From an uncultured Christensenellaceae bacterium (lineage in GTDB: Bacteria; Bacillota; Clostridia; Christensenellales; Aristaeellaceae): 64,000 nucleotides of DNA. The position numbers and the translations under genes are program-made. The stretch's first letter is position 1; every line of letters starts with the position of its first letter. Below are positions 1-64,000 of this stretch, in pieces. The DNA lies in the NCBI GenBank assembly GCA_905234985.1, contig CAJOJQ010000030.1:1-64000 (forward strand), written 5' to 3'. The notes below the pieces were generated by a model. It saw nothing but the letters and a program-made list of their open reading frames with translations. It did no database searches and had not been told where the DNA came from.

Positions 1-40
1 TATTCTCAACTTTTCGCCGCTTTGAGCACCTTGGCCGCGC

Positions 41-175
41 TTACGCACGGAAAATTGGCCGACGCAACCTAATATCGGAGGTTATTGGAGGTTGCCAATT
101 GTTGCCCTGGAAGGGTTCTTTGCCGGTTGCCTTCAAAATCTCATCGGGGATTTCCCGACCGACTGCGTTTCTCAT
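41..175 (-). pseudogene. citF: Citrate lyase alpha subunit, truncated after about 27 codons
   Basis: CitF is the citrate:acetyl-ACP transferase subunit of citrate lyase. The first residues, MRNAVGREIPDEILKATGKE followed by PFQG, match the usual start of CitF, and the ATG lies one base after the citE stop, as in citDEF operons. From about base 98 downward the reading (NNWQPPITSD...) no longer resembles CitF and it stops at 41-43. The family is normally about 500 residues, so this copy is broken here. An insertion, a rearrangement or an assembly join could each explain it. The remaining 40 bases of the window edge are not recognisable. Confidence 0.6.
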
Positions 176-176
176 C

Positions 177-1076
177 TTACAAATCCCCCTTGTATACGCC
201 GCTGGCCTTGGCCAGAGCCAAGGTGCGCTTCGCGCCGTCATAGAAAGCGATGTCGATCATCTTGCCGTCCACCGTGAACACGCCGATGCCCTGGGCCTTC
301 TTGGTGTCGATTTCCCGCACCACCTTCTCGGCGAAGATGATGTCCTTGGGCTTGGGCGTATAAATTTCATGCACGATGGGGATCTGGCGGGGGTTGATGA
401 TGGATTTCCCGTCGAAGCCCATGGTGTGAATGGTTTCCACGTCTCTGCGGAAGCCCTCCATATCGTTGAGGTTGGTGTACACAGTGTCGAAGCACTGCAC
501 GCCTGCCGCGCGGGCGGCGATGATCATGTGCTGCCGCGCGCCCATGAGTTCCACGCCGGTGCCGGAAATGGTGGTCTGCAAATCCTTGGTATAGTCGCCG
601 CCGGACAGGGCGATGCCGAACAGCCGGGGGCTGGCCTGGCAGATTTCAAAGGCGTTCATCACGCCCCGGGCGGATTCCAGGGCGGCCATGATGAGGGTGC
701 GGCCTTTTTCCACGCCGAATTCCTCTTCCGCCGCTTCCACCGCCGCTTCCACCTTTTTCACGTCCTCCGCCGTTTCCGTCTTGGGGATGCGGATGCTGTC
801 GCAGCCGCTCGCCACGGAGCAGCGGATGTCCTCGATCCACAGATCCGTGTCCAGGCCGTTGATGCGCACCACGCGCTCCACGCCCCGGTAGTCGATTTCC
901 CGCAGGGCGTGGTACAGGGAATAGCGGGCCGCGTCCTTTTCCCGTTCGGCCACCGCGTCCTCCAGATCCAGCATGATGGAGTCAGGCGCGTAAATGTAGG
1001 GATCCTTGATGAGGCTGGGCTTCTGGCAGTTCAGGAACATCATGCTCCGGCGAAGCCGTTTCAGATTGGGATTCAT
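177..1076 (-). CDS. citE: Citrate lyase beta subunit (citryl-ACP lyase)
   Basis: CitE cleaves citryl-ACP to oxaloacetate and acetyl-ACP in the cytoplasm and is a Mg-dependent TIM-barrel enzyme of the HpcH/HpaI-CitE family. The 299-residue product has the family start (MNPNLKRLRRSMMFL), the PDSIMLDLEDAV motif near residues 32-43 with metal-binding acidic residues, an RING(L) segment, and the GVQCFDTVYTNLND region near the C-terminus. The start is the ATG whose last bases overlap the citD stop (ATGA), so the two are translationally coupled. Length is normal for CitE. Because citF is interrupted just downstream, an intact citrate lyase complex may not be made from this locus. Confidence 0.9.
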   Translation of the reverse strand: MNPNLKRLRRSMMFLNCQKPSLIKDPYIYAPDSIMLDLEDAVAEREKDAARYSLYHALREIDYRGVERVVRINGLDTDLWIEDIRCSVASGCDSIRIPKTETAEDVKKVEAAVEAAEEEFGVEKGRTLIMAALESARGVMNAFEICQASPRLFGIALSGGDYTKDLQTTISGTGVELMGARQHMIIAARAAGVQCFDTVYTNLNDMEGFRRDVETIHTMGFDGKSIINPRQIPIVHEIYTPKPKDIIFAEKVVREIDTKKAQGIGVFTVDGKMIDIAFYDGAKRTLALAKASGVYKGDL

Positions 1077-1372
1077 TTGATGACACCTCCCCAGGGCAGG
1101 CCGCCTTTGATGTCGTTGCTGCGGTACACCGCGCATTCCACCCGGGCCTTGATGGTGCAGTCCAGAGCGCCCTTGTCCACCACGGTCACTTTGGCGTCGG
1201 TCACTTCCAGGCGATCCAGGGTCTCATGGATCACCTTGCGGATCTGCTTGCCGTACTGGCGGATCACCGCGCTTTCCAGGTTCAGCTCCACCTTCCCCTC
1301 GCCCGGCTCCACAGTCACCATGCAGTCGCTGGATTCCACCGTGCCCGCCACGGCGGGCTTTTTGATCTCCAT
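1073..1372 (-). CDS. citD: Citrate lyase acyl carrier protein (gamma subunit)
   Basis: CitD is the small acyl carrier protein that bears the phosphoribosyl-dephospho-CoA prosthetic group of citrate lyase. The 99-residue product begins MEIKKPAVAGTVESSD. The serine pair in ESSD is where the prosthetic group attaches in the family. The GKQIRKVIHETL segment is also typical. A clear AAAGGAG ribosome site lies upstream, and the stop overlaps the citE start by four bases. Genes for the prosthetic-group enzymes (citX, citG) and the ligase citC are not in the window. Confidence 0.9.
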   Translation of the reverse strand: MEIKKPAVAGTVESSDCMVTVEPGEGKVELNLESAVIRQYGKQIRKVIHETLDRLEVTDAKVTVVDKGALDCTIKARVECAVYRSNDIKGGLPWGGVIK

Positions 1373-1433
1373 ACGCTTGGCTCCTTTCTATTTGTATCTC
1401 TCTTTCGTGAGAAATCAATTTCAGTCAGGAATA

Positions 1434-1973
1434 TCAGAAATATCCCAGCGCCAGCCCCAAACCGGCGGCCAGCAGGATGGTTTTGGGCACGCTCCATTTG
1501 AATTTGAGCAGCACGATCAGGGACGATACGCCGATCACCAGCGCGGGCCAGGATACAAAGCCCAACAGGCTGCCCGCGTAGTTGGTCATGCTCTGCTGGA
1601 TCATCACCGCGAAGATCATGCCGATGCATACGGGACGGATGCCGTAGAGCGCTTCATCCATCAGCTTGCTTTCCTTGAATTTTTTCAGGAACATGGCGGC
1701 CAGCACGGTCACGGTGAGGGAAGGGAAAATGACGCCCACCGTGGCGGAGAGCGCCCCTAAGATCCCGGCTGTGCGCGCCCCGGCAAAGGTGGCGCAGTTC
1801 AGCCCTAAGGGGCCGGGGGTCATTTCCGCGATGGCTACGATATCGGCCACCTCTTGAGAGGTCATCCAGCCGTGGGAAAGCATCTGATCGTTGATGAGGG
1901 GGATCATGGACATGCCGCCGAAGCTGGTGAACCCGATCATCAGGAAAGAAATGAACAGCTCAAGATAAATCAC
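1434..1973 (-). CDS. chrA: Chromate-transporter-family half protein, second half
   Basis: This is a membrane protein of 179 residues forming one CHR domain. The N-terminal FTSFGGMSMIPL, the PGPLGLN turn near residue 55 and about six hydrophobic helices are the family signatures. It starts at GTG (1973), preceded by AGGAGGTGAGG, and overlaps the end of the first CHR half by 14 bases. In many Bacillota two single-domain CHR proteins pair to make the transporter. Substrate is not known from sequence. Placement between YhcH and citrate lyase genes suggests an organic or inorganic anion other than chromate, which is inference. Confidence 0.85.
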   Translation of the reverse strand: MIYLELFISFLMIGFTSFGGMSMIPLINDQMLSHGWMTSQEVADIVAIAEMTPGPLGLNCATFAGARTAGILGALSATVGVIFPSLTVTVLAAMFLKKFKESKLMDEALYGIRPVCIGMIFAVMIQQSMTNYAGSLLGFVSWPALVIGVSSLIVLLKFKWSVPKTILLAAGLGLALGYF

Positions 1974-2523
1974 GGCGATGCCTCACCTCCTGGATCAGAA
2001 GTCCCGCCGCCGCGCCTAACAGCACGATCAGCACGTTGTTCAGGCCGGTGAACAGGCACAGCGCCAGCGCGCCCAGGGCCACCACGTAGCAGGGGGCGTC
2101 CTTCATGCCGGATTTGAACAGCTTGAGCAGCGCGCTGAAAATGATGGGCACCACCGCCGCGCGCACGCCCATCATGGCCCGCGCCACGTAGGGATTGTCC
2201 TTCGCAAGGTCGTACAGGAACACCACGCCCAACATGATGATCACCGGCGGGATCACGATGCCCAGCAGCGCGGCCACCGCGCCGGGAAGGCCCGCCACGT
2301 GATAGCCGAACAGCACGCTGGCGTTGCCGATCATCAGGCCCGGCATGGAACGGCCCACGGAAGTAAAGTCCAGCAGTTCCACGTCGGTGATCCAGCGCTT
2401 CTTTTCCACGTATTCCTTTTGAATCTGCGCCACGATGCTCCAGCCGCCGCCGAAGGTGAAGCAGCCGAATTTCAGAAACGTTTTGAAAACGTCAAGCGTT
2501 CTGGCCAGTTGTTCTTTCTTCAT
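1960..2523 (-). CDS. chrA: Chromate-transporter-family half protein, first half
   Basis: This 187-residue polytopic membrane protein is the first CHR half. It carries the CFTFGGGWSIV motif near residues 20-30, a short soluble segment (YVEKKRWI) and the SMPGLMIGNASVLFG helix. It shares the fold and the FGG signature with the following protein, which it overlaps, consistent with a heterodimeric transporter. Its ATG overlaps the TGA of the upstream YhcH gene (ATGA), so translation is coupled through the whole cluster. Transported ion unknown. Confidence 0.85.
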   Translation of the reverse strand: MKKEQLARTLDVFKTFLKFGCFTFGGGWSIVAQIQKEYVEKKRWITDVELLDFTSVGRSMPGLMIGNASVLFGYHVAGLPGAVAALLGIVIPPVIIMLGVVFLYDLAKDNPYVARAMMGVRAAVVPIIFSALLKLFKSGMKDAPCYVVALGALALCLFTGLNNVLIVLLGAAAGLLIQEVRHRRDLS

Positions 2524-2978
2524 GCGTCGTCCTCAATGCGGAATGGTTCCGGAGCGGGGGCTTTCACCACCCATTTTTCGATGCCGTCCCGCGCGTTTTC
2601 AGCACGTCCGCCCACCATGTGGGCTTCTCCCGGGAAAATGGCGCAGAAAGAACCCGCCTCCAATGTTACGGCGCTGCCCTGGGGCGCTCCGTTCAGCTTG
2701 CGGCCGTCCGCGCCGTTGGGCAGGGGTTCCGCAGGCTCCAGCTGTTTCCAGGGGATCAGGTGGATCACTTCCGCGCCCGTTTTGGCGATCATCAGATCAA
2801 TGGTGTGAAAGTGTACCTCAAACCGGCGCTGCTCCGGCGTTTTGGGCTGGTAGCTCTTTTCCCGCACTTCGCAGGGCGCGCTTTCAGGCTGCCCGGCGGC
2901 AAAGGCCCCGGCAATCTGTTCCGCGCCGGGGATCAGGCGCTCATAGAGCGGAAGACGGGAAATGCTGTCAACGATCAT
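2520..2978 (-). CDS. YhcH/YjgK/YiaL family protein (DUF386)
   Basis: The 152-residue product is a cupin-like DUF386 protein. Members include E. coli YhcH of sialic acid catabolism, YiaL of the L-ascorbate/2,3-diketogulonate cluster and the EbgC accessory subunit. Visible signatures are FEVHFHTIDLMI (metal-binding His/Glu) near residue 70, IHLIPWK, and AIFPGEAHMVGG near residue 115, with the conserved Pro-Gly-Glu-x-His. The substrate is usually a sugar-acid intermediate. It sits between the flavin-reductase-like gene (18 bases) and the CHR transporter (4-base overlap), so it is part of the operon. Confidence 0.85.
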   Translation of the reverse strand: MIVDSISRLPLYERLIPGAEQIAGAFAAGQPESAPCEVREKSYQPKTPEQRRFEVHFHTIDLMIAKTGAEVIHLIPWKQLEPAEPLPNGADGRKLNGAPQGSAVTLEAGSFCAIFPGEAHMVGGRAENARDGIEKWVVKAPAPEPFRIEDDA

Positions 2979-2996
2979 CGGTATCTATCCCCTTCC

Positions 2997-3431
2997 TTAC
3001 GCGCTGAAATCGCCCTTGGCTTCTTCTAAATTGCAGTTGAAGATCCTTACTTTTTTGAAAGGATAGTTGTAGGCTCCGGCCAGCGTACACAGCAGCAGCA
3101 CCTCGCTGCCCTTGGGCACCCACAGCCCGTCCGCCGACGTGATCTCCGGTTCCTTCGTGTCCCCGTCGGCGCTGACGGGCTGCTGATAGCGCCTGGCTTC
3201 CTCCAGCGGGGGAAAGGCCAGCACAAAGGAATCCCCCTCCTTCAGGCGCGCCCCGATGGGGTTGGCGCGGGAAAGGGAAAAGCTGAGCATGGGGTTGCGC
3301 TTGATGTTCAGCCAGGTGAACCATTCGGCGAGCTGCATATCGGTGCGGCCTTTTTCACCCTTCACGCACAGCACGGCGGCGCTGCGGGGCGGGGCGTTGC
3401 TGAACGCGTCGGAAACGGAGATGGTGTTCAT
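2997..3431 (-). CDS. Flavin-reductase-like split-barrel protein (putative)
   Basis: The product is 144 residues with no signal peptide. The segment SAAVLCVKGEKGRTDMQLAEW followed by NIKRNPMLSFSLSR resembles the N-terminal half of flavin-reductase-like (FMN-binding split-barrel) proteins. There the chain runs through a small-molecule pocket strand, then a 'P-M-(I/L)-x-(F/V)-S' strand. The C-terminal half ends with FKKVRIFNCNLEEAKGD. It is shorter than typical flavoredoxins (about 190), so activity is uncertain. The start is set by GAGGAG seven bases before the ATG. It lies in the operon between the hydratase and YhcH. An unassigned small protein is the alternative. Confidence 0.5.
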   Translation of the reverse strand: MNTISVSDAFSNAPPRSAAVLCVKGEKGRTDMQLAEWFTWLNIKRNPMLSFSLSRANPIGARLKEGDSFVLAFPPLEEARRYQQPVSADGDTKEPEITSADGLWVPKGSEVLLLCTLAGAYNYPFKKVRIFNCNLEEAKGDFSA

Positions 3432-3475
3432 GGAAGCTCCTCTTGAATCGTTCGGTCATCCTTATGAAAGAAGGT

Positions 3476-3599
3476 TTTAAATCAGGTAGGAAGTAGGAGG
3501 TAGGAAGTTTATATAGTCCACAAAGGGAGATCAACGAGCATTTTGATGAACATAATAAAACCTCCTACTTCCTACTTCCTACCTCCTACCTGCTTTAAA
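3476..3599. repeat. Inverted heptad-repeat element, locus A
   Basis: Left arm 3483-3507 consists of consecutive 7-base units of the form AGGTAGG/AAGTAGG. Right arm 3561-3592 is the complement, built of the same heptads in a different order. TTTAAA flanks both arms at 3476-3481 and 3594-3599. The spacer of about 53 bases is A+T-rich, begins near ATATAGT and ends in an ATAATAAAA run. A long imperfect cruciform or RNA hairpin can form. It lies between two co-directional genes of the hydratase operon. A second element of the same design occurs at 22053-22148 with different heptads. Confidence 0.8.
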
Positions 3600-3610
3600 G
3601 CGTCCTAAAG

Positions 3611-5887
3611 TCAGTCATTCACGGGATGATTCCGATAGTAGTTGATCAGGCAGCCGTCGGCGATGATCTGCCGCTCGTCGGGCGTCAGCGCGCCAAGACT
3701 CACGGCAAAGGGCGTCACGGTTCCTTCTTCCTTCACGGCGTAGGCGGTAAATTCCGGCGTGCCCTCCAGCACGGCCTTGCGCAATCCGGGGATGAACACC
3801 CAATCGCCTAAGTCGAACGCGGTTTCATCCTTCACCAGCAGGGGAGCCATGCCCCAGTTGATGCAGTTGGAGCGATAGCGCTTGGTGGCGTATTCCCTGG
3901 CCAGGTTGGCGGAAGCGCCTAATACGCGCTGGCAGGACGCGGCCTGCTCCCGGGCGGAGCCGTCGCCGGGCTTCACGGCGAAGATGGTGGAGCCGATGTC
4001 GGTGCTTTCGGGATTGACCTTCACGACTTTCGCCAGCGCCGCGTATACCCGCTTCACTTCCTCCGGCAGGCCCTTTCCGGCGGCCCGGTCGCGCTCGATT
4101 TGGCGCACGGCCTTGCTGCGGCCCACGTACTGCGGGTCCTTGCGGGAAAGGGTAAATTCGCTGAGGCGTTCGGGGTTGGAGCGGTAGGAGGAGGCTTCGC
4201 CGGAGGGAATCAGCTCGTCGGTGGTGGTCACCGGGTCGGTGATGTAGGAGCACACCTTCACCAGCAGATCGTCCGTCAGGGCGGGCTGCTCGGGCCAATC
4301 CTTGATGTTGGGGCCGAACTTGAGTTCATGCTCCGGCTCCGCCTTGCCAAAGCCGAAGTATACGCGCTTGTCGTACACGGACTTGTCGAAGGCGTAGGGA
4401 TATTTCTGATACTTGATATCCAGATCGGTGGCCGGGGTCAGCTTGCCGTGGTTGATGGCGGTGGCGGCGATGGAACGGGCGTCCATGAGGGCGACGGCGC
4501 TCATCTGGCCCTCGCCGGGCTTGCTGCCTTCGCGGTTGGGGAAATTGCGGGTGGTGTGGCGGATGGAGAATTCGCCGTTGGCGGGGGTGTCGCCCGCGCC
4601 GAAGCAGGGGCCGCAGAAGCATTCGCGGATGATGGCGCCCGCGGCGGCGATGTCCGTCAGCGTCCCGTTGCGCAGCAATTGCAGGAAGGCGGGCATGGAG
4701 CCGGGGTACACGCTCATGGTGAACGCGCCGTTGCCGATGGATTGGCCGCGCAGGATGTCGGCCACCGCGCACACGTTGTCGTACGTGCCGCCGGAGCAGC
4801 CGGCCACCAGGCCCTGTTCCACCCACACGCCGCCGTCGCGCACCTTGCTGACCAGATCGATCTTCGCGCCCACGATCTGCTTGTTGGCCCGCTCCTCGCA
4901 CTCATGCAGGATGTCCTTGGGGTTTTCCAGCAGTTCGCGGATGGTGATGGTGTGGCTGGGATGCATGGGCAGGGCGATGGTGCTTTCGATGGTGGAAAGA
5001 TCAATGTATACGCAGCCTTCGTAGTACGCCACGTCGGCGGGGAAGAGCTGCTTGTAGGCTTCGGGACGGCCATGGATGGTCAGGTATTCTTCCGTGGCCT
5101 GGTCGGTCTCCCAGATCGAACTCCAGCAGGTGGTTTCGGTGGTCATCACGTCGATGCCGTTGCGGTATTCCATGGGCAGCTTGGCCACGCCGGGACCCAC
5201 GAATTCCATGACCTTGTTCTTCACATAGCCGTTCTTGTACACCGCGCCGCAGATTTGCAGGGCCACGTCCTGGGGACCCACGCCGGGCTTGGGTTCGCCA
5301 TCCAAATAGATCAGCACCACGCCGGGGCGGGCCACGTCGTAGGTGCGGCCCACCAATTGCTTGGCTAATTCGCCGCCGCCTTCGCCCACGGAGAGGGTGC
5401 CGATGGCGCCGTAGCGGGTGTGAGAGTCGGAACCCAGGATCATGCGGCCGCAGCCCGCCATCATTTCCCGGTTGAAGGAGTGGATGACGGCCATGTTGGT
5501 GGGCACGTAAATGCCGCCGTACTTATGGGCCGCGCTGAGGGCGAACATGTGGTCGTCCTCGTTGATGGTGCCGCCCACGGCGCACAGGCTGTTGTGGCAG
5601 TTGGTCAGCACATAGGGCATGGGGAATTTCTTCATGCCGGAGGCCCGGGCGGTCTGGATGATGCCCACATAGGTGATATCGTGGCTGGTCAGGCTGTCGA
5701 AGCGCATTTGCAGGCGATCCATGTTCCCGCTCTTGTTGTGGGCTTTCAGGATGCCGTAGGCGATGGTGCCCTTTTCGGCTTCTTCTTTGGAAACGGGCCT
5801 GCCCGTCCGCTTTTCCGCCTCCCGCGCGTCCGTCACCACTTCGCGGCCATGGAGCAGATATACGCCGGAATCATACAGTTTCAACAT
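3611..5887 (-). CDS. Aconitase-superfamily hydratase (YbhJ-like)
   Basis: This 758-residue cytoplasmic [4Fe-4S] hydro-lyase has the aconitase N-terminal fold. It shows SDSHTRYGAIGTLSVG near residue 155 (aconitase DSHT signature), GCSGG near 365 and CFCGPCFGAGD near 430, which supply the three cluster cysteines. A C-terminal swivel domain contains YRSNCINWGMAPL. It is closer to the 'hydratase' YbhJ group than to citrate-cycle aconitase, so the substrate need not be citrate. The ATG at 5887 is preceded by AAGGGAG at good spacing; an upstream TTG at 5908 is less likely. It is the first gene of the minus-strand operon that ends in citrate lyase, and it diverges from the GH115 gene. Confidence 0.85.
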   Translation of the reverse strand: MLKLYDSGVYLLHGREVVTDAREAEKRTGRPVSKEEAEKGTIAYGILKAHNKSGNMDRLQMRFDSLTSHDITYVGIIQTARASGMKKFPMPYVLTNCHNSLCAVGGTINEDDHMFALSAAHKYGGIYVPTNMAVIHSFNREMMAGCGRMILGSDSHTRYGAIGTLSVGEGGGELAKQLVGRTYDVARPGVVLIYLDGEPKPGVGPQDVALQICGAVYKNGYVKNKVMEFVGPGVAKLPMEYRNGIDVMTTETTCWSSIWETDQATEEYLTIHGRPEAYKQLFPADVAYYEGCVYIDLSTIESTIALPMHPSHTITIRELLENPKDILHECEERANKQIVGAKIDLVSKVRDGGVWVEQGLVAGCSGGTYDNVCAVADILRGQSIGNGAFTMSVYPGSMPAFLQLLRNGTLTDIAAAGAIIRECFCGPCFGAGDTPANGEFSIRHTTRNFPNREGSKPGEGQMSAVALMDARSIAATAINHGKLTPATDLDIKYQKYPYAFDKSVYDKRVYFGFGKAEPEHELKFGPNIKDWPEQPALTDDLLVKVCSYITDPVTTTDELIPSGEASSYRSNPERLSEFTLSRKDPQYVGRSKAVRQIERDRAAGKGLPEEVKRVYAALAKVVKVNPESTDIGSTIFAVKPGDGSAREQAASCQRVLGASANLAREYATKRYRSNCINWGMAPLLVKDETAFDLGDWVFIPGLRKAVLEGTPEFTAYAVKEEGTVTPFAVSLGALTPDERQIIADGCLINYYRNHPVND

Positions 5888-5973
5888 GAGGGTACTCCCT
5901 TCGTACAAGAATCTCTTTCACCGGGAACTTTTCCTATGATACCGATGATCCGCGCAATCGTCAAGCCTTTTTA

Positions 5974-6003
5974 TTGAAATATGCGCCCGTCTTGTGATAT
6001 AGT
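5974..6003 (+). promoter_or_regulatory. Sigma-A-type promoter for the GH115 operon
   Basis: TTGAAA (5974-5979) and TATAGT (5998-6003) are separated by 18 bases. They lie about 70 bases before the GH115 start codon, in the divergent gap shared with the hydratase operon. Confidence 0.5.
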
Positions 6004-6073
6004 ATAAATAAAGATAACGCCGGGCGGTTCGCTGCGGCCCGCGCTGAACCGGCATTGACAGGAGGAATCGAGC

Positions 6074-8110
6074 ATGGCTTCCTTTATTCTTTCCCTTTCC
6101 ACGCGAATCATGGCGGATGAAAGCCTTTCCGCCGTCCGCCACGCCGCGGATATCCTGCGCCGGGACATGCGCGCGGCCCTGACGGAGGGCGGGCCGGAAA
6201 ATGTCATCCGGCTTTCCATCGACCCCGCTTTACCGGCGGAAGCCTATTCCGCCCATGTAACGCCGGAGGAAATCACCCTGCGCTGCGGCGACGATTTGGG
6301 CGCGGCCTATGCCCTGCTCTCTGTCAGCGAACGGCTGCTGGATGTGAAGCCCTTAGGCTGGTGGATGGGCTTATTGCCCAAAAAGTTAGGAAGCGTGGCC
6401 GTTTCATGCCAAACCTGGGAAAGCCCAAAGTACAAGGTGCGCTTCAGGGGCTGGTTCGTCAACGATGAGGTGCTTTTTTCCGGCTGGCACAGCGAGGAAA
6501 ACGCCCGGGCCGAGGTGTGGGAGCGGGTGTTTGAAACTGTGCTTCGCTGCGGCGGCAATATGGTGATCCCCGGCACGGACCGGGGCTTTGACGGCCACGC
6601 CCTCAATGAAATGGCGCTGGAGCGGGGCTTATGGCTCACCCAGCACCACACGGAGCTGTTGGGCGCGAAAATGTTCGCCCGGGTCTATCCCGATCTCCAG
6701 CCCTCCTATACCCTGTACCCGGACAAATACGAGGGTCTGTGGCAGGAATCCATCGACCGGTACGCGGGCAAGCGCGTGGTGTGGGCCGTGGGCTTCCGGG
6801 GCCAGGGCGACCGGGCCTTCTGGGAGGACGACGGGGAAGCGGACACTGCCGAAAAGCGCGGCGCGTTCATCGCGCGGGTCATGGAGCGGCAAATGGAGCT
6901 GGTGCGGGCAAAAGATCCCGCCGCCCATTTCTGCACCAACCTGTACGGCGAAATGATGGCGCTGTACCGGGAAGGGCACCTGCCCGTGCCGGAGGGGGTC
7001 ATCAAGCTGTGGGGCGACAACGGCTTCGGCAAAATGGTGTCCCGCCGCCAGAATAACGACAATCCCCGCACCGACGCCATGCCCGCCGCCGACGAGCCGG
7101 GCGAAAACGGCATTTATTATCACGTCAGTTTTTATGATTTGCAGGCCGCCAACCATATCACGCCCTTGCAAAACGCGCCCCAGATGGTAGCGGACGAACT
7201 GAAAACGATCCTGGATCATCACGCGGACACCCTGTGGAATGTGAACGTGGGTTCCATTTATCCCCATCCCTTCCTGCTGGATCTGGTTTCCCGCATGTGG
7301 AAAACAGGCACATACGACGCCGAGGAAGCCGCCAGGGATTTTGCCCGGCAGTATTACGGGGAGGAACAACTGGCTTTCCTGTTCACCGATTATTCGGAAA
7401 ACGCCGTTTTCTACGGCCCTCATGCCGACGACCGGGCGGGGGATCAGTATTACCATTGGCCCCTGCGGGCCCTGGCCCACGCCCTGCTTCGGGGCGAAAC
7501 GGACAGGCCCATCGACTCTTTGCGCTGGGCCGCCGAAGGGGACTTTGAACAGCAGACCCGGCATTTGGCGGCAATCGTAAAGCCAGGCGTTACCGCCTGG
7601 CGGGAATATGTGCGGAAAGCGCGAAACGCCATGGACGCGTTGGAGGACGCCGCCGTCTGCCGCCTCCGGGATCGGGAATACCTGTACGGCCTCATTCATC
7701 AGACCGGGTGCGAAGGGCTGTACAGCTTCTGCCAGGCCTGCGTTCACGCGCTGCGGGGAAATGATCTGCAAGCCTGCCTCTGGACGGACAGGGCTTTGCA
7801 ATGCCACCGGAAAGCGCTGGAAGCCATGGATCAGGTGCAGGGGCGCTTTGCCCACATTTATCGCAACGACTGTTTCTCCGGCGTGTCCGTGACGGTGCGG
7901 GTGCTGGAGGCCGTGCGGGCCTGGCTCCGCATCCGGGGCGACGGGGAATACCTGTTCAAATGGGAAAAGCAGTATCTGGTGCCCCGGGAGGAAGCGCTGC
8001 TTTCCTTGCAGTCCCACCGCACCACGCAATTGTCCGACGACGATCTCTGCCTGCGTCTCCGGGGTGAAATTCCCCTGGAAACGGCCTTTTTTGAGGGGGA
8101 TGCCAAGTGA
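6074..8110 (+). CDS. Glycoside hydrolase family 115-like (alpha-glucuronidase)
   Basis: GH115 enzymes release 4-O-methyl-glucuronic acid from xylan. The 678-residue protein has an N-terminal alpha/beta domain of the GH67/GH115 type (residues 1-95), then a barrel. Motifs include FRGWFVNDE (about 118), GFRGQGDRAFWEDDG (about 240), LWGDNGFGKM (about 312) and GIYYHVSFYD (about 345), which parallel the GH115 'R-G-x-G-D', 'W-x-D-(D/N)-N-x-G' and 'G-x-Y-Y-H-x-S' blocks. A helical segment follows. There is no signal peptide, so it acts on imported oligosaccharides. It lacks the C-terminal domain of longer (800-1000 residue) homologues. A GGAGGAATCGAGC ribosome site precedes the ATG. The stop overlaps the GTG start of the next gene. 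Confidence 0.75.
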   Translation: MASFILSLSTRIMADESLSAVRHAADILRRDMRAALTEGGPENVIRLSIDPALPAEAYSAHVTPEEITLRCGDDLGAAYALLSVSERLLDVKPLGWWMGLLPKKLGSVAVSCQTWESPKYKVRFRGWFVNDEVLFSGWHSEENARAEVWERVFETVLRCGGNMVIPGTDRGFDGHALNEMALERGLWLTQHHTELLGAKMFARVYPDLQPSYTLYPDKYEGLWQESIDRYAGKRVVWAVGFRGQGDRAFWEDDGEADTAEKRGAFIARVMERQMELVRAKDPAAHFCTNLYGEMMALYREGHLPVPEGVIKLWGDNGFGKMVSRRQNNDNPRTDAMPAADEPGENGIYYHVSFYDLQAANHITPLQNAPQMVADELKTILDHHADTLWNVNVGSIYPHPFLLDLVSRMWKTGTYDAEEAARDFARQYYGEEQLAFLFTDYSENAVFYGPHADDRAGDQYYHWPLRALAHALLRGETDRPIDSLRWAAEGDFEQQTRHLAAIVKPGVTAWREYVRKARNAMDALEDAAVCRLRDREYLYGLIHQTGCEGLYSFCQACVHALRGNDLQACLWTDRALQCHRKALEAMDQVQGRFAHIYRNDCFSGVSVTVRVLEAVRAWLRIRGDGEYLFKWEKQYLVPREEALLSLQSHRTTQLSDDDLCLRLRGEIPLETAFFEGDAK

Positions 8111-8970
8111 GAATACCGGAAAGCTGCGCAAAATGTCTGTATGACAGGCAGCGCAAACGGATGCCGGACGAAGGATATTTGGCCGAGGTGCGGGCGCTGA
8201 TCGAGGGCCGGGGCGAAAACGATACGTCCCCCGTGCTGGTGTACCGGTTCAACCAGGCTTTTGCCCGGCGCTTCGGCCCGTCGAACGGCTACGCGGCGGT
8301 AAAGCGCCGGTATAACGATCTGGTGCTGGGCATGGAAGCGCGGATCCGGGCGCGGATCGAGAAAGCGGACGACCCCGTGGCGGCGGCCCTGGCCTTTGCC
8401 CGCGTGGGGAATTATATCGATTACGGGGCCATGGACACCGTGGAGGAAGATACCTTCTTGTCCCTTTTTGACCGCGCGGCCCTGCGGGAAGAAGAAAAGG
8501 AGGTCTATGACCATTTCCTTGCCGCCTGCGAAAAGGGGAAGCGTTTTTTGCTCATTGCGGACAACTGCGGGGAAATCGTGCTGGATAAGCTGCTGCTGGA
8601 GCAATTGGGGCGGCGCTTTCCGGGGCTTACTTTTCAGGCGTTTGTGCGGGGCGGGGAAGTGCTGAACGATGTAACGGTGCCGGACGCGGAATACGTGGGG
8701 ATCGACCGGGTGGCGGAAATCCTGTCCAACGGCGCGGCCATCGCCGGAACGGTGTATAACATGATGCCCGAACCCGCCCGGCAGGCCCTGGATCAGGCGA
8801 ACGTGATTCTTGCCAAGGGCCAGGGCAACTACGAATCCCTGTCCGGCCAGGGCCGTCACGTATTTTATGCGTTCCTCTGCAAATGCGATTTGTTCATCCG
8901 CCGTTTCGGCGTGCCGCCCCTGACCGGCATGCTGGTGGAGGAACCGCAAAAATTGCCAAATCGTGCTTGA
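8107..8970 (+). CDS. DUF89 / ARMT1-like damage-control phosphatase
   Basis: This 287-residue cytoplasmic protein belongs to the DUF89 metal-dependent phosphatases, which hydrolyse damaged or excess sugar phosphates and related metabolites. It carries the subfamily I CxxC pair (CAKC, residues 7-10) and the metal-binding DNCGEIVLD motif near 155. The GKGQGNYESL segment near 237 matches the D/K-G-x-x-N-x-E block. GTG at 8107 overlaps the GH115 stop by four bases, so the two are coupled. Acting on a sugar-phosphate side product of uronate or pentose metabolism would fit, but that is inference. Confidence 0.8.
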   Translation: MRIPESCAKCLYDRQRKRMPDEGYLAEVRALIEGRGENDTSPVLVYRFNQAFARRFGPSNGYAAVKRRYNDLVLGMEARIRARIEKADDPVAAALAFARVGNYIDYGAMDTVEEDTFLSLFDRAALREEEKEVYDHFLAACEKGKRFLLIADNCGEIVLDKLLLEQLGRRFPGLTFQAFVRGGEVLNDVTVPDAEYVGIDRVAEILSNGAAIAGTVYNMMPEPARQALDQANVILAKGQGNYESLSGQGRHVFYAFLCKCDLFIRRFGVPPLTGMLVEEPQKLPNRA

Positions 8971-8995
8971 CAAAGCATCCGGCTTGCGCTATAAT
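8967..8995 (+). promoter_or_regulatory. Consensus promoter of tRNA-Lys
   Basis: A perfect TTGACA (8967-8972), a 17-base spacer and a perfect TATAAT (8990-8995) lie 18 bases before the mature tRNA. The -35 box contains the TGA stop codon of the DUF89 gene. Confidence 0.9.
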
Positions 8996-9013
8996 GACGC
9001 CTGTACCAGATGC

Positions 9014-9089
9014 GCGCCATTAGCTCAGTTGGTAGAGCACCTGACTCTTAATCAGGGTGTCCCGGGTTCGAGTCCCTGATGGCGCACCA
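9014..9089 (+). tRNA. tRNA-Lys (anticodon CUU)
   Basis: The acceptor stem GCGCCAT pairs with ATGGCGC. The D-arm TAGCTCAGTTGGTAGAGCA, anticodon stem CCTGA/TCAGG with loop CTCTTAA, and T-arm with GGTTCGAGTCC are all present. The discriminator A and CCA are encoded. The anticodon CTT reads AAG. It has its own consensus promoter and is followed directly by a terminator, so it is a monocistronic tRNA unit. Confidence 0.97.
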
Positions 9090-9092
9090 TTG

Positions 9093-9122
9093 CCCGAAAT
9101 CCAAGAGATTTCGGGTTTTTTT
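9093..9122 (+). terminator. Rho-independent terminator of tRNA-Lys
   Basis: CCCGAAAT and ATTTCGGG form an 8-bp stem with a 7-base loop, followed by a run of seven T. Confidence 0.9.
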
Positions 9123-9187
9123 GTGCCTAAAAGCACCGGATTCGCGGCATGAAACGCATTTGGTTTCCATTTTTTATCATCTTGTTA

Positions 9188-9216
9188 TTTACGGGGCATA
9201 TGTAATATGATATAAT
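9188..9216 (+). promoter_or_regulatory. Probable promoter of the GGDEF gene
   Basis: A perfect TATAAT at 9211-9216 with TTTACG 17 bases upstream lies about 50 bases before the start codon. The -35 box is weak. Confidence 0.5.
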
Positions 9217-9265
9217 GGCGGCAAGTGGATGATTCTTTAACAATGCGATATCGGGGGTATAAAGG

Positions 9266-11203
9266 ATGAGAGAACGCAAAAGAATCGGATTGTTTACCGC
9301 ATATCCGGAGACCACGCACGTAAGAAGGGTCCTGGAAGGCGTCATGGTTCAGTGTGAAAAATACGATTACGATCTTTGCGTGTTCGCCTCCAGCGTTCAT
9401 TTTTCCCTTCCGCATGCCGATTATGTGTGCGGCGAGGCAAACATTTTTGAACTGGCGAATTTCGACAGACTGGACGGCGTGATCCTGGACAGCGTTTCTC
9501 TCACGGGAGATCAGGATAATCAGATCTGCAAAAAGCTGCTCCTGAGGCTTTCCCGCTGCGAAAAGCTGGCCAAGTGTTCGCTTGAGCTTCCGCATGAAGG
9601 CGTCCAGCTGATCCGGAGCAATGATGAGGAAGCGCTTCGGGAGCAGTGCCGCCATGCCATCGAGGCGCATGGCCGGAAAAGAATATGCCTCCTCACCGGC
9701 AACCAGGGAACGGAAATCGCGGAAGCGCGCCTTGCCCTCTATCTCGACGAAATCAGGAAGCACGGACTGGACGTTTTGCCGGAGCATATCGTGTACGGCG
9801 ATTTTTACTATTTCAGCGGGGACGCGCTGGCAAGAAGGATCGCCGCAAATGAAATCCCGCGTCCCGACGCGGTCATATGCGCCAGCGACACCATGGCGAT
9901 GGCGCTGGTGGATCGGCTGATCAAGTTAGGGATCCGCGTTCCGGAGGACGTGCTGGTGATCGGATTTGATTTTTCCGATGAAGGAGCGATCAACCCCACG
10001 ACCATCGCATCCTATGAACCGGCTGTGATGGAAATGGGCGCAAACGCGGTGGATTATCTGCGCAGCGTTATGGAACCGGAGGCGGACCTGAACCCCTTCC
10101 GGCGCGACGTTGCCACGCGGTTTCACGCGGGCGCCAGCTGCGGCTGCCAGACGGATCCGGTGTACGCCGTGAAGCGCTTCCGGGAATCTCTGTATATCAG
10201 CAGCTATAACCCGGCGGATGAGGAGCTGACCGAACAGGTCGGCATCGGCCCTTTTATGGAAAGCTACGTGCTGGAGAGCTTTACCGCCACCAAATCGTCG
10301 GACGAGTGCTTCCGGAACATCTATAACTGTGTTCATTTGCTCAGACCTTACCGGAACTTCTTTCTGTGTCTGAAAGAAAACTGGCAGAATATGGATGATG
10401 AAACCCATGAAGGCTATCCTGAAACCATGAAGGTGTATGTCGCCAGCTCCACTGTCGGCGGCGCGATGTTTTATGGAAAGGAAAGCGCCGTATCCTTCCG
10501 AACGGAGGAGATGCTGCCCCAAATGGCGCACACAAACGAGAAGCCTTCCGTCTGTTATTTTTCGCCGGTGCATTTTGACGGCGTGCTCCTGGGGTACGCG
10601 ATTCTGCAAAGGGAGCTATGCCGCCATCCGGTGGTCAACGTGGTCTACCGGAACTGGCTGCGGTATCTGAACAACGCGCTGGAAATGACGCGGTCGAAGG
10701 AACGCCTGCAAATCCTGTCGGTGCGCGATTCGATGACAGGGGCCTATAACCGGAGAGGAATGTACGAGATGTATGGGCGCATGCTTTCCGAAGCCCGGGA
10801 AGGGGACGCCCTGTTCGTCAGCGTTGTGGACATGGACGGGCTGAAGTACGTGAACGACACGTTTGACCACGGCGAGGGAGACTTCGGGATCAGAACCGTA
10901 TGCGCGGCCATGACGTCTGTCATGAAAAGCGGGGAAATCTGCGTCCGGAGCGGCGGGGACGAATTCTTCCTGATCGGCATCGGCCGATATAGCACCGAGG
11001 ACGCGGCGGACAGGGCCAGGATGTTTACGGAGGCCGTTGAAGCGGCGTCCCGGCGCGCCGCCAAGCCGTATACCATTTCCGCCAGCATCGGCTGCGCCGT
11101 GTTTTCCGATTACAGACAAATCAGCCTGGACAACGCTATCAGCGAGGCGGACGAAAGGATGTATCGGTACAAGGTCAAAAACAGAAGGCACAGAAGCGTC
11201 TGA
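9266..11203 (+). CDS. LacI-type ligand-binding sensor fused to GGDEF diguanylate cyclase
   Basis: This is a 645-residue soluble protein. Residues 1-275 form a periplasmic-binding-protein-like domain of LacI type, without a helix-turn-helix. Evidence includes RKRIGLFTA, DGVILDSVS, RKRICLLTG, AVICASDTMAMA and VIGFDFSDEG. Residues about 300-470 are a linker or GAF-like region. Residues 485-645 are a GGDEF domain with DSMTGAYNRRGM, VDMDGLKYVND and RSGGDEFFLIG. The active-site GGDEF is intact, so c-di-GMP synthesis from two GTP is expected. The residues where the inhibitory RxxD site normally sits read KSGE, so product inhibition is probably lost. No signal peptide or membrane segment is present, so it would sense a cytoplasmic sugar-like ligand. 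Confidence 0.85.
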   Translation: MRERKRIGLFTAYPETTHVRRVLEGVMVQCEKYDYDLCVFASSVHFSLPHADYVCGEANIFELANFDRLDGVILDSVSLTGDQDNQICKKLLLRLSRCEKLAKCSLELPHEGVQLIRSNDEEALREQCRHAIEAHGRKRICLLTGNQGTEIAEARLALYLDEIRKHGLDVLPEHIVYGDFYYFSGDALARRIAANEIPRPDAVICASDTMAMALVDRLIKLGIRVPEDVLVIGFDFSDEGAINPTTIASYEPAVMEMGANAVDYLRSVMEPEADLNPFRRDVATRFHAGASCGCQTDPVYAVKRFRESLYISSYNPADEELTEQVGIGPFMESYVLESFTATKSSDECFRNIYNCVHLLRPYRNFFLCLKENWQNMDDETHEGYPETMKVYVASSTVGGAMFYGKESAVSFRTEEMLPQMAHTNEKPSVCYFSPVHFDGVLLGYAILQRELCRHPVVNVVYRNWLRYLNNALEMTRSKERLQILSVRDSMTGAYNRRGMYEMYGRMLSEAREGDALFVSVVDMDGLKYVNDTFDHGEGDFGIRTVCAAMTSVMKSGEICVRSGGDEFFLIGIGRYSTEDAADRARMFTEAVEAASRRAAKPYTISASIGCAVFSDYRQISLDNAISEADERMYRYKVKNRRHRSV

Positions 11204-11211
11204 CGCCGCTC

Positions 11212-11349
11212 CTCAGACTATCGACAAACCCCGGGATGCATCGAAGGACCCGCAGGCCCTTCGATTTTTATTCCGCAGGCGGCGGCGTGTACGTCGCCGA
11301 GGAGCGGCTGAAAGCCGCTTCCTCTATCAATTTCTGTCGATGCTCTGAG
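11212..11349. mobile_element. MITE-like structured element after the GGDEF gene
   Basis: A 15-base left end CTCAGACTATCGACA (11212-11226) and a right end TGTCGATGCTCTGAG (11335-11349) are inverted repeats with two mismatches. They are bracketed by an imperfect direct repeat, AAGCGTCTGACRCCGCT, at 11194-11210 and 11350-11366. The left copy contains the stop codon of the GGDEF gene. The 138-bp interior holds three hairpins (around 11240-11265, 11280-11300 and 11300-11323) and no gene. It looks like a small non-autonomous element with a target duplication, or a mobile terminator module. Confidence 0.55.
11240..11270 (+). terminator. Terminator downstream of the GGDEF gene, inside the repeat element
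   Basis: ATCGAAGG (11240-11247) pairs with CCTTCGAT (11258-11265) and is followed by TTTTATT. It would end the GGDEF transcript, so the element supplies the terminator. Confidence 0.65.
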
Positions 11350-11409
11350 AAGCGTCTGACACCGCTTATCTTCCTCCCGCCGAAGGGTGTTCTATGCCGC
11401 GAAGAGAAT

Positions 11410-11437
11410 AAAAAACGCCGCCCGTTTTCAGGCGGCG
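11410..11437 (-). terminator. Terminator of the MBL-fold gene
   Basis: On the minus strand CGCCGCC and GGGCGGCG enclose a short loop and are followed by six T, 26 bases after the stop codon. Confidence 0.85.
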
Positions 11438-11462
11438 CGGAAGGATTCTCATTTCATCATGA

Positions 11463-12146
11463 CTATTCCAGAATGATTTCTTCCCCGGCAGGAATGATCA
11501 GCCGGTTGGGAACATCGAACAGTTCAGCTTTTTTCTGGTCAAACAGCTTGCCGGGAGCCATGTGGTAGGGAATGGTATGCTGCGCGTTGACCCGTTTGGC
11601 GCAGGCGATGGCCTCGTCCATCCCCATATTGTAACGGCCATCGCATACGATAAAGGCATAGTGAAGGTTTCGGGCACCCAGCTCCGCCATTTGATCCGTC
11701 GTCGACGTATCGCCGGACACATAGATGGTAACGCCGCCGGACAGGGTAATCACCCAGCCCACGCATTCCTTGATACTATGGTTGCGGTTATTTCCGGCCT
11801 GCACGGCTTCAACGGTGGCGTAGCCGAGATCAAACGTCTGGTATTCTCCTTTCACCAGGCCCTTCTTATTGCTGATGACCTGACAGTCCTCGTTCCGATT
11901 CTTGATCAGCTTGGTGGCGTTATGGTCATCATGATTATGGGTAATGAGAATCAGATCAGCGGCAAGGTCATAGCCTTTCCCCGCATAGGGATCAATATAG
12001 ATGACTTTGCCTTCGCTTGTAACGATGCGAAGGCTCGCGTGCCCCTGATACAGCAGTTTGTGGGAAGGGGGACTTTCAGCCAGGACGGAACCGCAGCAAC
12101 CCAGGAGCAATACCAGCGCCAGAATGCAGCAGAGTGTTCTTTTCAT
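11463..12146 (-). CDS. Exported metallo-beta-lactamase-fold hydrolase (UlaG-like)
   Basis: This 227-residue protein has an N-terminal export signal (MKRTLCCILALVLLLGCC). Its LLLGC could be a lipobox, making it a lipoprotein. The mature part is a short MBL fold with YQGHASLRI, the metal ligand motif THNHDDHN (HxHxDH) near residue 72, YVSGDTSTTDQM near 143 and a terminal IPYHMAPG. The arrangement resembles UlaG/YtnP-type metal-dependent hydrolases of the L-ascorbate lactonase group. The substrate is unknown, and an extracellular lactone or phosphoester is possible. It is a single-gene unit with its own terminator and an AGGAGGATCGT ribosome site. Confidence 0.75.
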   Translation of the reverse strand: MKRTLCCILALVLLLGCCGSVLAESPPSHKLLYQGHASLRIVTSEGKVIYIDPYAGKGYDLAADLILITHNHDDHNATKLIKNRNEDCQVISNKKGLVKGEYQTFDLGYATVEAVQAGNNRNHSIKECVGWVITLSGGVTIYVSGDTSTTDQMAELGARNLHYAFIVCDGRYNMGMDEAIACAKRVNAQHTIPYHMAPGKLFDQKKAELFDVPNRLIIPAGEEIILE

Positions 12147-12254
12147 AATACGATCCTCCTTTTTCTGATATTGCGTGTTTTTCTATATCGCAGTATACCA
12201 TAGAAGCGTGATTTCCGGAAGGGGGAAAATACAAATATCCCCAAAAACTCAACA

Positions 12255-12286
12255 TAAAACGCGGACCCGGCATTTTCGGGTCCGCG
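12255..12286 (-). terminator. Terminator of the deoR-type gene
   Basis: Minus-strand GCGGACCCG / CGGGTCCGC stem with loop AAAATGC, followed by GTTTTATG, just after the regulator's stop codon. Confidence 0.8.
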
Positions 12287-12301
12287 TTCACGACGATCAG
12301 T

Positions 12302-13081
12302 TTACACAAGTTCTATTTGCACGCCTAACTTTTTCAGCCGCGCCAGCATTTCGCCCTCCAGGCCGGAATCGGTCAGGATCATGCCCGCGTCGGTCAGATC
12401 GCAGATGCGCGCCAGGGCCACGCGGCCAAACTTGGTATGATCCGCCACGATCACGCCGCGGGCGGCGCTGCGCAGCATCAGGCGCTTCACGCCCACCTCG
12501 GCGAAGTTGGCGTTGGTAGCGCCGCCGGTCAGGTCGATGCCGTCCACGCCGATGAAGGCCACGTCCACATGGGTGTCCCGGATAAAGCCTTCCGTTACGG
12601 TGCCCACCAGCTCCTGCCTGCCCTGCCGCCGGGTGCCGCCGGTGACCACCAGGGTGCTGGAGGGATGCAGGGGCGTTTGGTAAGCGATGTACAGATCGTT
12701 GGTGATGATGGTGATGTTTTCGTGGTGGGAGAGCGCCTGGGCGATATAGAAGGTGGTGGTGCCGGAATCAATCATCACCGTGTCGCCCGGGTGTACCAGC
12801 TTGGCCGCCGCGTCGGCGATGCGGTGCTTTTCATCCAGCATCAGGCTGATCTTTTCGGAGTACATAGATTCGTATGACGTGCTGCGGTCTACCTTGATGG
12901 CGCCGCCATGGGTGCGGCGCAGGGCCCCTTGCTGATCCAGATCGTCTAAATCACGGCGTACAGTGGCTTCGGATACATGAAACTTTTCCGCCAGCTCATG
13001 GATTTGGGCGCTGGTATTGGCTTCGATGTATTCCATGATTTTCTTCTGCCGTTCGGCTGGGATGTAGGTGTTCTTTTCCAT
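12302..13081 (-). CDS. DeoR/GlpR-family transcriptional regulator
   Basis: This is a 259-residue repressor of sugar metabolism. Residues 1-60 are the DeoR winged helix (RQKKIMEYIEAN, FHVSEATVRRDLDDLDQQG, RRTHGGA). Residues 75-250 are the DeoRC sensor domain with IDSGTTTFYIA, TNDLYIA, VTGGTRR and the DVAFIGVDGID and VVADHTKFGR blocks, which bind phosphorylated sugars. The start at 13081 is chosen because GGAGGTGCTGCCCG precedes it and the family begins there. It is transcribed from a TTTACA/TATAGT promoter. Deoxyribose-1/5-phosphate control of the adjacent DeoB-PNP gene would be logical, but a terminator and promoter separate them. Confidence 0.9.
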   Translation of the reverse strand: MEKNTYIPAERQKKIMEYIEANTSAQIHELAEKFHVSEATVRRDLDDLDQQGALRRTHGGAIKVDRSTSYESMYSEKISLMLDEKHRIADAAAKLVHPGDTVMIDSGTTTFYIAQALSHHENITIITNDLYIAYQTPLHPSSTLVVTGGTRRQGRQELVGTVTEGFIRDTHVDVAFIGVDGIDLTGGATNANFAEVGVKRLMLRSAARGVIVADHTKFGRVALARICDLTDAGMILTDSGLEGEMLARLKKLGVQIELV

Positions 13082-13136
13082 CGGGCAGCACCTCCGCGCT
13101 TGGTATTGAAAGGTGTTCCGGGCCGCAACCAATTAT

Positions 13137-13165
13137 ACTATACAATACTTTCCTGGATTTGTAAA
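13137..13165 (-). promoter_or_regulatory. Promoter of the deoR-type gene
   Basis: Minus-strand TTTACA (13165-13160), 17-base spacer and TATAGT (13142-13137), about 55 bases before the start codon. Confidence 0.7.
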
Positions 13166-13166
13166 G

Positions 13167-13197
13167 CATTGCCCCGGAATCTGTTTCCGGGGCAATG
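13167..13197 (-). terminator. Hairpin terminator after deoB-PNP
   Basis: CATTGCCCCGGAA and TTCCGGGGCAATG form a perfect 13-bp stem around a 5-base loop. The T-run is poor, and the next element is the -35 box of the regulator's promoter. Confidence 0.65.
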
Positions 13198-13233
13198 AAA
13201 TCTGTCACGATGGATTATGAAGATGTCATCCTG

Positions 13234-15216
13234 TTACATTTTTCTGATCGTTTCGGTGAGCAGCGCGGCAAATTCGCCCCGCACGTGGCGGCCCATGGCC
13301 ATGACTTCCTCATGATTGATGGGTTCGCGGAACACGCCCGCGGCCATGTTGGTGATGCAGCTGATGCCCAGCACCTTCATGCCGCAGTGCCGCGCCACGA
13401 TGGTTTCCGGCACGGTGGACATGCCCACGGCGTCCGCGCCTAAGGTACGGGCCATGCGCACCTCCGCGGGGGTCTCGTAGGTGGGGCCGTTCATCCAGCA
13501 GTACACGCCCCGGCGCAGGTCGATATCCAACTGGCGGGCGGCGTGCATGGTCAACTCCCGAAGGCTTCGGTCATAAGCGTCGGTCATATCGGGGAAGCGA
13601 GGGCCGAAAGCGTCGAAATTGGGGCCGATCAGGGGATTTTTGCCGGTCAGGTTGATGAAATCGGAAATCAGCATCAGCACGCCGGGCCGGAAATCAATGT
13701 TCACGCCCCCCGCCGCGTTGGTCAGGATCAGGTTTTTCACGCCTAAGCGCGCCATGACCCGGATGGGCAGCACCACGTCCTCTAAGGGATGGCCCTCGTA
13801 GCAATGGAAGCGGCCGCTCATCATCAGCACCTTTTTGCCCGCCAAGGCGCCCATGATGAATTTGCCCGCGTGGCCCTGAACGGTGGCCCGGGGGAAGCCA
13901 GGAATATCGGCATAGCTGATTTCCTTGGGGTTTTCCAGATCGTTGCCAAAATCGCCCAAACCGCTGCCCAGCACCACGGCGATGTCCGCCCGCCCCAGGG
14001 CCAGTTCGACGGCGTCCGCCGCCCGCTGGATGCGGCGCATTTCTTCCTCGCAGCCCGCGTCGATTTCCTTTAAATAGGAATTCGCGCCGAACCGTTCCGG
14101 CAGGCCGAAGAAATCGCAGATGGTGGCGGCGGTGTCGGCGAAGGTCTCCCGGGTGCCGATGGGATGCTGGCCCGTCAGGTTCTTTTTCCAGATCAAAAGC
14201 GGCGCGTATTCCCTTGTGTGGTCGGTGCCCTTGTAGGTGGGGTCGCAGCCGTGATCGGCGGTGATGATGAGCAGGTCGTCGTCGCCCATTTTCTTTTGGA
14301 ATTCGGGCAGCTTTTCGTCGAAGTATTCCAGGGCCTTGCCGTAGCCCTCCACGTCCCGGCGGTGGCCGTAAATGGAATCGGTGTCCACTAAGTTAATGAA
14401 CAGCACGCCGTCAAAGTCCTTGTCCATGTACTCCAGGGCGGCTTCGATGCAGGCGGGGTTCCCGGCGGCGTGGTTGCTGCCCGTCAGCCCCTGGTGGGCA
14501 AAAATATCCTCGATCTTGCCCACGCCTAAGGTTTCATAGCCCGCCTCCTTGAGCACGTCCAGCACGGTGGGGGCGATGGGCGTTAAGGAGAAATCCCGCC
14601 GCCCGCCGGTGCGCTGGAAATGGCCCTTGCCGGTGCCGACGAAGGGGCGGGCGATCACGCGGCCCACGCCGTGCTGGCCCTGCAATTGCTTCCGGGCGAT
14701 TTCGCACATTTCGTACAGCTTGGGCAGGGGATAAAGGTCCTCGTGGCAGGCGATTTGAAACACGCTGTCCCCGGAGGTGTACACGATAGGATAGCCGGTG
14801 CGCAGGTGTTCTTCGCCTAACTCGTCCAAAATGACCGTGCCGGAGGCGGGCTTATTGCCGATGGTCTTGGTGCCGATGGCCGCTTCAAAAGCGTCGATCA
14901 CGTCCTTCGGGAAGCCGTCCGGGTACAGGGGGAAGGGCTGCTCCACGGTGACGCCCGCCATCTCCCAGTGGCCGGTGGTGGTGTCCTTGCCCGCGGATTT
15001 TTCCAGGGCGCGGCCATAGGCCCCGTTGCCGTATACCGGCGGCAGGTTCAGCCCCGGAAGCTGGCCTAAGCCCATGGAAAGCATGTGGGGAATGTTCAGG
15101 TTCATTTTTTCGGCGATGTGGCCTAAGGTGTTGGCTCCTTCGTCCCCGAAGTCCGCCGCGTCGGGCAGATATCCGGCCCCGACGCTGTCCAATACGATCC
15201 AGATCACGCGCTTCAT
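13234..15216 (-). CDS. Phosphopentomutase - purine nucleoside phosphorylase fusion
   Basis: This 660-residue cytoplasmic protein combines two consecutive steps of nucleoside salvage. Residues 1-390 are a complete DeoB: MKRVIWIVLDSVGAG with the metal Asp, GKDTTTGHWEM with the phospho-Thr, NLVDTDSIYGHRRD, and the TADHGCDPT and DHTREYAPLL metal ligands. Residues about 398-660 are a trimeric-type purine nucleoside phosphorylase: VLGSGLGDF, GHAGKFIMG, RFHCYEGH, LTNAAGGVN, YETPAEVRMAR and GMSTVPETIVARH. Only a short DAGCEEE linker joins them. The start at 15216 is the usual DeoB start; residues encoded further upstream resemble nothing. An internal GAGGAAGAAATG before the PNP part could also permit separate PNP translation. 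It is the last gene of the 18.3-13.2 kb unit. Confidence 0.9.
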   Translation of the reverse strand: MKRVIWIVLDSVGAGYLPDAADFGDEGANTLGHIAEKMNLNIPHMLSMGLGQLPGLNLPPVYGNGAYGRALEKSAGKDTTTGHWEMAGVTVEQPFPLYPDGFPKDVIDAFEAAIGTKTIGNKPASGTVILDELGEEHLRTGYPIVYTSGDSVFQIACHEDLYPLPKLYEMCEIARKQLQGQHGVGRVIARPFVGTGKGHFQRTGGRRDFSLTPIAPTVLDVLKEAGYETLGVGKIEDIFAHQGLTGSNHAAGNPACIEAALEYMDKDFDGVLFINLVDTDSIYGHRRDVEGYGKALEYFDEKLPEFQKKMGDDDLLIITADHGCDPTYKGTDHTREYAPLLIWKKNLTGQHPIGTRETFADTAATICDFFGLPERFGANSYLKEIDAGCEEEMRRIQRAADAVELALGRADIAVVLGSGLGDFGNDLENPKEISYADIPGFPRATVQGHAGKFIMGALAGKKVLMMSGRFHCYEGHPLEDVVLPIRVMARLGVKNLILTNAAGGVNIDFRPGVLMLISDFINLTGKNPLIGPNFDAFGPRFPDMTDAYDRSLRELTMHAARQLDIDLRRGVYCWMNGPTYETPAEVRMARTLGADAVGMSTVPETIVARHCGMKVLGISCITNMAAGVFREPINHEEVMAMGRHVRGEFAALLTETIRKM

Positions 15217-15251
15217 ACCATCCAACTCCAATCCTTTATTCTTTTGCGTGA

Positions 15252-15572
15252 TTATGCGTCGTAGCCCGCGAAATAGCGGGCGTAATCCTTTGTTTTTTCG
15301 ATTTGGGCCGCCAGCAGCTTCCCCGGCAGCAGCAGAAGGAGGACGGACAGAACGAGGCAGAGAATGAAAAATATCACCCGTTCGTTCACCATCCACAGGG
15401 CGGCCAGCGCCCACAAAAGATAGCACAGGTATCGGCAGCCCGCCACCAGGGCGGCGTACTGGGGTTTCAGCCGCCACTCCACCCCGCACGCTTTGCATAC
15501 CAGACGGATGTGGGCCAGCCGGTAATTCACCGTCGCGTCAAGCATGGGGTGATGAACATGCGAACTTGTCAT
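15252..15572 (-). CDS. Small membrane protein with a Cys-containing N-terminus
   Basis: The product is 106 residues starting MTSSHVHHPML. It has an N-terminal soluble segment with VCKACGVEWRLKP (a single CxxC that could bind metal). Two transmembrane helices follow (about residues 45-62 and 64-84), and then a short charged tail. It is not recognised. GTAAAGGAGAAGCGC precedes the ATG. It lies between the Nudix and deoB-PNP genes with short gaps, so it is probably co-transcribed. Confidence 0.65.
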   Translation of the reverse strand: MTSSHVHHPMLDATVNYRLAHIRLVCKACGVEWRLKPQYAALVAGCRYLCYLLWALAALWMVNERVIFFILCLVLSVLLLLLPGKLLAAQIEKTKDYARYFAGYDA

Positions 15573-15583
15573 GCGCTTCTCCT

Positions 15584-16036
15584 TTACAGTACCCGGTTCC
15601 TTACGCCCTGAAAATAATCCCGCAGCGCTTCCCGATAGTCCTCGGAGGGCAGCTCGGGCAAATCTTCTTTGCTGAAAAAACGAAGCTCCAGCGATTCGTC
15701 GTCGATCCGGGGTTCCCCGGAAAGGATGCTGGCCTTGTACACGGCGCATACCACGTGGGCCTTGTCCCCGTTGGGCCATTGAGCGTGGCGGTTGTGATAC
15801 ACGCCCACCAGATAATCCAGCTTCACTTCCAGCCCGGTTTCTTCCCGTACCTCGCGAAGCACTGTCTCGGCAAAGGTTTCGTCCAATTCCATCAGCCCGC
15901 CGATCAGGCTCCAATTGCCGTTATCGCTGCGCCGCTGTAAAAGGATTTGATCGCCTTTTGTGATAATGGCCCCGGCGGCTGTCAGGATGATTTTTCTGTG
16001 CCCGACCAGCGGGCGAATTTCCTTGATGTAGTCCAT
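15584..16036 (-). CDS. Nudix hydrolase
   Basis: This 150-residue hydrolase of nucleoside-diphosphate-linked substrates has a complete Nudix box, GGLMELDETFAETVLREVRE followed by ETGL (residues about 47-70), with the REVREE metal-binding segment intact. The N-terminal IILTAAGAIITKGDQILLQRR strand is typical of the MutT/ADP-ribose group. The exact substrate is not readable. It is 12 bases downstream of scpB. Confidence 0.9.
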   Translation of the reverse strand: MDYIKEIRPLVGHRKIILTAAGAIITKGDQILLQRRSDNGNWSLIGGLMELDETFAETVLREVREETGLEVKLDYLVGVYHNRHAQWPNGDKAHVVCAVYKASILSGEPRIDDESLELRFFSKEDLPELPSEDYREALRDYFQGVRNRVL

Positions 16037-16048
16037 TTTCGTTATTCC

Positions 16049-16603
16049 TTATGGAACTAATGGGTCATTTTCCGCCGCCTCGTCGTTCTTCGGTTCCGGG
16101 GGCGGGGGAAGCTGATCCAGGGAAGAAAGGCCGAAGTGGGACAAAAACTTGTCCGTGGTGCCGTACAGAATGGGGCGGCCCAAAGTTTCCTTACGGCCCA
16201 CTTCCTCGATGAGGCCCTTGTTCACCAGGCTTTGCACCGAATAATCGCACTTGACCCCGCGCACGGCCTCGATTTCCAAGCGGGTGACGGGCTGCTTGTA
16301 CGCCACCACCGCCAGGGTTTCCAGGGCGGACTGGGAAAGGCTCTGCTTCTGGATGGGCTGCAACAGGCGCTCCACATAGGGCGCGTACTCGGCGCGGGTG
16401 GAAAGCTGGATGTGCTGGCCGAAGCGTTTCAGCGTGATGCCCCGGCGGTGGTAGCTGTAATCGCTTTCCAGGGCGTCGATGGCCTGCCGGGTCTCGTCCT
16501 CGGTCACTTCCAGGGCGCGCTGGATTTCCCGCACGTTCACCGGCTCCCCGGCCACAAACAGAATGGCCTCGATCACGTGGGCCAGTTCAGGTATATCCAT
16601 CAA
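16049..16603 (-). CDS. scpB: Segregation and condensation protein B
   Basis: ScpB is the dimeric winged-helix subunit of the SMC-ScpA-ScpB condensin that compacts and segregates the chromosome. The 184-residue protein shows the family start ELAHVIEAILFVAGEPV, LSQSALETLAVVAYKQPVTR near residue 90 and VRGVKCDYSVQSLVNKGLI, GRPILYGTT. It has a proline-rich acidic C-terminus. It overlaps scpA by 17 bases. Confidence 0.95.
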   Translation of the reverse strand: MMDIPELAHVIEAILFVAGEPVNVREIQRALEVTEDETRQAIDALESDYSYHRRGITLKRFGQHIQLSTRAEYAPYVERLLQPIQKQSLSQSALETLAVVAYKQPVTRLEIEAVRGVKCDYSVQSLVNKGLIEEVGRKETLGRPILYGTTDKFLSHFGLSSLDQLPPPPEPKNDEAAENDPLVP

Positions 16604-17342
16604 TCTGCAATTCTCCCTCCGTGGGTTCTCCCTGCCGGGACTCCAATACCATATCCCCGAAAACGCCGTCTTGTGCCACCGCCGCCCGGCCTAAGCGAAG
16701 CAGTTCCAGCAGGGCCAGGAACAGGGTCACCACCTCGTCCCTTGAGGGCGTGGGCGAAAACAGCTCCTCAAAGCGCACGGGGCCTTTTTTCAGCCGTTTC
16801 AGGATGTGGGCGGTACACCGGGGCACGGTGTATTCGTCCCGCACGATGCGCCGGGCGGCGTGGACGGCTTCTTCCTCTTCCTCCGGCACCCGAGCCATGA
16901 CCCTTGCGAAAGCCGCCAGCAGCCCTTCCATGGTCAGATTTTTCAGCTCGAAGGTGGGCGGGGGCAGGGGGTATTCCTCCGGCAGCTTTTCAAACATCCG
17001 CGCCGCCGCTTTTTCAAAGCCCTGCATGTTCTGGGCAATTTCCTTGAACCGCTGGTATTCCTCCAGTTGGCGGATCAAAGCCTGCTCCGGGTCTTCCTCG
17101 TCCTCCTTGGGCGGCTTGGGCAGCAGCGCCCGGCTTTTGATTTCCAGCAGCGTGGCCGCCATGGAAATAAAGGCGCTGGCGTCGTCCATGTCTAAATCGG
17201 GGGCGTTCTGCACCGATTGGATATACTGATCCGTCACCTCGGACACGAAAATGTCCTTGATGTCGATTTTCGCCTTGCCGATCAGGAACAGCAGCATGTC
17301 CAGCGGCCCGTCAAACTGGCTTAAATGCAATGTAAGCGCCAT
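16587..17342 (-). CDS. scpA: Segregation and condensation protein A (kleisin)
   Basis: ScpA is the kleisin that bridges SMC heads and binds ScpB. The 251-residue product opens with LHLSQFDGPLDMLLFLI, contains the YIQSVQNAPDLDMDDASAFI and AATLLEIKSRALLP helices, and ends in a winged-helix region (FEELFSPTPSRDEVVTLFLALLEL). It starts 3 bases after the protease gene and overlaps scpB, the conserved bacterial arrangement. Confidence 0.95.
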   Translation of the reverse strand: MALTLHLSQFDGPLDMLLFLIGKAKIDIKDIFVSEVTDQYIQSVQNAPDLDMDDASAFISMAATLLEIKSRALLPKPPKEDEEDPEQALIRQLEEYQRFKEIAQNMQGFEKAAARMFEKLPEEYPLPPPTFELKNLTMEGLLAAFARVMARVPEEEEEAVHAARRIVRDEYTVPRCTAHILKRLKKGPVRFEELFSPTPSRDEVVTLFLALLELLRLGRAAVAQDGVFGDMVLESRQGEPTEGELQIDGYT

Positions 17343-17345
17343 TTT

Positions 17346-18293
17346 TTACCCCAATCCGAACACCCACAGGATGGCGTTCAGCACGCCGCCCTGCACGAAG
17401 TATACCGCCGTGCTGATGGCGGTGGTGAAAATATTGGTGAAGTAGAACAGGGCCAGCATGCCGATCATGAGAACGTTCATGACCTTGGCCGGGATGTGCA
17501 GCCTGCCCCGGAGGAAAATATCGTTCACCACGTGGTAGCCGTCCAGCGGCGGAATGGGGATCAGGTTGAATACGGCTAAGCTCAAATTGACGCGGGCAAA
17601 GAACATGAGGAACCTTTGCACATAAATCAGCCAGGGGGAGCGCAGATAATCGCTTAGCCCTTCCACCACAAAATAATACGCGCCTGCGCCGTCGGTTACG
17701 ATGCTCATATTCTGGAATTTGGCGGGGGTCAGCAGGCTCAAATAGGCGGAATTGTCGGTCACGCTGCGGATATACTGGGTGGCGTTTTCCACGATGACGG
17801 TGTTGTCGCCGCTTAAAACGGCATAAAAATTCATACCCTGGAAGCTCAAAAACTCTTTGGGCGTGGTCATGCCGCCCAGCGTCCACAGTTCCGGCTTCCA
17901 CAAAAGCTGATTGATCCCGGTCAGCAGCAGCATGGTGCAGAAAAACAGGCAGAAATTCATGGTGATGCCCGCGATGGACACCAGCAGGTCGTCCCGCCGG
18001 TAATGCTTATAATTTCGGGGATTCACCGGCACGGGCCGCGCCCAGCCGAAGCCGAACAGCAGCATGCACAGGGCGCCGATGGGGTCCAGGTGCTTCAAGG
18101 GATTGAAGGAAAGCCGCCCCATCATCTGGGCCGTGGGGTCGCCGCAGCGGTAAGCCACATAGCCGTGGGACAGCTCGTGCAGCGTCAGGGCGATCAGGAT
18201 GGCGGGAATCTGGTACAGTAATATTATAATCGTTCCCTTGGAATCGCTCTGCAAGGCGGATAAAATGCCCAAAATTTCTTGATCTCCTTCCAT
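17346..18293 (-). CDS. M50-family site-2-type zinc metalloprotease
   Basis: This is a 315-residue integral membrane protease. The zinc motif is HELSHG near residue 39, followed by the GRLSFNPLKHLDPIG segment typical of the FtsH-like SpoIVFB/YwhC branch. The third metal ligand is in IPPLDGYHV near 253. Six membrane helices are predicted. An extra loop of about 90 residues between helices (WKPELWTLGG to LRSPW) is larger than usual. It heads the operon with scpAB from a TTGTGT/TATAAT promoter. Location next to scpAB is common in Bacillota. Confidence 0.9.
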   Translation of the reverse strand: MEGDQEILGILSALQSDSKGTIIILLYQIPAILIALTLHELSHGYVAYRCGDPTAQMMGRLSFNPLKHLDPIGALCMLLFGFGWARPVPVNPRNYKHYRRDDLLVSIAGITMNFCLFFCTMLLLTGINQLLWKPELWTLGGMTTPKEFLSFQGMNFYAVLSGDNTVIVENATQYIRSVTDNSAYLSLLTPAKFQNMSIVTDGAGAYYFVVEGLSDYLRSPWLIYVQRFLMFFARVNLSLAVFNLIPIPPLDGYHVVNDIFLRGRLHIPAKVMNVLMIGMLALFYFTNIFTTAISTAVYFVQGGVLNAILWVFGLG

Positions 18294-18308
18294 TTATATA
18301 CGCCCTTG

Positions 18309-18337
18309 ATTATAGCCGAAATCGGGGGAAAACACAA
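18309..18337 (-). promoter_or_regulatory. Promoter of the M50-scpA-scpB operon
   Basis: Minus-strand TTGTGT (18337-18332), 17-base spacer and a perfect TATAAT (18314-18309), 16 bases from the start codon. Confidence 0.7.
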
Positions 18338-18385
18338 GCCCCTGTGATCAGAGGAAAGATTTACGGAAAATCACCGTGCGCGTCC

Positions 18386-18414
18386 TTGAATATTCCGCCG
18401 AAAAGTGGTATCAT
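18386..18414 (+). promoter_or_regulatory. Promoter of the toxin-antitoxin operon
   Basis: TTGAAT (18386-18391), 17-base spacer and TATCAT (18409-18414), 32 bases before the antitoxin start. Confidence 0.6.
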
Positions 18415-18445
18415 CGGCATAGAAGCCGGAAGGGAGGAAAAAGCA

Positions 18446-18658
18446 ATGTCTACGATGCCTGTAAGCATCCCGCAGGTTTGGAATCATCTGAGCGCGGCAA
18501 ACCAGAAGCACGCCCTGACCTATATGGAATTTCTTTATCAGCAGCAGCAGGAAAGCGAAAAAAAGCCCGCGCCGGTGCCCTTTGGTATTTTGAAGGGAAA
18601 ACTGAACATGACGGAGGATTTTGACGACCCCCTGCCGGAATTTGAGGAGTATCGTTAA
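18446..18658 (+). CDS. DUF2281-like antitoxin
   Basis: This 70-residue protein is MSTMPVSIPQVWNHLSAANQ..., a short N-terminal helix followed by a FLYQQQQ coiled segment and the acidic tail ILKGKL...DFDDPLPEFEEY. The tail is the typical toxin-wrapping end of DUF2281/Phd-type antitoxins paired with PIN toxins. GGAGGAAAAAGCA precedes the ATG. The VapC-like gene starts 1 base after the stop, so the two are coupled. Confidence 0.8.
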   Translation: MSTMPVSIPQVWNHLSAANQKHALTYMEFLYQQQQESEKKPAPVPFGILKGKLNMTEDFDDPLPEFEEYR

Positions 18659-18659
18659 T

Positions 18660-19048
18660 ATGATTCTGCTTGATACGCATACGCTGCTGTGGATGTTTGA
18701 CGATGTGGAACAATTATCAGAGCAGGCGGTTAAAGCGCTCAAAAAGGAAAAGCTCTGCGTGAGCATCGCTTCTTTCTGGGAAATGGCGATCAAAGCGTCT
18801 TTACCCTTGGAAAACGCCGGTTGAATTTGAAGGTTTCACTCTCGTCTCTTGCTGATTTATGTAAGAAGAATCAAATTGACATCCTTGCACTCACCCCGAA
18901 CGACTGTGAAAGGCTCATGTCACTTCCGCATATCCACGACGACCCCTTTGACCGCATCATCATCGCCCAGGCGATGGAACGGGGGCTGCCCTTGGTCACG
19001 CGGGATCAGAAGATTTGGCAGTACGCGGATGTGGAAAAGGTATGGTAA
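18660..19048 (+). pseudogene. vapC: VapC-like PIN-domain toxin, frameshifted
   Basis: PIN toxins are Mg-dependent ribonucleases. The N-terminal part, MILLDTHTLLWMFDD (first catalytic Asp) and SIASFWEMAIKASLPL, is in one frame and stops at 18822-18824. The C-terminal part (LNLKVSLSSL, HIHDDPFDRIIIAQA, VTRDQKI) continues one frame earlier. Adding one G to the GG before AAAA at 18809-18814 restores PLGKRRLNLKV, which fits the conserved LGK(L/R)-L segment, and one open frame of about 129 codons. Inactive as read, unless the missing base is a sequencing error. Confidence 0.8.
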
Positions 19049-19393
19049 GCAAGGGGGATGGTTTTTCATGCCGAAATCGCTGGGAAGCGAACGGACATGG
19101 AAAACCGTCCCTTTGCGTTTCTCCCCTGTGCTGGAATTGGTAAATTCTGGTGTGACATTTTGGAACGCCCTCTTGATTTGTGCTGGAAAAGATGGAAAAT
19201 AAAACCGAATTGATGGCAGCACGGGCGGAAAGGAGAAGCCTGTTGGGTCATTTTGGCAATTCGGAAAGCATGAAAAAACCCAAAGGGGCTTGACAGCGAT
19301 GTGGGATAACGGTATGCCGCGAAATGCTACGCTTTTCAAGCAAGCAAGCAGCATAATTGCGCTCTTTTGCGATACAATAAATGGATATTCATG
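19049..19393. other. Intergenic stretch without a supported gene
   Basis: No start with a ribosome site opens a convincing frame on either strand. Short open frames show no family motif. A TACAAT near 19370 could be a -10 box for the downstream LRR gene, but no good -35 is present. Confidence 0.5.
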
Positions 19394-19437
19394 AATGCCT
19401 GACGGAGGGGTTTCTCCTTCTGTCCGGCATTTTTTTC
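19394..19437 (+). terminator. Terminator-like hairpin in the leader of the LRR gene
   Basis: AATGCC...GACGGAG pairs imperfectly with CTCC...TGTC-GGCATT and is followed by seven T. It ends 40 bases before the LRR gene's start codon. It may end transcription from the toxin-antitoxin side or act as an attenuator. Confidence 0.65.
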
Positions 19438-19476
19438 TGTCACACATTCCAACTACATTCAGAAAGGAAGATCATC

Positions 19477-20957
19477 ATGCGGAAATTGGGATTTGAGGTT
19501 CTATTTCTGGCTGTATTCCTGGCGATGCTTTGCGTCTCGCCGGGCGCATTCGCTCAAACCAGCGGAAGATGCGGAAACAATGTCACCTATGTGCTGGACG
19601 ATAATGGCGTGCTGACCATCAGCGGAACCGGCGCTATAACCAGCCATCCTTGGGTGGCAGGAGATGTGATTCGCGTTGTGATCGGGAACGGCGTGACGAG
19701 CATTGGCAATTGTGCTTTCTCTGGCTGCAGCAGTCTGACCAGCGTGACGATCCCGGACGGCGTGACGAGCATTGGCGATCAGGCTTTCTATAACTGCACC
19801 AGCCTGTCCACCGTGACGATACCGGAAAATGTTACCCAAATAGGGATTGATGCGTTTCGTGGGTGCAGCGGCCTGACGAGTGTGACTATTCCAGACAGTG
19901 TGACAAGATTGGGCTGTGTGCATTTTATGAATGCATCAACTTGACATGCGTAACGATTCCGGACAGCGTGACCGGCATTGGAGACGCTGTGTTCTGCGGC
20001 TGCAGTAGTCTGACAAGCGTAACGATCCCGGACAGTGTGACAGACATCGGGGAGAGGGCATTCTATGGTTGCAGCAGCCTGACGAGTTTGACGATCCCGG
20101 ACAGTGTCGCCAGTATCGGGTTGAGGGCATTCTATGGTTGCAGCAGCCTGACGAGTTTGACGATCCCGAACAACAGCGTGACCAGCATTGGAAATCTTGC
20201 GTTCTCCAACTGCAGCGGCCTGACGAGCTTGACGATCCCGGACAGCGTGACCAGCATCGGGGATTATATGTTCTACGGTTGCAGCAGCTTGACGAGCGTG
20301 ACGATCCCAGCCGGTGTGTCAAGCATTGGGAATTGTGCGTTTTATTTTTGTAACAATCTTAAAGTGGCTGTCCTTGGCGACAACGTCAATATTGGCACAA
20401 CAGCCTTTCATTACGGTTCCACTATCTACTGTTACAAGAACACGGATGCTGACAAATGGGCTGCCCAAGAGGGCTATACAACCGTCTATTTAGACGCTGT
20501 CAACATTGACGACATCCGCACTGTAACTCTGGAACCCGATTTTCGGCTGGCTTGCGGGGAAAGCAGGAAGGTTGGTATAAATATCTTCCCGGACGATCAA
20601 TCAATAGTCACCTGGTCCAGTAGCGAACCAACCATCGTATCAGTCGATAACGGCATCGTCACCGCGCTGTCCAGAGGTACCGCCGCCATCACCGCCACAG
20701 TAGGCACTGTTTCCGCCAGCGTCAATATTATAGTCTTTAGTGATGCCAATGTGCTTACCCTACCCGCTTCCACCGTTACCATCGAAAGCGAAGCCTTCGC
20801 CAACCTGCCCACGGTGGACAGGATCGTGATTCCCGCCACCGTCACCAGCATCGCCGACGACGCTTTCTCCGGCAGCAATATCACCATCGTGGCCCCCGCG
20901 AATAGCTATGCCGCCAATTGGGCCGCGGAACATGGAGTGAATTGCATCAATCCATGA
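19477..20957 (+). pseudogene. BspA-like leucine-rich-repeat surface protein, frameshifted
   Basis: A signal peptide (MRKLGFEVLFLAVFLAMLC...FAQ) is followed by the CGNNVTYVLDDNGVLTISG opener of BspA-like proteins. About nine 23-residue LRR_5 repeats follow, of the type CSSLTSVTIPDSVTSIG. Then comes a Big2 immunoglobulin-like domain (VTWSSSEPTIVSV...GTAAITATVG) and a C-terminal half repeat ending in ANWAAEHGVNCINP. The frame breaks after residue about 143: one base is missing near 19905 (ACAAG; ACAAAG would give VTKIGLCAF). Intact, it would be about 493 residues, exported and probably adhesive. A ribosome site AAAGGAAG sets the start. Confidence 0.85.
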
Positions 20958-21013
20958 TGGATTGGCAATGACGCAGCGGGAGCAAATTATTGGCTGTATA
21001 ATGACAAAAATGA

Positions 21014-21058
21014 GCGCCATGCGAATCGTTTGTTTGACATCGCATGGCGCATTTTTTT
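21014..21058 (+). terminator. Terminator of the LRR gene
   Basis: GCGCCATGCGA (21014-21024) and TCGCATGGCGC (21040-21050) form a perfect 11-bp stem, followed by A and seven T. Confidence 0.9.
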
Positions 21059-21114
21059 ATTCATTTTGTGAGATGACAGAACCCTTTTGCGGCTTTCTCG
21101 GAAAAATCTAAACC

Positions 21115-22026
21115 TCAGCCCAGCCCAGCGCGGAGCATGAGTTCTCCGGCCACGGCGATTTGCTCGCAAATCATATCTAAGCTCTTTTCGGGGTCGGGGG
21201 CGGTTTCGCCGCCCTCCCGCAGGACGCGGCTGTGGGCGGTGAGGACGTTGTTCACGGCGGCTTCCAGGCAGGCGGCTTCCCGGGTGAGATGGAGGGAAAA
21301 GCGCAGCAGCTTGGCCAGGGCCAGGGCGGCGGAGAAGGGCTGGGGCGTTTCATCGTCCGGCAGGGCATAAGGCGCGAACACGCCCAATTCCGAATCAAAG
21401 GCCATATCGTGCATGACGGCGGGATAAGTACACAGGGCGGTGCCCGCCGCGTTCAGCATGCTGCCCGCGTAGGGCGGGCAGAGGATGAGGCCCATGCGCT
21501 CCGGCGCGGTGATCATGGTGCTGACGGCCTCGGGGCCGGTCATGGAAACGGAGGACACCTGGGGGAAAAGCCCCTCCTGCGCCCGGATATTGGCTTCCCA
21601 GTCCTGCCGGGACGCGCCGGTGGGGAAAACGGAACACAGGCGGCAGTCCTGCTCCTGGGCGAACTGGAAGGCGGCGCGGCAGGCGGCCAGCATCGTTTCC
21701 TCGTCCAGGGACAGCACGGTGGCCACGTACAGCACGGCGGGGGCTTCGTGGCGGGCGCAGAGGGATTCCGGCACGCAGAAGGAGCGGATCAGCAGCGGCA
21801 TGCCTAATTCATCCAGCAGATCCTGAAAGGCGGGGTTTTCGCAGCTGCCCGCGAACACGGCCCGGAAATCCTGGCAAGCGGCGAAGGCCTCTGCCTCCAT
21901 TTTCCCCTCCGCCAGGGAGAAGGAATGGCCGAAGGCACTGGAAATATCCGTCAGCAGCCGGCTGGCATAGGCGCAGCTTAATTCTTCCTGTTTTCCGCTG
22001 GAAAGCAGCATGATCTTGGCGCGCAC
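21115..22026 (-). CDS. Divergent isopropylmalate/isocitrate-dehydrogenase-fold protein
   Basis: The product is 303 residues with no signal peptide. Its layout follows LeuB-type dehydrogenases: an N-terminal strand, FGHSFSLAEGKMEAEAF (like FGH-x-F-x-F-x-E of LeuB), DFRAVFAGSCENP, MTGPEAVSTMITAPERMGLILCPPYAGSMLNAAG and a C-terminal LALAKLLRFSL...EAAVNNVL helix. However, the catalytic Arg/Tyr/Lys and the metal-binding Asp triad cannot be matched, and it is about 50 residues short. It may be a non-catalytic or repurposed member. It ends the gntR-lrp-aminotransferase-capA-pyrR direction but is separated from pyrR by the heptad element, which may uncouple expression. Confidence 0.5.
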   Translation of the reverse strand: MRAKIMLLSSGKQEELSCAYASRLLTDISSAFGHSFSLAEGKMEAEAFAACQDFRAVFAGSCENPAFQDLLDELGMPLLIRSFCVPESLCARHEAPAVLYVATVLSLDEETMLAACRAAFQFAQEQDCRLCSVFPTGASRQDWEANIRAQEGLFPQVSSVSMTGPEAVSTMITAPERMGLILCPPYAGSMLNAAGTALCTYPAVMHDMAFDSELGVFAPYALPDDETPQPFSAALALAKLLRFSLHLTREAACLEAAVNNVLTAHSRVLREGGETAPDPEKSLDMICEQIAVAGELMLRAGLG

Positions 22027-22052
22027 GGAGCATCATCCTTTGTAGATAAATT

Positions 22053-23901
<1,849 letters not shown>

Positions 23902-23925
23902 GGGTTCCCTCCTGATTGATAAGCG

Positions 23926-25110
23926 TTATAAAGATTGAATGAACTGTCCCATCCGGGCGAAGGCTTCCATCATCCTGTTCATATCCGTGGCGTAGCAGCA
24001 GCGGATATGGCCCGCGCCGCTTTTGCCGAAGGCGTCGCCCGGCACGCACACCACCTTGTGTTCCCGGAGCAGGCGGGTGCAGAATTCCTCGCTGGTCAGG
24101 CCGGTGCTTTGGATGTTGGGGAAGCAGTAAAACGCGCCCCGAGGCTCGAAGCAATCGAGGCCCATTCTCCGGAAAGCGTCCAGCATCACCCGGCGGCGGC
24201 GGTCATAGCTGCGCCGCATGGTTTCCACGTCCTCATAGCCCGTTTCCCGGTTCTTTTTCAGGGCCTGCAGGCCCGCTACCTGGGCCTGGCGCGGGGCGCA
24301 CATGATGGCGTACTGGTGAATCTTGTTCATTTCGTACAGGATATCCTGGGGGCCGCAGGCGTAGCCTAAGCGCCAGCCGGTCATGGCGAAGGCCTTGGAA
24401 AAGCCGTTGATCAGCACCGTGCGCGCTTTCATGCCGGGCAGGGCGGAGAAAGCGATTTTTTCTCCCTCGGTTTCTTCCTCGGCATAGGTCAGCTCGGCGT
24501 AGATTTCGTCGCTGATCACCAGCAGGTCGTGCTTTTCCACCACAGCGGCGATTTCCTGCATCTGGGCCTTATTCATCACCGCGCCGGTGGGGTTGTTGGG
24601 GTAGGGGAAAATCAGGGCGCGGGTTTTGTCTGTCACCGCCGCTTCGATTTCCTCCGCCGTGATGCGGAATTCGTCTTCCGCCTTGGTGGGCACCGGCACC
24701 GGCGTGCCGCCCGCGAAGGTGACGCAGGGGGCGTAGCTGACGTAGCCGGGATCGGGCAGGATTACTTCGTCCCCCGACCGCAGGCACACCCGCAGAGCCA
24801 GGTCAATGGCCTCGCTGGCCCCGACCGTGACCACGATTTCCTTTTCAGGGTCGTAGGACGCCTGAAAGCGTTCTGCGAGATAATCCGCGATTTCCTGCCG
24901 CAGGGCAAGCAGGCCCCGGTTGGGGGTATACTGGGTTTCGCCGTCCAAAATGCTGTCGATGGCGGCGGAACGGATGTGGTAGGGGGTCACGAAATCCGGT
25001 TCGCCCACGCCTAAGGAAATGGCGTCCTTCATGGTGCCCGCGATGTCGAAAAACCGGCGGATGCCGCTGGGCGGCACCTGGGCCACCCGGGGATTGATGA
25101 AATTGCTCAC
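23926..25110 (-). CDS. Class I/II PLP-dependent aminotransferase
   Basis: This 394-residue cytoplasmic enzyme is of the AspC/PatA branch. It shows SLGVGEPDF, YTPNRGLLALRQEIA, VTVGASEAIDLALR, PYPNNPTGAVM, ISDEIYAELTY and the Schiff-base lysine in NGFSKAFAMTGWRLGY (about residue 237). The carboxylate-binding Arg lies in IRCCYATD. Amino-acid preference is not readable. Its start overlaps the Lrp-type gene's stop (ATGA), and such regulator-aminotransferase pairs are common. Confidence 0.9.
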   Translation of the reverse strand: MSNFINPRVAQVPPSGIRRFFDIAGTMKDAISLGVGEPDFVTPYHIRSAAIDSILDGETQYTPNRGLLALRQEIADYLAERFQASYDPEKEIVVTVGASEAIDLALRVCLRSGDEVILPDPGYVSYAPCVTFAGGTPVPVPTKAEDEFRITAEEIEAAVTDKTRALIFPYPNNPTGAVMNKAQMQEIAAVVEKHDLLVISDEIYAELTYAEEETEGEKIAFSALPGMKARTVLINGFSKAFAMTGWRLGYACGPQDILYEMNKIHQYAIMCAPRQAQVAGLQALKKNRETGYEDVETMRRSYDRRRRVMLDAFRRMGLDCFEPRGAFYCFPNIQSTGLTSEEFCTRLLREHKVVCVPGDAFGKSGAGHIRCCYATDMNRMMEAFARMGQFIQSL

Positions 25111-25598
25111 GGCGACACCGCCATTCGCTTATCCACCGATTCGCCCACGAAAATCACGCCGTCCTGCTTGTAGCGCTTGAGTACGAAGCTGGTGCTGGTG
25201 CCGGTAACGGATTCCAGGGGACTCAATTTCTCAGATACGAACAGGGCCAAATCTTTCAAAGTGCGGGCTTCCACCAGCACCAGCAGGTCGTAGCTGCCGC
25301 TCATGAGGTACACGCTTTTCACCTCGTCAAACCGGTAAATGCGGCCCGCGATAGCGTCAAAGCCCATATCCCGCTGGGGCGTGACCTTCACCTCGATCAT
25401 GGCCTCGCACCGCTCTTTTTCGGTGCGGTCCCAGTTGATCACGGGGGAATATTGCAGGATCACCCGATCCCGCTCCAGCGCTTCAATTTCTTCGGCTACC
25501 TGACTTAGCTCCGCCCCGGTCATGACGGCGATGCGCTCCAGGGGCGTGCGGCAATCCTCGGACAGGATTTCCAAAATCTGCATTTTCAATGACTGCAT
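25107..25598 (-). CDS. Lrp/AsnC-family transcriptional regulator
   Basis: The product is 163 residues. The N-terminal winged helix-turn-helix (MQILEILSEDCRTPLERIAVMTG...VAEEIEALERDRVI) is followed by the RAM ligand-binding domain (EVKVTPQRDMGFDAIAGRI, VYLMSGSYDLLVLVEA). It lacks the long C-terminal end of global Lrp proteins. TAGGAGAAAGCT precedes the ATG. It probably controls the overlapping aminotransferase gene in response to an amino acid, which is inference from context. Confidence 0.9.
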   Translation of the reverse strand: MQSLKMQILEILSEDCRTPLERIAVMTGAELSQVAEEIEALERDRVILQYSPVINWDRTEKERCEAMIEVKVTPQRDMGFDAIAGRIYRFDEVKSVYLMSGSYDLLVLVEARTLKDLALFVSEKLSPLESVTGTSTSFVLKRYKQDGVIFVGESVDKRMAVSP

Positions 25599-25623
25599 AG
25601 CTTTCTCCTAATAACGAAAAAAT

Positions 25624-26316
25624 TTATTCGTTGATTTCGATCAGCTTTTTGGCGCGCACGGCGGCCAGGCAGGTTTCCCTGCTTTCCTCGAAGTGATGGT
25701 GGAACAGGGTTTTCAGCCCTTCCAAGTCGCGCTTTTCCAGCAGGTCCACCATTTCGTGGTGTTCCTGATGGGCGTTGCTGCGCCGCACGATGGAGGCGAT
25801 GGTGGTGGCCTGGAAGCGCTTGATGTACTCCTCCTGGCTGTCGATCACCCGCAGGATGCGGATCTTATCGGAAATATGCTCCATGGTGCCGTGGAACAGG
25901 CGGTTGGAAATGGCCAGGGCGTCGGCGTCGGCCTGCTCGTATTCCACGTCCATCTGCTTTAATATGTCCCGCAGCTCCTGAATCTTTTCCTCCGTCACGT
26001 TTTTTACGATGGAGGGCAGGATCAGCATCATCATGGCGTTGCGGATGGTGAAAATTTCGTCGATATCCTCGATGGTAAAAGCGCGCACCACCACGCCCCG
26101 GTGCAGCACGTATTCCACCAGCCCGTCCCGCTCCAAACGGCGCAGGGCCTCCCGAAGCGGGGTGCGGCTGATGTGCAGCTGTTCCGCGTACACGGTTTCC
26201 ACAATGCGGGAACCCGCGCTGATCTGGCCGGTAATGATGGCGTGCTTTAACTGTTCGTAAGCGATATCCCGGATGGGACGGCTTTCCAGGCTGGAATCAA
26301 AGGACTGAAAAGACAC
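25624..26316 (-). CDS. GntR-family regulator (FCD subfamily)
   Basis: The product is 230 residues. The N-terminal GntR winged helix (RDIAYEQLKHAIITGQISAG, EQLHISRTPLREALRRLERDGLV) is joined to an FCD effector domain with metal-type residues (EIFTIRNAMMML, NRLFHGTMEHIS, AHQEHHEMVDLLEKRD). FCD members sense organic acids or sugar acids. AAGGAGG ends one base before an ATG at 26322, which is too close; the in-frame GTG at 26316 has the normal 7-base spacing and is preferred. The promoter overlaps a palindrome that should be its own operator. Confidence 0.9.
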   Translation of the reverse strand: MSFQSFDSSLESRPIRDIAYEQLKHAIITGQISAGSRIVETVYAEQLHISRTPLREALRRLERDGLVEYVLHRGVVVRAFTIEDIDEIFTIRNAMMMLILPSIVKNVTEEKIQELRDILKQMDVEYEQADADALAISNRLFHGTMEHISDKIRILRVIDSQEEYIKRFQATTIASIVRRSNAHQEHHEMVDLLEKRDLEGLKTLFHHHFEESRETCLAAVRAKKLIEINE

Positions 26317-26335
26317 AATCATGCCTCCTTCGGAA

Positions 26336-26379
26336 TTGTATACAACAAATATAATACAATTTTTGAACAATCCTGTCAA
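26336..26379 (-). promoter_or_regulatory. gntR promoter with a GntR-type operator
   Basis: Minus-strand TTGACA (26379-26374), 17-base spacer and TATTAT (26356-26351). The perfect palindrome TTGTATACAA at 26336-26345 lies at the transcription start and matches the TNGTATACNA operators of FCD-type GntR proteins. A wider AATTGTAT/ATACAATT inverted repeat spans the -10 box. Autoregulation is likely. Confidence 0.75.
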
Positions 26380-26592
26380 GCCGGTTATCCCATTTAATGA
26401 CATTTCCGGGGAAAATTCATTTCTTTTGTAGAATGCGGGAAAAGAAAGGCGCTTCATCGGCAAAAAAACTTTATTTCTTTTAGCTTTCTTTTAGGTTCGC
26501 CGGTTATGATATGCCTGTAACCGGGAAACAAACGAACGGCGAAACTGAAAAGCGACGACGTTCATAAAGAAAAGAAAGGCTGGTAATCGGTT

Positions 26593-27807
26593 ATGAAGCA
26601 TTTGATTCAGATTCTCTCTTTGGCGATTGCCCTTTGCATGATTTTCACTTTTGCCGCCTCGGCGGAAACCGCGTCTCCCATCTATTCCGCCAGCGACCTG
26701 TTCACCAGCCGGGATTACGAACAGACCGCCGATCTGACCGGCGCGGTTTCCTACAGCGTTTCCGACGGCCAGGACATCCGCATCACCGCCGCGGGCGTGT
26801 ACGTACTCACCGGCTCCGCCTCCAACGTGACCGTGTACGTGGAAGCGGGGAAAGACGATAAGGTGCAAATCGTGCTGAACGGCGTTTCCGTGACCAACAC
26901 CAATTTCCCCGTGATCTACGTGAAGACCGCCGACAAGGTGTTCGTCACCGTCAGCGGCGACAGCGTCCTGTCCGTCACCGGTTCCTTTGCCGCCGACGGC
27001 AGCACTAAGACCGACGGCGTGATCTTTTCCAAAACCGACCTGACGCTGAACGGCACGGCGTCCCTGACCGTTACATCCACCGATAACGGCGTCGTGTGCA
27101 AGGACGACCTGAAAATCACCGGCGGCGCCTACACCGTGACCGCTTCCTCCAAGGCCATTGAGGCCAACGATTCCATCCGCGTCGCGGGCGGAGACCTGTA
27201 CCTGACTGCCGGAACGGACGGTTTGCACGCGGAGAATGACAGCGATGACACCAAAGGTTACATCTACATCGGCGGCGGCAGCCTGACCATCAGCGCCGGG
27301 GACGACGGCATTCATGCCCTGTCCGTGGTGCAGATCGACGGCGGCGCCCTGAACATCAAGGCCGCCGAGGGCATTGAAGGCACCTACATCCAATTCAACG
27401 GCGGCACGGTCAACATCCAGAGTACCGACGACGGCGTGAACGCCGCCTATAAATCCAGCGCCTACACTCCCACCGTGGAAATCAACGGCGGCGACATCAC
27501 CGTGGCCATGGGCGCGGGCGATACGGACGGCATCGACTCCAACGGCAACATCATCATGAACGGCGGCACCGTCACCGTGACCGGCAACAGCACTTTCGAC
27601 TATGACGGGGCCGCCCAGTATAACGGCGGCACCATCATCGCAAACGGCCAGCAGATCGCTTACATTCCCAACCAGATGATGGGTGGCGGCATGATGGGCG
27701 GCGGCTTCGGCGACGGCTGGGGCAACGCCAATACCAACGGCGGCTGGGGCGGCAATTTCGGCGGAGGCGGCTTCGGCGGAGGCCGGGGCGGACGCGGCGG
27801 CTGGTAA
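26593..27807 (+). CDS. Exported beta-solenoid protein, Cthe_2159-like (DUF4353)
   Basis: This is a 404-residue protein with a signal peptide (MKHLIQILSLAIALCMIFTFAASAE). Residues 45-350 consist of successive short beta turns with DGLHAEND, GGGSLTISAGDDGIHA, GGTVNIQSTDDGVNA and GAGDTDGIDSNG. These are the Asp/Gly-rich repeats of the Cthe_2159 family, whose founding member binds cellulose and polygalacturonate and coordinates calcium. The C-terminal 45 residues are a Met/Gly then Gly/Arg/Trp-rich tail (MMGGGMMGGGFGDGW...GGRGGRGGW) with no anchor motif. A polysaccharide-binding surface or extracellular role is expected. Confidence 0.85.
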   Translation: MKHLIQILSLAIALCMIFTFAASAETASPIYSASDLFTSRDYEQTADLTGAVSYSVSDGQDIRITAAGVYVLTGSASNVTVYVEAGKDDKVQIVLNGVSVTNTNFPVIYVKTADKVFVTVSGDSVLSVTGSFAADGSTKTDGVIFSKTDLTLNGTASLTVTSTDNGVVCKDDLKITGGAYTVTASSKAIEANDSIRVAGGDLYLTAGTDGLHAENDSDDTKGYIYIGGGSLTISAGDDGIHALSVVQIDGGALNIKAAEGIEGTYIQFNGGTVNIQSTDDGVNAAYKSSAYTPTVEINGGDITVAMGAGDTDGIDSNGNIIMNGGTVTVTGNSTFDYDGAAQYNGGTIIANGQQIAYIPNQMMGGGMMGGGFGDGWGNANTNGGWGGNFGGGGFGGGRGGRGGW

Positions 27808-27815
27808 CAAAAAGG

Positions 27816-28206
27816 GTCGGCTTGTTACTACTCAGCCTGCGGCTTCGTAGTAACGCGCGGGCGGGTATTGCATACCCCCCGCGAATCCGCAGCCTCAAAG
27901 GTCGCAACTCCCCTTCATGGGGAGATTGCTCCCTTTCGCACGGGCGAAACTCCCGCCACAGGCGGTCGCCCGTGGTTCGTCCCCCCGCACGGTTTTTCCT
28001 AAAATTCCTACGGAATTTCCGGGCGGAAAAACCGCAAGGTAGGAAAATTTCATCTGGTCGTCTTCGCTCCCGCCTGAAATTTTCCGTCCTCGCGGCGTAC
28101 ACGCCGCCGCTGCGGATTTTTAGTCAAGGGGTGTTCCCCTTGACAATCCCCCTCCGATACCGTTTCTTTCTCGGTTCCACAGGGGGCTGAGTAGTAACGT
28201 CGGCTT
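27816..28206. mobile_element. 375-bp hairpin-rich non-autonomous element inserted in a terminator
   Basis: The element runs from 27824 to 28198 and is bounded by perfect 14-bp terminal inverted repeats: GTTACTACTCAGCC at 27824-27837 and its complement at 28185-28198. It is flanked by an exact 8-bp direct repeat, GTCGGCTT, at 27816-27823 and 28199-28206. Removing the element and one repeat leaves a clean terminator (AAAGGGTCGG, loop, CCGGCCCTTTTTT). The interior has at least six further hairpins, for example 27824-27854, 28123-28144 and the 11-bp GGAAAATTTCA pair between about 28040 and 28090. No open frame with a ribosome site or family motif is seen, so it needs a transposase in trans or acts as a structured RNA. 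Confidence 0.85.
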
Positions 28207-28229
28207 TGAGTCCGGCCCTTTTTTTTCGC

Positions 28230-28258
28230 TTGCTTTTTAGAACGTCCTGCGGTATCAT
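28230..28258 (+). promoter_or_regulatory. Promoter of the lipoprotein-isomerase pair
   Basis: TTGCTT (28230-28235), 17-base spacer and TATCAT (28253-28258), 40 bases before the start codon and just downstream of the inserted element. Confidence 0.5.
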
Positions 28259-28298
28259 GTCTTTGCGGAAAGATTATCCGGAAAGGACGGAAAGAAAA

Positions 28299-28946
28299 AT
28301 GAAAAAAATGATGGCCATTCTGTGCGCTTTGCTGCTGACCTGCTTTGCATTCGCTGCTTGCGCCGAAGCCCCTGTGTCCAACCTTTACAAGCCGAACACG
28401 TCCGAGACGTTCAAGGCCCTGGTGGGGGGGAAGAGCTTTGAAGCCGGGCTTACCGGGTGGGAGTCGGCCGGTGAGGACGAAGACGCGAAATTCACGATCT
28501 CGATCACTGTTTATGAGAGAGACCGGTTTGACGCAGCGGTGATTGAGAATCTTGAGGCGCGCGATATCCTTTGCTTTGGAGACGGAACGGCCTTTATGGT
28601 CATGGAAGTGATTCGCGACGAATTCGGCGTGACCGTAAAGGATGGCTTCGATAATGGCTATACCTTCTTCAAGACGGAAGACGGAGACGCTTATATCGCG
28701 GCAACGGACACTGATCATCCCATCTATACGGAAGTTTTCACGGTGAAAGTGCCGCTGGAGAAGGACGTGAGCTTCCTGGACGGGAGCGATCCTGAAAACC
28801 TGGAAGCGCCTGTGAAATTAGGATTTGATGAACTGCTAAATCATCTGCTGGAAGGAACGAGCTTTGCTCCGTACAACACCAAGGTCACCTTTGATGAGAA
28901 CGGAAAACTGGTTGAGTTCCTTTACACTTACTCTCCCTGGAACTGA
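28299..28946 (+). CDS. Putative lipoprotein of unknown function
   Basis: The product is 215 residues. The N-terminus MKKMMAILCALLLTCFAFAAC is a signal sequence ending in a FAAC lipobox. The mature part is mixed alpha/beta with an acidic, hydrophilic profile and no cysteine pairs. Segments such as TISITVYERDRFDAAVIENL and NTKVTFDENGKLVEFLYTYSPW suggest a small beta-rich secreted domain. It is not recognised. GGAAAGGACGGAAAGAAAA precedes the ATG. The isomerase gene follows after 25 bases. Confidence 0.7.
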   Translation: MKKMMAILCALLLTCFAFAACAEAPVSNLYKPNTSETFKALVGGKSFEAGLTGWESAGEDEDAKFTISITVYERDRFDAAVIENLEARDILCFGDGTAFMVMEVIRDEFGVTVKDGFDNGYTFFKTEDGDAYIAATDTDHPIYTEVFTVKVPLEKDVSFLDGSDPENLEAPVKLGFDELLNHLLEGTSFAPYNTKVTFDENGKLVEFLYTYSPWN

Positions 28947-28971
28947 GATTTCTCCGGAAGGATATGAGCCA

Positions 28972-29739
28972 ATGAAAATCGGATTCTGCGCGAAACTGGA
29001 GCGGATCGGCGAAGTGGCCGCGGCGGGCTTTGATTATATCGAGCCGCAGGTGGCTGCCGCCGTTGCCTGGACAAAGGAAGAGTTTGAAAAGTATCTGGAC
29101 GCGGTGAAAAACGCGCCCATTCCCGCCCCGTCCTTCAACGTGCTGTTTCCCGGGGAGATTGCTCTGCTGGGGCCGGACGCCGACGAGCGGGTGATCGTCC
29201 GCTATTTGCACGGGGCTTTTGAACGGGTGCAGAAGTTAGGCGGCAAGGTGGTTGTGTTCGGCAGCGGCAGATGCCGGAAGCGGCCCGAAACCGTGCCCTA
29301 TGCCGACGCTTTCCGCCGTCTGATTGAAATCACCCGGCTGATTGGCGAAATCGCCGCGCAGTATGGGATCACCATCGTGATCGAACCCCTGAACCGGGGC
29401 GAAACCAACATGATCAATTCCGTGGCGGAAGGGGCCTGCCTGGCCGCTGCCGCAAACCATCCCAACGTGAAGCTGCTGGCGGATTATTACCATGTGGCCG
29501 TGGAAGGCCACGCGCCGGAGGATCTGGCCCGGGTGGGCGGCATCGCCCATTGCCATATCGCCACGCTGAAGGGCCGCCGCGCGCCGCTGGACGCGGAGGA
29601 CGGATTCAAAACAATGTTCGCCGCCATGAAGCAAACTGGTTATGACGGGCTGATCAGCGTGGAAGGCGGCATCGACGATTTGGGCAGGGACGGTCCCGCG
29701 TGCGTCCGCCTGCTGAAAAAGCTGTGGGAAGAAGCATAA
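28972..29739 (+). CDS. Sugar phosphate isomerase/epimerase (AP-endonuclease-2 fold)
   Basis: This is a 255-residue TIM barrel of the xylose-isomerase-like family. Evidence includes GFDYIEPQVA near residue 20, VVVFGSGRCRKRP (the G-S-G-x-x-R variant) near 95, ITIVIEPLNRGETNMINS near 140 (metal Glu), KLLADYYHVAVEGH near 175 (metal Asp and His), GIAHCHIA near 198 and DGLISVEGG near 235 (metal Glu). All metal ligands are present. Substrate unknown. It starts with ATG after AGGATATGAGCCA and is followed by a strong bidirectional terminator. Confidence 0.85.
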   Translation: MKIGFCAKLERIGEVAAAGFDYIEPQVAAAVAWTKEEFEKYLDAVKNAPIPAPSFNVLFPGEIALLGPDADERVIVRYLHGAFERVQKLGGKVVVFGSGRCRKRPETVPYADAFRRLIEITRLIGEIAAQYGITIVIEPLNRGETNMINSVAEGACLAAAANHPNVKLLADYYHVAVEGHAPEDLARVGGIAHCHIATLKGRRAPLDAEDGFKTMFAAMKQTGYDGLISVEGGIDDLGRDGPACVRLLKKLWEEA

Positions 29740-29751
29740 TCGAATCAACAA

Positions 29752-29798
29752 AACAACGGCCAGTACACATTTCTGATGTGAACCGACCGTTGTTTTTT
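29752..29798. terminator. Bidirectional terminator between convergent genes
   Basis: AACAACGG and CCGTTGTT form the base, with CACAT/ATGTG higher in the stem. A T-run follows on the plus strand, and AAAAC gives T on the minus strand. It separates the isomerase gene from the convergent glycoside-hydrolase-like gene. Confidence 0.8.
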
Positions 29799-29802
29799 GC
29801 AA

Positions 29803-32070
29803 TCATTTCAGGCAAAGGGCGATTTCCCCGCCCGCGCTGCGGTAGCTGATCAGTGCCGTTTGGCTGGCCCCGTCATACTGCCAGGAAATGTCGGTTTCAT
29901 CCGACCGGCAGGCGGCGGGAACGAAGGGCAGGCGCAGGCGGATATACACCAGCACCTGATCCGCCGCGTGGACGCGGAGGCAAAGGGAAGAATCGCCGAT
30001 TTCCGCGCTGACGATGCGGGCGGCGGTGGCGATCACGGCGAAACGGCCTTTTTCCAGCCGATCCAGATCATACAGCAGCGCCCCGTCTCCCGGATTCACC
30101 GTTTTCCGGGAAATGACAGGGTAGCCGTCCGCCAACAGATCCACGAAGCGGCCCTCGAAAGTCTTCGGGTCGTCCAGCGCGCTTTCCTCCAACACCTGGC
30201 AAATGACGTATGGACCCCGCCGGAGGGTGATGTGGTTGCTGTACGCCCAGTCCACGCCCCCCTCCCGGAGGGTGTTTTTTATCAGCGTCCGCCATTGATC
30301 GGCCTCCGCTTTTCGCAGGCAGAGGGCGGCGGGCATATGGTTCCAGACGATCACTCGACCCCGGCCCGCGGGGAAAGCGCCGTCCTCCGGCTTCCGGGGC
30401 AGGCCCAGCAGCTCAAACAGGTGCTGCATGGGGTGGGTGTACCCCTGATCCCGCCACCAGGAGCGGACGGCGTGGAAGGGATCGCCGCCGTCGCCCACGC
30501 AGATCAGGCAGCCGCCTCCGCGCACCCAGGCCGCCAGGGCGTCGTGGATGTCCGGGAACAGGGGCTTCATGAATTCGTAGCTGAGGATGGCGAAGCGGAA
30601 TTCTTTCAGATAGTCCGGGAACCGGCGCACGTTGTCCAACTGCACGGGGCGGATGGGCAGGCCGTATTTCAGCAGGGGCAGGGCCAGGCCGTAAAAGTGG
30701 GGGAAGGCGGAGCTTTCGATCAGGGTGTTCATCCCCGCCGCGTCCTGATCGAGGTTTTCCATATAGGCGCGGGAACGGGCGGACTTTTCGGCGATTTCTT
30801 CCGGGGACGCGATTTCCGAGTTTTTCACGATCAGGCTGTACAGCCCTTCTTCCGACCCGGCGGTGGGAATTTGATCCGGGAAGGCGCGCTGATAGAGGCA
30901 GGAATCCGACAGGAAAAGCCCTACCGGCTCCCGCACGCCCTCAAATTGCCAATCCGGCTGCTCCATATCCCCGAACAGCTGGAACATGCCGGAAAGGAGC
31001 GTGCGGTAGCTGTCCGGAATGGGCTTGGCGTCCGCCGCCGCGAAGCTGGTTTCGTCCTTTTCGCCGATTTTGGGCTGCACCCGGGGATAGCGGCCCTCAA
31101 ACACCCGCCGGGGCCAGGGGCAGACCTCATAATGCCACACCTGGGGATGCAGCAGGGAGGCAATGGCGGTTTTCAGATAATTGTACCGGTAGTTTTCCCA
31201 GGTGTAGGCGGGATTGTCCTCGATGGGATCGTTCAGGAACCACATCCGGCGGCCCGTGCCCCGGCTGAACTCCTGCATGACCCCGTATTCCAAATACGCC
31301 GTTTCAAAGGTGCGCTCCCGGTACAGGCCCTCGTACACGTTGGCTACCCGGCTGGTGCCCGTCCAGACCTGGGCGATGTAGCCGTCCACCGTGGGAATGC
31401 CGATCAGGCTGGCTTCCGGGCTGAGGATTTTCCATTGGGTGTAATTGAGCAGGCTGTGGGTGGGCACGTAAAAGCGCAGGTCGCGGCCATATTTTTCCAG
31501 GGCGTAGGCTTTCAGGGCGGCGCTGATACGGGCCAGGGTCTGGGCGTACAATTCCGCTTTCAGCCGGGCGCAGCGCCAATGAGCGTCTATCCCGGCGTGC
31601 TGGGGCACAAAGGGTTCTCCATACCGGGCATCGTACGCCCTTTGGAAGGCGGGGGAATACCCGCTTCGATCCCAGAACTCCGGTTCCTCCATGTGAATGG
31701 CAAGCACGCCTAAGTCCACGGCGATTTTCAGCCGTTCGATGAGATAATCCGCAAAGGCGTCGGTGGGCGTCATGTAGGGCACGCGGGGGCCGTGCAGCAC
31801 CATCTGGCCGTCCCGTTCCCGTTGGGCTTCGTCCCAGTGGTCATGGCCGTCCCAGCCGCCGTCCAGGTAATCCTGGTAATCCCCCCAGGAAATGCCCGTC
31901 ATCAGGTGTACCGGGTAGCCCGCGCCCGCGAATTGCCTGATCCGCTCCGGCATGGTCTCATCCGTGCCGTACACCATCACAAAATCACACTTGAGGTCAA
32001 TGGCCGGGGTGAGGGGCCTGCTTTCCTGATAGCCCGTTTTTTCCTCTTCGTTTTTCCGAATGTACGCCAT
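29803..32070 (-). CDS. Large glycoside-hydrolase-like protein of uncertain family
   Basis: This 755-residue protein has no signal peptide. Residues 1-400 look like a TIM barrel: KCDFVMVYGTD, GYPVHLMTGISW, VLAIHMEEPEFWDRSGY with candidate catalytic Glu near residue 137, RFYVPTHSLLNY and HPQVWHYEVCPWPRRVFEGRYP. Residues about 470-620 resemble the amidotransferase-like middle domain of GH42-type enzymes (FRFAILSYEFMKPL, GGCLICVGDGGDPF). The last 100 residues are beta-rich. The three-part order recalls GH42 beta-galactosidases, but the family cannot be fixed. It is intracellular. It lies 29 bases downstream of the binding-protein gene at the end of the surface locus, so it may be co-transcribed. 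Confidence 0.6.
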   Translation of the reverse strand: MAYIRKNEEEKTGYQESRPLTPAIDLKCDFVMVYGTDETMPERIRQFAGAGYPVHLMTGISWGDYQDYLDGGWDGHDHWDEAQRERDGQMVLHGPRVPYMTPTDAFADYLIERLKIAVDLGVLAIHMEEPEFWDRSGYSPAFQRAYDARYGEPFVPQHAGIDAHWRCARLKAELYAQTLARISAALKAYALEKYGRDLRFYVPTHSLLNYTQWKILSPEASLIGIPTVDGYIAQVWTGTSRVANVYEGLYRERTFETAYLEYGVMQEFSRGTGRRMWFLNDPIEDNPAYTWENYRYNYLKTAIASLLHPQVWHYEVCPWPRRVFEGRYPRVQPKIGEKDETSFAAADAKPIPDSYRTLLSGMFQLFGDMEQPDWQFEGVREPVGLFLSDSCLYQRAFPDQIPTAGSEEGLYSLIVKNSEIASPEEIAEKSARSRAYMENLDQDAAGMNTLIESSAFPHFYGLALPLLKYGLPIRPVQLDNVRRFPDYLKEFRFAILSYEFMKPLFPDIHDALAAWVRGGGCLICVGDGGDPFHAVRSWWRDQGYTHPMQHLFELLGLPRKPEDGAFPAGRGRVIVWNHMPAALCLRKAEADQWRTLIKNTLREGGVDWAYSNHITLRRGPYVICQVLEESALDDPKTFEGRFVDLLADGYPVISRKTVNPGDGALLYDLDRLEKGRFAVIATAARIVSAEIGDSSLCLRVHAADQVLVYIRLRLPFVPAACRSDETDISWQYDGASQTALISYRSAGGEIALCLK

Positions 32071-32099
32071 GGCCGGCCATCCTCCGTTTTCGGGGCGCT

Positions 32100-32981
32100 T
32101 TACTGCTCGTAGAAGAACAGGCCCTCGCTGGTGAGATACCGCACGTAGTTGGCGAACAGGTCCTTTATCTGCCGGGCAAATTCCGCTTCCTCCGGGCAAG
32201 GCGCGCCGTTATACCCCCCCTGGGCCAGCAGCTCCTGCCACGCACTTTCCCCGCAGGCCGCTTTCACCGCCTGCCACACGGCCAGGGAGAACGCGTCCGA
32301 CGCGCCCGCCTGGGCGAAAACGCCCTGTCCGATCCCCGGAAGATTCGCGGAGAACAGCCGCTGGTACCCCGCCGCCTCCTTCGGCAGCATGGCGGCGCTG
32401 AACACCGCGATGTCCGGCGCGCCGTTTTTCGCTTCCTCCGCGGCTTCTTCGTAATCCATGTAAAAGTTTTGGTCCACATACAGATCCTTTGTCGCTTCCA
32501 GCACCAGGTAATCGTTGTGGCTGGCTTCGATCAGGCGGGCGATGAAAAGTTCATAGGCGTTTTCCTCGGTATAGGCCAAAAGGCTCTCCGGCGTGATCTC
32601 GGCCAGGGCTTCCAGCACGGCGGGAGCGGCGTAGAAATCGCTGTCCGAGGCGGCAACCTGGGTCAAAGGCCGCAGGGCGACGCGCAGATCCTGGTCGATA
32701 TAGCCCTGCAGGGAAAGGATCATGACATCCTGACAGCACAGAAGAAGCGCTTCATCGGGATCGGGCAGGGCCAGGAAAGCGTTTGCGGCCTCGGCGATAT
32801 CGGAAAACCGCATCACCTGAACCTTCTGGCCCAGGGCCGTTTCTAACTGTCCGGCCAGATAATCGCTCATGGCCGCCTCCGCGGGGCAGTCGGCATAGGG
32901 GTCCACCAGGGTCACGTCCGCCAGGGCGGAGGACATCGAAACGACCAGGATCAGCAGCAGAATCAGGGACAGTTTTTTCAT
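32100..32981 (-). CDS. Exported binding-protein-like protein
   Basis: The product is 293 residues with a signal peptide (MKKLSLILLLILVVSMSSALA). The mature part, with AEAAMSDYLAGQLETALGQKVQVM, DEALLLCCQDVM and VALRPLTQVAASDSDFYAAP, follows the order of a TctC-like (tripartite tricarboxylate) or type-2 periplasmic binding fold. There, 'L-A-x-x-L-x-x-x-L-G-x-x-V' precedes the hinge. It lacks a lipobox, and no TctAB genes are near. The start is preceded by AGGAGAGAACACC. Its position 17 bases after the MBOAT gene suggests a role with the surface polymer rather than transport. Confidence 0.55.
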   Translation of the reverse strand: MKKLSLILLLILVVSMSSALADVTLVDPYADCPAEAAMSDYLAGQLETALGQKVQVMRFSDIAEAANAFLALPDPDEALLLCCQDVMILSLQGYIDQDLRVALRPLTQVAASDSDFYAAPAVLEALAEITPESLLAYTEENAYELFIARLIEASHNDYLVLEATKDLYVDQNFYMDYEEAAEEAKNGAPDIAVFSAAMLPKEAAGYQRLFSANLPGIGQGVFAQAGASDAFSLAVWQAVKAACGESAWQELLAQGGYNGAPCPEEAEFARQIKDLFANYVRYLTSEGLFFYEQ

Positions 32982-32998
32982 GGTGTTCTCTCCTTTGA

Positions 32999-34393
32999 TC
33001 AGAATCGGAAGTAAATGAAGGGGTTGTAGGTCGCGCCCAGCAGCAGCGCCACGCACAGGGCAAACAGCAGGATATCCCCCGCCGTGCAGCCGATTTCCGA
33101 AAGCCTTGGCGGCAGCTTTTTCCGCAGCCACGCGGCCAGGGGCAGGCAGCCCACGCAGGCGGGGATCAGCAGGAACAGGGGATACAGCGCGTCGTGATGG
33201 GAAAGTAGGAAGCCCGCCGTTGTCCCGTCGAAGCGGAACAGGCCCGCAAAAGCCGCCCCGATCTGCTCCAGGGATTCCAGGCGGAAAATGATCCATCCGC
33301 CTAACACGATCAGCAGCAGGCACACGTGGCGGAGAACGGCGGGAACCTTCATCAGCCGTTCCCTGCCCAGCAGCTTTTCAAGCAGCAGGAAAACGAAATA
33401 ATACAGCCCCCACAGGATGAAATTCCAGGAAGCGCCGTGCCACAGGCCCGTCAGCGCCCACACAGCCAGCATGTTCAGCGCCGTGCGCGCCATGCCCCGG
33501 CGGCTGCCGCCCAGGGGGATATACACGTAATCCCGGAAGCAGGAACTCAAAGAAATGTGCCATCTGCGCCAGAAATCCGTGACCGAGGAAGCGATATAGG
33601 GGTAATTGAAATTTTCCAGGAAATGAAAGCCGAACATGCGGCCCATGCCGATAGCCATATCGCTGTAACCGGAAAAATCATAATAAATTTGCAGCATGTA
33701 GGCGATCGCCCCCAGCCACAGCGCGCCGCCGGAGAGCAGCGCCGCCTGATCGAACACCGTATCGGCCAGCATGGCCATGGCGTTGGCGAACACCACCTTT
33801 TTGCCCAGGCCGATCACGAACCGGTGCAGCCCCTGGGTAAACAAATCGAAGCTCTCTTCCCGGTGATCCAGCTCCTCCGCCACCGTCTGATACCGCACGA
33901 TGGGCCCGGCCACCAGCTGGGGAAACAGGCAGATATAGGTGGCCAGCTTCAGCAGGCTCCTTTGGGGCGGCGTTTCCCGGCGGTACACGTCGGCCATGTA
34001 GCTGATGATCTGGAAGGTGAAAAAGCTGATGCCGATGGGCAAACTTACCTGCAAGGCGGGCATGGGCACGCCCAGCAGCGCTTCTAAGTTGCGCAGCACG
34101 AAGTCCCCGTACTTGAAAAAGCCGATGGCCCCCAAATCCGCGATGAGGGCGGCGGTCAGAAGCAGGCTTCGGGCCGGTTTGTTTTTCGCCCTGCCCATGG
34201 CAAGCGCCAGCCCGTAATTGATCAGGATCAGCCCGATCATCAGGAACAGGTACACCGGTTCGCCCCAGGCGTAAAACACCAGGGAAAACAGGCACAGCAC
34301 CGCGTTCTTGGCCCGGACGCCCCGCACGAGAAAATAGCAGATCAGCACGCAGGGCAGGAACACCAGCAGGAAGACCAGGCTGGAAAATACCAT
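32999..34393 (-). CDS. MBOAT-family membrane O-acyltransferase (AlgI/DltB-like)
   Basis: This 464-residue polytopic enzyme transfers acyl groups across the membrane onto extracellular polymers. Motifs include VFYAWGEPVYL, FFKYGDF, LPIGISFFTFQIISYMADVYR, FPQLVAGPIVRY, YYDFSGYSDMAIG, NFNYPYIASSVTDFWRRWHISLSSCFRDYVYIPLGG, and WHGASWNFILWG with the catalytic His. About 11 helices are present. In alginate-type systems it works with SGNH/AlgX-J partners, and the upstream overlapping gene encodes such a DHHW protein. Start ATG at 34393 overlaps the DHHW stop by one base after AGGAGGCGGATCGC. Confidence 0.95.
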   Translation of the reverse strand: MVFSSLVFLLVFLPCVLICYFLVRGVRAKNAVLCLFSLVFYAWGEPVYLFLMIGLILINYGLALAMGRAKNKPARSLLLTAALIADLGAIGFFKYGDFVLRNLEALLGVPMPALQVSLPIGISFFTFQIISYMADVYRRETPPQRSLLKLATYICLFPQLVAGPIVRYQTVAEELDHREESFDLFTQGLHRFVIGLGKKVVFANAMAMLADTVFDQAALLSGGALWLGAIAYMLQIYYDFSGYSDMAIGMGRMFGFHFLENFNYPYIASSVTDFWRRWHISLSSCFRDYVYIPLGGSRRGMARTALNMLAVWALTGLWHGASWNFILWGLYYFVFLLLEKLLGRERLMKVPAVLRHVCLLLIVLGGWIIFRLESLEQIGAAFAGLFRFDGTTAGFLLSHHDALYPLFLLIPACVGCLPLAAWLRKKLPPRLSEIGCTAGDILLFALCVALLLGATYNPFIYFRF

Positions 34394-35586
34394 CAGCGAT
34401 CCGCCTCCTGTTCCCATTCCCCGCCGAACAGGACGATATCGCCCATCATCAGCAGGGTGTCGATGTCATGCTCCCGGATGTACGCGTTCACGTCGAAGGG
34501 CTTGCCCATATCCTGCTGATAATAGCGCATATCGATGATGCAGGTCTGGTCAAAATGGTTGGCTAACAGCAGGTTGATGGGATTGGAATAGGAATCGGCG
34601 ATGACCAGCAGGTTCCGGCCATGGGAAGAACCGTTGTCCAGCAGGATCTCGCCGTAATCGCCGCCGTAGTAATAGGCGTAGTGGTTGCGCAGCTCGTCGG
34701 TGGGGAAACGATCCTTTTCATACAGGGCGGCGTGGCCGTACTGGCCCTTTTTGCCGCTGAGGGTGGTTTTGATTTTAGCGGAGGGATAGGAATACACCGA
34801 GAAAAGCTCCTCCGCGCACAGGGTTTTGGTTTGGCGGGCATAGGAACCGTTGAAAACCACATTGAACGTCCATTCCTTTTCCACCGGCAGCGTTTCCTCC
34901 TGCTCGCCCAGCAGCAGGGCGACGATCTGGCGGTAGCCCGCGTCCGCGCCCCGGCGGTTCCAGTGGTGGTCAGTCTGGTAGAAATTCTGGCAGAAGGCTT
35001 CGTAATCCGGCACGGAAAAACAGCCGTACCCGTCGGCGGCGTAGCAGGAACGGATGGCGTCAAAAAGCCCGCTGTTTTCCCCGTCGGACAGGGAAAAATC
35101 CTGGGCGCGGGAATTGCGGATGAAATAGACGTATTTTTTTACATTCTCCGCGCTGTTGAACAGTTCGGCGTTTTCAAGCATTTGCCCGGCGCACGCATCC
35201 GCCTGCCAGGGCTTTTCCACGATGCGATGATCGTCGTCGCCGTAATGATAATAGCCCGGCGTGATTTCCCGGTATTCCGCCCCGCTTTGGGGGGCTACGG
35301 AAAGCAGCAGGGTACTTTCCGCCTGATAAACGGTGTTCTGGGCGGTGAGTACCCGGTCCTTGATGTCCTCGCCGAAGGGATATTGATCCCCTAAGGCGCT
35401 TTCCAGGCCGTCCTGGAATTCGCCGGACAGAAAGGATTGCAGGGTGAGGGCGGGGAAGCGGGCCAGCGTCCGGTTTTCATTCTGGGAAACCGTCAGCTCT
35501 CCCCGAAAAAGAACGCCCAGTATCATCAAAACGGGCAGCGCACAGCCGATGATCAGCGCGTAACCCGAAATCCTGTTGTGTTTCAT
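34393..35586 (-). CDS. DHHW-family SGNH-like protein, copy 1
   Basis: The product is 397 residues with an N-terminal membrane anchor or signal (residues 7-27) and then a SGNH/AlgJ-like fold. The conserved YQTDHHWN motif is near residue 208. The serine of IADSYSNP is near 333, and the terminal segment DTLLMMGDIVLFGG is typical. DHHW proteins resemble AlgX/AlgJ acetyltransferases that accept acyl groups from MBOAT partners. This copy has an additional N-terminal 60-residue region (ENRTLARFPALTLQSFLSGEFQDGLESALGDQYPF), typical of AlgJ-type proteins and absent from copies 2 and 3. It is transcribed from a TTGACA/TACAAT promoter and coupled to the MBOAT gene. Confidence 0.85.
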   Translation of the reverse strand: MKHNRISGYALIIGCALPVLMILGVLFRGELTVSQNENRTLARFPALTLQSFLSGEFQDGLESALGDQYPFGEDIKDRVLTAQNTVYQAESTLLLSVAPQSGAEYREITPGYYHYGDDDHRIVEKPWQADACAGQMLENAELFNSAENVKKYVYFIRNSRAQDFSLSDGENSGLFDAIRSCYAADGYGCFSVPDYEAFCQNFYQTDHHWNRRGADAGYRQIVALLLGEQEETLPVEKEWTFNVVFNGSYARQTKTLCAEELFSVYSYPSAKIKTTLSGKKGQYGHAALYEKDRFPTDELRNHYAYYYGGDYGEILLDNGSSHGRNLLVIADSYSNPINLLLANHFDQTCIIDMRYYQQDMGKPFDVNAYIREHDIDTLLMMGDIVLFGGEWEQEADR

Positions 35587-35626
35587 GGTACTCCCTTCCG
35601 AATAAAATGCAGGATGAATCAAGGGT

Positions 35627-35656
35627 ATTGTATGCTCCGGGGCAAGGAGTTGTCAA
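35627..35656 (-). promoter_or_regulatory. Promoter of the DHHW1-MBOAT unit
   Basis: Minus-strand TTGACA (35656-35651), 18-base spacer and TACAAT (35632-35627), about 40 bases from the start codon. It splits the surface locus into two transcription units. Confidence 0.75.
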
Positions 35657-35686
35657 GAACCTTTCTGGCCGAATCCGGAAGGCGCT

Positions 35687-36940
35687 TCAATTTCCCGTAC
35701 CTACCAGGTCAGACGCGCCGAAGCCGATGATATCGGTGATTCCCCGCACCACGTTGTCCGACTGCTTATTCAGGATCTTGCCCATGAACACCAGGGAAGC
35801 GGAGCCGCCGCCGTCTAAATTGAAGGCGTTCACCGCGCCCAGCGCCCGCATTCTTTCCGCCAGCCAGGACAGGCGGCAGCCGTCGGAAGCGCTGATCCGG
35901 CCCGTCACGGTGAGTACCACAAAATGATTGGGCGAACGCATGCCGATGGCGCAGCGGGGATGCTTTTCCCGGGACATTTCGCCGCCGTAGCGCACCAAAA
36001 GCTGCTCCTGGCCGTCCCGGATGAGAATGGGGCCGAAGGAATAGGCGTCCCGAACGCCCAAGGCGAAAAGCGCTTCCGGCGTGGTTTCCTGGTTTTCATA
36101 CACCGCCATGGCGCCGTCCGGCAGGAAGGCCATCACATCCAAATTGGGGAAGCGGGCGGTCTTTTTGTTCACGTAAGGGGTATGGGAAATCAGTTCCCCG
36201 CCGCGGATCACGATGCCGGTGCGGCGGCTGTAAAAGGTGCGCCAGGTATAAGTATCGTCCGAAATGCCCAGCACCACATGGTTTTCATTGGCGAGATACG
36301 CCGGGGAAACGAAGGTATCGGCGGTCAGCTTGGTATAAGGCACGGAATAGGACCGGGGCAGATCGTCCCGCAGATTGACGGTGGTTTCAAACCATTGCAG
36401 CTTGTTTCTCCCCGTTTGGGTGAAGCGGCGTATTTCCACATACAGGGAATTGGAAATATAATACCACAGGCCGTCCTCATCGTTCTCGTACACGAATTCT
36501 TCTTTGCTTTCCTTAGGCAGAAAGCCTTCCTCGTCCAAGACGGGAAGCTCTGGCTGAGCGACTGGCGCGGTGGGCGCGGGGGAGGGCGTGGGCGCGGCGG
36601 TGGGGGCGGGGGTGACGGCGGCGGGAACGCAGGCGGCGGAAAAAATCAGCGCCTGCAATTCGGGCGTCGCCCTGCCCGTGGGTTCCAGGCCGTTGGCGAT
36701 CTGCAGCTCCTTGATTTTGCCTTCAAACCCGGCGGTATACCGATCCGTCGCGTTTTCGGAAGCCATATAACCCAGCTGGTACATGCGTATTTTCAGCAGA
36801 TACACGTCGTATCCGGCGTCGTCCCGTTTCAGCGTCCGGTATTGCGCATAGGACGGCGTCTGCTCGGCGACGCCTTCCGCCCACAGGACGGGAGCAAAGC
36901 AAAGGAGGATCAGAATCCATAAGGCGGCTTTGGTTTTCAT
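35687..36940 (-). CDS. Exported phosphodiester glycosidase (NAGPA family) with peptidoglycan-binding-like domain
   Basis: This 417-residue protein has a signal peptide (1-21). Residues 33-100 resemble a PG_binding_1 domain (YRTLKRDDAGYDVYLLKIRMYQLGYM...GLEPTGRATPELQALIF). A Pro/Thr/Ala linker (about 105-132) leads to the NAGPA domain (about 160-417), with RTGIVIRGGELIS, SFGPILIRDGQ, HPRCAIGMRSPNHFVVLTVTG and the family end FNLDGGGSASLVFMGK. Members cleave sugar-1-phosphodiester bonds, such as GlcNAc-1-P in wall polymers. Its place in the DHHW/CotH operon suggests trimming of a phosphodiester-linked surface glycan. Confidence 0.9.
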   Translation of the reverse strand: MKTKAALWILILLCFAPVLWAEGVAEQTPSYAQYRTLKRDDAGYDVYLLKIRMYQLGYMASENATDRYTAGFEGKIKELQIANGLEPTGRATPELQALIFSAACVPAAVTPAPTAAPTPSPAPTAPVAQPELPVLDEEGFLPKESKEEFVYENDEDGLWYYISNSLYVEIRRFTQTGRNKLQWFETTVNLRDDLPRSYSVPYTKLTADTFVSPAYLANENHVVLGISDDTYTWRTFYSRRTGIVIRGGELISHTPYVNKKTARFPNLDVMAFLPDGAMAVYENQETTPEALFALGVRDAYSFGPILIRDGQEQLLVRYGGEMSREKHPRCAIGMRSPNHFVVLTVTGRISASDGCRLSWLAERMRALGAVNAFNLDGGGSASLVFMGKILNKQSDNVVRGITDIIGFGASDLVGTGN

Positions 36941-36967
36941 GCTGCGCGCCTCTCCTTCCCCATGATA

Positions 36968-38638
36968 TCACCGGCCCCACTGCTGATCCAGAAAGGCCAG
37001 CCGTTTTTCAATAAAGTTCCGCAGGTACTGCACGTTGGCGGCCGGATCGCTGCCGGTTTGCGTATTGAAATTGGTCGCCCGGTTCTGGGCGATGGGCCAG
37101 CGCACGTTGTCCATGGCGGCGGACGCCTGAATTTCGGCGGCATACGCGTCCAGCGACAGAAGCCGCCCCTCCGGATCGGTTTCCCGGCCCAGCAGGATGC
37201 GCAGCGCCGGGGCGTATACCAGCCGGTACTGCTCCACGACTTCGCTTTTGAAATCGGCGAGCTTCATGGCCCGCGGGAACCACAGATAGGGCTGGGACTG
37301 ATCGGTGCAGATGTAAAACTGCCGGGGCTTGTTATATGATTCATTGGCCCCTAAGATATTGTCCTGATCCCACACCGGGGCGCAGTAAACCAGGGGATCT
37401 TTTTCGTCCGTGTTTTTGTAAAAGTACGGCTTCTGGCCGTCGTAATCCGCCAGCACCTCCGCCAGCAGGTACCGGTGGACGAAGGTGGTTTTGTCCAGCA
37501 GGTCCGACCAGCGTTTGCCCGTGGCGGGATCGACGCCGTCGGCGGAAAACAGGGCGTTTTCGATTTGCTGGAACAGGGCGCTCGCGTATTCCACCTGCCG
37601 CTGGGAGGCGTATTTGGGTTCGTCAAAGGAAAACGCCTGCCCCCTGGATGTGACGAAGCCGCTCTTTTCCCAGGCGTAGTACACGCGGGAATTGGCTAAG
37701 ATCAGGTAGCCCCCGCTGACGTCCTCCGGATCGTTTTCGACGCGGGAACCCTTGCGGGCGTTCAGGGCGTAGAGCCGGTCGCCGAAGGCGGGAAAGCTCT
37801 CCAGCGGCGCGGCGTTGGCTTTTTCGGTGCGCTTTTCCAGGCTGTCGATGTTCAGGCGGTCCGGGTCGATCTCGCATTTTTCGGCGAGCAGGAAGCTGCC
37901 GTAATACTGATGGTTCACGTACAGATCCACCGGCTGCGTACCCGGCACGAAGGAATACACGCCCGCGTAACGGGCGACGGCGTAGGCCACGGTGTTTCGC
38001 AGGAGGGATTTATCCAGATAATTGGCCAGCAGCACCCATTTCCGGTCGGCGTTCATGCCCAAAAGGGGCGCCGCCGTTTCCAGCTTGATCTGGAAGGATT
38101 TCTTGGGGTAGTAAAACGACGCGTTGCCCCTGGTGCGGATATAGGTGAGCGCGCCGCCGTACGCATGGGAGCCGTCGGCGGCAGTGACGACGCATTGCCC
38201 GGCTTCCCGCACGGTCTTATCGGCTTTGATGGCGTCCAGGCCCTCGGAAGCGGTGGTCAGGAACACCGCCGGGATGTTCTGCGACTGCATCACCCGCAGG
38301 GTGAAGCCGCCGCCCTTGAATTTTACGTCCGCCGTGCTTCCCGCCCGAAGGGAAACCGTGTCTCCGCTTTGGCAGGCTTTGCCGTTCAGGGTGATTTGGG
38401 ACGCGCCGGTAAAATACACGCAAAGCGCTTCGCTGTTCCATCCTGCCGGAAGAAACAGGAAGCGCTGGCTGTTCATCCGGTACACCGTCACAGCGTCGCA
38501 GGGAAGCGCGCCCTCCGAAGTCTTTGCCTCGCCATCCGCGGACAGGAAATACAGGGAAGGGGCGTCGGCAAGGGCAGAGGAAGAAAAGGCGGGCAGCAGG
38601 GCCGTCAGGACAAGCAGAAACAGCAGCGTTTTTTTCAT
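36968..38638 (-). CDS. Exported CotH-family kinase
   Basis: The product is 556 residues with a signal peptide (MKKTLLFLLVLTALLPAFSSSALA). A beta domain (25-135) precedes the CotH kinase fold. The fold shows TYIRTRGNASFYYPKKSFQIKLE near 163, WVLLANYLDKSLLRNTVAY near 200, VDLYVNHQYYGSFLLAEKCEI near 235, and the catalytic-type VWDQDNILG near 425, where spore-coat CotH has a D-x-D metal motif. CotH proteins phosphorylate secreted proteins or glycans. The ATP source outside the membrane is unresolved in the family. The gene lies between DHHW copy 2 and the NAGPA gene. Confidence 0.85.
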   Translation of the reverse strand: MKKTLLFLLVLTALLPAFSSSALADAPSLYFLSADGEAKTSEGALPCDAVTVYRMNSQRFLFLPAGWNSEALCVYFTGASQITLNGKACQSGDTVSLRAGSTADVKFKGGGFTLRVMQSQNIPAVFLTTASEGLDAIKADKTVREAGQCVVTAADGSHAYGGALTYIRTRGNASFYYPKKSFQIKLETAAPLLGMNADRKWVLLANYLDKSLLRNTVAYAVARYAGVYSFVPGTQPVDLYVNHQYYGSFLLAEKCEIDPDRLNIDSLEKRTEKANAAPLESFPAFGDRLYALNARKGSRVENDPEDVSGGYLILANSRVYYAWEKSGFVTSRGQAFSFDEPKYASQRQVEYASALFQQIENALFSADGVDPATGKRWSDLLDKTTFVHRYLLAEVLADYDGQKPYFYKNTDEKDPLVYCAPVWDQDNILGANESYNKPRQFYICTDQSQPYLWFPRAMKLADFKSEVVEQYRLVYAPALRILLGRETDPEGRLLSLDAYAAEIQASAAMDNVRWPIAQNRATNFNTQTGSDPAANVQYLRNFIEKRLAFLDQQWGR

Positions 38639-38674
38639 ATACTCCCTCGCAATGCCGGAAACCGGGACGCCCGC

Positions 38675-39667
38675 TTACTTGATCGAAAAGGGCTGCATGA
38701 AATACCGGAAATCGCCCATGCACAGCACCGTGTCGATCTGGTTGTTTTTCAGGTATTTCTGAATGTGGAAATCACTGTTCATGCGCAGCTTATAATACCG
38801 GGGATCAACGGAATAAATGCGGTTGAAATGCTGGGCCAGCAGCAATGTGACGGCGTTGGAATAGGAATTGCTGATCAAAAGCAGATTGGATTTCTCCGGC
38901 TGATTGGTGTCGATGATCAGCTCGCCCGCGTCGCCGCCGTAGAAAGCGCCGTAATGATTGTAAACGGTGATGCGGGGATACTTTCCCTTGAAATATTTGT
39001 CCGCCTTCCCGTAGCTTTTTTCAGGGCCGCCGTTGATTTTCACGGTATAATCCCGCATGCCGTCGAAGCGGTAAACGGTGAACAGCTCGTCGGATTGGGA
39101 ATAGCCTAACTTGGCGTTGAAAGCGCCGTTGAAGGGAGCCTCCTCAAACACCACCGTTTCCGCCGGGACCATCAGCGGCTCGTCCTCCCCGAAGATCATG
39201 CGAATGATGTCGCAGTAGCCCTGGTAGGAACCCTTATAATTCCAGTGCTGATCGGTCTTGTAAAACCAGTTCAGAAAATCCTCCCCCTTTTCCAGGGCCA
39301 GGGTGCCGACGCCGTCGGCCTCATACTGCTCCTTGATGAGGGTGAACACCTCGTTTTCCCCGCTCAGATCGCTGTTCAGGTTCACCGAACGGGGGCTTTC
39401 GATGAAATACACGTATTTTTTCACGCCGCCGCCCAGGGGCACGTATTCATTCAGCTGGGCGGCGTTTTTGCGAACGGTGTTCAGATACTCGGGGATGAGG
39501 AACTCCCGCCAGCTTTCCACCAGATAGCCGGTATTGCCCAGGCGGTACAGGCCCTTGCCCCGGGCGCTGTATTCAAAGGTCCAGCCGCCTTCCGGTTCCT
39601 CGGCGGACGCGGGAAGCAGGGCGCACAGCAGCGCCGCCGCCAACAAAGCGCAGAGCAGTCTTTTCAT
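38675..39667 (-). CDS. DHHW-family SGNH-like protein, copy 2 (DQHW variant)
   Basis: The product is 330 residues with a signal peptide (MKRLLCALLAAALLCALLPASA). The mature domain has VYFIESPRSVNLNSDLSGENEV, FYKTDQHWNYKGSYQGY near residue 158, YGGDAGELIIDT, LLLISNSYSNAVTLLLAQHF near 263, and the terminal CMGDFRYFMQPF. The motif reads DQHW instead of DHHW, so the first His is replaced by Gln while the second His and the Ser are kept. GAGGCGCTTT precedes the ATG. It lies 11 bases after copy 3. Confidence 0.85.
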   Translation of the reverse strand: MKRLLCALLAAALLCALLPASAEEPEGGWTFEYSARGKGLYRLGNTGYLVESWREFLIPEYLNTVRKNAAQLNEYVPLGGGVKKYVYFIESPRSVNLNSDLSGENEVFTLIKEQYEADGVGTLALEKGEDFLNWFYKTDQHWNYKGSYQGYCDIIRMIFGEDEPLMVPAETVVFEEAPFNGAFNAKLGYSQSDELFTVYRFDGMRDYTVKINGGPEKSYGKADKYFKGKYPRITVYNHYGAFYGGDAGELIIDTNQPEKSNLLLISNSYSNAVTLLLAQHFNRIYSVDPRYYKLRMNSDFHIQKYLKNNQIDTVLCMGDFRYFMQPFSIK

Positions 39668-39678
39668 AAAGCGCCTCC

Positions 39679-40656
39679 TCAATGCAGCTGCTTTCCGTAA
39701 AGGAAAAGGGAAACGTCGCCCAAGATCAGCACCTTGTCGATCTGATGCTCCGCAAGGTATTCCCGGATTTTCATGGATTTGCCGGTCTGGGTCATGTATT
39801 CCCGCAAATCCACCACGTAGGTTTTATGGAAATGGGCGGCCAGCAGATCACGCACGGAATGGGAATAGGAATTGGACAGCACCAGCAGGTTTTCCTTATC
39901 CTCCATACCAGTATCGTAAACCAGCTCGCCCTGGTCTCCGCCATAGAAGATATCAAAATGGGCGGCGATTTCGTCCTTGGAATATTTTCCGGCAAAATAC
40001 TGCTTCTGGCGGCCAACGGTTTTCTTTTTGCCGTTCACCGTCAGCGTGATTTCCGGCAGCTCATAGCGATACACGGCAAATTTCTGGGTGGCGTTGTGAA
40101 TCCCCGTCCGCAGGGAGTAAGAGCCGTTGTACAGGATATCGAACACCACTTCCTCCACCGGCTGATAGGGCGTTTCCTCATCGCCCAGCAGCAGGCGCAC
40201 CATGTCCTCGTAGCCCTGCTGCGCGCCAACGTGATTCCAGTGGTGATCCGTCTGGTAAAAGAGGCGCATGTAGGTCTCGAAGCTGTCGATGTTCAGGCAG
40301 GCGGCGTGATCCACGCAGGTGAGGCTTTCGCACAGGCTGGTATAGATATCGTTGGGTCCGCTTAAATCCCTGGTAAAGTCGATGCTGCGGGAATTGTTGA
40401 CGAAATAAAAATACACGTCCACATCGTCGCCGGAAAGGAATTGATTGTAGTTATTCACATAATCGGCGATTTGGTCGCGGAATTTGCCCTCCACGTCGTA
40501 GCGGTATTCCACCTGATAGTCCTGATCGCCGTAGAGATACACATTCTGGGTACCCCTGGCTTTCCGGTATTCCGCCGGGACTTCCGCCGCCAGCGCGGAA
40601 ACGGTTCCCAAACAGCACAAAAGCGCCGCCAGCGCCGCCAGACACCGTTTGACCAT
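39679..40656 (-). CDS. DHHW-family SGNH-like protein, copy 3
   Basis: The product is 325 residues with a signal peptide (MVKRCLAALAALLCCLGTVSALA). YFVNNSRSIDFTRDLSGPNDIY, FYQTDHHWNHVGAQQGYEDM (about 142), NGSYSLRTG, YGGDQGELVYDT, LLVLSNSYSHSVRDLLAAHF (about 260) and ILGDVSLFLYG follow the same order as copies 1 and 2. The three proteins are clear paralogues but differ outside the motifs, so they may act on different positions of one polymer. It is first in its transcription unit, behind a consensus promoter and AAGGAGGATTCG. Confidence 0.85.
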   Translation of the reverse strand: MVKRCLAALAALLCCLGTVSALAAEVPAEYRKARGTQNVYLYGDQDYQVEYRYDVEGKFRDQIADYVNNYNQFLSGDDVDVYFYFVNNSRSIDFTRDLSGPNDIYTSLCESLTCVDHAACLNIDSFETYMRLFYQTDHHWNHVGAQQGYEDMVRLLLGDEETPYQPVEEVVFDILYNGSYSLRTGIHNATQKFAVYRYELPEITLTVNGKKKTVGRQKQYFAGKYSKDEIAAHFDIFYGGDQGELVYDTGMEDKENLLVLSNSYSHSVRDLLAAHFHKTYVVDLREYMTQTGKSMKIREYLAEHQIDKVLILGDVSLFLYGKQLH

Positions 40657-40688
40657 ACGAACGAATCCTCCTTAAAAATGTCAAACGA

Positions 40689-40718
40689 ATTATAGCATAG
40701 GGGCGGCGCGAATGTCAA
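40689..40718 (-). promoter_or_regulatory. Promoter of the DHHW3-DHHW2-CotH-NAGPA unit
   Basis: Minus-strand perfect TTGACA (40718-40713), 18-base spacer and perfect TATAAT (40694-40689), 33 bases from the start codon. Expression is likely strong. Confidence 0.85.
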
Positions 40719-40815
40719 TTTCAGTTCCGGGCGTGAAAAGGGAAAAAGGCGTTCCGCGGCGAATATAGGAACCGATATCTTACGATGCTTTATACAGGAA
40801 AGGATGGGAACGGAC

Positions 40816-41685
40816 ATGAGAAACAGGACGGCGGCGTTTTGGATCGTTTTCCTGGTGCTGACGGTATGCTTTTTACCCGTCTGCCGCGCGGAGGGGCTGG
40901 GGAACAGCCGGGAGATCGTTGAAGAGCTGGCGGTCTATTACGGAACCTACGGCGAAAAGGCGCTCCAGAAGACGGCGGAGCTTTTGCAGGCGCTTTACGC
41001 CGCCGACCCGGGGGCAGGCGTCCGCTGGGAAAAGATCATGAACCTTTGGCGGGGCGTGAGCGCCGGGTTGGAAATCCACGAAAACATCCTGCCGGACGGC
41101 CTGCCGGATACGGATGAACTGTGCCTGATCGTGCTGGGCTTTCAGCTGAACCCGGACGGCAGCATGAAGCCGGAGCTGGTGGAAAGGCTCAGGGTAGCCC
41201 TGGCCAGCGCGGAAAAGTATCCCAACGCATATATCGTCTGCACCGGCGGCGGCACCGCGTCGGAAAATCCCTCCGCCACGGAGGCCGGGGAAATGGCCAG
41301 GTGGCTGACGGAAAACGGGGTGGACGCGGCCCGGGTGATCGTGGAAAACCGTTCCCTGACCACCGCCCAGAACGCCGTTTACACGTATCAGATTCTGACG
41401 GAGCAATATCCCCGGGTGAAGCAATTGGCCGTCATTTCCAGCGACTATCATATCGCCACGGGCACGCTGCTCTTTGAGGCGGAAGCCATTCTGCGGGCGG
41501 AGGAGCCGGGCGCGGAAAGAATGACCGTGGTTTCCAACGCCGCCTGGCCCGCCCCCTCCGGCACGCTTTCCTCCATGTTCCAGGCGGGCGCGCTGATCGA
41601 GCTGTCCGGGGACGTGGAAACGGCCTTCGATATTTACTATGAAACCTATGATATCCATGAATTGCCCCCTTTGAATAAGCCCTGA
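40816..41685 (+). CDS. Exported YdcF-family (DUF218) protein
   Basis: The product is 289 residues. The N-terminus (MRNRTAAFWIVFLVLTVCFLPVCRAE) is a signal peptide or anchor. The DUF218 domain spans about 105-260: LCLIVLGFQLNPDGSMKPELVERL, YIVCTGGGTASENPSATEAGEM, VIVENRSLTTAQNAVYT and AVISSDYHIATGTLLF. E. coli relatives include ElyC/SanA, which act in envelope polymer metabolism. An ATG 12 bases upstream is too near the AGGAAAGG site, so this start is preferred. The gene diverges from the surface locus and leads a plus-strand operon. Confidence 0.85.
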   Translation: MRNRTAAFWIVFLVLTVCFLPVCRAEGLGNSREIVEELAVYYGTYGEKALQKTAELLQALYAADPGAGVRWEKIMNLWRGVSAGLEIHENILPDGLPDTDELCLIVLGFQLNPDGSMKPELVERLRVALASAEKYPNAYIVCTGGGTASENPSATEAGEMARWLTENGVDAARVIVENRSLTTAQNAVYTYQILTEQYPRVKQLAVISSDYHIATGTLLFEAEAILRAEEPGAERMTVVSNAAWPAPSGTLSSMFQAGALIELSGDVETAFDIYYETYDIHELPPLNKP

Positions 41686-41700
41686 TAAGGAGGAAACAAG

Positions 41701-42714
41701 ATGAACGGAAATCGGAAGCGCTGGAAGACCGCCTGCGGGATCGCCTGGATGCTGGCGCTGATGCTGCTTTTCAGCACCGCCATGGCGGAAACGCCGGCCC
41801 AAAGCCGGGAACCGCTGGACTATAGCGACGCGCGGAATTGGGTATATTTCGCTTCGGAAGAGGGCGAAACCACGGCGGATGTGTTTTTCATTGCGCCTTC
41901 CGCTTTTGGCGGCGGAGAAGGGTCCTATATCATGGATCTGACGAATGAAAAGACCAGGGCCAATTTCATAGGCGTTATCAACATGGAAAAGGGCATTTAT
42001 GATCGGAATACCCGGTTCTTTGCCCCGGTCTACCGTCAGGTGGGGTACAGGGCGTACGCCCTGCCGGACGCGGAAGCGGAACCCTTAAAGCAGAGCGCCT
42101 TCGCCGATGTGAAGGACGCTTTCAGCTATTACATGGAACACTGGAACGGGGGACGGCCCATCATCCTGGCGGGGTTCTCCCAGGGGGCGGATATGGCGCT
42201 CCGCCTGATGAAGGACTGCTTCGGGGACGAAGCGCTGCAAAAGCAATTGATCGCCTGCTACGCCATCGGCTGGCGGCTGACGGAGGAAGAAACGGCGCAA
42301 TGGCCACAGCTTCGGGCGGCACAGGGGGAAACGGATACCGGCGTGATCGTCTCCTTCAATACGGAGGCGGAGGATGTGCGGGATTCCATGCCTGTCCCGG
42401 CGGGCATAAAAACGCTTTCGATCAATCCTCTGAACTGGAAAACCGATGGGGAAAAAGCCGGAAAAGAACTGAACCTCGGCGCGTGCTTTACCGACTACGG
42501 CGGCAATATCTTAGACGAAGTGCCCGAACTCACCGGCGCGTACCTGGACGGGGAGCGCGGCGCGCTGAAGGTGACGGATATCGACCCCGCGGTGTACAGC
42601 GGTACGCTTTCGGTCCTCACGCCGGGCGTGTATCATCTGTATGACTATCAGTTTTTCTACCGGAATCTTGAAAAAAACGTGCAGGATCGCATACAGGCGT
42701 ATATGAACGAGTGA
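41701..42714 (+). CDS. Exported DUF3089-type alpha/beta hydrolase
   Basis: This 337-residue protein has a long signal (residues about 10-29). The domain shows ADVFFIAPSAFGG, FAPVYRQVGYRAY and FILAGFSQGADMALRL, whose GFSQG is the nucleophile elbow (Ser near residue 161). YAIGWRLTEEE and LDEVPELTGAYLDGERG follow. DUF3089 proteins are predicted lipase- or esterase-like hydrolases. GAGGAAACAAG precedes the ATG, and the gap after the YdcF gene is 15 bases. Esterase action on the acylated polymer of the neighbouring locus is conceivable but unproven. Confidence 0.8.
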   Translation: MNGNRKRWKTACGIAWMLALMLLFSTAMAETPAQSREPLDYSDARNWVYFASEEGETTADVFFIAPSAFGGGEGSYIMDLTNEKTRANFIGVINMEKGIYDRNTRFFAPVYRQVGYRAYALPDAEAEPLKQSAFADVKDAFSYYMEHWNGGRPIILAGFSQGADMALRLMKDCFGDEALQKQLIACYAIGWRLTEEETAQWPQLRAAQGETDTGVIVSFNTEAEDVRDSMPVPAGIKTLSINPLNWKTDGEKAGKELNLGACFTDYGGNILDEVPELTGAYLDGERGALKVTDIDPAVYSGTLSVLTPGVYHLYDYQFFYRNLEKNVQDRIQAYMNE

Positions 42715-42730
42715 AAGGAGGAACCGGCAT

Positions 42731-43348
42731 ATGGATGGAATCAACGTGGTTGAGCTGATTGGTTACTTCGGCTCGGCGCTGGTGCTGGTTTCCATGCTCA
42801 TGACCTCGGTGATCCGCCTGCGCGTGATCAACCTGATCGGAAGCGTCATTTTCGCGGCCTACGCCCTGATGATCCGCTCCTATCCCACCGCCGTCATGAA
42901 TATCTGCCTGGCAGGCGTCAACATTTATCACCTTGTGCGCCTGCTCAGGGAACAGAAGCAGTACGACGCGATCAAAACGGAGCCGTGGGACGGGTACATT
43001 TCCTACCTGCTGGAGCGGTACGCGGAGGATATTCACGTCTGGTTCCCCGAATTTGATTCGCACAGGATCGACCCCGATCTTTCGCTGCTGGTGTTGTGCG
43101 ACAGCAACCCAGCCGGTGTGTTTTTGGGCTGTACCCACGCGGACGGAACCGTGGAAGTGCTGCTGGATTACGCCACGCCCATTTATCGGGACACCACGGT
43201 GGGGCGCTACCTGTACGGGCAGCTGGCCTGGCAGGGCTATAAAACGCTGACGTTCAGGGGAAACGCGCCCAAGCATACGGCGTATATGGAAAAGATGGGC
43301 TATGAAAAGCAGGCCGACGGCGCGTATATGCTGAAGCTGCGGAAGTGA
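42731..43348 (+). CDS. YgjV-like membrane domain joined to a GNAT-like domain
   Basis: The product is 205 residues. The first 75 residues contain two or three membrane helices of the YgjV type (VVELIGYFGSALVLVSMLMTSVIRLRVINLIGSVIFAAYAL, MNICLAGVNIYHLVRLL). The soluble C-terminus (about 100-205: LVLCDSNPAGVFLGC, VEVLLDYATPIYRDTTVGRYLY, GNAPKHTAYMEKMGYEK) has the strand order and the final N-x-x-x-x-x-Y-M-E-K-M-G-Y pattern of a GNAT acetyltransferase, though the acyl-CoA loop is not classical. It lies 16 bases after DUF3089. Function unknown. Confidence 0.7.
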   Translation: MDGINVVELIGYFGSALVLVSMLMTSVIRLRVINLIGSVIFAAYALMIRSYPTAVMNICLAGVNIYHLVRLLREQKQYDAIKTEPWDGYISYLLERYAEDIHVWFPEFDSHRIDPDLSLLVLCDSNPAGVFLGCTHADGTVEVLLDYATPIYRDTTVGRYLYGQLAWQGYKTLTFRGNAPKHTAYMEKMGYEKQADGAYMLKLRK

Positions 43349-43374
43349 TCGAAATCAATAGGGAGGGAAGGCGT

Positions 43375-44466
43375 ATGCCTGGAAAAATTGCTTTGATCGC
43401 CCTGGAATCCGCCGCCAAGGTCGGCAGGCGGGTGGATCAGATTCTGTCCGAATGGCGCGGGGGAGAGCGTTTCCTGATCCCGGCGGAATGTCCCCGTTTC
43501 AGCTCCGGCGAAGGGAAATGCGTCATCAGGGAGTCTGTGCGGGATAGGGACGTATACATTCTGGTGGACGTGTGCAACTCGTCCCTGACCTATCAGATGT
43601 TCGGCGAAACCAACCGCATGTCCCCGGACGACCATTATCAGGATTTGAAGCGGGTCATCGCCGCCTGCAACGGCAAGGCGGAAAGAATCACGGTGATCAT
43701 GCCCTTTCTGTATGAGGGCCGCCAGCACCGGAAGACCACCCGGGAATCCCTGGACTGCGCCGTGATGCTGCGGGAGCTGGAAATGATGGGCGTACACAGC
43801 CTGATCACCTTCGACGCCCATGATCCCCGAATGCAGAACGTGGTGCCCCTGACGCCCATGGAAAACGTGTCGCCCGCCCTGCAGTTCACCCAGGCGCTGC
43901 TGACGGAATACGAGGATTTAAAAATCGACAGCGACCACATGATGTTCATCGCCCCGGACGAGGGGGCCACGAGCCGGGTGGTGTTTCTCGCGTCGCTCTT
44001 TGGGGTGAACATCGGCATGTTTTATAAGCGCCGGGATTATACCCGCATCGTCAACGGCAGCAACCCCGTCATCGCCCACGATTTCTGCGGCAGCGACGTG
44101 GCGGGCAAGGACGTGATCGTCATCGACGATATGATCGCCTCCGGCGGAAGCATGCTGGATACCGCCCGGCAGCTCAAGGATATGGGGGCCAAGCGAGTGT
44201 TCGTTTTCTCCACCTTCGGCCTGTTTACCAGCGGCCTGAGCAAGTTTGACAAGGCCTACGCGGCAGGCGGCTTTGACCGCGTATTCACCACCAATCTGGT
44301 GTACCAAACGCCGGAACTCAAGGAGCGGCCCTGGTATTTCTCCGTGAATATGGACCTGTATATCGCCGCCCTGATTGATACGGTGAACAAAGGCGCCACC
44401 GTACACAGCCTGACCGAACCCGCCGGGAAGATCCGGCAGATGCTGGAGCTGTACCAAACGCGGTGA
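43375..44466 (+). CDS. prs: Ribose-phosphate diphosphokinase (PRPP synthetase), divergent
   Basis: This enzyme makes PRPP from ribose-5-phosphate and ATP. The 363-residue protein has FGETNRMSPDDHYQDL and AERITVIMPFLYEGRQHRKTTRESLDCAVM (the ATP/metal region), HSLITFDAHDPRMQN (DAHD in place of the usual DLHA), MFIAPDEGATSRVVF, and the PRPP loop VIVIDDMIASGGSML. It is about 45 residues longer than standard PrsA, with an altered C-terminus. A divergent subfamily of Clostridia is likely. AGGGAGGGAAGGCGT precedes ATG 43375; an upstream ATT-like start at 43345 overlaps the previous gene. Confidence 0.85.
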   Translation: MPGKIALIALESAAKVGRRVDQILSEWRGGERFLIPAECPRFSSGEGKCVIRESVRDRDVYILVDVCNSSLTYQMFGETNRMSPDDHYQDLKRVIAACNGKAERITVIMPFLYEGRQHRKTTRESLDCAVMLRELEMMGVHSLITFDAHDPRMQNVVPLTPMENVSPALQFTQALLTEYEDLKIDSDHMMFIAPDEGATSRVVFLASLFGVNIGMFYKRRDYTRIVNGSNPVIAHDFCGSDVAGKDVIVIDDMIASGGSMLDTARQLKDMGAKRVFVFSTFGLFTSGLSKFDKAYAAGGFDRVFTTNLVYQTPELKERPWYFSVNMDLYIAALIDTVNKGATVHSLTEPAGKIRQMLELYQTR

Positions 44467-44511
44467 CGCGGAATAAAACAGCGGCCCCAATTCGACGCGA
44501 GGAGTGAGCAT

Positions 44512-46014
44512 ATGATTCCCATTGAGCCGAGTATTCTCCGATCCGATATGATTCGCTGCGCCCTGTGCCAGAACGCCCCCTGCGACGCGGTCTGCGAAAA
44601 GCTGAAGCCCGCCGATTTTTTGCGCAGCGTCTGGTTCCAGAACGAGCAATGCGCCGCCCAAAGGCTGCCGGAAACGAATCCCTGCATCACCTGTCCCGCG
44701 CCCTGCGAGCGGGCCTGCGTCCGGGCGGGAGAGGTCCCCATCCGGGATGTGGTCAACCGCCTGTATTATCAGGTGAAGCCGGAATGTGAAACGCCGATTC
44801 CGAAAGATGAGGATCGGCTGAAATGCGACCTGTGCGGCGTCCCGCTGGAGAATCCCTTCCTGCTGTCTTCTTCTGTAGTCGCCAGCACCTACGATATGTG
44901 CGCCCGGGCCTTTGAAGCGGGCTGGGCGGGGGCGTGCTTCAAGACCATCTGCACCCTGGACATCCACGAAGCCTCCCCCCGGTTTTCCGCCATTTCCGGC
45001 AGCGACGGCAGCATCGTGGGCTTCAAGAACATCGAGCAGCTTTCCGACCACAGCGTGGCGGAAAACATGGCAATCTTTCGCAGGCTGAAAGCCAATTATC
45101 CCACCAAATTCATTTTGGCCTCTATCATGGGCCAGAACGAAGCGGAATGGGGCGAATTGGCCCGGCTCTGCGAGGAAAACGGCGCGGACGCCATCGAACT
45201 CAACTTCTCCTGCCCCAACATGGCCGAAGGCGGCCTGGGCAGCGACATCGGGCAAGTGCCGGAGTTGGTGGAGCGCTTCACCCGCGCGGCGAAGCAAGCC
45301 TGCCATATCCCCGTGCTGGCGAAGCTGACCCCCAACGTGGCGAATATGTCCCCCGCGGCGGAAGCGGCCAAACGGGGCGGGGCGGACGGCCTCTCCGCCA
45401 TCAACACCATCAAATCCATCGTGGGCATCAACCCCCACACCTATGTTTCCGCCCCCGCCGTGCGCGGGCAGAGCGCCGTGGGCGGGTACAGCGGCAACGC
45501 GGTCAAGCCCATCGCCCTGCGCTTTGTGGCCGAACTGGGCCAGAACCCGCATTTGAAGGGGTTGCACCTCTCCGCCATGGGCGGCGTGGAGACCTGGAAG
45601 GACGCGCTCGAATTCATTCTGCTGGGCGGCAACTCCATTCAGGTCACCACCGCTGTGATGCAGTACGGCTATCGGATCATCGACGATCTGAAAGCGGGCC
45701 TGAACCTATACCTGACTGAAAAGGGCTTTTCCAGCGTGAAGGAGGCCGTGGGCTTGGGGCTGGATTCCCTGAGCGCCACCACCGACGTGCTGGAGCGGGA
45801 CACGGTGATCTTCCCGCAATTCATCCGGGAACGCTGCATCGGCTGCGGGCGCTGCGCCATCTCCTGCGCGGACGGCGGGCATCAGGCCATCCGCCTGGAC
45901 GAAAACCGCCGCCCGGTGCTGAACGGCAAAAACTGCGTGGGCTGCCATTTGTGCATCCTGGTCTGCCCCCAGCGGGCCATTCAGCCGGGAAAGAAGCGGA
46001 TCACCCGGCCGTAA
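44512..46014 (+). CDS. Dihydropyrimidine-dehydrogenase-like Fe-S flavoprotein lacking FAD/NADPH domains
   Basis: This is a 500-residue cytoplasmic protein. Residues 1-95 hold two four-cysteine sets, CALCQNAPCDAVC (C-x2-C-x4-C-x3-C) and CITCPAPCERAC, the N-terminal Fe-S domain of GltD and mammalian DPD. Residues 105-430 are a PreA/DHOD-type FMN barrel: ENPFLLSSSVVAS, ELNFSCPNMAEGGLG, LAKLTPNV, GGYSGNAVKPIALR and LSAMGGVETWKDALEFILLGGNSIQVTTAVM. Residues 440-495 hold two [4Fe-4S] motifs (CIGCGRCAISC, CVGCHLCILVCP). The FAD and NADPH domains that lie between these in full DPD are absent. A ferredoxin-linked dihydropyrimidine or dihydroorotate oxidoreductase is likely. Confidence 0.8.
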   Translation: MIPIEPSILRSDMIRCALCQNAPCDAVCEKLKPADFLRSVWFQNEQCAAQRLPETNPCITCPAPCERACVRAGEVPIRDVVNRLYYQVKPECETPIPKDEDRLKCDLCGVPLENPFLLSSSVVASTYDMCARAFEAGWAGACFKTICTLDIHEASPRFSAISGSDGSIVGFKNIEQLSDHSVAENMAIFRRLKANYPTKFILASIMGQNEAEWGELARLCEENGADAIELNFSCPNMAEGGLGSDIGQVPELVERFTRAAKQACHIPVLAKLTPNVANMSPAAEAAKRGGADGLSAINTIKSIVGINPHTYVSAPAVRGQSAVGGYSGNAVKPIALRFVAELGQNPHLKGLHLSAMGGVETWKDALEFILLGGNSIQVTTAVMQYGYRIIDDLKAGLNLYLTEKGFSSVKEAVGLGLDSLSATTDVLERDTVIFPQFIRERCIGCGRCAISCADGGHQAIRLDENRRPVLNGKNCVGCHLCILVCPQRAIQPGKKRITRP

Positions 46015-46078
46015 GCGGTCCGTTTCCATCAACAGAGCAATCGCCAAAAAGAACGAATCAATAGGAAAGCAAGAAGAA

Positions 46079-46108
46079 GGGGCTGCCCCAAGTGAGGCAG
46101 CCCCTTGC
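46079..46108. terminator. Bidirectional terminator
   Basis: GGGGCTGCC (46079-46087) and GGCAGCCCC (46096-46104) form a 9-bp stem between two convergent genes. T-rich tails are short on both sides. Confidence 0.75.
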
Positions 46109-46131
46109 ATGCGTTTACGGGTTTTTACTGA

Positions 46132-47796
46132 TTATTCCGCGTTCACGGAAACGATGCGGCCCTGGCCGTAGGGATTTTCATAGCCTTCGCCCACAACGCC
46201 GCCCAAGGTGCCGGTGATGTAGTCGATCAGCACCTGGTTGTCCAGCTTCACGGCTTCCTGCAGCACGGTGCAGCCCTTGAACATGGTGTAGCCGTCGCCC
46301 GCGTCGAGGAGCTGGTAGTCATGGGACACGACCTTGTAGGTCTTGGCGGGGTCGATGGGTTCGCCGGCCACCAGCACGTTGCGCACGCGGCGGGTCATGG
46401 TTTCATCCACCTTGACGAACATGCCGTTTTCGTCCTGAACGCAGGGGGTGGGGATGGTGGGGTCCACTTCAAAGGTGAGGCCCGCCACATGGTCGAAGCC
46501 GCCAAACTGATCGGGCATGGAATGCACGCTCCATTCCAGAGCGTCCAGCACCTGCTGGCCGGTGGCTTCGATTTCGGTCAGGCTGTTGCCGAAGGGGTGT
46601 ACCTTCAGGATGTCGTTCAGGGTGATATCGCCCTTGTTGATGGATACGCGGATGCCGCCGCCGTTGACCAGCGCGATGTCGGCGTCGCCGGACTGATCCA
46701 GATAAGCGTCGGCGCACAGGTCGCCCAAGTTGGTTTCGGTATTGCGGATGATGCGCACGGGCTTGCCGTCGGCGGTGGTGGTGTAGGGATCGTTGATGAT
46801 CAGATCCACGGTGGTGGAAGCAACGACGGTCTTGAGCTTTTCACTCAGCACGTCGGAAGCGGCGGCCACGGCTTCGCTGGCGGGGTTATCGAGGCCCAGC
46901 AGCGCGGGCGCGGCGATATCCTGGTTCCAGGAATAGAGCTTGGAGGAAATCTTGCCGTCTTTGGTGATGGTCAGGGCGCCGATGTTGGCCATTTTGGTGC
47001 CGCAGGCGGTGCGAACCACGTCCTGGCCGTCCTTGTTTTTCATGACCACCTGCTCGGTATCGTGGCTATGGCCGTCCAGCAGGGCGTCAATACCGGTGGT
47101 GTTGGCGATCAGGTCGGCGTACCGCCAGGGGCGGCATTCCTCTTCGTCGCCCAAATGGGCCATGACGATCACATAATTGGCTCCCTCGGCCCGGGCGTCG
47201 TCAACGGCCTTCTGCACGGCGGTATACAGGGCTTCGCCGGTGGCGTCCTGCATGAAGGTGTAAATGTATTCGCCGTTTTCATTCATGAAGTACTTGGGAG
47301 TGGAGGAACGGGGGGTGGTGGGGGTGGTCACGCCCACGAAGGCGATCTTCACGCCGTTAAATTCCTTGATGGCGTAGGGGGCGAAGAGCAGCTCGCCTTC
47401 CTTATTGAAGTTGCAGCTCAGGTAGGGGAAATTGGCCTTTTCGGTCAGCTCCAGGAAGCGGGCCATGCCGTAGTCGAATTCATGGTTGCCGGGGATGGCC
47501 AGATCGTATCCCACGGTGTTCATGATGTCGATGATGGCTTCGCCGGTGGTCATGGTGCCGATGGGTTCGCCCTGAATGGCGTCGCCATCGTCCACCAGCA
47601 GCACGTAGTTGCTTTTCGCCATGTACTGCTTTACGGCGTACAGGCCGGCATAGCCCCAGCCCTGGTCGATGCCGCAGTGGACGTCGCTGGTGTACAGGAT
47701 CACCAGATCCTTATCCAGCTTCGCTTCTTCTTCGGCGAAGGCGGCGCAGCCCAGCAGCAGGGCCAGCGTTAGGATCAAGCTCAGAATCTTTTTCAT
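46132..47796 (-). CDS. Exported 5'-nucleotidase / UDP-sugar hydrolase (UshA family)
   Basis: The product is 554 residues. The signal (MKKILSLILTLALLLGCAAFA) contains LLGC and may be a lipobox. The N-terminal calcineurin-type phosphatase domain shows ILYTSDVHCGID, LLVDDGDAIQGEP, AIPGNHEFDYG, VIVMAHLGDE and LLDGHSHD, all metal ligands. The C-terminal nucleotide-binding domain (about 320-540) has NLGDLCADAYL, VNGGGIRVSI and VKVHPFGN-like sequence, then a GDGYTMF loop. It probably releases nucleosides outside the cell for salvage by the DeoB-PNP enzyme. It has a TTGCAA/TAAAAT promoter. Confidence 0.9.
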   Translation of the reverse strand: MKKILSLILTLALLLGCAAFAEEEAKLDKDLVILYTSDVHCGIDQGWGYAGLYAVKQYMAKSNYVLLVDDGDAIQGEPIGTMTTGEAIIDIMNTVGYDLAIPGNHEFDYGMARFLELTEKANFPYLSCNFNKEGELLFAPYAIKEFNGVKIAFVGVTTPTTPRSSTPKYFMNENGEYIYTFMQDATGEALYTAVQKAVDDARAEGANYVIVMAHLGDEEECRPWRYADLIANTTGIDALLDGHSHDTEQVVMKNKDGQDVVRTACGTKMANIGALTITKDGKISSKLYSWNQDIAAPALLGLDNPASEAVAAASDVLSEKLKTVVASTTVDLIINDPYTTTADGKPVRIIRNTETNLGDLCADAYLDQSGDADIALVNGGGIRVSINKGDITLNDILKVHPFGNSLTEIEATGQQVLDALEWSVHSMPDQFGGFDHVAGLTFEVDPTIPTPCVQDENGMFVKVDETMTRRVRNVLVAGEPIDPAKTYKVVSHDYQLLDAGDGYTMFKGCTVLQEAVKLDNQVLIDYITGTLGGVVGEGYENPYGQGRIVSVNAE

Positions 47797-47843
47797 GTTC
47801 TCTCCTCCTTGATGAATGTATGAGCGCGGATTGGCCTGTATTT

Positions 47844-47872
47844 ATTTTACCGCAAACGGCACGGATTTGCAA
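47844..47872 (-). promoter_or_regulatory. Promoter of the nucleotidase gene
   Basis: Minus-strand TTGCAA (47872-47867), 17-base spacer and TAAAAT (47849-47844), about 48 bases from the start codon. Confidence 0.55.
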
Positions 47873-47964
47873 TGAGCGACGGCTAAAAGTGCAAATTTTT
47901 TTAAAGAATTCCCCGGCTCGCGGAGCGTTTTTCGCGCTGGGCGAACCGGGGCTGATGGATATGC

Positions 47965-48900
47965 TTATTTATCCCCGTAGTAGCTGGGATCAATATCGGG
48001 CAGGGTTTCGGTGGGCAGGGTCAGGCAGCCGGAGGGAATATAGCCGCGCACGGTCTGGCCGTTTACGGTGGTTTCCACATAGTCCCACACCTTGCCGTTC
48101 TGGTTGATGGCCGTGGTCAGGTAGGTGACGAAGCGCCCGGAGGACAGGGTGGTGATTTTGGTCTGATTCGTCAGGGGGTCGTCAGTCAGCTGGCAGTTGG
48201 CCGTGATCTTCGCCCGTTCCCCGGAGAAATACAGGGTCTGGTTGAAGTCCACCTTGCCCTTGATGCTGGAGCCGTTCACATAGCCTACGCGCAGGCCGCC
48301 CTTGTTCACCTCATAGAACACCTGCAGCCAGTTGCCGTCCCATCCGGCGGCCCACACGGAGCCGTTGGTATTGACCATTGCCTTGCCGTTGGCGCCCCGT
48401 CAGGAATCGGCGCCGGGGGCGGAATAGACGGCCAGCTTCTGGCCGCTCTTGAGCGTGATGGGCTGGAAGCCGGTCAGCGACCAGCTTCCGGCGGGCCGGT
48501 AATCCGTCCAGGATTTCAGCTTGGATTTGCCGCTTTTCCGGTAGGGGTGCCCCGCCGCCTCCATATCCTGGATCACCTTTTTGATGGTGTGGTAATTATC
48601 CCATTCCAGGTTGGTGGTCTTGTTGTAGGCTTCCTGCCGGGATACCTTGGGGGTGGCCTGATACTAGGGCTGGTTGTTGAACCAGTTGTAGAACTTTCCG
48701 CCGGGATCGAAGGTGAAGCCGTGGCGGGCGAAAATCTCATTGAACATGAAGCTCAGGGATTCCCGGTCCCACTCCCAAAGCTCCGCTTCGGTGAGCCTGC
48801 GGCTGTCGCTGGGCATGAGGTACGCCCGATCCGCCAGGGCGGTCAGGGGCAGCGTCACCAGCACCAGGGCCAGACAGAGAAACCGAAACAATTTTTTCAT
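47965..48900 (-). pseudogene. YARHG-domain exported protein with two in-frame stops
   Basis: The 312-codon frame begins with a signal peptide (MKKLFRFLCLALVLVTLPLTALA). A YARHG domain follows (MFNEIFARHGFTFDPGGKFYNWF), then an SH3-like half (APGADS, GANGKAMVNTNGSVWAAGWDGNWLQVFYEV). It is interrupted by TAG at 48666-48664 (NNQP-stop-YQ) and TGA at 48402-48400 (GADS-stop-RGANG). Both stops lie in the same frame, 87 open codons apart, and no frameshift is needed. Each sits where an aromatic residue is expected, and each is one G-to-A change from TGG. Full-length protein cannot be made as read. Confidence 0.8.
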
Positions 48901-48957
48901 TATGCATTCTCCTTCCAAATTTTTTCAGCGTTGCTTTGAACGCAAGGTTTTATCCTG

Positions 48958-51357
48958 TTATCCTTCCGCTTCCAGCTTTTTCATGGCCGGACGCAGCAGG
49001 AAGACCCCAAGAAGCAGTACGGCCAGGCCCCCCAAGATCATGGCGGCCAAGGTTCCCCAATGTCCCGCCTTCATTTCCGGGGTGCAGAGGGAGAACAGGC
49101 CGGGCAGCAGCGTCACCGCCCCGGCAAAGCCCGCGCACATCAGGGCGCAGACGGCAATACGGAGCTTGGAAAAGGGCAGGCAGGTCAGGATGAGATTGGC
49201 AAGGCCGATAACGCCCGCGCTCAGCACCGCCATGGTGGAAGCCACGCTGTCCGGCGTGCCGTGATAGTTGGCGATCATGGCCGCCAGGGCGCAGCAGACC
49301 ACGGCGCAGGCGGCGGGGGCCGCTTTCAGGATGATGCGCTTCAAAAAGTTGCCCTTGGCCCGCTCGCTGCTGGGTTCCAGCGCCAGGAAGAAGGAGGGGA
49401 CGCCCACTGTAAGCGCGCTGACCAGGGTGAGATGAATGGGCTGGAAGGGATATTGCAGCGGCAGGAACAGGCCGATCAGCAGGTTCAGCACGCTGAGGGC
49501 GAAGGAATAAAGCGTTTTTTGCAGGAACAGGGAGGCGGTGCGCGTGATGTTGCCGATCACCCGGCGGCCCTCCGCCACCACGACCGGCAGGGAATTGAAA
49601 TCGTTGTTCAGCAGCACCAGCTGGGCTGCGTGTTCAGTGGCCTCGGCGCCCCCCGCCATGGCGATGGAGCAGTCCGCCGCCTTGAGGGAGGGGATATCGT
49701 TCACACCGTCGCCCGTCATGGCGACGTGATGGCCCGCCTTTTTCAGGGCGTCCACTAAAATGCGCTTCCGGTCGGGAGTCAGCCTGCCGAAAATCACGTG
49801 ATCCCCGGCGGCGGCGCAAAGTTCTTCGTCGGTCAGTTTGGCGCAGTCCACGATCCTGTCGCAGCCCTCCAGCTCCAGCGCCCGTCCGATAGCGGCCACC
49901 GTGCGGGGATCGTCGCCGCTCATGACGCGCACAGAGACGCCTTCCCGTTTGAACCACTGCACAGTGTCCTTGGCGGCGGGGCGCAGGGTTTCCCGAAGCA
50001 GAAACAGGCCCAGCAGCCGCGTGACCGGCGGAATTTGGCCGTCCTGAATGGTTCCCTCCGCTTCCGCCAGCAGCAGCACCCGGAAGCCCTCTCCGGCGGC
50101 CTGCATCGCCTCCGGGGGAACCGTGCCCGCAACGAAGGACGGTGCGCCCAAAATCAGCGTTTTTCCGTCCGGGAAGGAAGCGGCGGATTTCTTTCGGGCG
50201 GAGGAGAAGGGCAGAACAGAAACGGCCTTGCGGCTGCCGCCCGTTTGGAACGCCTGGGCGACGGCCCGCAGGGTGCCGGACTCCGCCGCGAAAGCCGATA
50301 CGAAATCGGCGGCTTTGCGCTTTAATTCCGGTTCATCCGCTTCCAGCAGGATGAAGCGGTCAAAGGCCATTTCGCCGGTGGTCAGGGTGCCTGTTTTGTC
50401 GGTACACAGCAGGTCCACCCGCGCCAGCGTTTCAATGCCGAACAGCTCCTGCACCAGGGTCTGCCGCCGCCCTAACTTCACCACCCCCGCCATGAGCGCC
50501 ACGGAGGTGAGCAGGATCAGCCCCTCCGGAATCATGCCGATCATGGCGGCCACGGCCTTGGGCACCGCGTCGCCGGCCGGCACGTTTTGCAGGAACACCT
50601 GCTGCAGGAACAGCAGCACGCCAATGGGCACCAGCAGCTTGCTCACCAGGGAAACCAGCTTGTTCAGCTCCGTCATCAGCTCGGACTTGGGGGAGCGGAT
50701 CTGCTTGGCTTCCTTCATGAGCCGGGCGGCGTAGCTGTCGTCGCCCACGGCGATCAATTGGGCCGTGACCCGGCCCTCGGTCAAAAAGCTGCCGGACATG
50801 AGCAGATCCCCGGCCTTATGGGTGACGGGTTCGCTTTCGCCGGTGAGCAGGGATTCATCCGCCGCGCATACGCCCTGCGCGATCATGGCGTCGGCGGGAA
50901 TCTGGTCGCCCGCGCTGAAAATGGCTAAATCGCCCAGCACCATTTCTTCCGGCGGGCATTTTTTCTCCTGGCCGTCCCGGATCACCCGCGCGTCCCGCGC
51001 CTCCAGCAGCCGCAATTTATTCAGCATGGCGCGGGCGCTCAGCTCCTGCACCGTGCCGATCAGCGTGTTGGAAAACACCACGCCGAGGAACAGCATGTTT
51101 TTCCAGGAGCCTACCAGGGCCAGGCAGAACGCCAGCGCGAAGTTCAGCAGGTTAAATAAAGTAAACAGATTGTCCGCCACGATGCGCGGCACGCTTTTGC
51201 CGGGTTCTGCCGTCTGCCGGTTGCTCTGTCCCGCCGCGGCGCGTTTTTCCGCTTCCGCCTGGGTCAGCCCCTCCTTGGGCGTGGGTGCCGTATCCTTCGG
51301 CGGGGCGGCGGGAATTTGCAGCGCGGCGCTTTTTTCGGGGGAGGTTTTTTCTTTCAT
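48958..51357 (-). CDS. P-type cation-transporting ATPase
   Basis: This is a 799-residue E1-E2 ATPase. A Pro-rich cytoplasmic N-terminus leads to helices 1-2, the actuator loop with LLTGESEPV near residue 172, and helix 4 with MIPEGLILLTS. The phosphorylation motif DKTGTLT is near 317, the hinge GDGVNDIPSLKAADCSIAM near 555, and four to six C-terminal helices follow. Helix 4 (M-I-P-E-G-L) fits the Ca2+/Mn2+-type exporter branch seen in pneumococcal CaxP-like pumps rather than heavy-metal pumps (no CPx). Ion not certain. It has a consensus promoter and AAAAGGAGACGTGC before ATG. Confidence 0.9.
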   Translation of the reverse strand: MKEKTSPEKSAALQIPAAPPKDTAPTPKEGLTQAEAEKRAAAGQSNRQTAEPGKSVPRIVADNLFTLFNLLNFALAFCLALVGSWKNMLFLGVVFSNTLIGTVQELSARAMLNKLRLLEARDARVIRDGQEKKCPPEEMVLGDLAIFSAGDQIPADAMIAQGVCAADESLLTGESEPVTHKAGDLLMSGSFLTEGRVTAQLIAVGDDSYAARLMKEAKQIRSPKSELMTELNKLVSLVSKLLVPIGVLLFLQQVFLQNVPAGDAVPKAVAAMIGMIPEGLILLTSVALMAGVVKLGRRQTLVQELFGIETLARVDLLCTDKTGTLTTGEMAFDRFILLEADEPELKRKAADFVSAFAAESGTLRAVAQAFQTGGSRKAVSVLPFSSARKKSAASFPDGKTLILGAPSFVAGTVPPEAMQAAGEGFRVLLLAEAEGTIQDGQIPPVTRLLGLFLLRETLRPAAKDTVQWFKREGVSVRVMSGDDPRTVAAIGRALELEGCDRIVDCAKLTDEELCAAAGDHVIFGRLTPDRKRILVDALKKAGHHVAMTGDGVNDIPSLKAADCSIAMAGGAEATEHAAQLVLLNNDFNSLPVVVAEGRRVIGNITRTASLFLQKTLYSFALSVLNLLIGLFLPLQYPFQPIHLTLVSALTVGVPSFFLALEPSSERAKGNFLKRIILKAAPAACAVVCCALAAMIANYHGTPDSVASTMAVLSAGVIGLANLILTCLPFSKLRIAVCALMCAGFAGAVTLLPGLFSLCTPEMKAGHWGTLAAMILGGLAVLLLGVFLLRPAMKKLEAEG

Positions 51358-51416
51358 GCACGTCTCCTTTTGCCAAATATCCTTTGCATCTGCGAATTGC
51401 GTTTGTCTTATGCATC

Positions 51417-51445
51417 AGTATACAGGCCGGAAAAAGATATGTCAA
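51417..51445 (-). promoter_or_regulatory. Promoter of the P-type ATPase gene
   Basis: Minus-strand perfect TTGACA (51445-51440), 17-base spacer and TATACT (51422-51417). Confidence 0.8.
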
Positions 51446-51610
51446 CAAAAACGCGCGAAAACAAGAGAAATACTGAATGGAAAAGAAGGAAAATCGCGGA
51501 AAATGAAGAAAACCTTTTACGTATCTTTGTCTCTCCTGCTGGGAGAGGCCTTTGCAAACGCGGCGTTCCGTTCCTCCGGGAATGGAAGAATATGAGAGGA
51601 GAGAGTAATC

Positions 51611-52213
51611 ATGGGCGTCTTTTCCAAATATCATCGGTTCCGGGAAGCGGGCGAACAGGCCAACGCGATCAACGTGGAGCGCTTCGGCCAGCCCGCCCGT
51701 TCCCTGTTCACCACCACCAAGGTGTTCTCCCTGCACCAGGCGACCGACATCACGGACGATAAAGAGCAGGTGGTGTACCAGTCCAAATCCAAGTTCCTGT
51801 CCCTGCACGATAAAACCGACGTGACCGACGCTTCCGGGCGGCAGGTGGCCCACATCGAGCGAAAATTCTGGACCCTGCACGAACGTCACTTCGTCACCAT
51901 GGGGGACGGAACGAAGTTTGAGATTTCCAACGAGCTTTGGCACATCGTCAAGGACGTGACCAACATCGAAGGCTTGGGCTGGCAGCTGCAGGGCAACATC
52001 GCGGGCCTGAACTTCCAGCTGTACGACGCGGACGGCAGCATCATCGCCGTCATCAGCCAGAAGATGTTCTCCGTACACGATAAATACTGCATTGATATTT
52101 ACCGCCCCGAGCTGGAGGAAACCGTGGTGGCCATCCTGGTGACCTTGCAGCATATGATGCGCGACCGGGCGAGTTCCGCCGCCGCTTCTTCTTCCTCCTC
52201 TTCCAGCAACTAA
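51611..52213 (+). CDS. LURP-one-related / YxjI-like protein
   Basis: This 200-residue soluble protein has a Tubby-C-like beta barrel: FTTTKVFSLHQATDITDD, VVYQSKSKFLSLHDKTDVTDASG, VAHIERKFWTLHERHFVTMGDG and IAVISQKMFSVHDKYCIDIY. The F-S-x-x-D-x-(Y/T) strands are repeated. The tail is Ala/Ser-rich (ASSAAASSSSSSSN), probably disordered. Bacterial members are of unknown function; the fold suggests lipid binding. GAGAGGAGAGAGTAATC precedes the ATG. It is a single-gene unit. Confidence 0.85.
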   Translation: MGVFSKYHRFREAGEQANAINVERFGQPARSLFTTTKVFSLHQATDITDDKEQVVYQSKSKFLSLHDKTDVTDASGRQVAHIERKFWTLHERHFVTMGDGTKFEISNELWHIVKDVTNIEGLGWQLQGNIAGLNFQLYDADGSIIAVISQKMFSVHDKYCIDIYRPELEETVVAILVTLQHMMRDRASSAAASSSSSSSN

Positions 52214-52368
52214 CCGGATTTAAATACCGGGAAAAGACAAAGGAAGGCAGGAAATCCGGCGGCTGTGAAAGAATAAGGATAAGCCGTTTCCCCGCGCGGG
52301 GAAAACGCGAAAAAAAGAAGGAGCGCGCCGAAGTATTCCAAAAGAAACTTCCCGATACTGTAAAAACG

Positions 52369-53481
52369 ATGGAAAAGAATTATAAGCTGCTCGTCATCAA
52401 CCCCGGCTCCACCTCCACCAAGATCAGCCTTTTTGAAAACGAAAAAGAGCTGTTCCAAAGAAGCCAGTTCCACGACGCGCCGGTGCTGCTGCAGTTTTCC
52501 CACGTCAACGGCCAGGTGCCCTTCCGGTACAAGGTGATTTTGGATATGCTGAAGCAGGAGGGGGTGGATCCCTCCGAGATCGACGTGTTCGTGGGCCGGG
52601 GCGGCAGCGCCTGCACCCAGCCCAGCGGCGTGACGATCATCGACCAGAAGCTGTACGACGACACCGAGGCCGCCGTGGGCGGCAGCGAGCACGCCGCCAA
52701 ATTGGGCGTGATGCTGGCCTGGAAATTTTCCCTGGCCTACAACCGCCCCGCCTACACCCTAAACCCCACCAACGTGGACGAATACTGCGATTACGCGCGG
52801 CTGACGGGCATTCGCGGGCTTTACCGCCAGGGCCATTCCCACGTGCTGAACCCCAAGGCGGTGGCGACGGCCCATGCCGAATCCCTGGGGAAGCAGTACG
52901 AGGACTGCAATTTCATCGTGGCCCACATTGACGGCGGCGTCACCGTCAGCGCCCACGACCACGGCAAGATGATCGACGGCACCATGGGCGCGGACGGGGA
53001 AGGCCCCTTCGCCCCCACCCGCATCGGCAGCGTGCCGGTGCTGGCGCTGCTGGACTATATCGAAGCCCATTCCATCGACGACGTGCGGCGCATGTGCTCC
53101 CGGTCCGGCGGCTTCGTCAGCCTGTTCGGAACCTCCAATTCCGATACGGTGCACGCCCTGGTGGCCCAGGGCGATAAAAAGGCCACCCTGGTTTGGAATA
53201 CCATGATCTACCAAATCTGCAAGCACATCGGGGCCATGAGCGCCGTGCTTTCCGGCAAGGTGGACGCCATTCTGCTCACCGGGGGGCTGATGCGGTTTGA
53301 CGATATTACCGTCGGCATCCGTCAGCGTGTCGGCTGGATCGCCCCCATCGCCGTTTACCCGGGGGAGATGGAGCAGGAGGCCATGGCTTACCCGGTGCTC
53401 AAGGTGCTGCGGGGCCAGGCCAAGGCCATGCAATACAGCGGGAAAAACGTGTGGCAGGGCTTTGAGGGCGTCACGTTCTGA
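52369..53481 (+). CDS. buk: Butyrate kinase
   Basis: Butyrate kinase converts butyryl-phosphate and ADP to butyrate and ATP, the last step of one butyrate fermentation route. The 370-residue ASKHA kinase shows LVINPGSTSTKISLFEN at the N-terminus, DVFVGRGGSACTQPSG, YNRPAYTLNPTNVDEY, CNFIVAHIDGGVTVSAHDHGKMID near 190, GPFAPTRIGSVP, and VDAILLTGGLMRFD near 305. Length matches the family. No clear ribosome site precedes the ATG (TACTGTAAAAACG), which is unusual here. The phosphotransbutyrylase partner (ptb) is not adjacent. Confidence 0.95.
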   Translation: MEKNYKLLVINPGSTSTKISLFENEKELFQRSQFHDAPVLLQFSHVNGQVPFRYKVILDMLKQEGVDPSEIDVFVGRGGSACTQPSGVTIIDQKLYDDTEAAVGGSEHAAKLGVMLAWKFSLAYNRPAYTLNPTNVDEYCDYARLTGIRGLYRQGHSHVLNPKAVATAHAESLGKQYEDCNFIVAHIDGGVTVSAHDHGKMIDGTMGADGEGPFAPTRIGSVPVLALLDYIEAHSIDDVRRMCSRSGGFVSLFGTSNSDTVHALVAQGDKKATLVWNTMIYQICKHIGAMSAVLSGKVDAILLTGGLMRFDDITVGIRQRVGWIAPIAVYPGEMEQEAMAYPVLKVLRGQAKAMQYSGKNVWQGFEGVTF

Positions 53482-53497
53482 ATCTTTCCTAATATAT

Positions 53498-53528
53498 GAA
53501 CCCCATCGGCAATCGCCGGCGGGGTTTC
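53498..53528. terminator. Bidirectional terminator after buk
   Basis: GAACCCC...GGGGTTTC with an inner GGC/GCC stem separates buk from the convergent VanZ-carboxypeptidase gene. Confidence 0.65.
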
Positions 53529-53543
53529 AATTATAGCGCCTGC

Positions 53544-55157
53544 TCAGATCGCTTGGGCGCACAGCTCATACAGCTTCTGCGTATCGGTGAATTTGCCGTA
53601 ATAGCTGCTGTTCATCACGATGCAGAGGTACCGTTCGCCCTCGATGGTAAAAACGGACACGAGGCAGTTCCCCGCGCGGGAGGTGGTGCCGGTTTTCACG
53701 CCCTCCACGGCCTCGTTATAGTACCCGCTTCCCGCGAGCAGCATTTTATTCGTATTCTTGAGAGAAATGGTCTTGCCGTTTTCGCTGGTGATCCTCGCCG
53801 TCGGCAGGCTGCAAATCTCCGCCAGCGCAGGATCGTTTAGAAAAACCTTGGCGATGGTCAGAATGTCCTCGGCGGTGGTCTGCTGCTTCTTATCATCCAG
53901 GCCCACCACGTTGACCGCGGTGGTATGCGACGCGCCGATGGCCGCCGCTTTTTGGTTCATTGCCGCGATAAAGACGTTTACGGTGTCCTTTGCCGGGAGC
54001 TGACCGTCTCCCGCCAGCTTCCGGCCGCAGTATACGCCGATGGTGTAGGCCGCGTCCGCGCCGGAGGGCAGAAGCAGGCCCTCCAGAAGTTCCCGAACGG
54101 TGAGCTTCATGCCGTATTCCAGCCCGGCGCGGGAGGCGTCCAGGGGCGGGATATAGATTTCCGCGCCCACCTCCACCAGCTCGTCCGGCTGGGCGGCGTC
54201 CAGCGCGGTCAGGGCGGTGAGCATTTTCAGGGTGGAAGCGGGATAGATGGACGCCTGGCTGTTCACGGCATAGATGGGCCGCTCGCTTTCGTCATCATCC
54301 GCCAGCCGAACCAGCAGTACGTTTCGCGCTTCCAGGGCCAGGTTCGCCGTATCGTAGACCCTGGGCGTGGGGGAGGGGACGGCGGTCGCGGCGGCGGCCA
54401 GCATCGGGCCGGGCTCCGCTTCGGGTTCGGGTTCCGGTTCCGGCGTGGCGGCAGGCAGCGCCAGGGCGATTTGCGCGGCGGTGTTTTCCCGCACCTGCGG
54501 CTTGGGAATGGTGAGGATGTAGTTGGCGGCAAAGACGAAGATTTCCATGGTGACGACCAGCAGCACGCAGAAGCGGTTCAGCAGCGCGTGGCGGCGCCAG
54601 GAACGGGGAATGCGGGGCAGCAGCACGCGGCCCACCCGCGTCCGGTCAAAGCCTAAGCGCTGCTGGAGCATGCACAGCAGCGAACCGAGCGAAGCGCCGA
54701 TGGTGTTCAGAATGATATCGTCCACGTCGGGCACCCGGTAGTTGAAGCACTGGGCAAACTCCACAAAGAGCGAGAGAACGAACGCGGTGGCCGCCGAAAA
54801 CAGCAGCTGCCATTTCCGGGATCGGTCCGGGTGCAGCAGCACCTGGAAAAAGCCGACGGGCATGAAGAACAGCACGCTGCCGAAGAAGTTGAAAGGATTG
54901 GCGAGCCAGTCCTTCAAAGCCAGGAAGGGCACCAGATTCACCCGCTCCGTGGAAAAAGCGAAGCGGCGGAAAAAGTACGTGGGGCTGAGGAACACGTAGA
55001 ACAGATGGGCCAAATACATGGCCAGCATGACCAAAAGGATTTTCAGCCATACGTTTGTTTTCTCTTCCCGCAGGGGCCTGCGAAAAACAAAGGCCAGCAG
55101 CGCCACCGCGTAAGCCTCGGTCAGCGCGAAGCGTATCCAGGAATCAATATTCAGCAT
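53544..55157 (-). CDS. VanZ-like membrane domain fused to a D-alanyl-D-alanine carboxypeptidase
   Basis: The product is 537 residues. Residues 1-160 form a VanZ domain with about four helices and FFMPVGFFQVLL, FVEFAQCF and RVPDVDDIILNTIGASLG, the VanZ signature. A further helix (near 205-223) and a Pro/Glu linker lead outside the membrane to an S11-type penicillin-binding domain (about 285-537). That domain has YPASTLKMLTAL (SxxK), LLPSGADAAY (SxN position read as SGA) and GVKTGTTSRAGNC (KTG). It trims wall pentapeptides, and the VanZ part may aid glycopeptide tolerance. The ATG at 55157 has better spacing from GAGGGG than the one at 55163. Confidence 0.85.
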   Translation of the reverse strand: MLNIDSWIRFALTEAYAVALLAFVFRRPLREEKTNVWLKILLVMLAMYLAHLFYVFLSPTYFFRRFAFSTERVNLVPFLALKDWLANPFNFFGSVLFFMPVGFFQVLLHPDRSRKWQLLFSAATAFVLSLFVEFAQCFNYRVPDVDDIILNTIGASLGSLLCMLQQRLGFDRTRVGRVLLPRIPRSWRRHALLNRFCVLLVVTMEIFVFAANYILTIPKPQVRENTAAQIALALPAATPEPEPEPEAEPGPMLAAAATAVPSPTPRVYDTANLALEARNVLLVRLADDDESERPIYAVNSQASIYPASTLKMLTALTALDAAQPDELVEVGAEIYIPPLDASRAGLEYGMKLTVRELLEGLLLPSGADAAYTIGVYCGRKLAGDGQLPAKDTVNVFIAAMNQKAAAIGASHTTAVNVVGLDDKKQQTTAEDILTIAKVFLNDPALAEICSLPTARITSENGKTISLKNTNKMLLAGSGYYNEAVEGVKTGTTSRAGNCLVSVFTIEGERYLCIVMNSSYYGKFTDTQKLYELCAQAI

Positions 55158-55239
55158 AGCCATCTTCCCCTCGTATCAGCGGTATTCCGCGCGTGAATCC
55201 CTCTGTTCAGGACGGCGCGTTCGCCCCGTCGGTACCTAT

Positions 55240-55268
55240 ATCATAAAGCATCGGGCGGCAATTGTAAA
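55240..55268 (-). promoter_or_regulatory. Promoter of the VanZ-carboxypeptidase gene
   Basis: Minus-strand TTTACA (55268-55263), 17-base spacer and TATGAT (55245-55240). Confidence 0.6.
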
Positions 55269-55347
55269 GCGGAACCAAAAAACTCATTGCTGGAAGCGCG
55301 CTCTTTGTGGCATACTGACATCATAAAATATGCGGGAGGGAAACAGC

Positions 55348-56445
55348 ATGAAACGTATTTTGGCAATCCTGACTGTCGTCCTGACGGTTCTTTCATCCGT
55401 TCCGGCGCTGGGGGAAAGCGGCGAGGCCCCCATCGGCGTCATCGGCGCGATGGAAACGGAAATCACGCTGATTCAGGACAGCATGGAAATCACCGGCATG
55501 GACGTGATTTCCGGCATGAAATTCTGGCGGGGAAGCATCAACGGCTGCCCCGTGGTGCTGGTCAAGTGCGGCGAGGGCAAAGTGAACGCCGCCATGGCGG
55601 CCCAGACCCTGGCGACGTGCTACGGCGTGTGCGCCATCATCAATACCGGCGTGGCGGGGGCGCTGGACGAGCGGCTGAACGTGGGCGATATCGTGATTTC
55701 CACCGACGCCGTGCAGCATGACATGGACGTAACGCCTTTGGGTTATGACCTGGGCGTGGTGCCCAGCGTGGGTTACGCCGCCTTTGCCGCCGACGCGGAG
55801 CTGATCGCCCTGGCGGCCGCCTCCGCCGAAAAGATGGCACAGAACGCGCGGGTGCTCCAGGGCCGCGTTTGCTCCGGCGACCAGTTTATCGCGGGCCAGG
55901 AACAGAAGCAGGCCATCACCCAGGCGCTGGGCGGCGCGTGCTGCGAAATGGAGGGCGCGGCCATCGCCCAGGTGTGCGCGCTGAACAAAATCCCCTTCGT
56001 GATCATCCGCGCCATTTCCGATAAAGCCGACGGCTCCGCCGATGTGGTGTATACCGAGTTTGAGGCCGAGGCCGCCAGGCGCTCCGCCGCCATCGTGCTG
56101 GATATGATAAACGCGCCGGAAGCGGAAGTGCAGTATGTGCTGTATGTGGGCACCAACGATAAGGACAGCAACCAGCTTGAAATGACCAAAGAAGAAGCCA
56201 TGGAGATGGCCAAGGATATCCTGATTAAGCAGTTGGGAGGCTACACCATTCAGGAAGCCAACGGCGGCTGGATCGACGACGACGGCACCCAGTATCAGGA
56301 ATACACCCTGGTGATCTACCTGAGCGACGTGACGGAAGAAAAAATGTACGAGGTGGCGGAGGAGCTGCGCGTGGCGTTTAACCAAACCGCCGTCCTGATC
56401 TTAGGGGATGAAGAAGTTCTGTCGGATTACTTCATGGGAAATTAA
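55348..56445 (+). CDS. Exported MTA/SAH nucleosidase with a DUF3574-like C-terminal domain
   Basis: The product is 365 residues. A signal peptide (MKRILAILTVVLTVLSSVPALG) precedes a complete MtnN domain (residues about 27-255). The domain shows IGVIGAMETEI, VVLVKCGEGKVNAA, INTGVAGALDERLNVGDIVIST, GDQFI, CCEMEGAAIAQVC and RAISDKADGSA with the catalytic Asp. Residues about 260-365 (VQYVLYVGTNDKDSNQLEMTKEEA..., NGGWIDDDGTQYQEYTLVIYL) resemble DUF3574. MtnN is normally cytoplasmic, so export and the extra domain are unusual. It would split extracellular methylthioadenosine or S-adenosylhomocysteine. GGGAGGGAAACAGC precedes the ATG. Confidence 0.85.
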   Translation: MKRILAILTVVLTVLSSVPALGESGEAPIGVIGAMETEITLIQDSMEITGMDVISGMKFWRGSINGCPVVLVKCGEGKVNAAMAAQTLATCYGVCAIINTGVAGALDERLNVGDIVISTDAVQHDMDVTPLGYDLGVVPSVGYAAFAADAELIALAAASAEKMAQNARVLQGRVCSGDQFIAGQEQKQAITQALGGACCEMEGAAIAQVCALNKIPFVIIRAISDKADGSADVVYTEFEAEAARRSAAIVLDMINAPEAEVQYVLYVGTNDKDSNQLEMTKEEAMEMAKDILIKQLGGYTIQEANGGWIDDDGTQYQEYTLVIYLSDVTEEKMYEVAEELRVAFNQTAVLILGDEEVLSDYFMGN

Positions 56446-56459
56446 CAGCAAAAAAATAT

Positions 56460-56507
56460 GCCCCGCGGCGGTTCGGCGGGCGAAGCTGAACAGCCGCGGG
56501 GCTTTTT
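56460..56507 (+). terminator. Terminator of the exported nucleosidase gene
   Basis: GCCCCGCGGC (56460-56469) and GCCGCGGGGC (56493-56502) form a 10-bp stem followed by five T. Confidence 0.85.
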
Positions 56508-56514
56508 GTTTGTG

Positions 56515-57318
56515 TTACACGCGACGCGGTTTGGACAGCATTTCCATCACGTCCAGGCCCGTGGTTTCTCCATGCGCGCCGAGCCACAGGGCGGGCAGCT
56601 CGGGGGTAATGTCCTTCGTCCATTCCGGCAGCACGGCGGGGAGATGCAAGGCCAGGGGCTTGCGGTTCAGAATCACGTCCACATAATCCTGGATGCAGGA
56701 TAAGGGCTGATCCAGAACGACTCCGGCCAGGTTTTCTTTTCTCATGAAATCCGCGCAATGGTTGTCCGACCCGGCGGTGGCAGGCTTTCCAATGATCTGG
56801 GCGTATCGCGTGGCCAAAATGTTCCAGTTCAGTTCGTTGCCGGAATTGTAAACCTCCACGCCGTCGCACAGTTGGGCGGACAGGTAAATGGTGTGGTTGT
56901 AGCTCCTGGCGCGGAAGGGATGGGCCTGCACCACGCACCCGCCCGCGGCGCGGATGATATCGTACTGCTGCTTCCGGGTCCAGCGCGGCATTTCGGGATG
57001 CTCCGTCATCCAGCTTTCATCCAGGCCGTAGATCAGGTATTCGTCGCCGTCCACGTTTTCTTCCCAGCCGAAGAACACGGGGAAGCCCCGCTTTTCGCCC
57101 TCGTTGCGCGCGTCCTCATACCCTGCGCAGAAGCGGTGAATGAATTCCTTCCAGGGAAGGCTTCGGTCCACGCCGCAGTTGCCCCGGAAAAAATGATCCG
57201 TGATGATGATCCCGGCGTACCCCGCGTCCATATATTTCTGAATGTAATCCCTTCCGGGGGACCGACCGCAGGCGCTGGCCTGATTGGTGTGCATGTGCGT
57301 TTCGTAGATGTACGGCAT
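56515..57318 (-). CDS. PHP-domain metal-dependent hydrolase
   Basis: This 267-residue cytoplasmic protein of the PHP family (histidinol phosphatase/RNase AM type) has the metal motifs ETHMHTNQASACG at the N-terminus (HxH), IIITDHF near 40, FGWEENVDG near 88, VVQAHPFRARSY near 130 and AGSDNHCADF near 195. All four PHP motifs are present. Substrate unknown; a phosphoester is expected. It is the last gene of the transporter run, 79 bases after the binding-protein gene across a strong hairpin. Confidence 0.85.
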   Translation of the reverse strand: MPYIYETHMHTNQASACGRSPGRDYIQKYMDAGYAGIIITDHFFRGNCGVDRSLPWKEFIHRFCAGYEDARNEGEKRGFPVFFGWEENVDGDEYLIYGLDESWMTEHPEMPRWTRKQQYDIIRAAGGCVVQAHPFRARSYNHTIYLSAQLCDGVEVYNSGNELNWNILATRYAQIIGKPATAGSDNHCADFMRKENLAGVVLDQPLSCIQDYVDVILNRKPLALHLPAVLPEWTKDITPELPALWLGAHGETTGLDVMEMLSKPRRV

Positions 57319-57352
57319 GGGAGGCTCCTTCTTGTTGTTATTTGTAAGAAGA

Positions 57353-57381
57353 GGCTGCCGGTACAGCGCATACCGGCAGCC
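57353..57381 (-). promoter_or_regulatory. Intercistronic hairpin between binding protein and PHP genes
   Basis: A perfect 11-bp stem GGCTGCCGGTA / TACCGGCAGCC with a 7-base loop lies just after the binding-protein stop codon. No adjacent T-run is seen, so partial termination or 3' protection of the binding-protein mRNA is more likely than full termination. Confidence 0.7.
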
Positions 57382-57397
57382 AGAGAAACAGGGGGAA

Positions 57398-58933
57398 TTA
57401 CTTGAAGAATTCGTTGTTCAGGTCGTCGATGACGGGTTCCCAAATCGCCTGGTTCTGGGTGAGGAAATTGTTCCATTCGGCGGCCACGTCGGCGTCCTTG
57501 AGCAGGATGATGCGGGTGATTTCATCCTGGAAGTCCAGGGAGAACTGGGACTTGGCGTCGCTGGCGAAGAACTCGTAGTCGTAATCCAGGGGGATGATGT
57601 AGCCCCTCTCCTTGGCGGCGTAGACCGCTTTGATCTGATCCACCACCAGCTTTTCGTTGGAGGGATTGACGAAGGAATAGTCGTCCGGCAGGATGCCCAG
57701 AGAACGGAAAATGTTGTAGCTGTTGTACAGGTCGGGGGTGGAGGGATAGTTGCCGTTGGCGTCCTTTTCGGTCAGCATCTTCACGTCGCCGTTTTCATCG
57801 TATTCCCAGGTTTCGCCGGGAACGCCCACCACCACGGTCAGCTGGCCGTCCTGGGTGCAGGCCCAGTTCATGATGGTGAGAAGCCGATCCAGCTTTTCTT
57901 CGGAAATGTCGGGGCTGAAGAAAGTGGCGCTCCAGTAGTTGGCCGCTTCGTTGGTATGGGCCACGCCGTCGTCCGTCGCCATGGCGGCCACGCCGATGCA
58001 CTCGTCGGAATTGAGGCCGGTGCTGGAATCGAAGGTGACCTTATAGCCGTGATAGGAGGAGATCGCGCCGTTGTGCATCATGCAGGCGGCGATGCCGGAG
58101 GTGAACTTGTTGGTGGTATCGGAAATGGCGTTGAGGTAGAAGTCCGGATCCACGATGCCCTTTTCATACCAGGCTTTGCCGAAGCTGATCCAGTCGATCA
58201 CCTTGGGATCGGAGGCCGCCAGCTTGTATGTGCCGTCCGCTTTCATGAAGGCGTCATAGTCCACTTCGGCGAACTGCATCAGGAAGTTGGAATAGTAGTC
58301 CGGGTCGGTGCTGAAACCGATGGTGGCGCCGTTGCCTGCCAAATCGTTTTCAACCGCGCCTTTGCACAGCGCTTCGATCTGGGACAGGGTGACGGTATCG
58401 CCGAAGGGTTCCATGCCGAGCTTTTCCACCCAGTCCTTGCGGTAATACAGGGTCTGGTTGCTCACCACGGTCTGCATGCCGCTGAAACGGGCGAAGGTGG
58501 CGTGGGGGATGGCGTACATCACGCCGTCGATGTGCAGCTTATCGTACAGGCCGCTGACCTTCACCATCTGGTACAGGTCGGGATATTTTTCTTCCCAGCC
58601 CTCCGGCAGCGCGCCCAGCAGGCCCTGCTCGGCGTAGGTGGCGTATTCCTGATAGTCGAAATTGCGCCAGGACACGATGTCCGGCATGGTGCCGCCGTTG
58701 ATCCAGGTGCGGATCTTTTCGCTCTGGCTGTCCTTGGAAACGGGATACACCTCATAGTCGAAATTGAACATTTCGGAGATGTATTTATACATGCCGTCGC
58801 TGTTGTAGTCCATGGAGGAATTGGAGTGGGTGGAGTTGATGGTGAAGGAGATGTGCGTATCGTACTCCGCCAAAGCGGATACGCAGGGCACCACCATCAG
58901 GAGCGCGAGGAACAGAGCCAGCCATTTTTTCAT
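57398..58933 (-). CDS. Extracellular solute-binding protein (LplA/family 1), module 1
   Basis: The product is 511 residues with a signal peptide (MKKWLALFLALLMVVPCVSALA); no lipobox follows directly. The mature protein is a large family-1 sugar-binding protein: KIRTWINGGTMPDIVSW near 85, LYDKLHIDGVMYAIPHA near 142, NQTLYYRKDWVEKLGME near 170 and SFGKAWYEKGIVDPDF. Long members of this group bind oligosaccharides. It is third in the LplB-LplC-binding protein order and is flanked by hairpins. A ribosome site GAAAGGGGTTACTCTC sets the start. Confidence 0.9.
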   Translation of the reverse strand: MKKWLALFLALLMVVPCVSALAEYDTHISFTINSTHSNSSMDYNSDGMYKYISEMFNFDYEVYPVSKDSQSEKIRTWINGGTMPDIVSWRNFDYQEYATYAEQGLLGALPEGWEEKYPDLYQMVKVSGLYDKLHIDGVMYAIPHATFARFSGMQTVVSNQTLYYRKDWVEKLGMEPFGDTVTLSQIEALCKGAVENDLAGNGATIGFSTDPDYYSNFLMQFAEVDYDAFMKADGTYKLAASDPKVIDWISFGKAWYEKGIVDPDFYLNAISDTTNKFTSGIAACMMHNGAISSYHGYKVTFDSSTGLNSDECIGVAAMATDDGVAHTNEAANYWSATFFSPDISEEKLDRLLTIMNWACTQDGQLTVVVGVPGETWEYDENGDVKMLTEKDANGNYPSTPDLYNSYNIFRSLGILPDDYSFVNPSNEKLVVDQIKAVYAAKERGYIIPLDYDYEFFASDAKSQFSLDFQDEITRIILLKDADVAAEWNNFLTQNQAIWEPVIDDLNNEFFK

Positions 58934-58988
58934 GAGAGTAACCCCTTTCCAAATGTTTTTTATTTCCAACGGCTTGCCTGCCGCCGGT

Positions 58989-59891
58989 TTACATTTTTAC
59001 GGAGCCAACCATGACCCCTTTGACGAAATACTTTTGCAGGAACGGATAGAAGCACATGATGGGCACCATGGCCATCATGACGGCGGCCATCTTGACCCCC
59101 TGGGAGAACACGTCCAAATCGGCTTCCCCGGTGGATACATCCGCCGCCGCGGAGGCCTCCGCCACGATGGAGCGAAGCACGGTCTGCAGCGTCATTTTGC
59201 TGGAGGAGTTGATCAGCAGCATGCTCCAGAACCATTCGTTCCAGTACGCCACAGCGGTGAACAGGGTAAAGGTGGCGAGCAGGGGGCCTTGCAGCGGCAG
59301 CATCACGCGGAAGAAAATAATCAGATCGTTGGCCCCGTCGATTTTCGCCGCGTCCTCCAGGTCGATGGGCGTCTGCTCGAAGCCGCTTTTCAGGATGACG
59401 ATGTTGTAGGTGGAAACGCCCACGAACAGGATGATGCCCCACCGGGAATCAATCAGCTTCAGCGCCTTCATTTGCAGGTATGTGGGGATCATGCCGCCGG
59501 AAAAGAACATGGTGAACATCATCAGCAAAAAGATCAGCTTTTTGCCCGGGAATTTCCGCGAGAAAGCGTAGGCCATCATGACGGAAGCCGCCATGCTCAG
59601 CACGGTGCCGGAGGTTGTGATCATGATCGTATTCTGGAAGCCGACGCCCAATTGCCCCTTGTCGATCAGATACTGGTAGTTTTTGAGGGAAAATTCCGCC
59701 GGGTACAGGGAAACGGGATGCAGGGCGTAAGCCCGGTTGGTTTCCAGGGAAATCACCACGGCGTTATAGAAAGGCAGCAGGATCAGCAGCGCCGTCAGCG
59801 TGAGGACGATAAAGACGGCGTAATCCCCTCCGCTCCATTTTTTCCGCTTCGGTTTGTCGCTCAGCGCCTTTTGCTGCACGGAAGTTTGCAT
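58989..59891 (-). CDS. Carbohydrate ABC permease, LplC type, module 1
   Basis: This 300-residue inner-membrane protein has six helices and the CUT1 EAA loop (LEDAAKIDGANDLIIFFRVMLPL) for the shared ATPase. MIPTYLQMKALKLIDSRWG and the terminal LQKYFVKGVMVGSVKM are hallmarks of the LplC/YtcP subgroup. It is paired with the LplB-type permease 18 bases upstream. No ATPase gene is present; MsmX/UgpC-like ATPases encoded elsewhere usually energise this group. Confidence 0.9.
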   Translation of the reverse strand: MQTSVQQKALSDKPKRKKWSGGDYAVFIVLTLTALLILLPFYNAVVISLETNRAYALHPVSLYPAEFSLKNYQYLIDKGQLGVGFQNTIMITTSGTVLSMAASVMMAYAFSRKFPGKKLIFLLMMFTMFFSGGMIPTYLQMKALKLIDSRWGIILFVGVSTYNIVILKSGFEQTPIDLEDAAKIDGANDLIIFFRVMLPLQGPLLATFTLFTAVAYWNEWFWSMLLINSSSKMTLQTVLRSIVAEASAAADVSTGEADLDVFSQGVKMAAVMMAMVPIMCFYPFLQKYFVKGVMVGSVKM

Positions 59892-59909
59892 CTTTTCTCC
59901 CCCTTCCCG

Positions 59910-60830
59910 TCAGCCCAGCAGGCCGTTGCCGCCCAAAAGCTTGATGATGTAATTGGCGCTGACCAGCATGATCAGGTTGATGACGGATTTGAACATGCCC
60001 ACCGCCGTGGAGAAGCCGTAGCTGGGAACGGCGTTAAAGGTGATGCTGTAAATATAGGTATCCAGGATCTCGCTCACGCCCTTCACGCTGGCGTTCTGCA
60101 TATAGAAGATTTGCTCGAAGCCGGAATTCATGACGCGGCCGACCTGGAGAATGAACAATGTGATGATGGTAGCGCGGATGCAGGGCAGCGTCACGTGCCA
60201 GACCTGCTGCAGGCGCCCCGCGCCGTCCATGGTGGCGGCCTCGTAGAGCGTGGGGTCGACCGCCGTGATCGCAGCGATATAGATGATGGAACTCCAGCCC
60301 ATTTCTTTCAGGTTATGGGTGAAGTACAGCAGCGGACGGAACAGCGCCGCGTTGGACAGAAAGCTGATCCTGTCGCCGCCGGTGGAGGCGATGATGGTGT
60401 TAATCATGCCGTTATTGGCGAAGAAATTGGAGATGATGGCGGATACCACCACCCAGGACAGGAAATGGGGAAAGGTGTACACGGTCTGATAGATCCGCTT
60501 CATCTTTGTGCCCCGCATTTCATTGATGAGCAGCGCCAGCAGAATGGGAACGGGGAATTGGAACAGGAGCCTGGAAAAATTGATTTCCAGTGTGTTGCGG
60601 ATGGCCGTCACGGCGGCGGGGGTGGTGAAAATCCGTTGGAAGTTCGCCATGCCCACCCATTGGCTGCCCCAAATGCCCAGCTTGGCGTTGTATTTCTTGA
60701 ACGCCAGCACCAGCCCGCTCATGGGCGCGTAATGGAACACGGCGAAATAGACGATGCCGGGGATCAGCAGAAGATAAATATACCGAGCCTGCCAGATGGA
60801 GACGCCAAGGCGGCGCAATCGGCTGGACAT
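59910..60830 (-). CDS. Carbohydrate ABC permease, LplB type, module 1
   Basis: The product is 306 residues with six helices. Evidence includes YLLLIPGIVYFAVFHYAPMSGLVLAFKKYN at the N-terminus, FPHFLSWVVVSAI, the EAA loop LYEAATMDGAGRLQQVWHVTLP and GFSTAVGMFKSVINLIMLVSANYI at the end. These are LplB subgroup features. The start at 60830 follows AAGGAGGAAGCGGCC; upstream in-frame codons resemble intergenic DNA. It forms a heterodimer with the following LplC protein. Confidence 0.9.
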   Translation of the reverse strand: MSSRLRRLGVSIWQARYIYLLLIPGIVYFAVFHYAPMSGLVLAFKKYNAKLGIWGSQWVGMANFQRIFTTPAAVTAIRNTLEINFSRLLFQFPVPILLALLINEMRGTKMKRIYQTVYTFPHFLSWVVVSAIISNFFANNGMINTIIASTGGDRISFLSNAALFRPLLYFTHNLKEMGWSSIIYIAAITAVDPTLYEAATMDGAGRLQQVWHVTLPCIRATIITLFILQVGRVMNSGFEQIFYMQNASVKGVSEILDTYIYSITFNAVPSYGFSTAVGMFKSVINLIMLVSANYIIKLLGGNGLLG

Positions 60831-60893
60831 GGCCGCTTCCTCCTTCCCGGGAACAGCGCCCGCGGGGGCGTTCCCGGCTGAAATGAGCGCTGC

Positions 60894-60921
60894 CAGAGGA
60901 GAGGGGAGTCCCTCTCCTCTG
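60894..60921 (-). promoter_or_regulatory. Intercistronic hairpin between module 2 binding protein and module 1 permease
   Basis: CAGAGGAGAGGG and CCCTCTCCTCTG form a perfect 12-bp stem with a 4-base loop, without a following T-run. In such operons, hairpins after the binding-protein gene keep its mRNA level above that of the permeases. Confidence 0.7.
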
Positions 60922-60938
60922 ACAATCAAGGGATGCGA

Positions 60939-62456
60939 TTACTTCATATAACGGTCGTATGCGTCCTGATAGACCTTCAGCACGTCCTTCAGGCCCATGC
61001 TTTCCACCTGCGCCACATAGGCGTCGAATTTATCCAGGGGTTCCACGCCCATGATGAACTTGTCGATCATTTCGTCCATGTAGATTTCGATTTCGGTGTA
61101 CTTTTCAGTGATCACGCTCTGCTCGTCGCTGGTGAAGGCCAGGGTGGGGAACGCGTCGCCGATATGATCTTCCTGCTCGTAGATGTCGCGGATGCGGTTC
61201 ACTTCGTCGCTGACGAAGGCGCGCTCATACCGGGCGTCCTGCAGCAGGGTCAGCATGCTCTGAATGCCGAAGGTGCGCAGGGCATCCTGGGGAGAGAGGC
61301 CGTCGGGGTTGTTCATGATGAGATCGGAATACTTGTAATCGCCGTCGATCACATTGTAATGCTGGCCTTCCACGCCGAAGTTCATCAGGATCATGCCTTC
61401 TTCGCTGTAGACGTAATCAAGCAGCTTGAGGGCGGCGGCCTTCTGTTCGGCGCTGGCGCCCGCAAAGATACCGGCGTTCCAGTCTTCGTCCACGGTGATG
61501 GGCTGCAGCTGGTCGCGGGTTTCGCTGATGCCGGTGGGGCCTTCGGGAGGCACCGCGCCCACGATGTGTACGTCGCTCTCCTGGCCCTTGAACAGATTGG
61601 CTACGTTGTCGATATAGGCGCTCCAGTCATAGCTCATGAATACCTGATTGTTGGTCCATTCGCTGTACCAGGCGGTCTTGTCGCGGGTGGGATATTCCTG
61701 ATCCAGCAGCTTTTCTTCATAGCAGCGGTGCAGCCATTCCAGGGCTTCCTTCATGCGGGGATCGGTGGCGCCGAACTTCACCTGGCCGTCCTCGGCGAAG
61801 AAGGTTTCGGCAATGCCCCAGTTATGCACGACGTTGCCGCGGTTGTTGCTGCCGTTCTTGCGCACGGAGAAAGGAACTTCGTCCTTTTGGCCGTTGCCGT
61901 TGGGGTCGCCGTCCCGGATGGCGACGAACACGTTGTACAAATCTTCCACGGTCTTGGGCGTTTCCAGGCCCAGCTTATCCAGCCAGTCCTGACGGTAGAA
62001 GTACAGCTTGCCCGCGGTAATGGCGGTACGCTGGCCGATGAAGCGCATAATGCCGTCCGCGTCGCTGACCTTGCGGCGGATTTCGGGATCGCTGTACACC
62101 TTCCATAGGTTGGGCGTGTCGGTCTCGTTGACCAGCTCGTTCAGCGGCTGCCAGGCATCCTTATAAAGCAGCAGATCCTTGGCCTTGTACTGCACGATGG
62201 TGGGGATGTCGCCGCCCGCCATCAGCAGGCCGTATTTTTCCGCTAAGCTCTCGGTGGGGGCGGAGATGATTTCAATGTTGATGCCCAACTTTTCCTTCAG
62301 GATTTCAATGGTCATCAGGCCGTTGCGGAAGGGCATGTTTTCACGGTCGGAACCCCAGATGGTGATGGTGACGGGTTCCTCCGCCAGCGCCGTAAAGGCG
62401 AGGGGCATCAGGGACAGGGCCAGCAGAATGGCCAGGAGACGGGTGAAGAGCTTCAT
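60939..62456 (-). CDS. Extracellular solute-binding protein (LplA/family 1), module 2
   Basis: The product is 505 residues with a signal peptide (MKLFTRLLAILLALSLMPLAFTALA). EPVTITIWGSDRENMPFRNG opens the mature part, with GLLMAGGDIPTIVQY near 77 and KLYFYRQDWLDKLGLETPKTVEDLYNVF. DGDPNGNGQKDEVPF near 183 is an EF-hand-like Ca2+ loop common in these proteins. It is about as long as module 1's protein but clearly different in sequence, so a different oligosaccharide is likely. It is third in its module after LplB and LplC; a small CCCCGT/ACGGGG hairpin lies upstream at 62488-62502. Confidence 0.9.
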   Translation of the reverse strand: MKLFTRLLAILLALSLMPLAFTALAEEPVTITIWGSDRENMPFRNGLMTIEILKEKLGINIEIISAPTESLAEKYGLLMAGGDIPTIVQYKAKDLLLYKDAWQPLNELVNETDTPNLWKVYSDPEIRRKVSDADGIMRFIGQRTAITAGKLYFYRQDWLDKLGLETPKTVEDLYNVFVAIRDGDPNGNGQKDEVPFSVRKNGSNNRGNVVHNWGIAETFFAEDGQVKFGATDPRMKEALEWLHRCYEEKLLDQEYPTRDKTAWYSEWTNNQVFMSYDWSAYIDNVANLFKGQESDVHIVGAVPPEGPTGISETRDQLQPITVDEDWNAGIFAGASAEQKAAALKLLDYVYSEEGMILMNFGVEGQHYNVIDGDYKYSDLIMNNPDGLSPQDALRTFGIQSMLTLLQDARYERAFVSDEVNRIRDIYEQEDHIGDAFPTLAFTSDEQSVITEKYTEIEIYMDEMIDKFIMGVEPLDKFDAYVAQVESMGLKDVLKVYQDAYDRYMK

Positions 62457-62521
62457 GGGACGACCTCCTTTGGTTTTTTATATTCGACCCCGTAACACGG
62501 GGCGAAGGATCAGAAATGGGG

Positions 62522-63415
62522 TTACTCCTTCACCGAGCCGATCATCACGCCTTTGACGAAGTAGCGCTGCACGAAGGGATAAATGCACAGCATGGGCAGC
62601 ATGGCCACCACGATGGTGGCGTATTTGATGCCTTCGGCCATCACGTTTTCCGTGCTGGAGGCGTTTTCCACGATTTCATTCATCAGCACCACCTGGCGCA
62701 GGATGATTTGCAGGGGATACAGCTCCGGCTTGCTCAGGTACAGCACCGCGCTGAAATAGCTGTTCCAGTGGGCCACGGCGTAGAACATGCCGATGGTCAT
62801 GAGGCTGGCAAGGCTCAGGGGCAGCACGATGCGGAACAGCACCCCGAAATCGCTGCACCCGTCCAGCTCCGCCGCTTCCACCAGGCTTTGAGGGATGGCC
62901 AGGAAAAAGGTGCGCATGAGGATCATGTTGTAGGTGCTTACCGCGCCGGGCAGCAGGATGGCCCAAATGGTATTGAGCAGCTTCAGCTCCTTGATGACCA
63001 GGAAGGTGGGGATCATGCCGCCGTTAAAGAACATGGTGAAGGTGCACAGCAGCGTCAGGAACCGGCGGCCCACCATTTTTTTCTGGCTCAGCGCCCAGGC
63101 CCCGCATACGGTCAGCACCAGATTGATGAGCGTTCCAAGGCCGGTGTACATGAGCGTGTTTCCGTAGCTGCGCCACAGCAGCGGATAATGGAACACCTTT
63201 TCATACGCCTTCACGTGCGCCCGCACCGGGAAAAGCGATACCTCGCCTTTCAGAATGGCCGTTTCCTCTGAAAAGGAGGCGGCGGTGACGAAGACCACCG
63301 GATACAGCATGGCGGCGCACAGCAGAAGCAGCAAAACGGTATTGATCACCAGAAACGCTTTTCTGCCGGGGGACACCCTGATTCGGTTGGAGCGCTTCAA
63401 AACACCCGCTGTCAT
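62522..63415 (-). CDS. Carbohydrate ABC permease, LplC type, module 2
   Basis: This 297-residue, six-helix CUT1 permease has the EAA loop LVEAAELDGCSDFGVLFRIVLPL, the GGMIPTFLVIKELKLLNTIW segment and the terminal VQRYFVKGVMIGSVKE. These match the module 1 LplC protein in position, so the two modules arose by duplication or are close relatives. It starts 17 bases after the LplB gene. Confidence 0.9.
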   Translation of the reverse strand: MTAGVLKRSNRIRVSPGRKAFLVINTVLLLLLCAAMLYPVVFVTAASFSEETAILKGEVSLFPVRAHVKAYEKVFHYPLLWRSYGNTLMYTGLGTLINLVLTVCGAWALSQKKMVGRRFLTLLCTFTMFFNGGMIPTFLVIKELKLLNTIWAILLPGAVSTYNMILMRTFFLAIPQSLVEAAELDGCSDFGVLFRIVLPLSLASLMTIGMFYAVAHWNSYFSAVLYLSKPELYPLQIILRQVVLMNEIVENASSTENVMAEGIKYATIVVAMLPMLCIYPFVQRYFVKGVMIGSVKE

Positions 63416-63431
63416 GCGTTTTCCCCTCCTT

Positions 63432-64000
63432 TTACCACAGGCTGGTTTCGCTGTACCTGCGGCTGAGATAATTGGCCATGATTACCATGGAGAACCCGAT
63501 CACGCTCTGAAACATGCCCACGGCGGTGGCGTAGCTGTATTCGCCGCCCCGAAGGCCCCGGCGGTACACGTAGGTGCCGATCACGTCGCTGGTTTCCAGG
63601 TTGGCGTTGTTCTGCAAAAGCAAAATGGTTTCATACCCAGCGTCCATCACGTGGCCCAGGCGCATGATGATGAGCACCACGATGGTGCTGGCGATGCCGG
63701 GCAGCGTGATGTGCCACATCCGGCGCAGATACCCGCCGCCGTCGATCATGCAGGATTCGTACAGCTCCGCGTTGATGCCGCTGATGGCGGCTAAGAAGAT
63801 GATGGAATTCCAGCCGATGTTTTTCCACAGGTTCATCACGGTGTAAATTGTGCGGAAAGAGCCGGGCTGGGTCATGAAATACTGCCGTTCCCCGCCCAAG
63901 GCGGCGATGAAATGGTTGATGATGCCGCTGGAGGGGGACAAAAACTGCACCACCATGCTGGCGATGACCACGGAGGAAATAAAATAGGGAAGATATGTGA
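63432..64000 (-). CDS. Carbohydrate ABC permease, LplB type, module 2 (partial)
   Basis: The C-terminal 189 residues are inside the window; the 5' end lies beyond the right edge. The frame continues upstream of any ATG with YLPYFISSVVIASMVVQF. The EAA loop ELYESCMIDGGGYLRRMWHITLPG and the end YATAVGMFQSVIGFSMVIMANYLSRRYSE mark an LplB-type permease. EAA alanines are replaced (ESCMIDGGG), a mild divergence. Confidence 0.9.
   Translation of the reverse strand, partial: TYLPYFISSVVIASMVVQFLSPSSGIINHFIAALGGERQYFMTQPGSFRTIYTVMNLWKNIGWNSIIFLAAISGINAELYESCMIDGGGYLRRMWHITLPGIASTIVVLIIMRLGHVMDAGYETILLLQNNANLETSDVIGTYVYRRGLRGGEYSYATAVGMFQSVIGFSMVIMANYLSRRYSETSLW

Follow-up and report, generated by a model that had tools for sequence, protein, structure and literature searches.

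Alginate acetylation is carried out by AlgI-AlgJ-AlgX, in which one MBOAT protein works with more than one SGNH protein. The first-pass annotation likened the present locus to this system, and the chemistry of that parallel stands, with a single MBOAT likewise serving more than one SGNH protein. PatA1/PatB1 is the closer kin, however; ALGX Pfam scores of 17.7, 16.9 and 24.4 bits fall under the cut-off of 26.5, and the block has no alginate genes. In B. cereus, as described in the available portion of PMC9487903, PatA1/PatB1 O-acetylates the secondary cell wall polysaccharide with the same combination, an MBOAT paired with an SGNH protein of the DHHW family. The two systems have TDHHW, D-x-R and the catalytic Ser in common, and DHHW1 of our locus aligns with PatB1, but the block studied here differs in its number of DHHW proteins (up to three) and in its gene order, with DHHW first, then MBOAT, then a TctC-like gene.

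The PatA/PatB and Dlt (DltB-DltX-DltD) systems have the same C-terminal F-x-Y-x-x-F Tyr motif and SGNH serine relay, and the accessible part of PMC12148441 describes an auto-acetylated Tyr in the PatA tail, with an F-x-Y-x-x-F tail and a His as in the MBOAT of the window (the whole 64,000-nucleotide stretch analysed, from an uncultured Christensenellaceae bacterium). In Dlt the motif is on DltX, whereas here it is on the MBOAT, and the TctC-like protein has another, incomplete version of it (FXY) in its tail. The clostridial cellulose locus ccsZABHI, according to PMC7710045, has the same MBOAT/DHHW pair (CcsH/CcsI), but our block is without a synthase gene.

Three further families are represented. 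CotH kinases (B. cereus 5jda; B. subtilis CotH, in the available text of PMC7821199) share the fold and the Asp residues in matching motifs with the window CotH, which differs in its signal-peptide-like start, extra N-terminal part and NAGPA partner. NAGPA/DUF2233 phosphodiester glycosidases share PF09992 and NLDGGGS, whereas the window protein adds a PG_binding_1 domain and adjoins CotH, and fused forms occur elsewhere. Lastly, the TctC receptor of tripartite tricarboxylate transporters is homologous over its entire length to the TctC-like protein, which differs in length (usually <300 aa versus about 330), in its DHHW and MBOAT neighbours, and in its EGLFFY tail.

Organization of the locus

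Three DHHW genes, CotH, NAGPA, MBOAT, a small exported protein and two consensus promoters all lie where the first-pass annotation placed them. The seven genes are all on the minus strand, and their intergenic distances in gene order, from DHHW1 to the exported protein, are 11, 36, 27, 100, -1 and 17 nt.

40689-40718, minus strand: promoter-like site P1, TTGACA-18-TATAAT (40718-40689), 12/12 consensus
39679-40656, minus strand: DHHW1, exported SGNH/DHHW acyltransferase paralogue, PF14286 38.1 bits; TDHHW at 40237-40251, SNS serine block at 39862-39876, DLRE at 39799-39810
38675-39667, minus strand: DHHW2, exported paralogue, PF14286 19.2 bits (under cut-off); TDQHW at 39242-39256
36968-38638, minus strand: CotH-family kinase-like protein, PF08757 105.1 bits
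35687-36940, minus strand: NAGPA phosphodiester glycosidase with PG_binding_1 domain, PF09992 101.2 bits, PF01471 32.7 bits; NLDGGGS at 35801-35821
35627-35656, minus strand: promoter-like site P2, ahead of DHHW3, TTGACA-18-TACAAT (35656-35627), 11/12 consensus
34393-35586, minus strand: DHHW3, DHHW acyltransferase with anchor-like N-terminus (by eye), PF14286 31.8 bits
32999-34393, minus strand: MBOAT, PF03062 101.0 bits; His in LWHGASW at 33425-33445, C-terminal acyl-shuttle FIYFRF at 33002-33019
32100-32981, minus strand: TctC-like exported protein, profile homology to TctC; tail EGLFFYEQ at 32103-32126
29803-32070: 755-aa gene without Pfam match, starting 29 nt past the TctC-like gene

Judged on gene order and conservation, the block divides into two separable units: module A, [DHHW1-DHHW2]-DHHW3-MBOAT-TctC-like, and module B, CotH-NAGPA. 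The 755-aa downstream gene had been omitted from the first-pass annotation, and a PDB sequence search also gave no match to it. In line with that annotation, Pfam gave no match to a glycosyltransferase, polymerase or flippase family in any of the seven genes, in the 755-aa gene or in the divergent YdcF and DUF3089 genes.

Promoter-like sites number 11 in the region versus 5.5 (sd 2.5) in shuffles, and a terminator scan of the same region gave no excess (17 sites versus 16.2). The P1 and P2 hexamers are identical in the relative G025; however, G025 is collinear with the whole stretch at about 94% DNA identity throughout, so the hexamer match tells little and its conservation of the block is not independent. 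In the family genome G017, 21 nt separate DHHW2 and DHHW3.

The MBOAT and DHHW proteins

The MBOAT aligns with DltB (6bug, E 2.1e-23), including LWHGASW, and F-x-Y-x-x-F closes every MBOAT row of the compared tail set. DHHW1 aligns with the B. cereus PatB1 structure 5v8e (E 5.5e-6), and the PatB1 residues S337, D200, H202 and R359, as given in the available portion of PMC9487903, are matched by the DHHW triad and D-x-R. D137, H139 and S263 of DHHW1 are invariant across 25 aligned DHHW proteins, the Ser/Asp/His triad is kept in 27/27 proteins of the tree, and the D-x-R oxyanion Arg is present in all three window proteins. Relative to the PF14286 gathering cut-off of 25 bits, DHHW1 and DHHW3 are above and DHHW2 is below, its family membership resting on alignment and tree. 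DHHW2 has Gln in place of the first His of DHHW, a substitution restricted to DHHW2 here and in G025 among 27 DHHW proteins, and forms its own clade (support 100/99). DHHW3 has the most canonical motifs of the three (ADS, TDHHW, DMRY), and its clade holds 12 DHHW3 proteins (support 100/99). DHHW1, DHHW2 and DHHW3 occur together in 4 genomes and fall into three separate clades; the association of several DHHW proteins with a single MBOAT, as claimed at first pass, is an arrangement common to two genera.

Three observations count against an acylation reading: DHHW1 and DHHW2 have N before the serine where PatB1 has D, DHHW2 is missing the first His, and one partner DHHW in G920 is without D-x-R. 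The catalytic residues and acyl-shuttle tail are nonetheless present, MBOAT plus DHHW remains a likely O-acylation system as initially annotated, and module A most likely O-acylates a wall or envelope glycan. Acyl-CoA would supply the acyl group, probably acetyl, which the MBOAT would move across the membrane to the Tyr of its own FIYFRF tail; the tail would pass it to the active-site serine of anchored DHHW3. Exported DHHW1 and DHHW2 would transfer acyl to further sites, or DHHW2 may perhaps remove acyl instead. We infer the acyl type, acceptor and acyl flow rather than read them from the sequence, and with no polymer locus adjoining, the acceptor is a guess.

The TctC-like protein

The small exported protein had been labelled simply a binding protein. 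Its location was correct, but this generic identity is rejected: Pfam gives no significant match to the protein, and profile comparison shows it to be a TctC homologue. Its profile retrieves TctC (hhalign probability 99.8, E 1.7e-28), and the best of 7 members scores 20.2 bits, under the Pfam TctC cut-off of 27 bits. PDB sequence searches found no match to it, and its AF2 model (pLDDT 39.9) is unusable. NCBIfam searches likewise gave nothing.

The profile search gave 42 rows, with matches in 39/308 family genomes, 13 at >130 bits and 26 at <65 bits. All 13 strong matches were opened: each adjoins a DHHW gene and 12 adjoin an MBOAT gene, with no MBOAT detected beside the DHHW and TctC-like genes of G824. 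Of the weak matches, 4 loci were opened; all four score above the Pfam cut-off as TctC, and TctB was confirmed beside two. The protein was found in 0/40 other MBOAT loci opened within the taxonomic order (mostly the top-ranking of about 100 rows), and these ordinary loci have one DHHW directly after MBOAT in 32/40 cases.

The tail T-x-EGLFFY is invariant in 12/12 complete copies (the G826 gene, cut by a contig end, was excluded), and none of the 21 listed TctC rows (17 distinct, one incomplete) has an EGLFFY-type tail. It replaces the normal TctC end rather than extending it and consists of FXY then 0-2 residues, short of the full C-terminal F-x-Y-x-x-F of a DltX-type shuttle; the change may therefore be purely structural. 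The full-length TctC homology would suit an ordinary orphan substrate-binding protein for a transporter encoded elsewhere, merely co-transcribed with the acylation genes. Such an origin is quite unlikely given the constancy of the DHHW and MBOAT neighbours and a derived, invariant tail missing from the TctC rows listed. We favor instead a dedicated relay accessory, which would bind the acceptor or carry acyl on its own C-terminal FFY.

CotH and NAGPA

CotH has a signal-peptide-like N-terminus (by eye) and an additional beta-rich N-terminal part. The best fold match of its AF2 model (pLDDT 92.2) is 5jda (E 1.5e-12; TM 0.71 by target, 0.48 by query), which supports the CotH kinase fold. PDB phmmer missed CotH and a profile search found a match, but the part of that alignment covering the two catalytic Asp residues reaches just 3.4 bits, which counts against a phosphorylating role. 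NAGPA matches 5h3k (E 3.6e-8), 3ohg (DUF2233, E 2e-7), and chains named NAGPA from E 3.6e-4 in the PDB.

CotH probably acts as a kinase on an exported glycan or protein, and NAGPA would cut sugar-1-phosphate diesters while held at the wall by its PG-binding domain. We know of no ATP source for an exported CotH, and the genome has ~10 CotH and 12 NAGPA genes; both points would be consistent with CotH being a binding or structural protein with a kinase fold, NAGPA a wall hydrolase, and the pair a surface adhesin or degradative unit. This is unlikely, as D400, D424, D426 and K179 are invariant in 38 CotH sequences and the fold matches that of B. cereus CotH with Mg/AMP.

The linkage of CotH with NAGPA that was proposed at first pass is supported by recurrent neighbours and by three fusions (L056, L057 and L168). 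NAGPA is located <=300 bases from CotH in 9/79 CotH loci and is fused in 1/79, i.e., 10/79 versus about 0.1 neighbours expected from the NAGPA density of 24 genomes of the window's family, many of the 79 loci being from other families; two of the ten positives (L149 and L159) are contigs whose CotH sat in the query alignment. The remaining 69/79 show no NAGPA in flanks that never exceeded 8 kb and were frequently less. A quick 99-row CotH tree, with some "solo" labels on genes close to a contig end, requires 11 changes of the paired state versus 17.6 in shuffles, so the state is clustered.

Within the 24 family genomes, which were hand-picked and have hand-entered gene totals, 15 CotH-NAGPA neighbours lie within 2.5 kb (by eye, among the NAGPA matches listed). 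Thirteen are in the six genomes previously known to hold pairs (G000, G014, G017, G018, G025 and G027; 0.8 expected), and 2 are in the other 18 (G003 and G034; 0.6 expected). The 79-locus count is less exposed to this choice of genomes. G000, the genome studied here, and G025 have three orthologous pairs in common, and the pair is also found at other loci without DHHW. The 69 loci lacking NAGPA and the mere 2 neighbours in those 18 genomes weigh against the link. CotH-NAGPA is likely to be a separate recurrent pair.

Separability of the two modules

Searches for module A and for the MBOAT locus family covered all ORFs, and module A was found in 13/308 family genomes, in five genera. Module B is inside it in 2/13 genomes only, G000 and G025, and CotH-NAGPA as a fixed part of a DHHW-MBOAT cassette is rejected. 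Among the remaining 11 loci, where the sequence retrieved spans 3.6 to 19.9 kb, none shows a CotH and only G875 has a NAGPA, 5.5 kb away on the opposite strand; in G017, the CotH-NAGPA pair is on another contig. The first-pass annotation had proposed co-occurrence of DHHW, CotH, NAGPA and MBOAT in other genomes as its test, and all four were found together only in this genome and its one ~94% identical relative. It had also suggested that the divergent YdcF and DUF3089 genes may belong to the system; they match in the same 2/13 loci, and membership is rejected.

The seven genes might still be one system acting on one polymer, with acylation, phosphorylation and phosphodiester cleavage coordinated and CotH-NAGPA joined through a common acceptor. 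The genes are collinear, closely spaced and retained in G025, CotH-NAGPA is within the DHHW set rather than flanking it, and NAGPA has a wall-binding domain. Additionally, NAGPA is about 2 kb from 3/40 ordinary MBOAT-DHHW loci (L232, L239 and L246), and so may be tied to acylation too. However, the module A loci without CotH, the separate contig in G017 and the non-independence of G025 make a single system rather improbable. Of the original claim of one seven-gene system, the acylation set and the CotH-NAGPA link are supported, but the unity is not, as CotH-NAGPA is separable from module A. We infer that it was module B that entered, along with a promoter, between DHHW2 and DHHW3.

Discussion

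The sequence supports the families, catalytic residues, gene orders, conservation and separability described above. Overall, the locus is probably an acyl relay with a TctC-like accessory (module A), into which a separate recurrent CotH-NAGPA pair (module B) has been inserted, and its most likely function is O-acylation of a wall glycan, to which a phosphate-related step is added. A more elaborate and very doubtful version would make the TctC-like protein a soluble second shuttle, whose EGLFFY Tyr is loaded by MBOAT/DHHW3 and feeds free DHHW1 and DHHW2, letting one MBOAT serve several sites, and CotH-NAGPA a surface phosphate-tagging pair, whose function would distantly recall lysosomal targeting with its steps of GlcNAc-1-phosphate transfer and uncovering.

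In the literature searched, in which subscription journals are thinly covered, we found no description of a TctC-like accessory in MBOAT-DHHW acylation, and no paper joining CotH with a phosphodiester glycosidase, or CotH kinase with NAGPA or DHHW. The TctC-like protein is thus a candidate accessory of a kind unmet in the papers searched, and the relay, if true, shows how a single membrane acyltransferase serves several extracellular transferases. The CotH-NAGPA pair recurs, sometimes fused, in other gut bacteria. This link would provide a partner enzyme for the exported CotH kinases of gut bacteria, and thus a testable substrate class, the sugar-phosphate diesters.

Organization of the seven-gene locus

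The seven genes (DHHW1, DHHW2, CotH, NAGPA, DHHW3, MBOAT, and a TctC-like exported protein gene) are real, tightly spaced, and on the minus strand, and the two promoter-like sites described in the first-pass annotation, P1 before DHHW1 and P2 before DHHW3, are present (scores 12/12 and 11/12). Judged by eye, DHHW1, DHHW2, CotH, NAGPA, and the TctC-like protein have signal-peptide-like starts (charged start, hydrophobic stretch, small residues), and the DHHW3 N-terminus resembles an uncleaved anchor. The window genome (3.57 Mb, 97 contigs) has about 10 CotH, about 12 NAGPA, 5 DHHW, and 3 MBOAT genes; since these families are common there, their adjacency must be tested. All seven genes had been proposed to form one candidate surface-polymer modification system. 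The explanation favored here, with moderate confidence, is that DHHW1, DHHW2, DHHW3, MBOAT, and the TctC-like gene (module A) are a putative envelope-glycan O-acylation cassette, and that CotH-NAGPA (module B) is a separate pair. Confidence is tempered because a 24-genome neighbor count is biased and because NAGPA lies near three ordinary MBOAT loci (both below). Two further window features are:

29803-32070, minus strand: 755-aa protein, 29 nt after the TctC-like gene, without a signal-peptide-like start; Pfam, NCBIfam, and PDB sequence searches gave no match
26593-27807, plus strand: 404-aa ORF with a glycine-rich end

Distribution of module A

DHHW and MBOAT searches, together with a TctC-like profile search, converged on one cassette, ordered DHHW (zero to two), DHHW3, MBOAT, TctC-like, which is present in 13/308 genomes of the window's family, from five genera.

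Genomes carrying module A
Window's genus: G000 (window genome), G025 (near relative), G017, G001, G010, G018
Other genera: G123, G875, G920
One further genus: G814, G806, G824, G826

DHHW adjoins the TctC-like gene in all 13 and MBOAT in 12, with no MBOAT detected at the G824 locus. DHHW1, DHHW2, and DHHW3 form separate clades (support at least 100/99), and all three occur in G000, G025, G017, and G875, representing two genera; in G017 and G875 the three DHHWs adjoin one another, with no intervening CotH or NAGPA. At 40 other MBOAT loci opened from genomes of the taxonomic order, a single DHHW lies directly 3' of MBOAT on the same strand in 32, and neither the TctC-like gene nor CotH was found (0/40 each). 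At three of these 40 (L232, L239, and L246, from G190, G295, and G057, all of one genus), NAGPA is on the same strand as an ordinary MBOAT-DHHW pair and approximately 2 kb away, possibly a second tie between NAGPA and acylation. Elsewhere in the window genome (L070, contig C1, 9356-12152), a polysaccharide deacetylase with bacterial SH3 domains is followed by a stand-alone DHHW gene, with no MBOAT detected within the 19.5-kb stretch; judged by length and start, both genes also occur at L145 of G025.

Acylation residues

All MBOATs listed end in F-x-Y-x-x-F (FIYFRF in the window). The relevant part of PMC12148441 describes auto-acetylation of the Tyr of this motif in PatA, which then donates to an SGNH partner; by analogy, module A would relay acyl groups from the MBOAT tail Tyr to the DHHW serine. 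For PatB1, the corresponding part of PMC9487903 identifies the TDHHW Asp and second His, the serine, and D-x-R as the residues that matter. The Asp, second His, and serine are kept in 27/27 DHHWs of the tree; D-x-R is present in all three window DHHWs and missing from one G920 partner DHHW. Replacing the first His of PatB1 with Ala is described there as halving esterase activity and leaving no transferase activity. Among the 27 DHHWs, only DHHW2 of the window and of G025 has Gln at this position (TDQHW), and because this His is needed for transferase activity in PatB1, DHHW2 may have turned into an esterase.

The TctC-like protein

When the window protein alone served as query, only the window's own genome was matched among 391 of the class. 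The TctC-like profile search matches TctC receptors, and all four weak matches opened were TctC above the Pfam cut-off, two with TctB confirmed alongside. None of seven TctC-like members scanned passes that cut-off (best 20.2 of 27 bits), and profile comparison with TctC gave 99.8% probability over the whole length. The copies share 24-50% identity with the window's (G025, 92%), and a C-terminal T-x-EGLFFY is invariant in 12/12 complete copies. As a control, 2042 distinct complete gene calls were compared, taken from loci L051-L307 and the window. In 82, the C-terminus is F-x-Y followed by no more than three residues: 70 have exact F-x-Y-x-x-F (putative MBOAT tails), eight are the TctC-like protein (some copies were missed by the gene caller), and four are others. 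The tail is absent from all 21 TctC rows (17 distinct, one incomplete). In the alignment it stands in place of the TctC end, and is thus a derived end rather than an extension. From these sequence features, the TctC-like protein may be an acceptor binder or a second acyl carrier.

The CotH-NAGPA pair

The window CotH has a good predicted model, with B. cereus CotH as best structural match. A CotH profile scan of named genomes gave 79 loci, of which nine have NAGPA within 300 bases and one has a fusion, two of these ten being already in the query alignment; at the remaining 69, the flanks retrieved showed no NAGPA. Approximately 0.1 neighbors would be expected by chance for 79 loci, at 2.4 NAGPA per Mb in 24 genomes of the window's family, a single-family background. 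In these 24 hand-picked genomes, read by eye, 15 neighbors lie within 2.5 kb versus 1.4 expected, 13 of them from six genomes chosen with pairs already known; the other 18 genomes have 2 versus 0.6. The link is therefore strong in part of the window's genus and some other Clostridia, and is not seen in many genomes.

Both gene orders occur. Three fusion proteins were found, all CotH first, and two contain PG_binding_1, like the window NAGPA. A CotH tree of 99 rows requires 11 changes of the paired state, and starred branches force at least nine of these. Individual pairs have the following surroundings:

L063, 6566-7795: PIG-L type de-N-acetylase directly 3' of a NAGPA-CotH pair
L067 (window genome, contig C43), 10700-15961: CotH-NAGPA pair, then PGA_cap, RCC1-repeat, and BspA leucine-rich-repeat proteins
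L222 (Ruminococcus genome), 3630-11822: very large NAGPA (1354 aa) adjoining very large CotH (1286 aa)

No paper on this link was found in the literature searched. NAGPA is combined with other surface domains in PMC12419801, which nowhere mentions CotH, and in PMC11488536, where the relevant passage does not name CotH.

Origin of the block

DHHW2 and DHHW3 are separated by CotH-NAGPA and P2. This is most simply explained by insertion in the G000/G025 lineage, since CotH-NAGPA is missing from the other module A loci in which DHHWs are neighbors; an ancestral pair lost elsewhere would be less economical. G025 and the window are approximately 94% identical throughout, flanks included, so that sharing the block does not yet speak for selection acting on it in its entirety. 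The divergent YdcF and DUF3089 genes, proposed as possible members, drop out: like the 755-aa gene, they were found in only 2/13 module A loci (G000 and G025), the stretches searched outside the window being 3.6 to 19.9 kb long. The kind of chemistry proposed for module A is known and, as far as the searches reach, the TctC-like accessory and DHHW-first order are a new variant of it.
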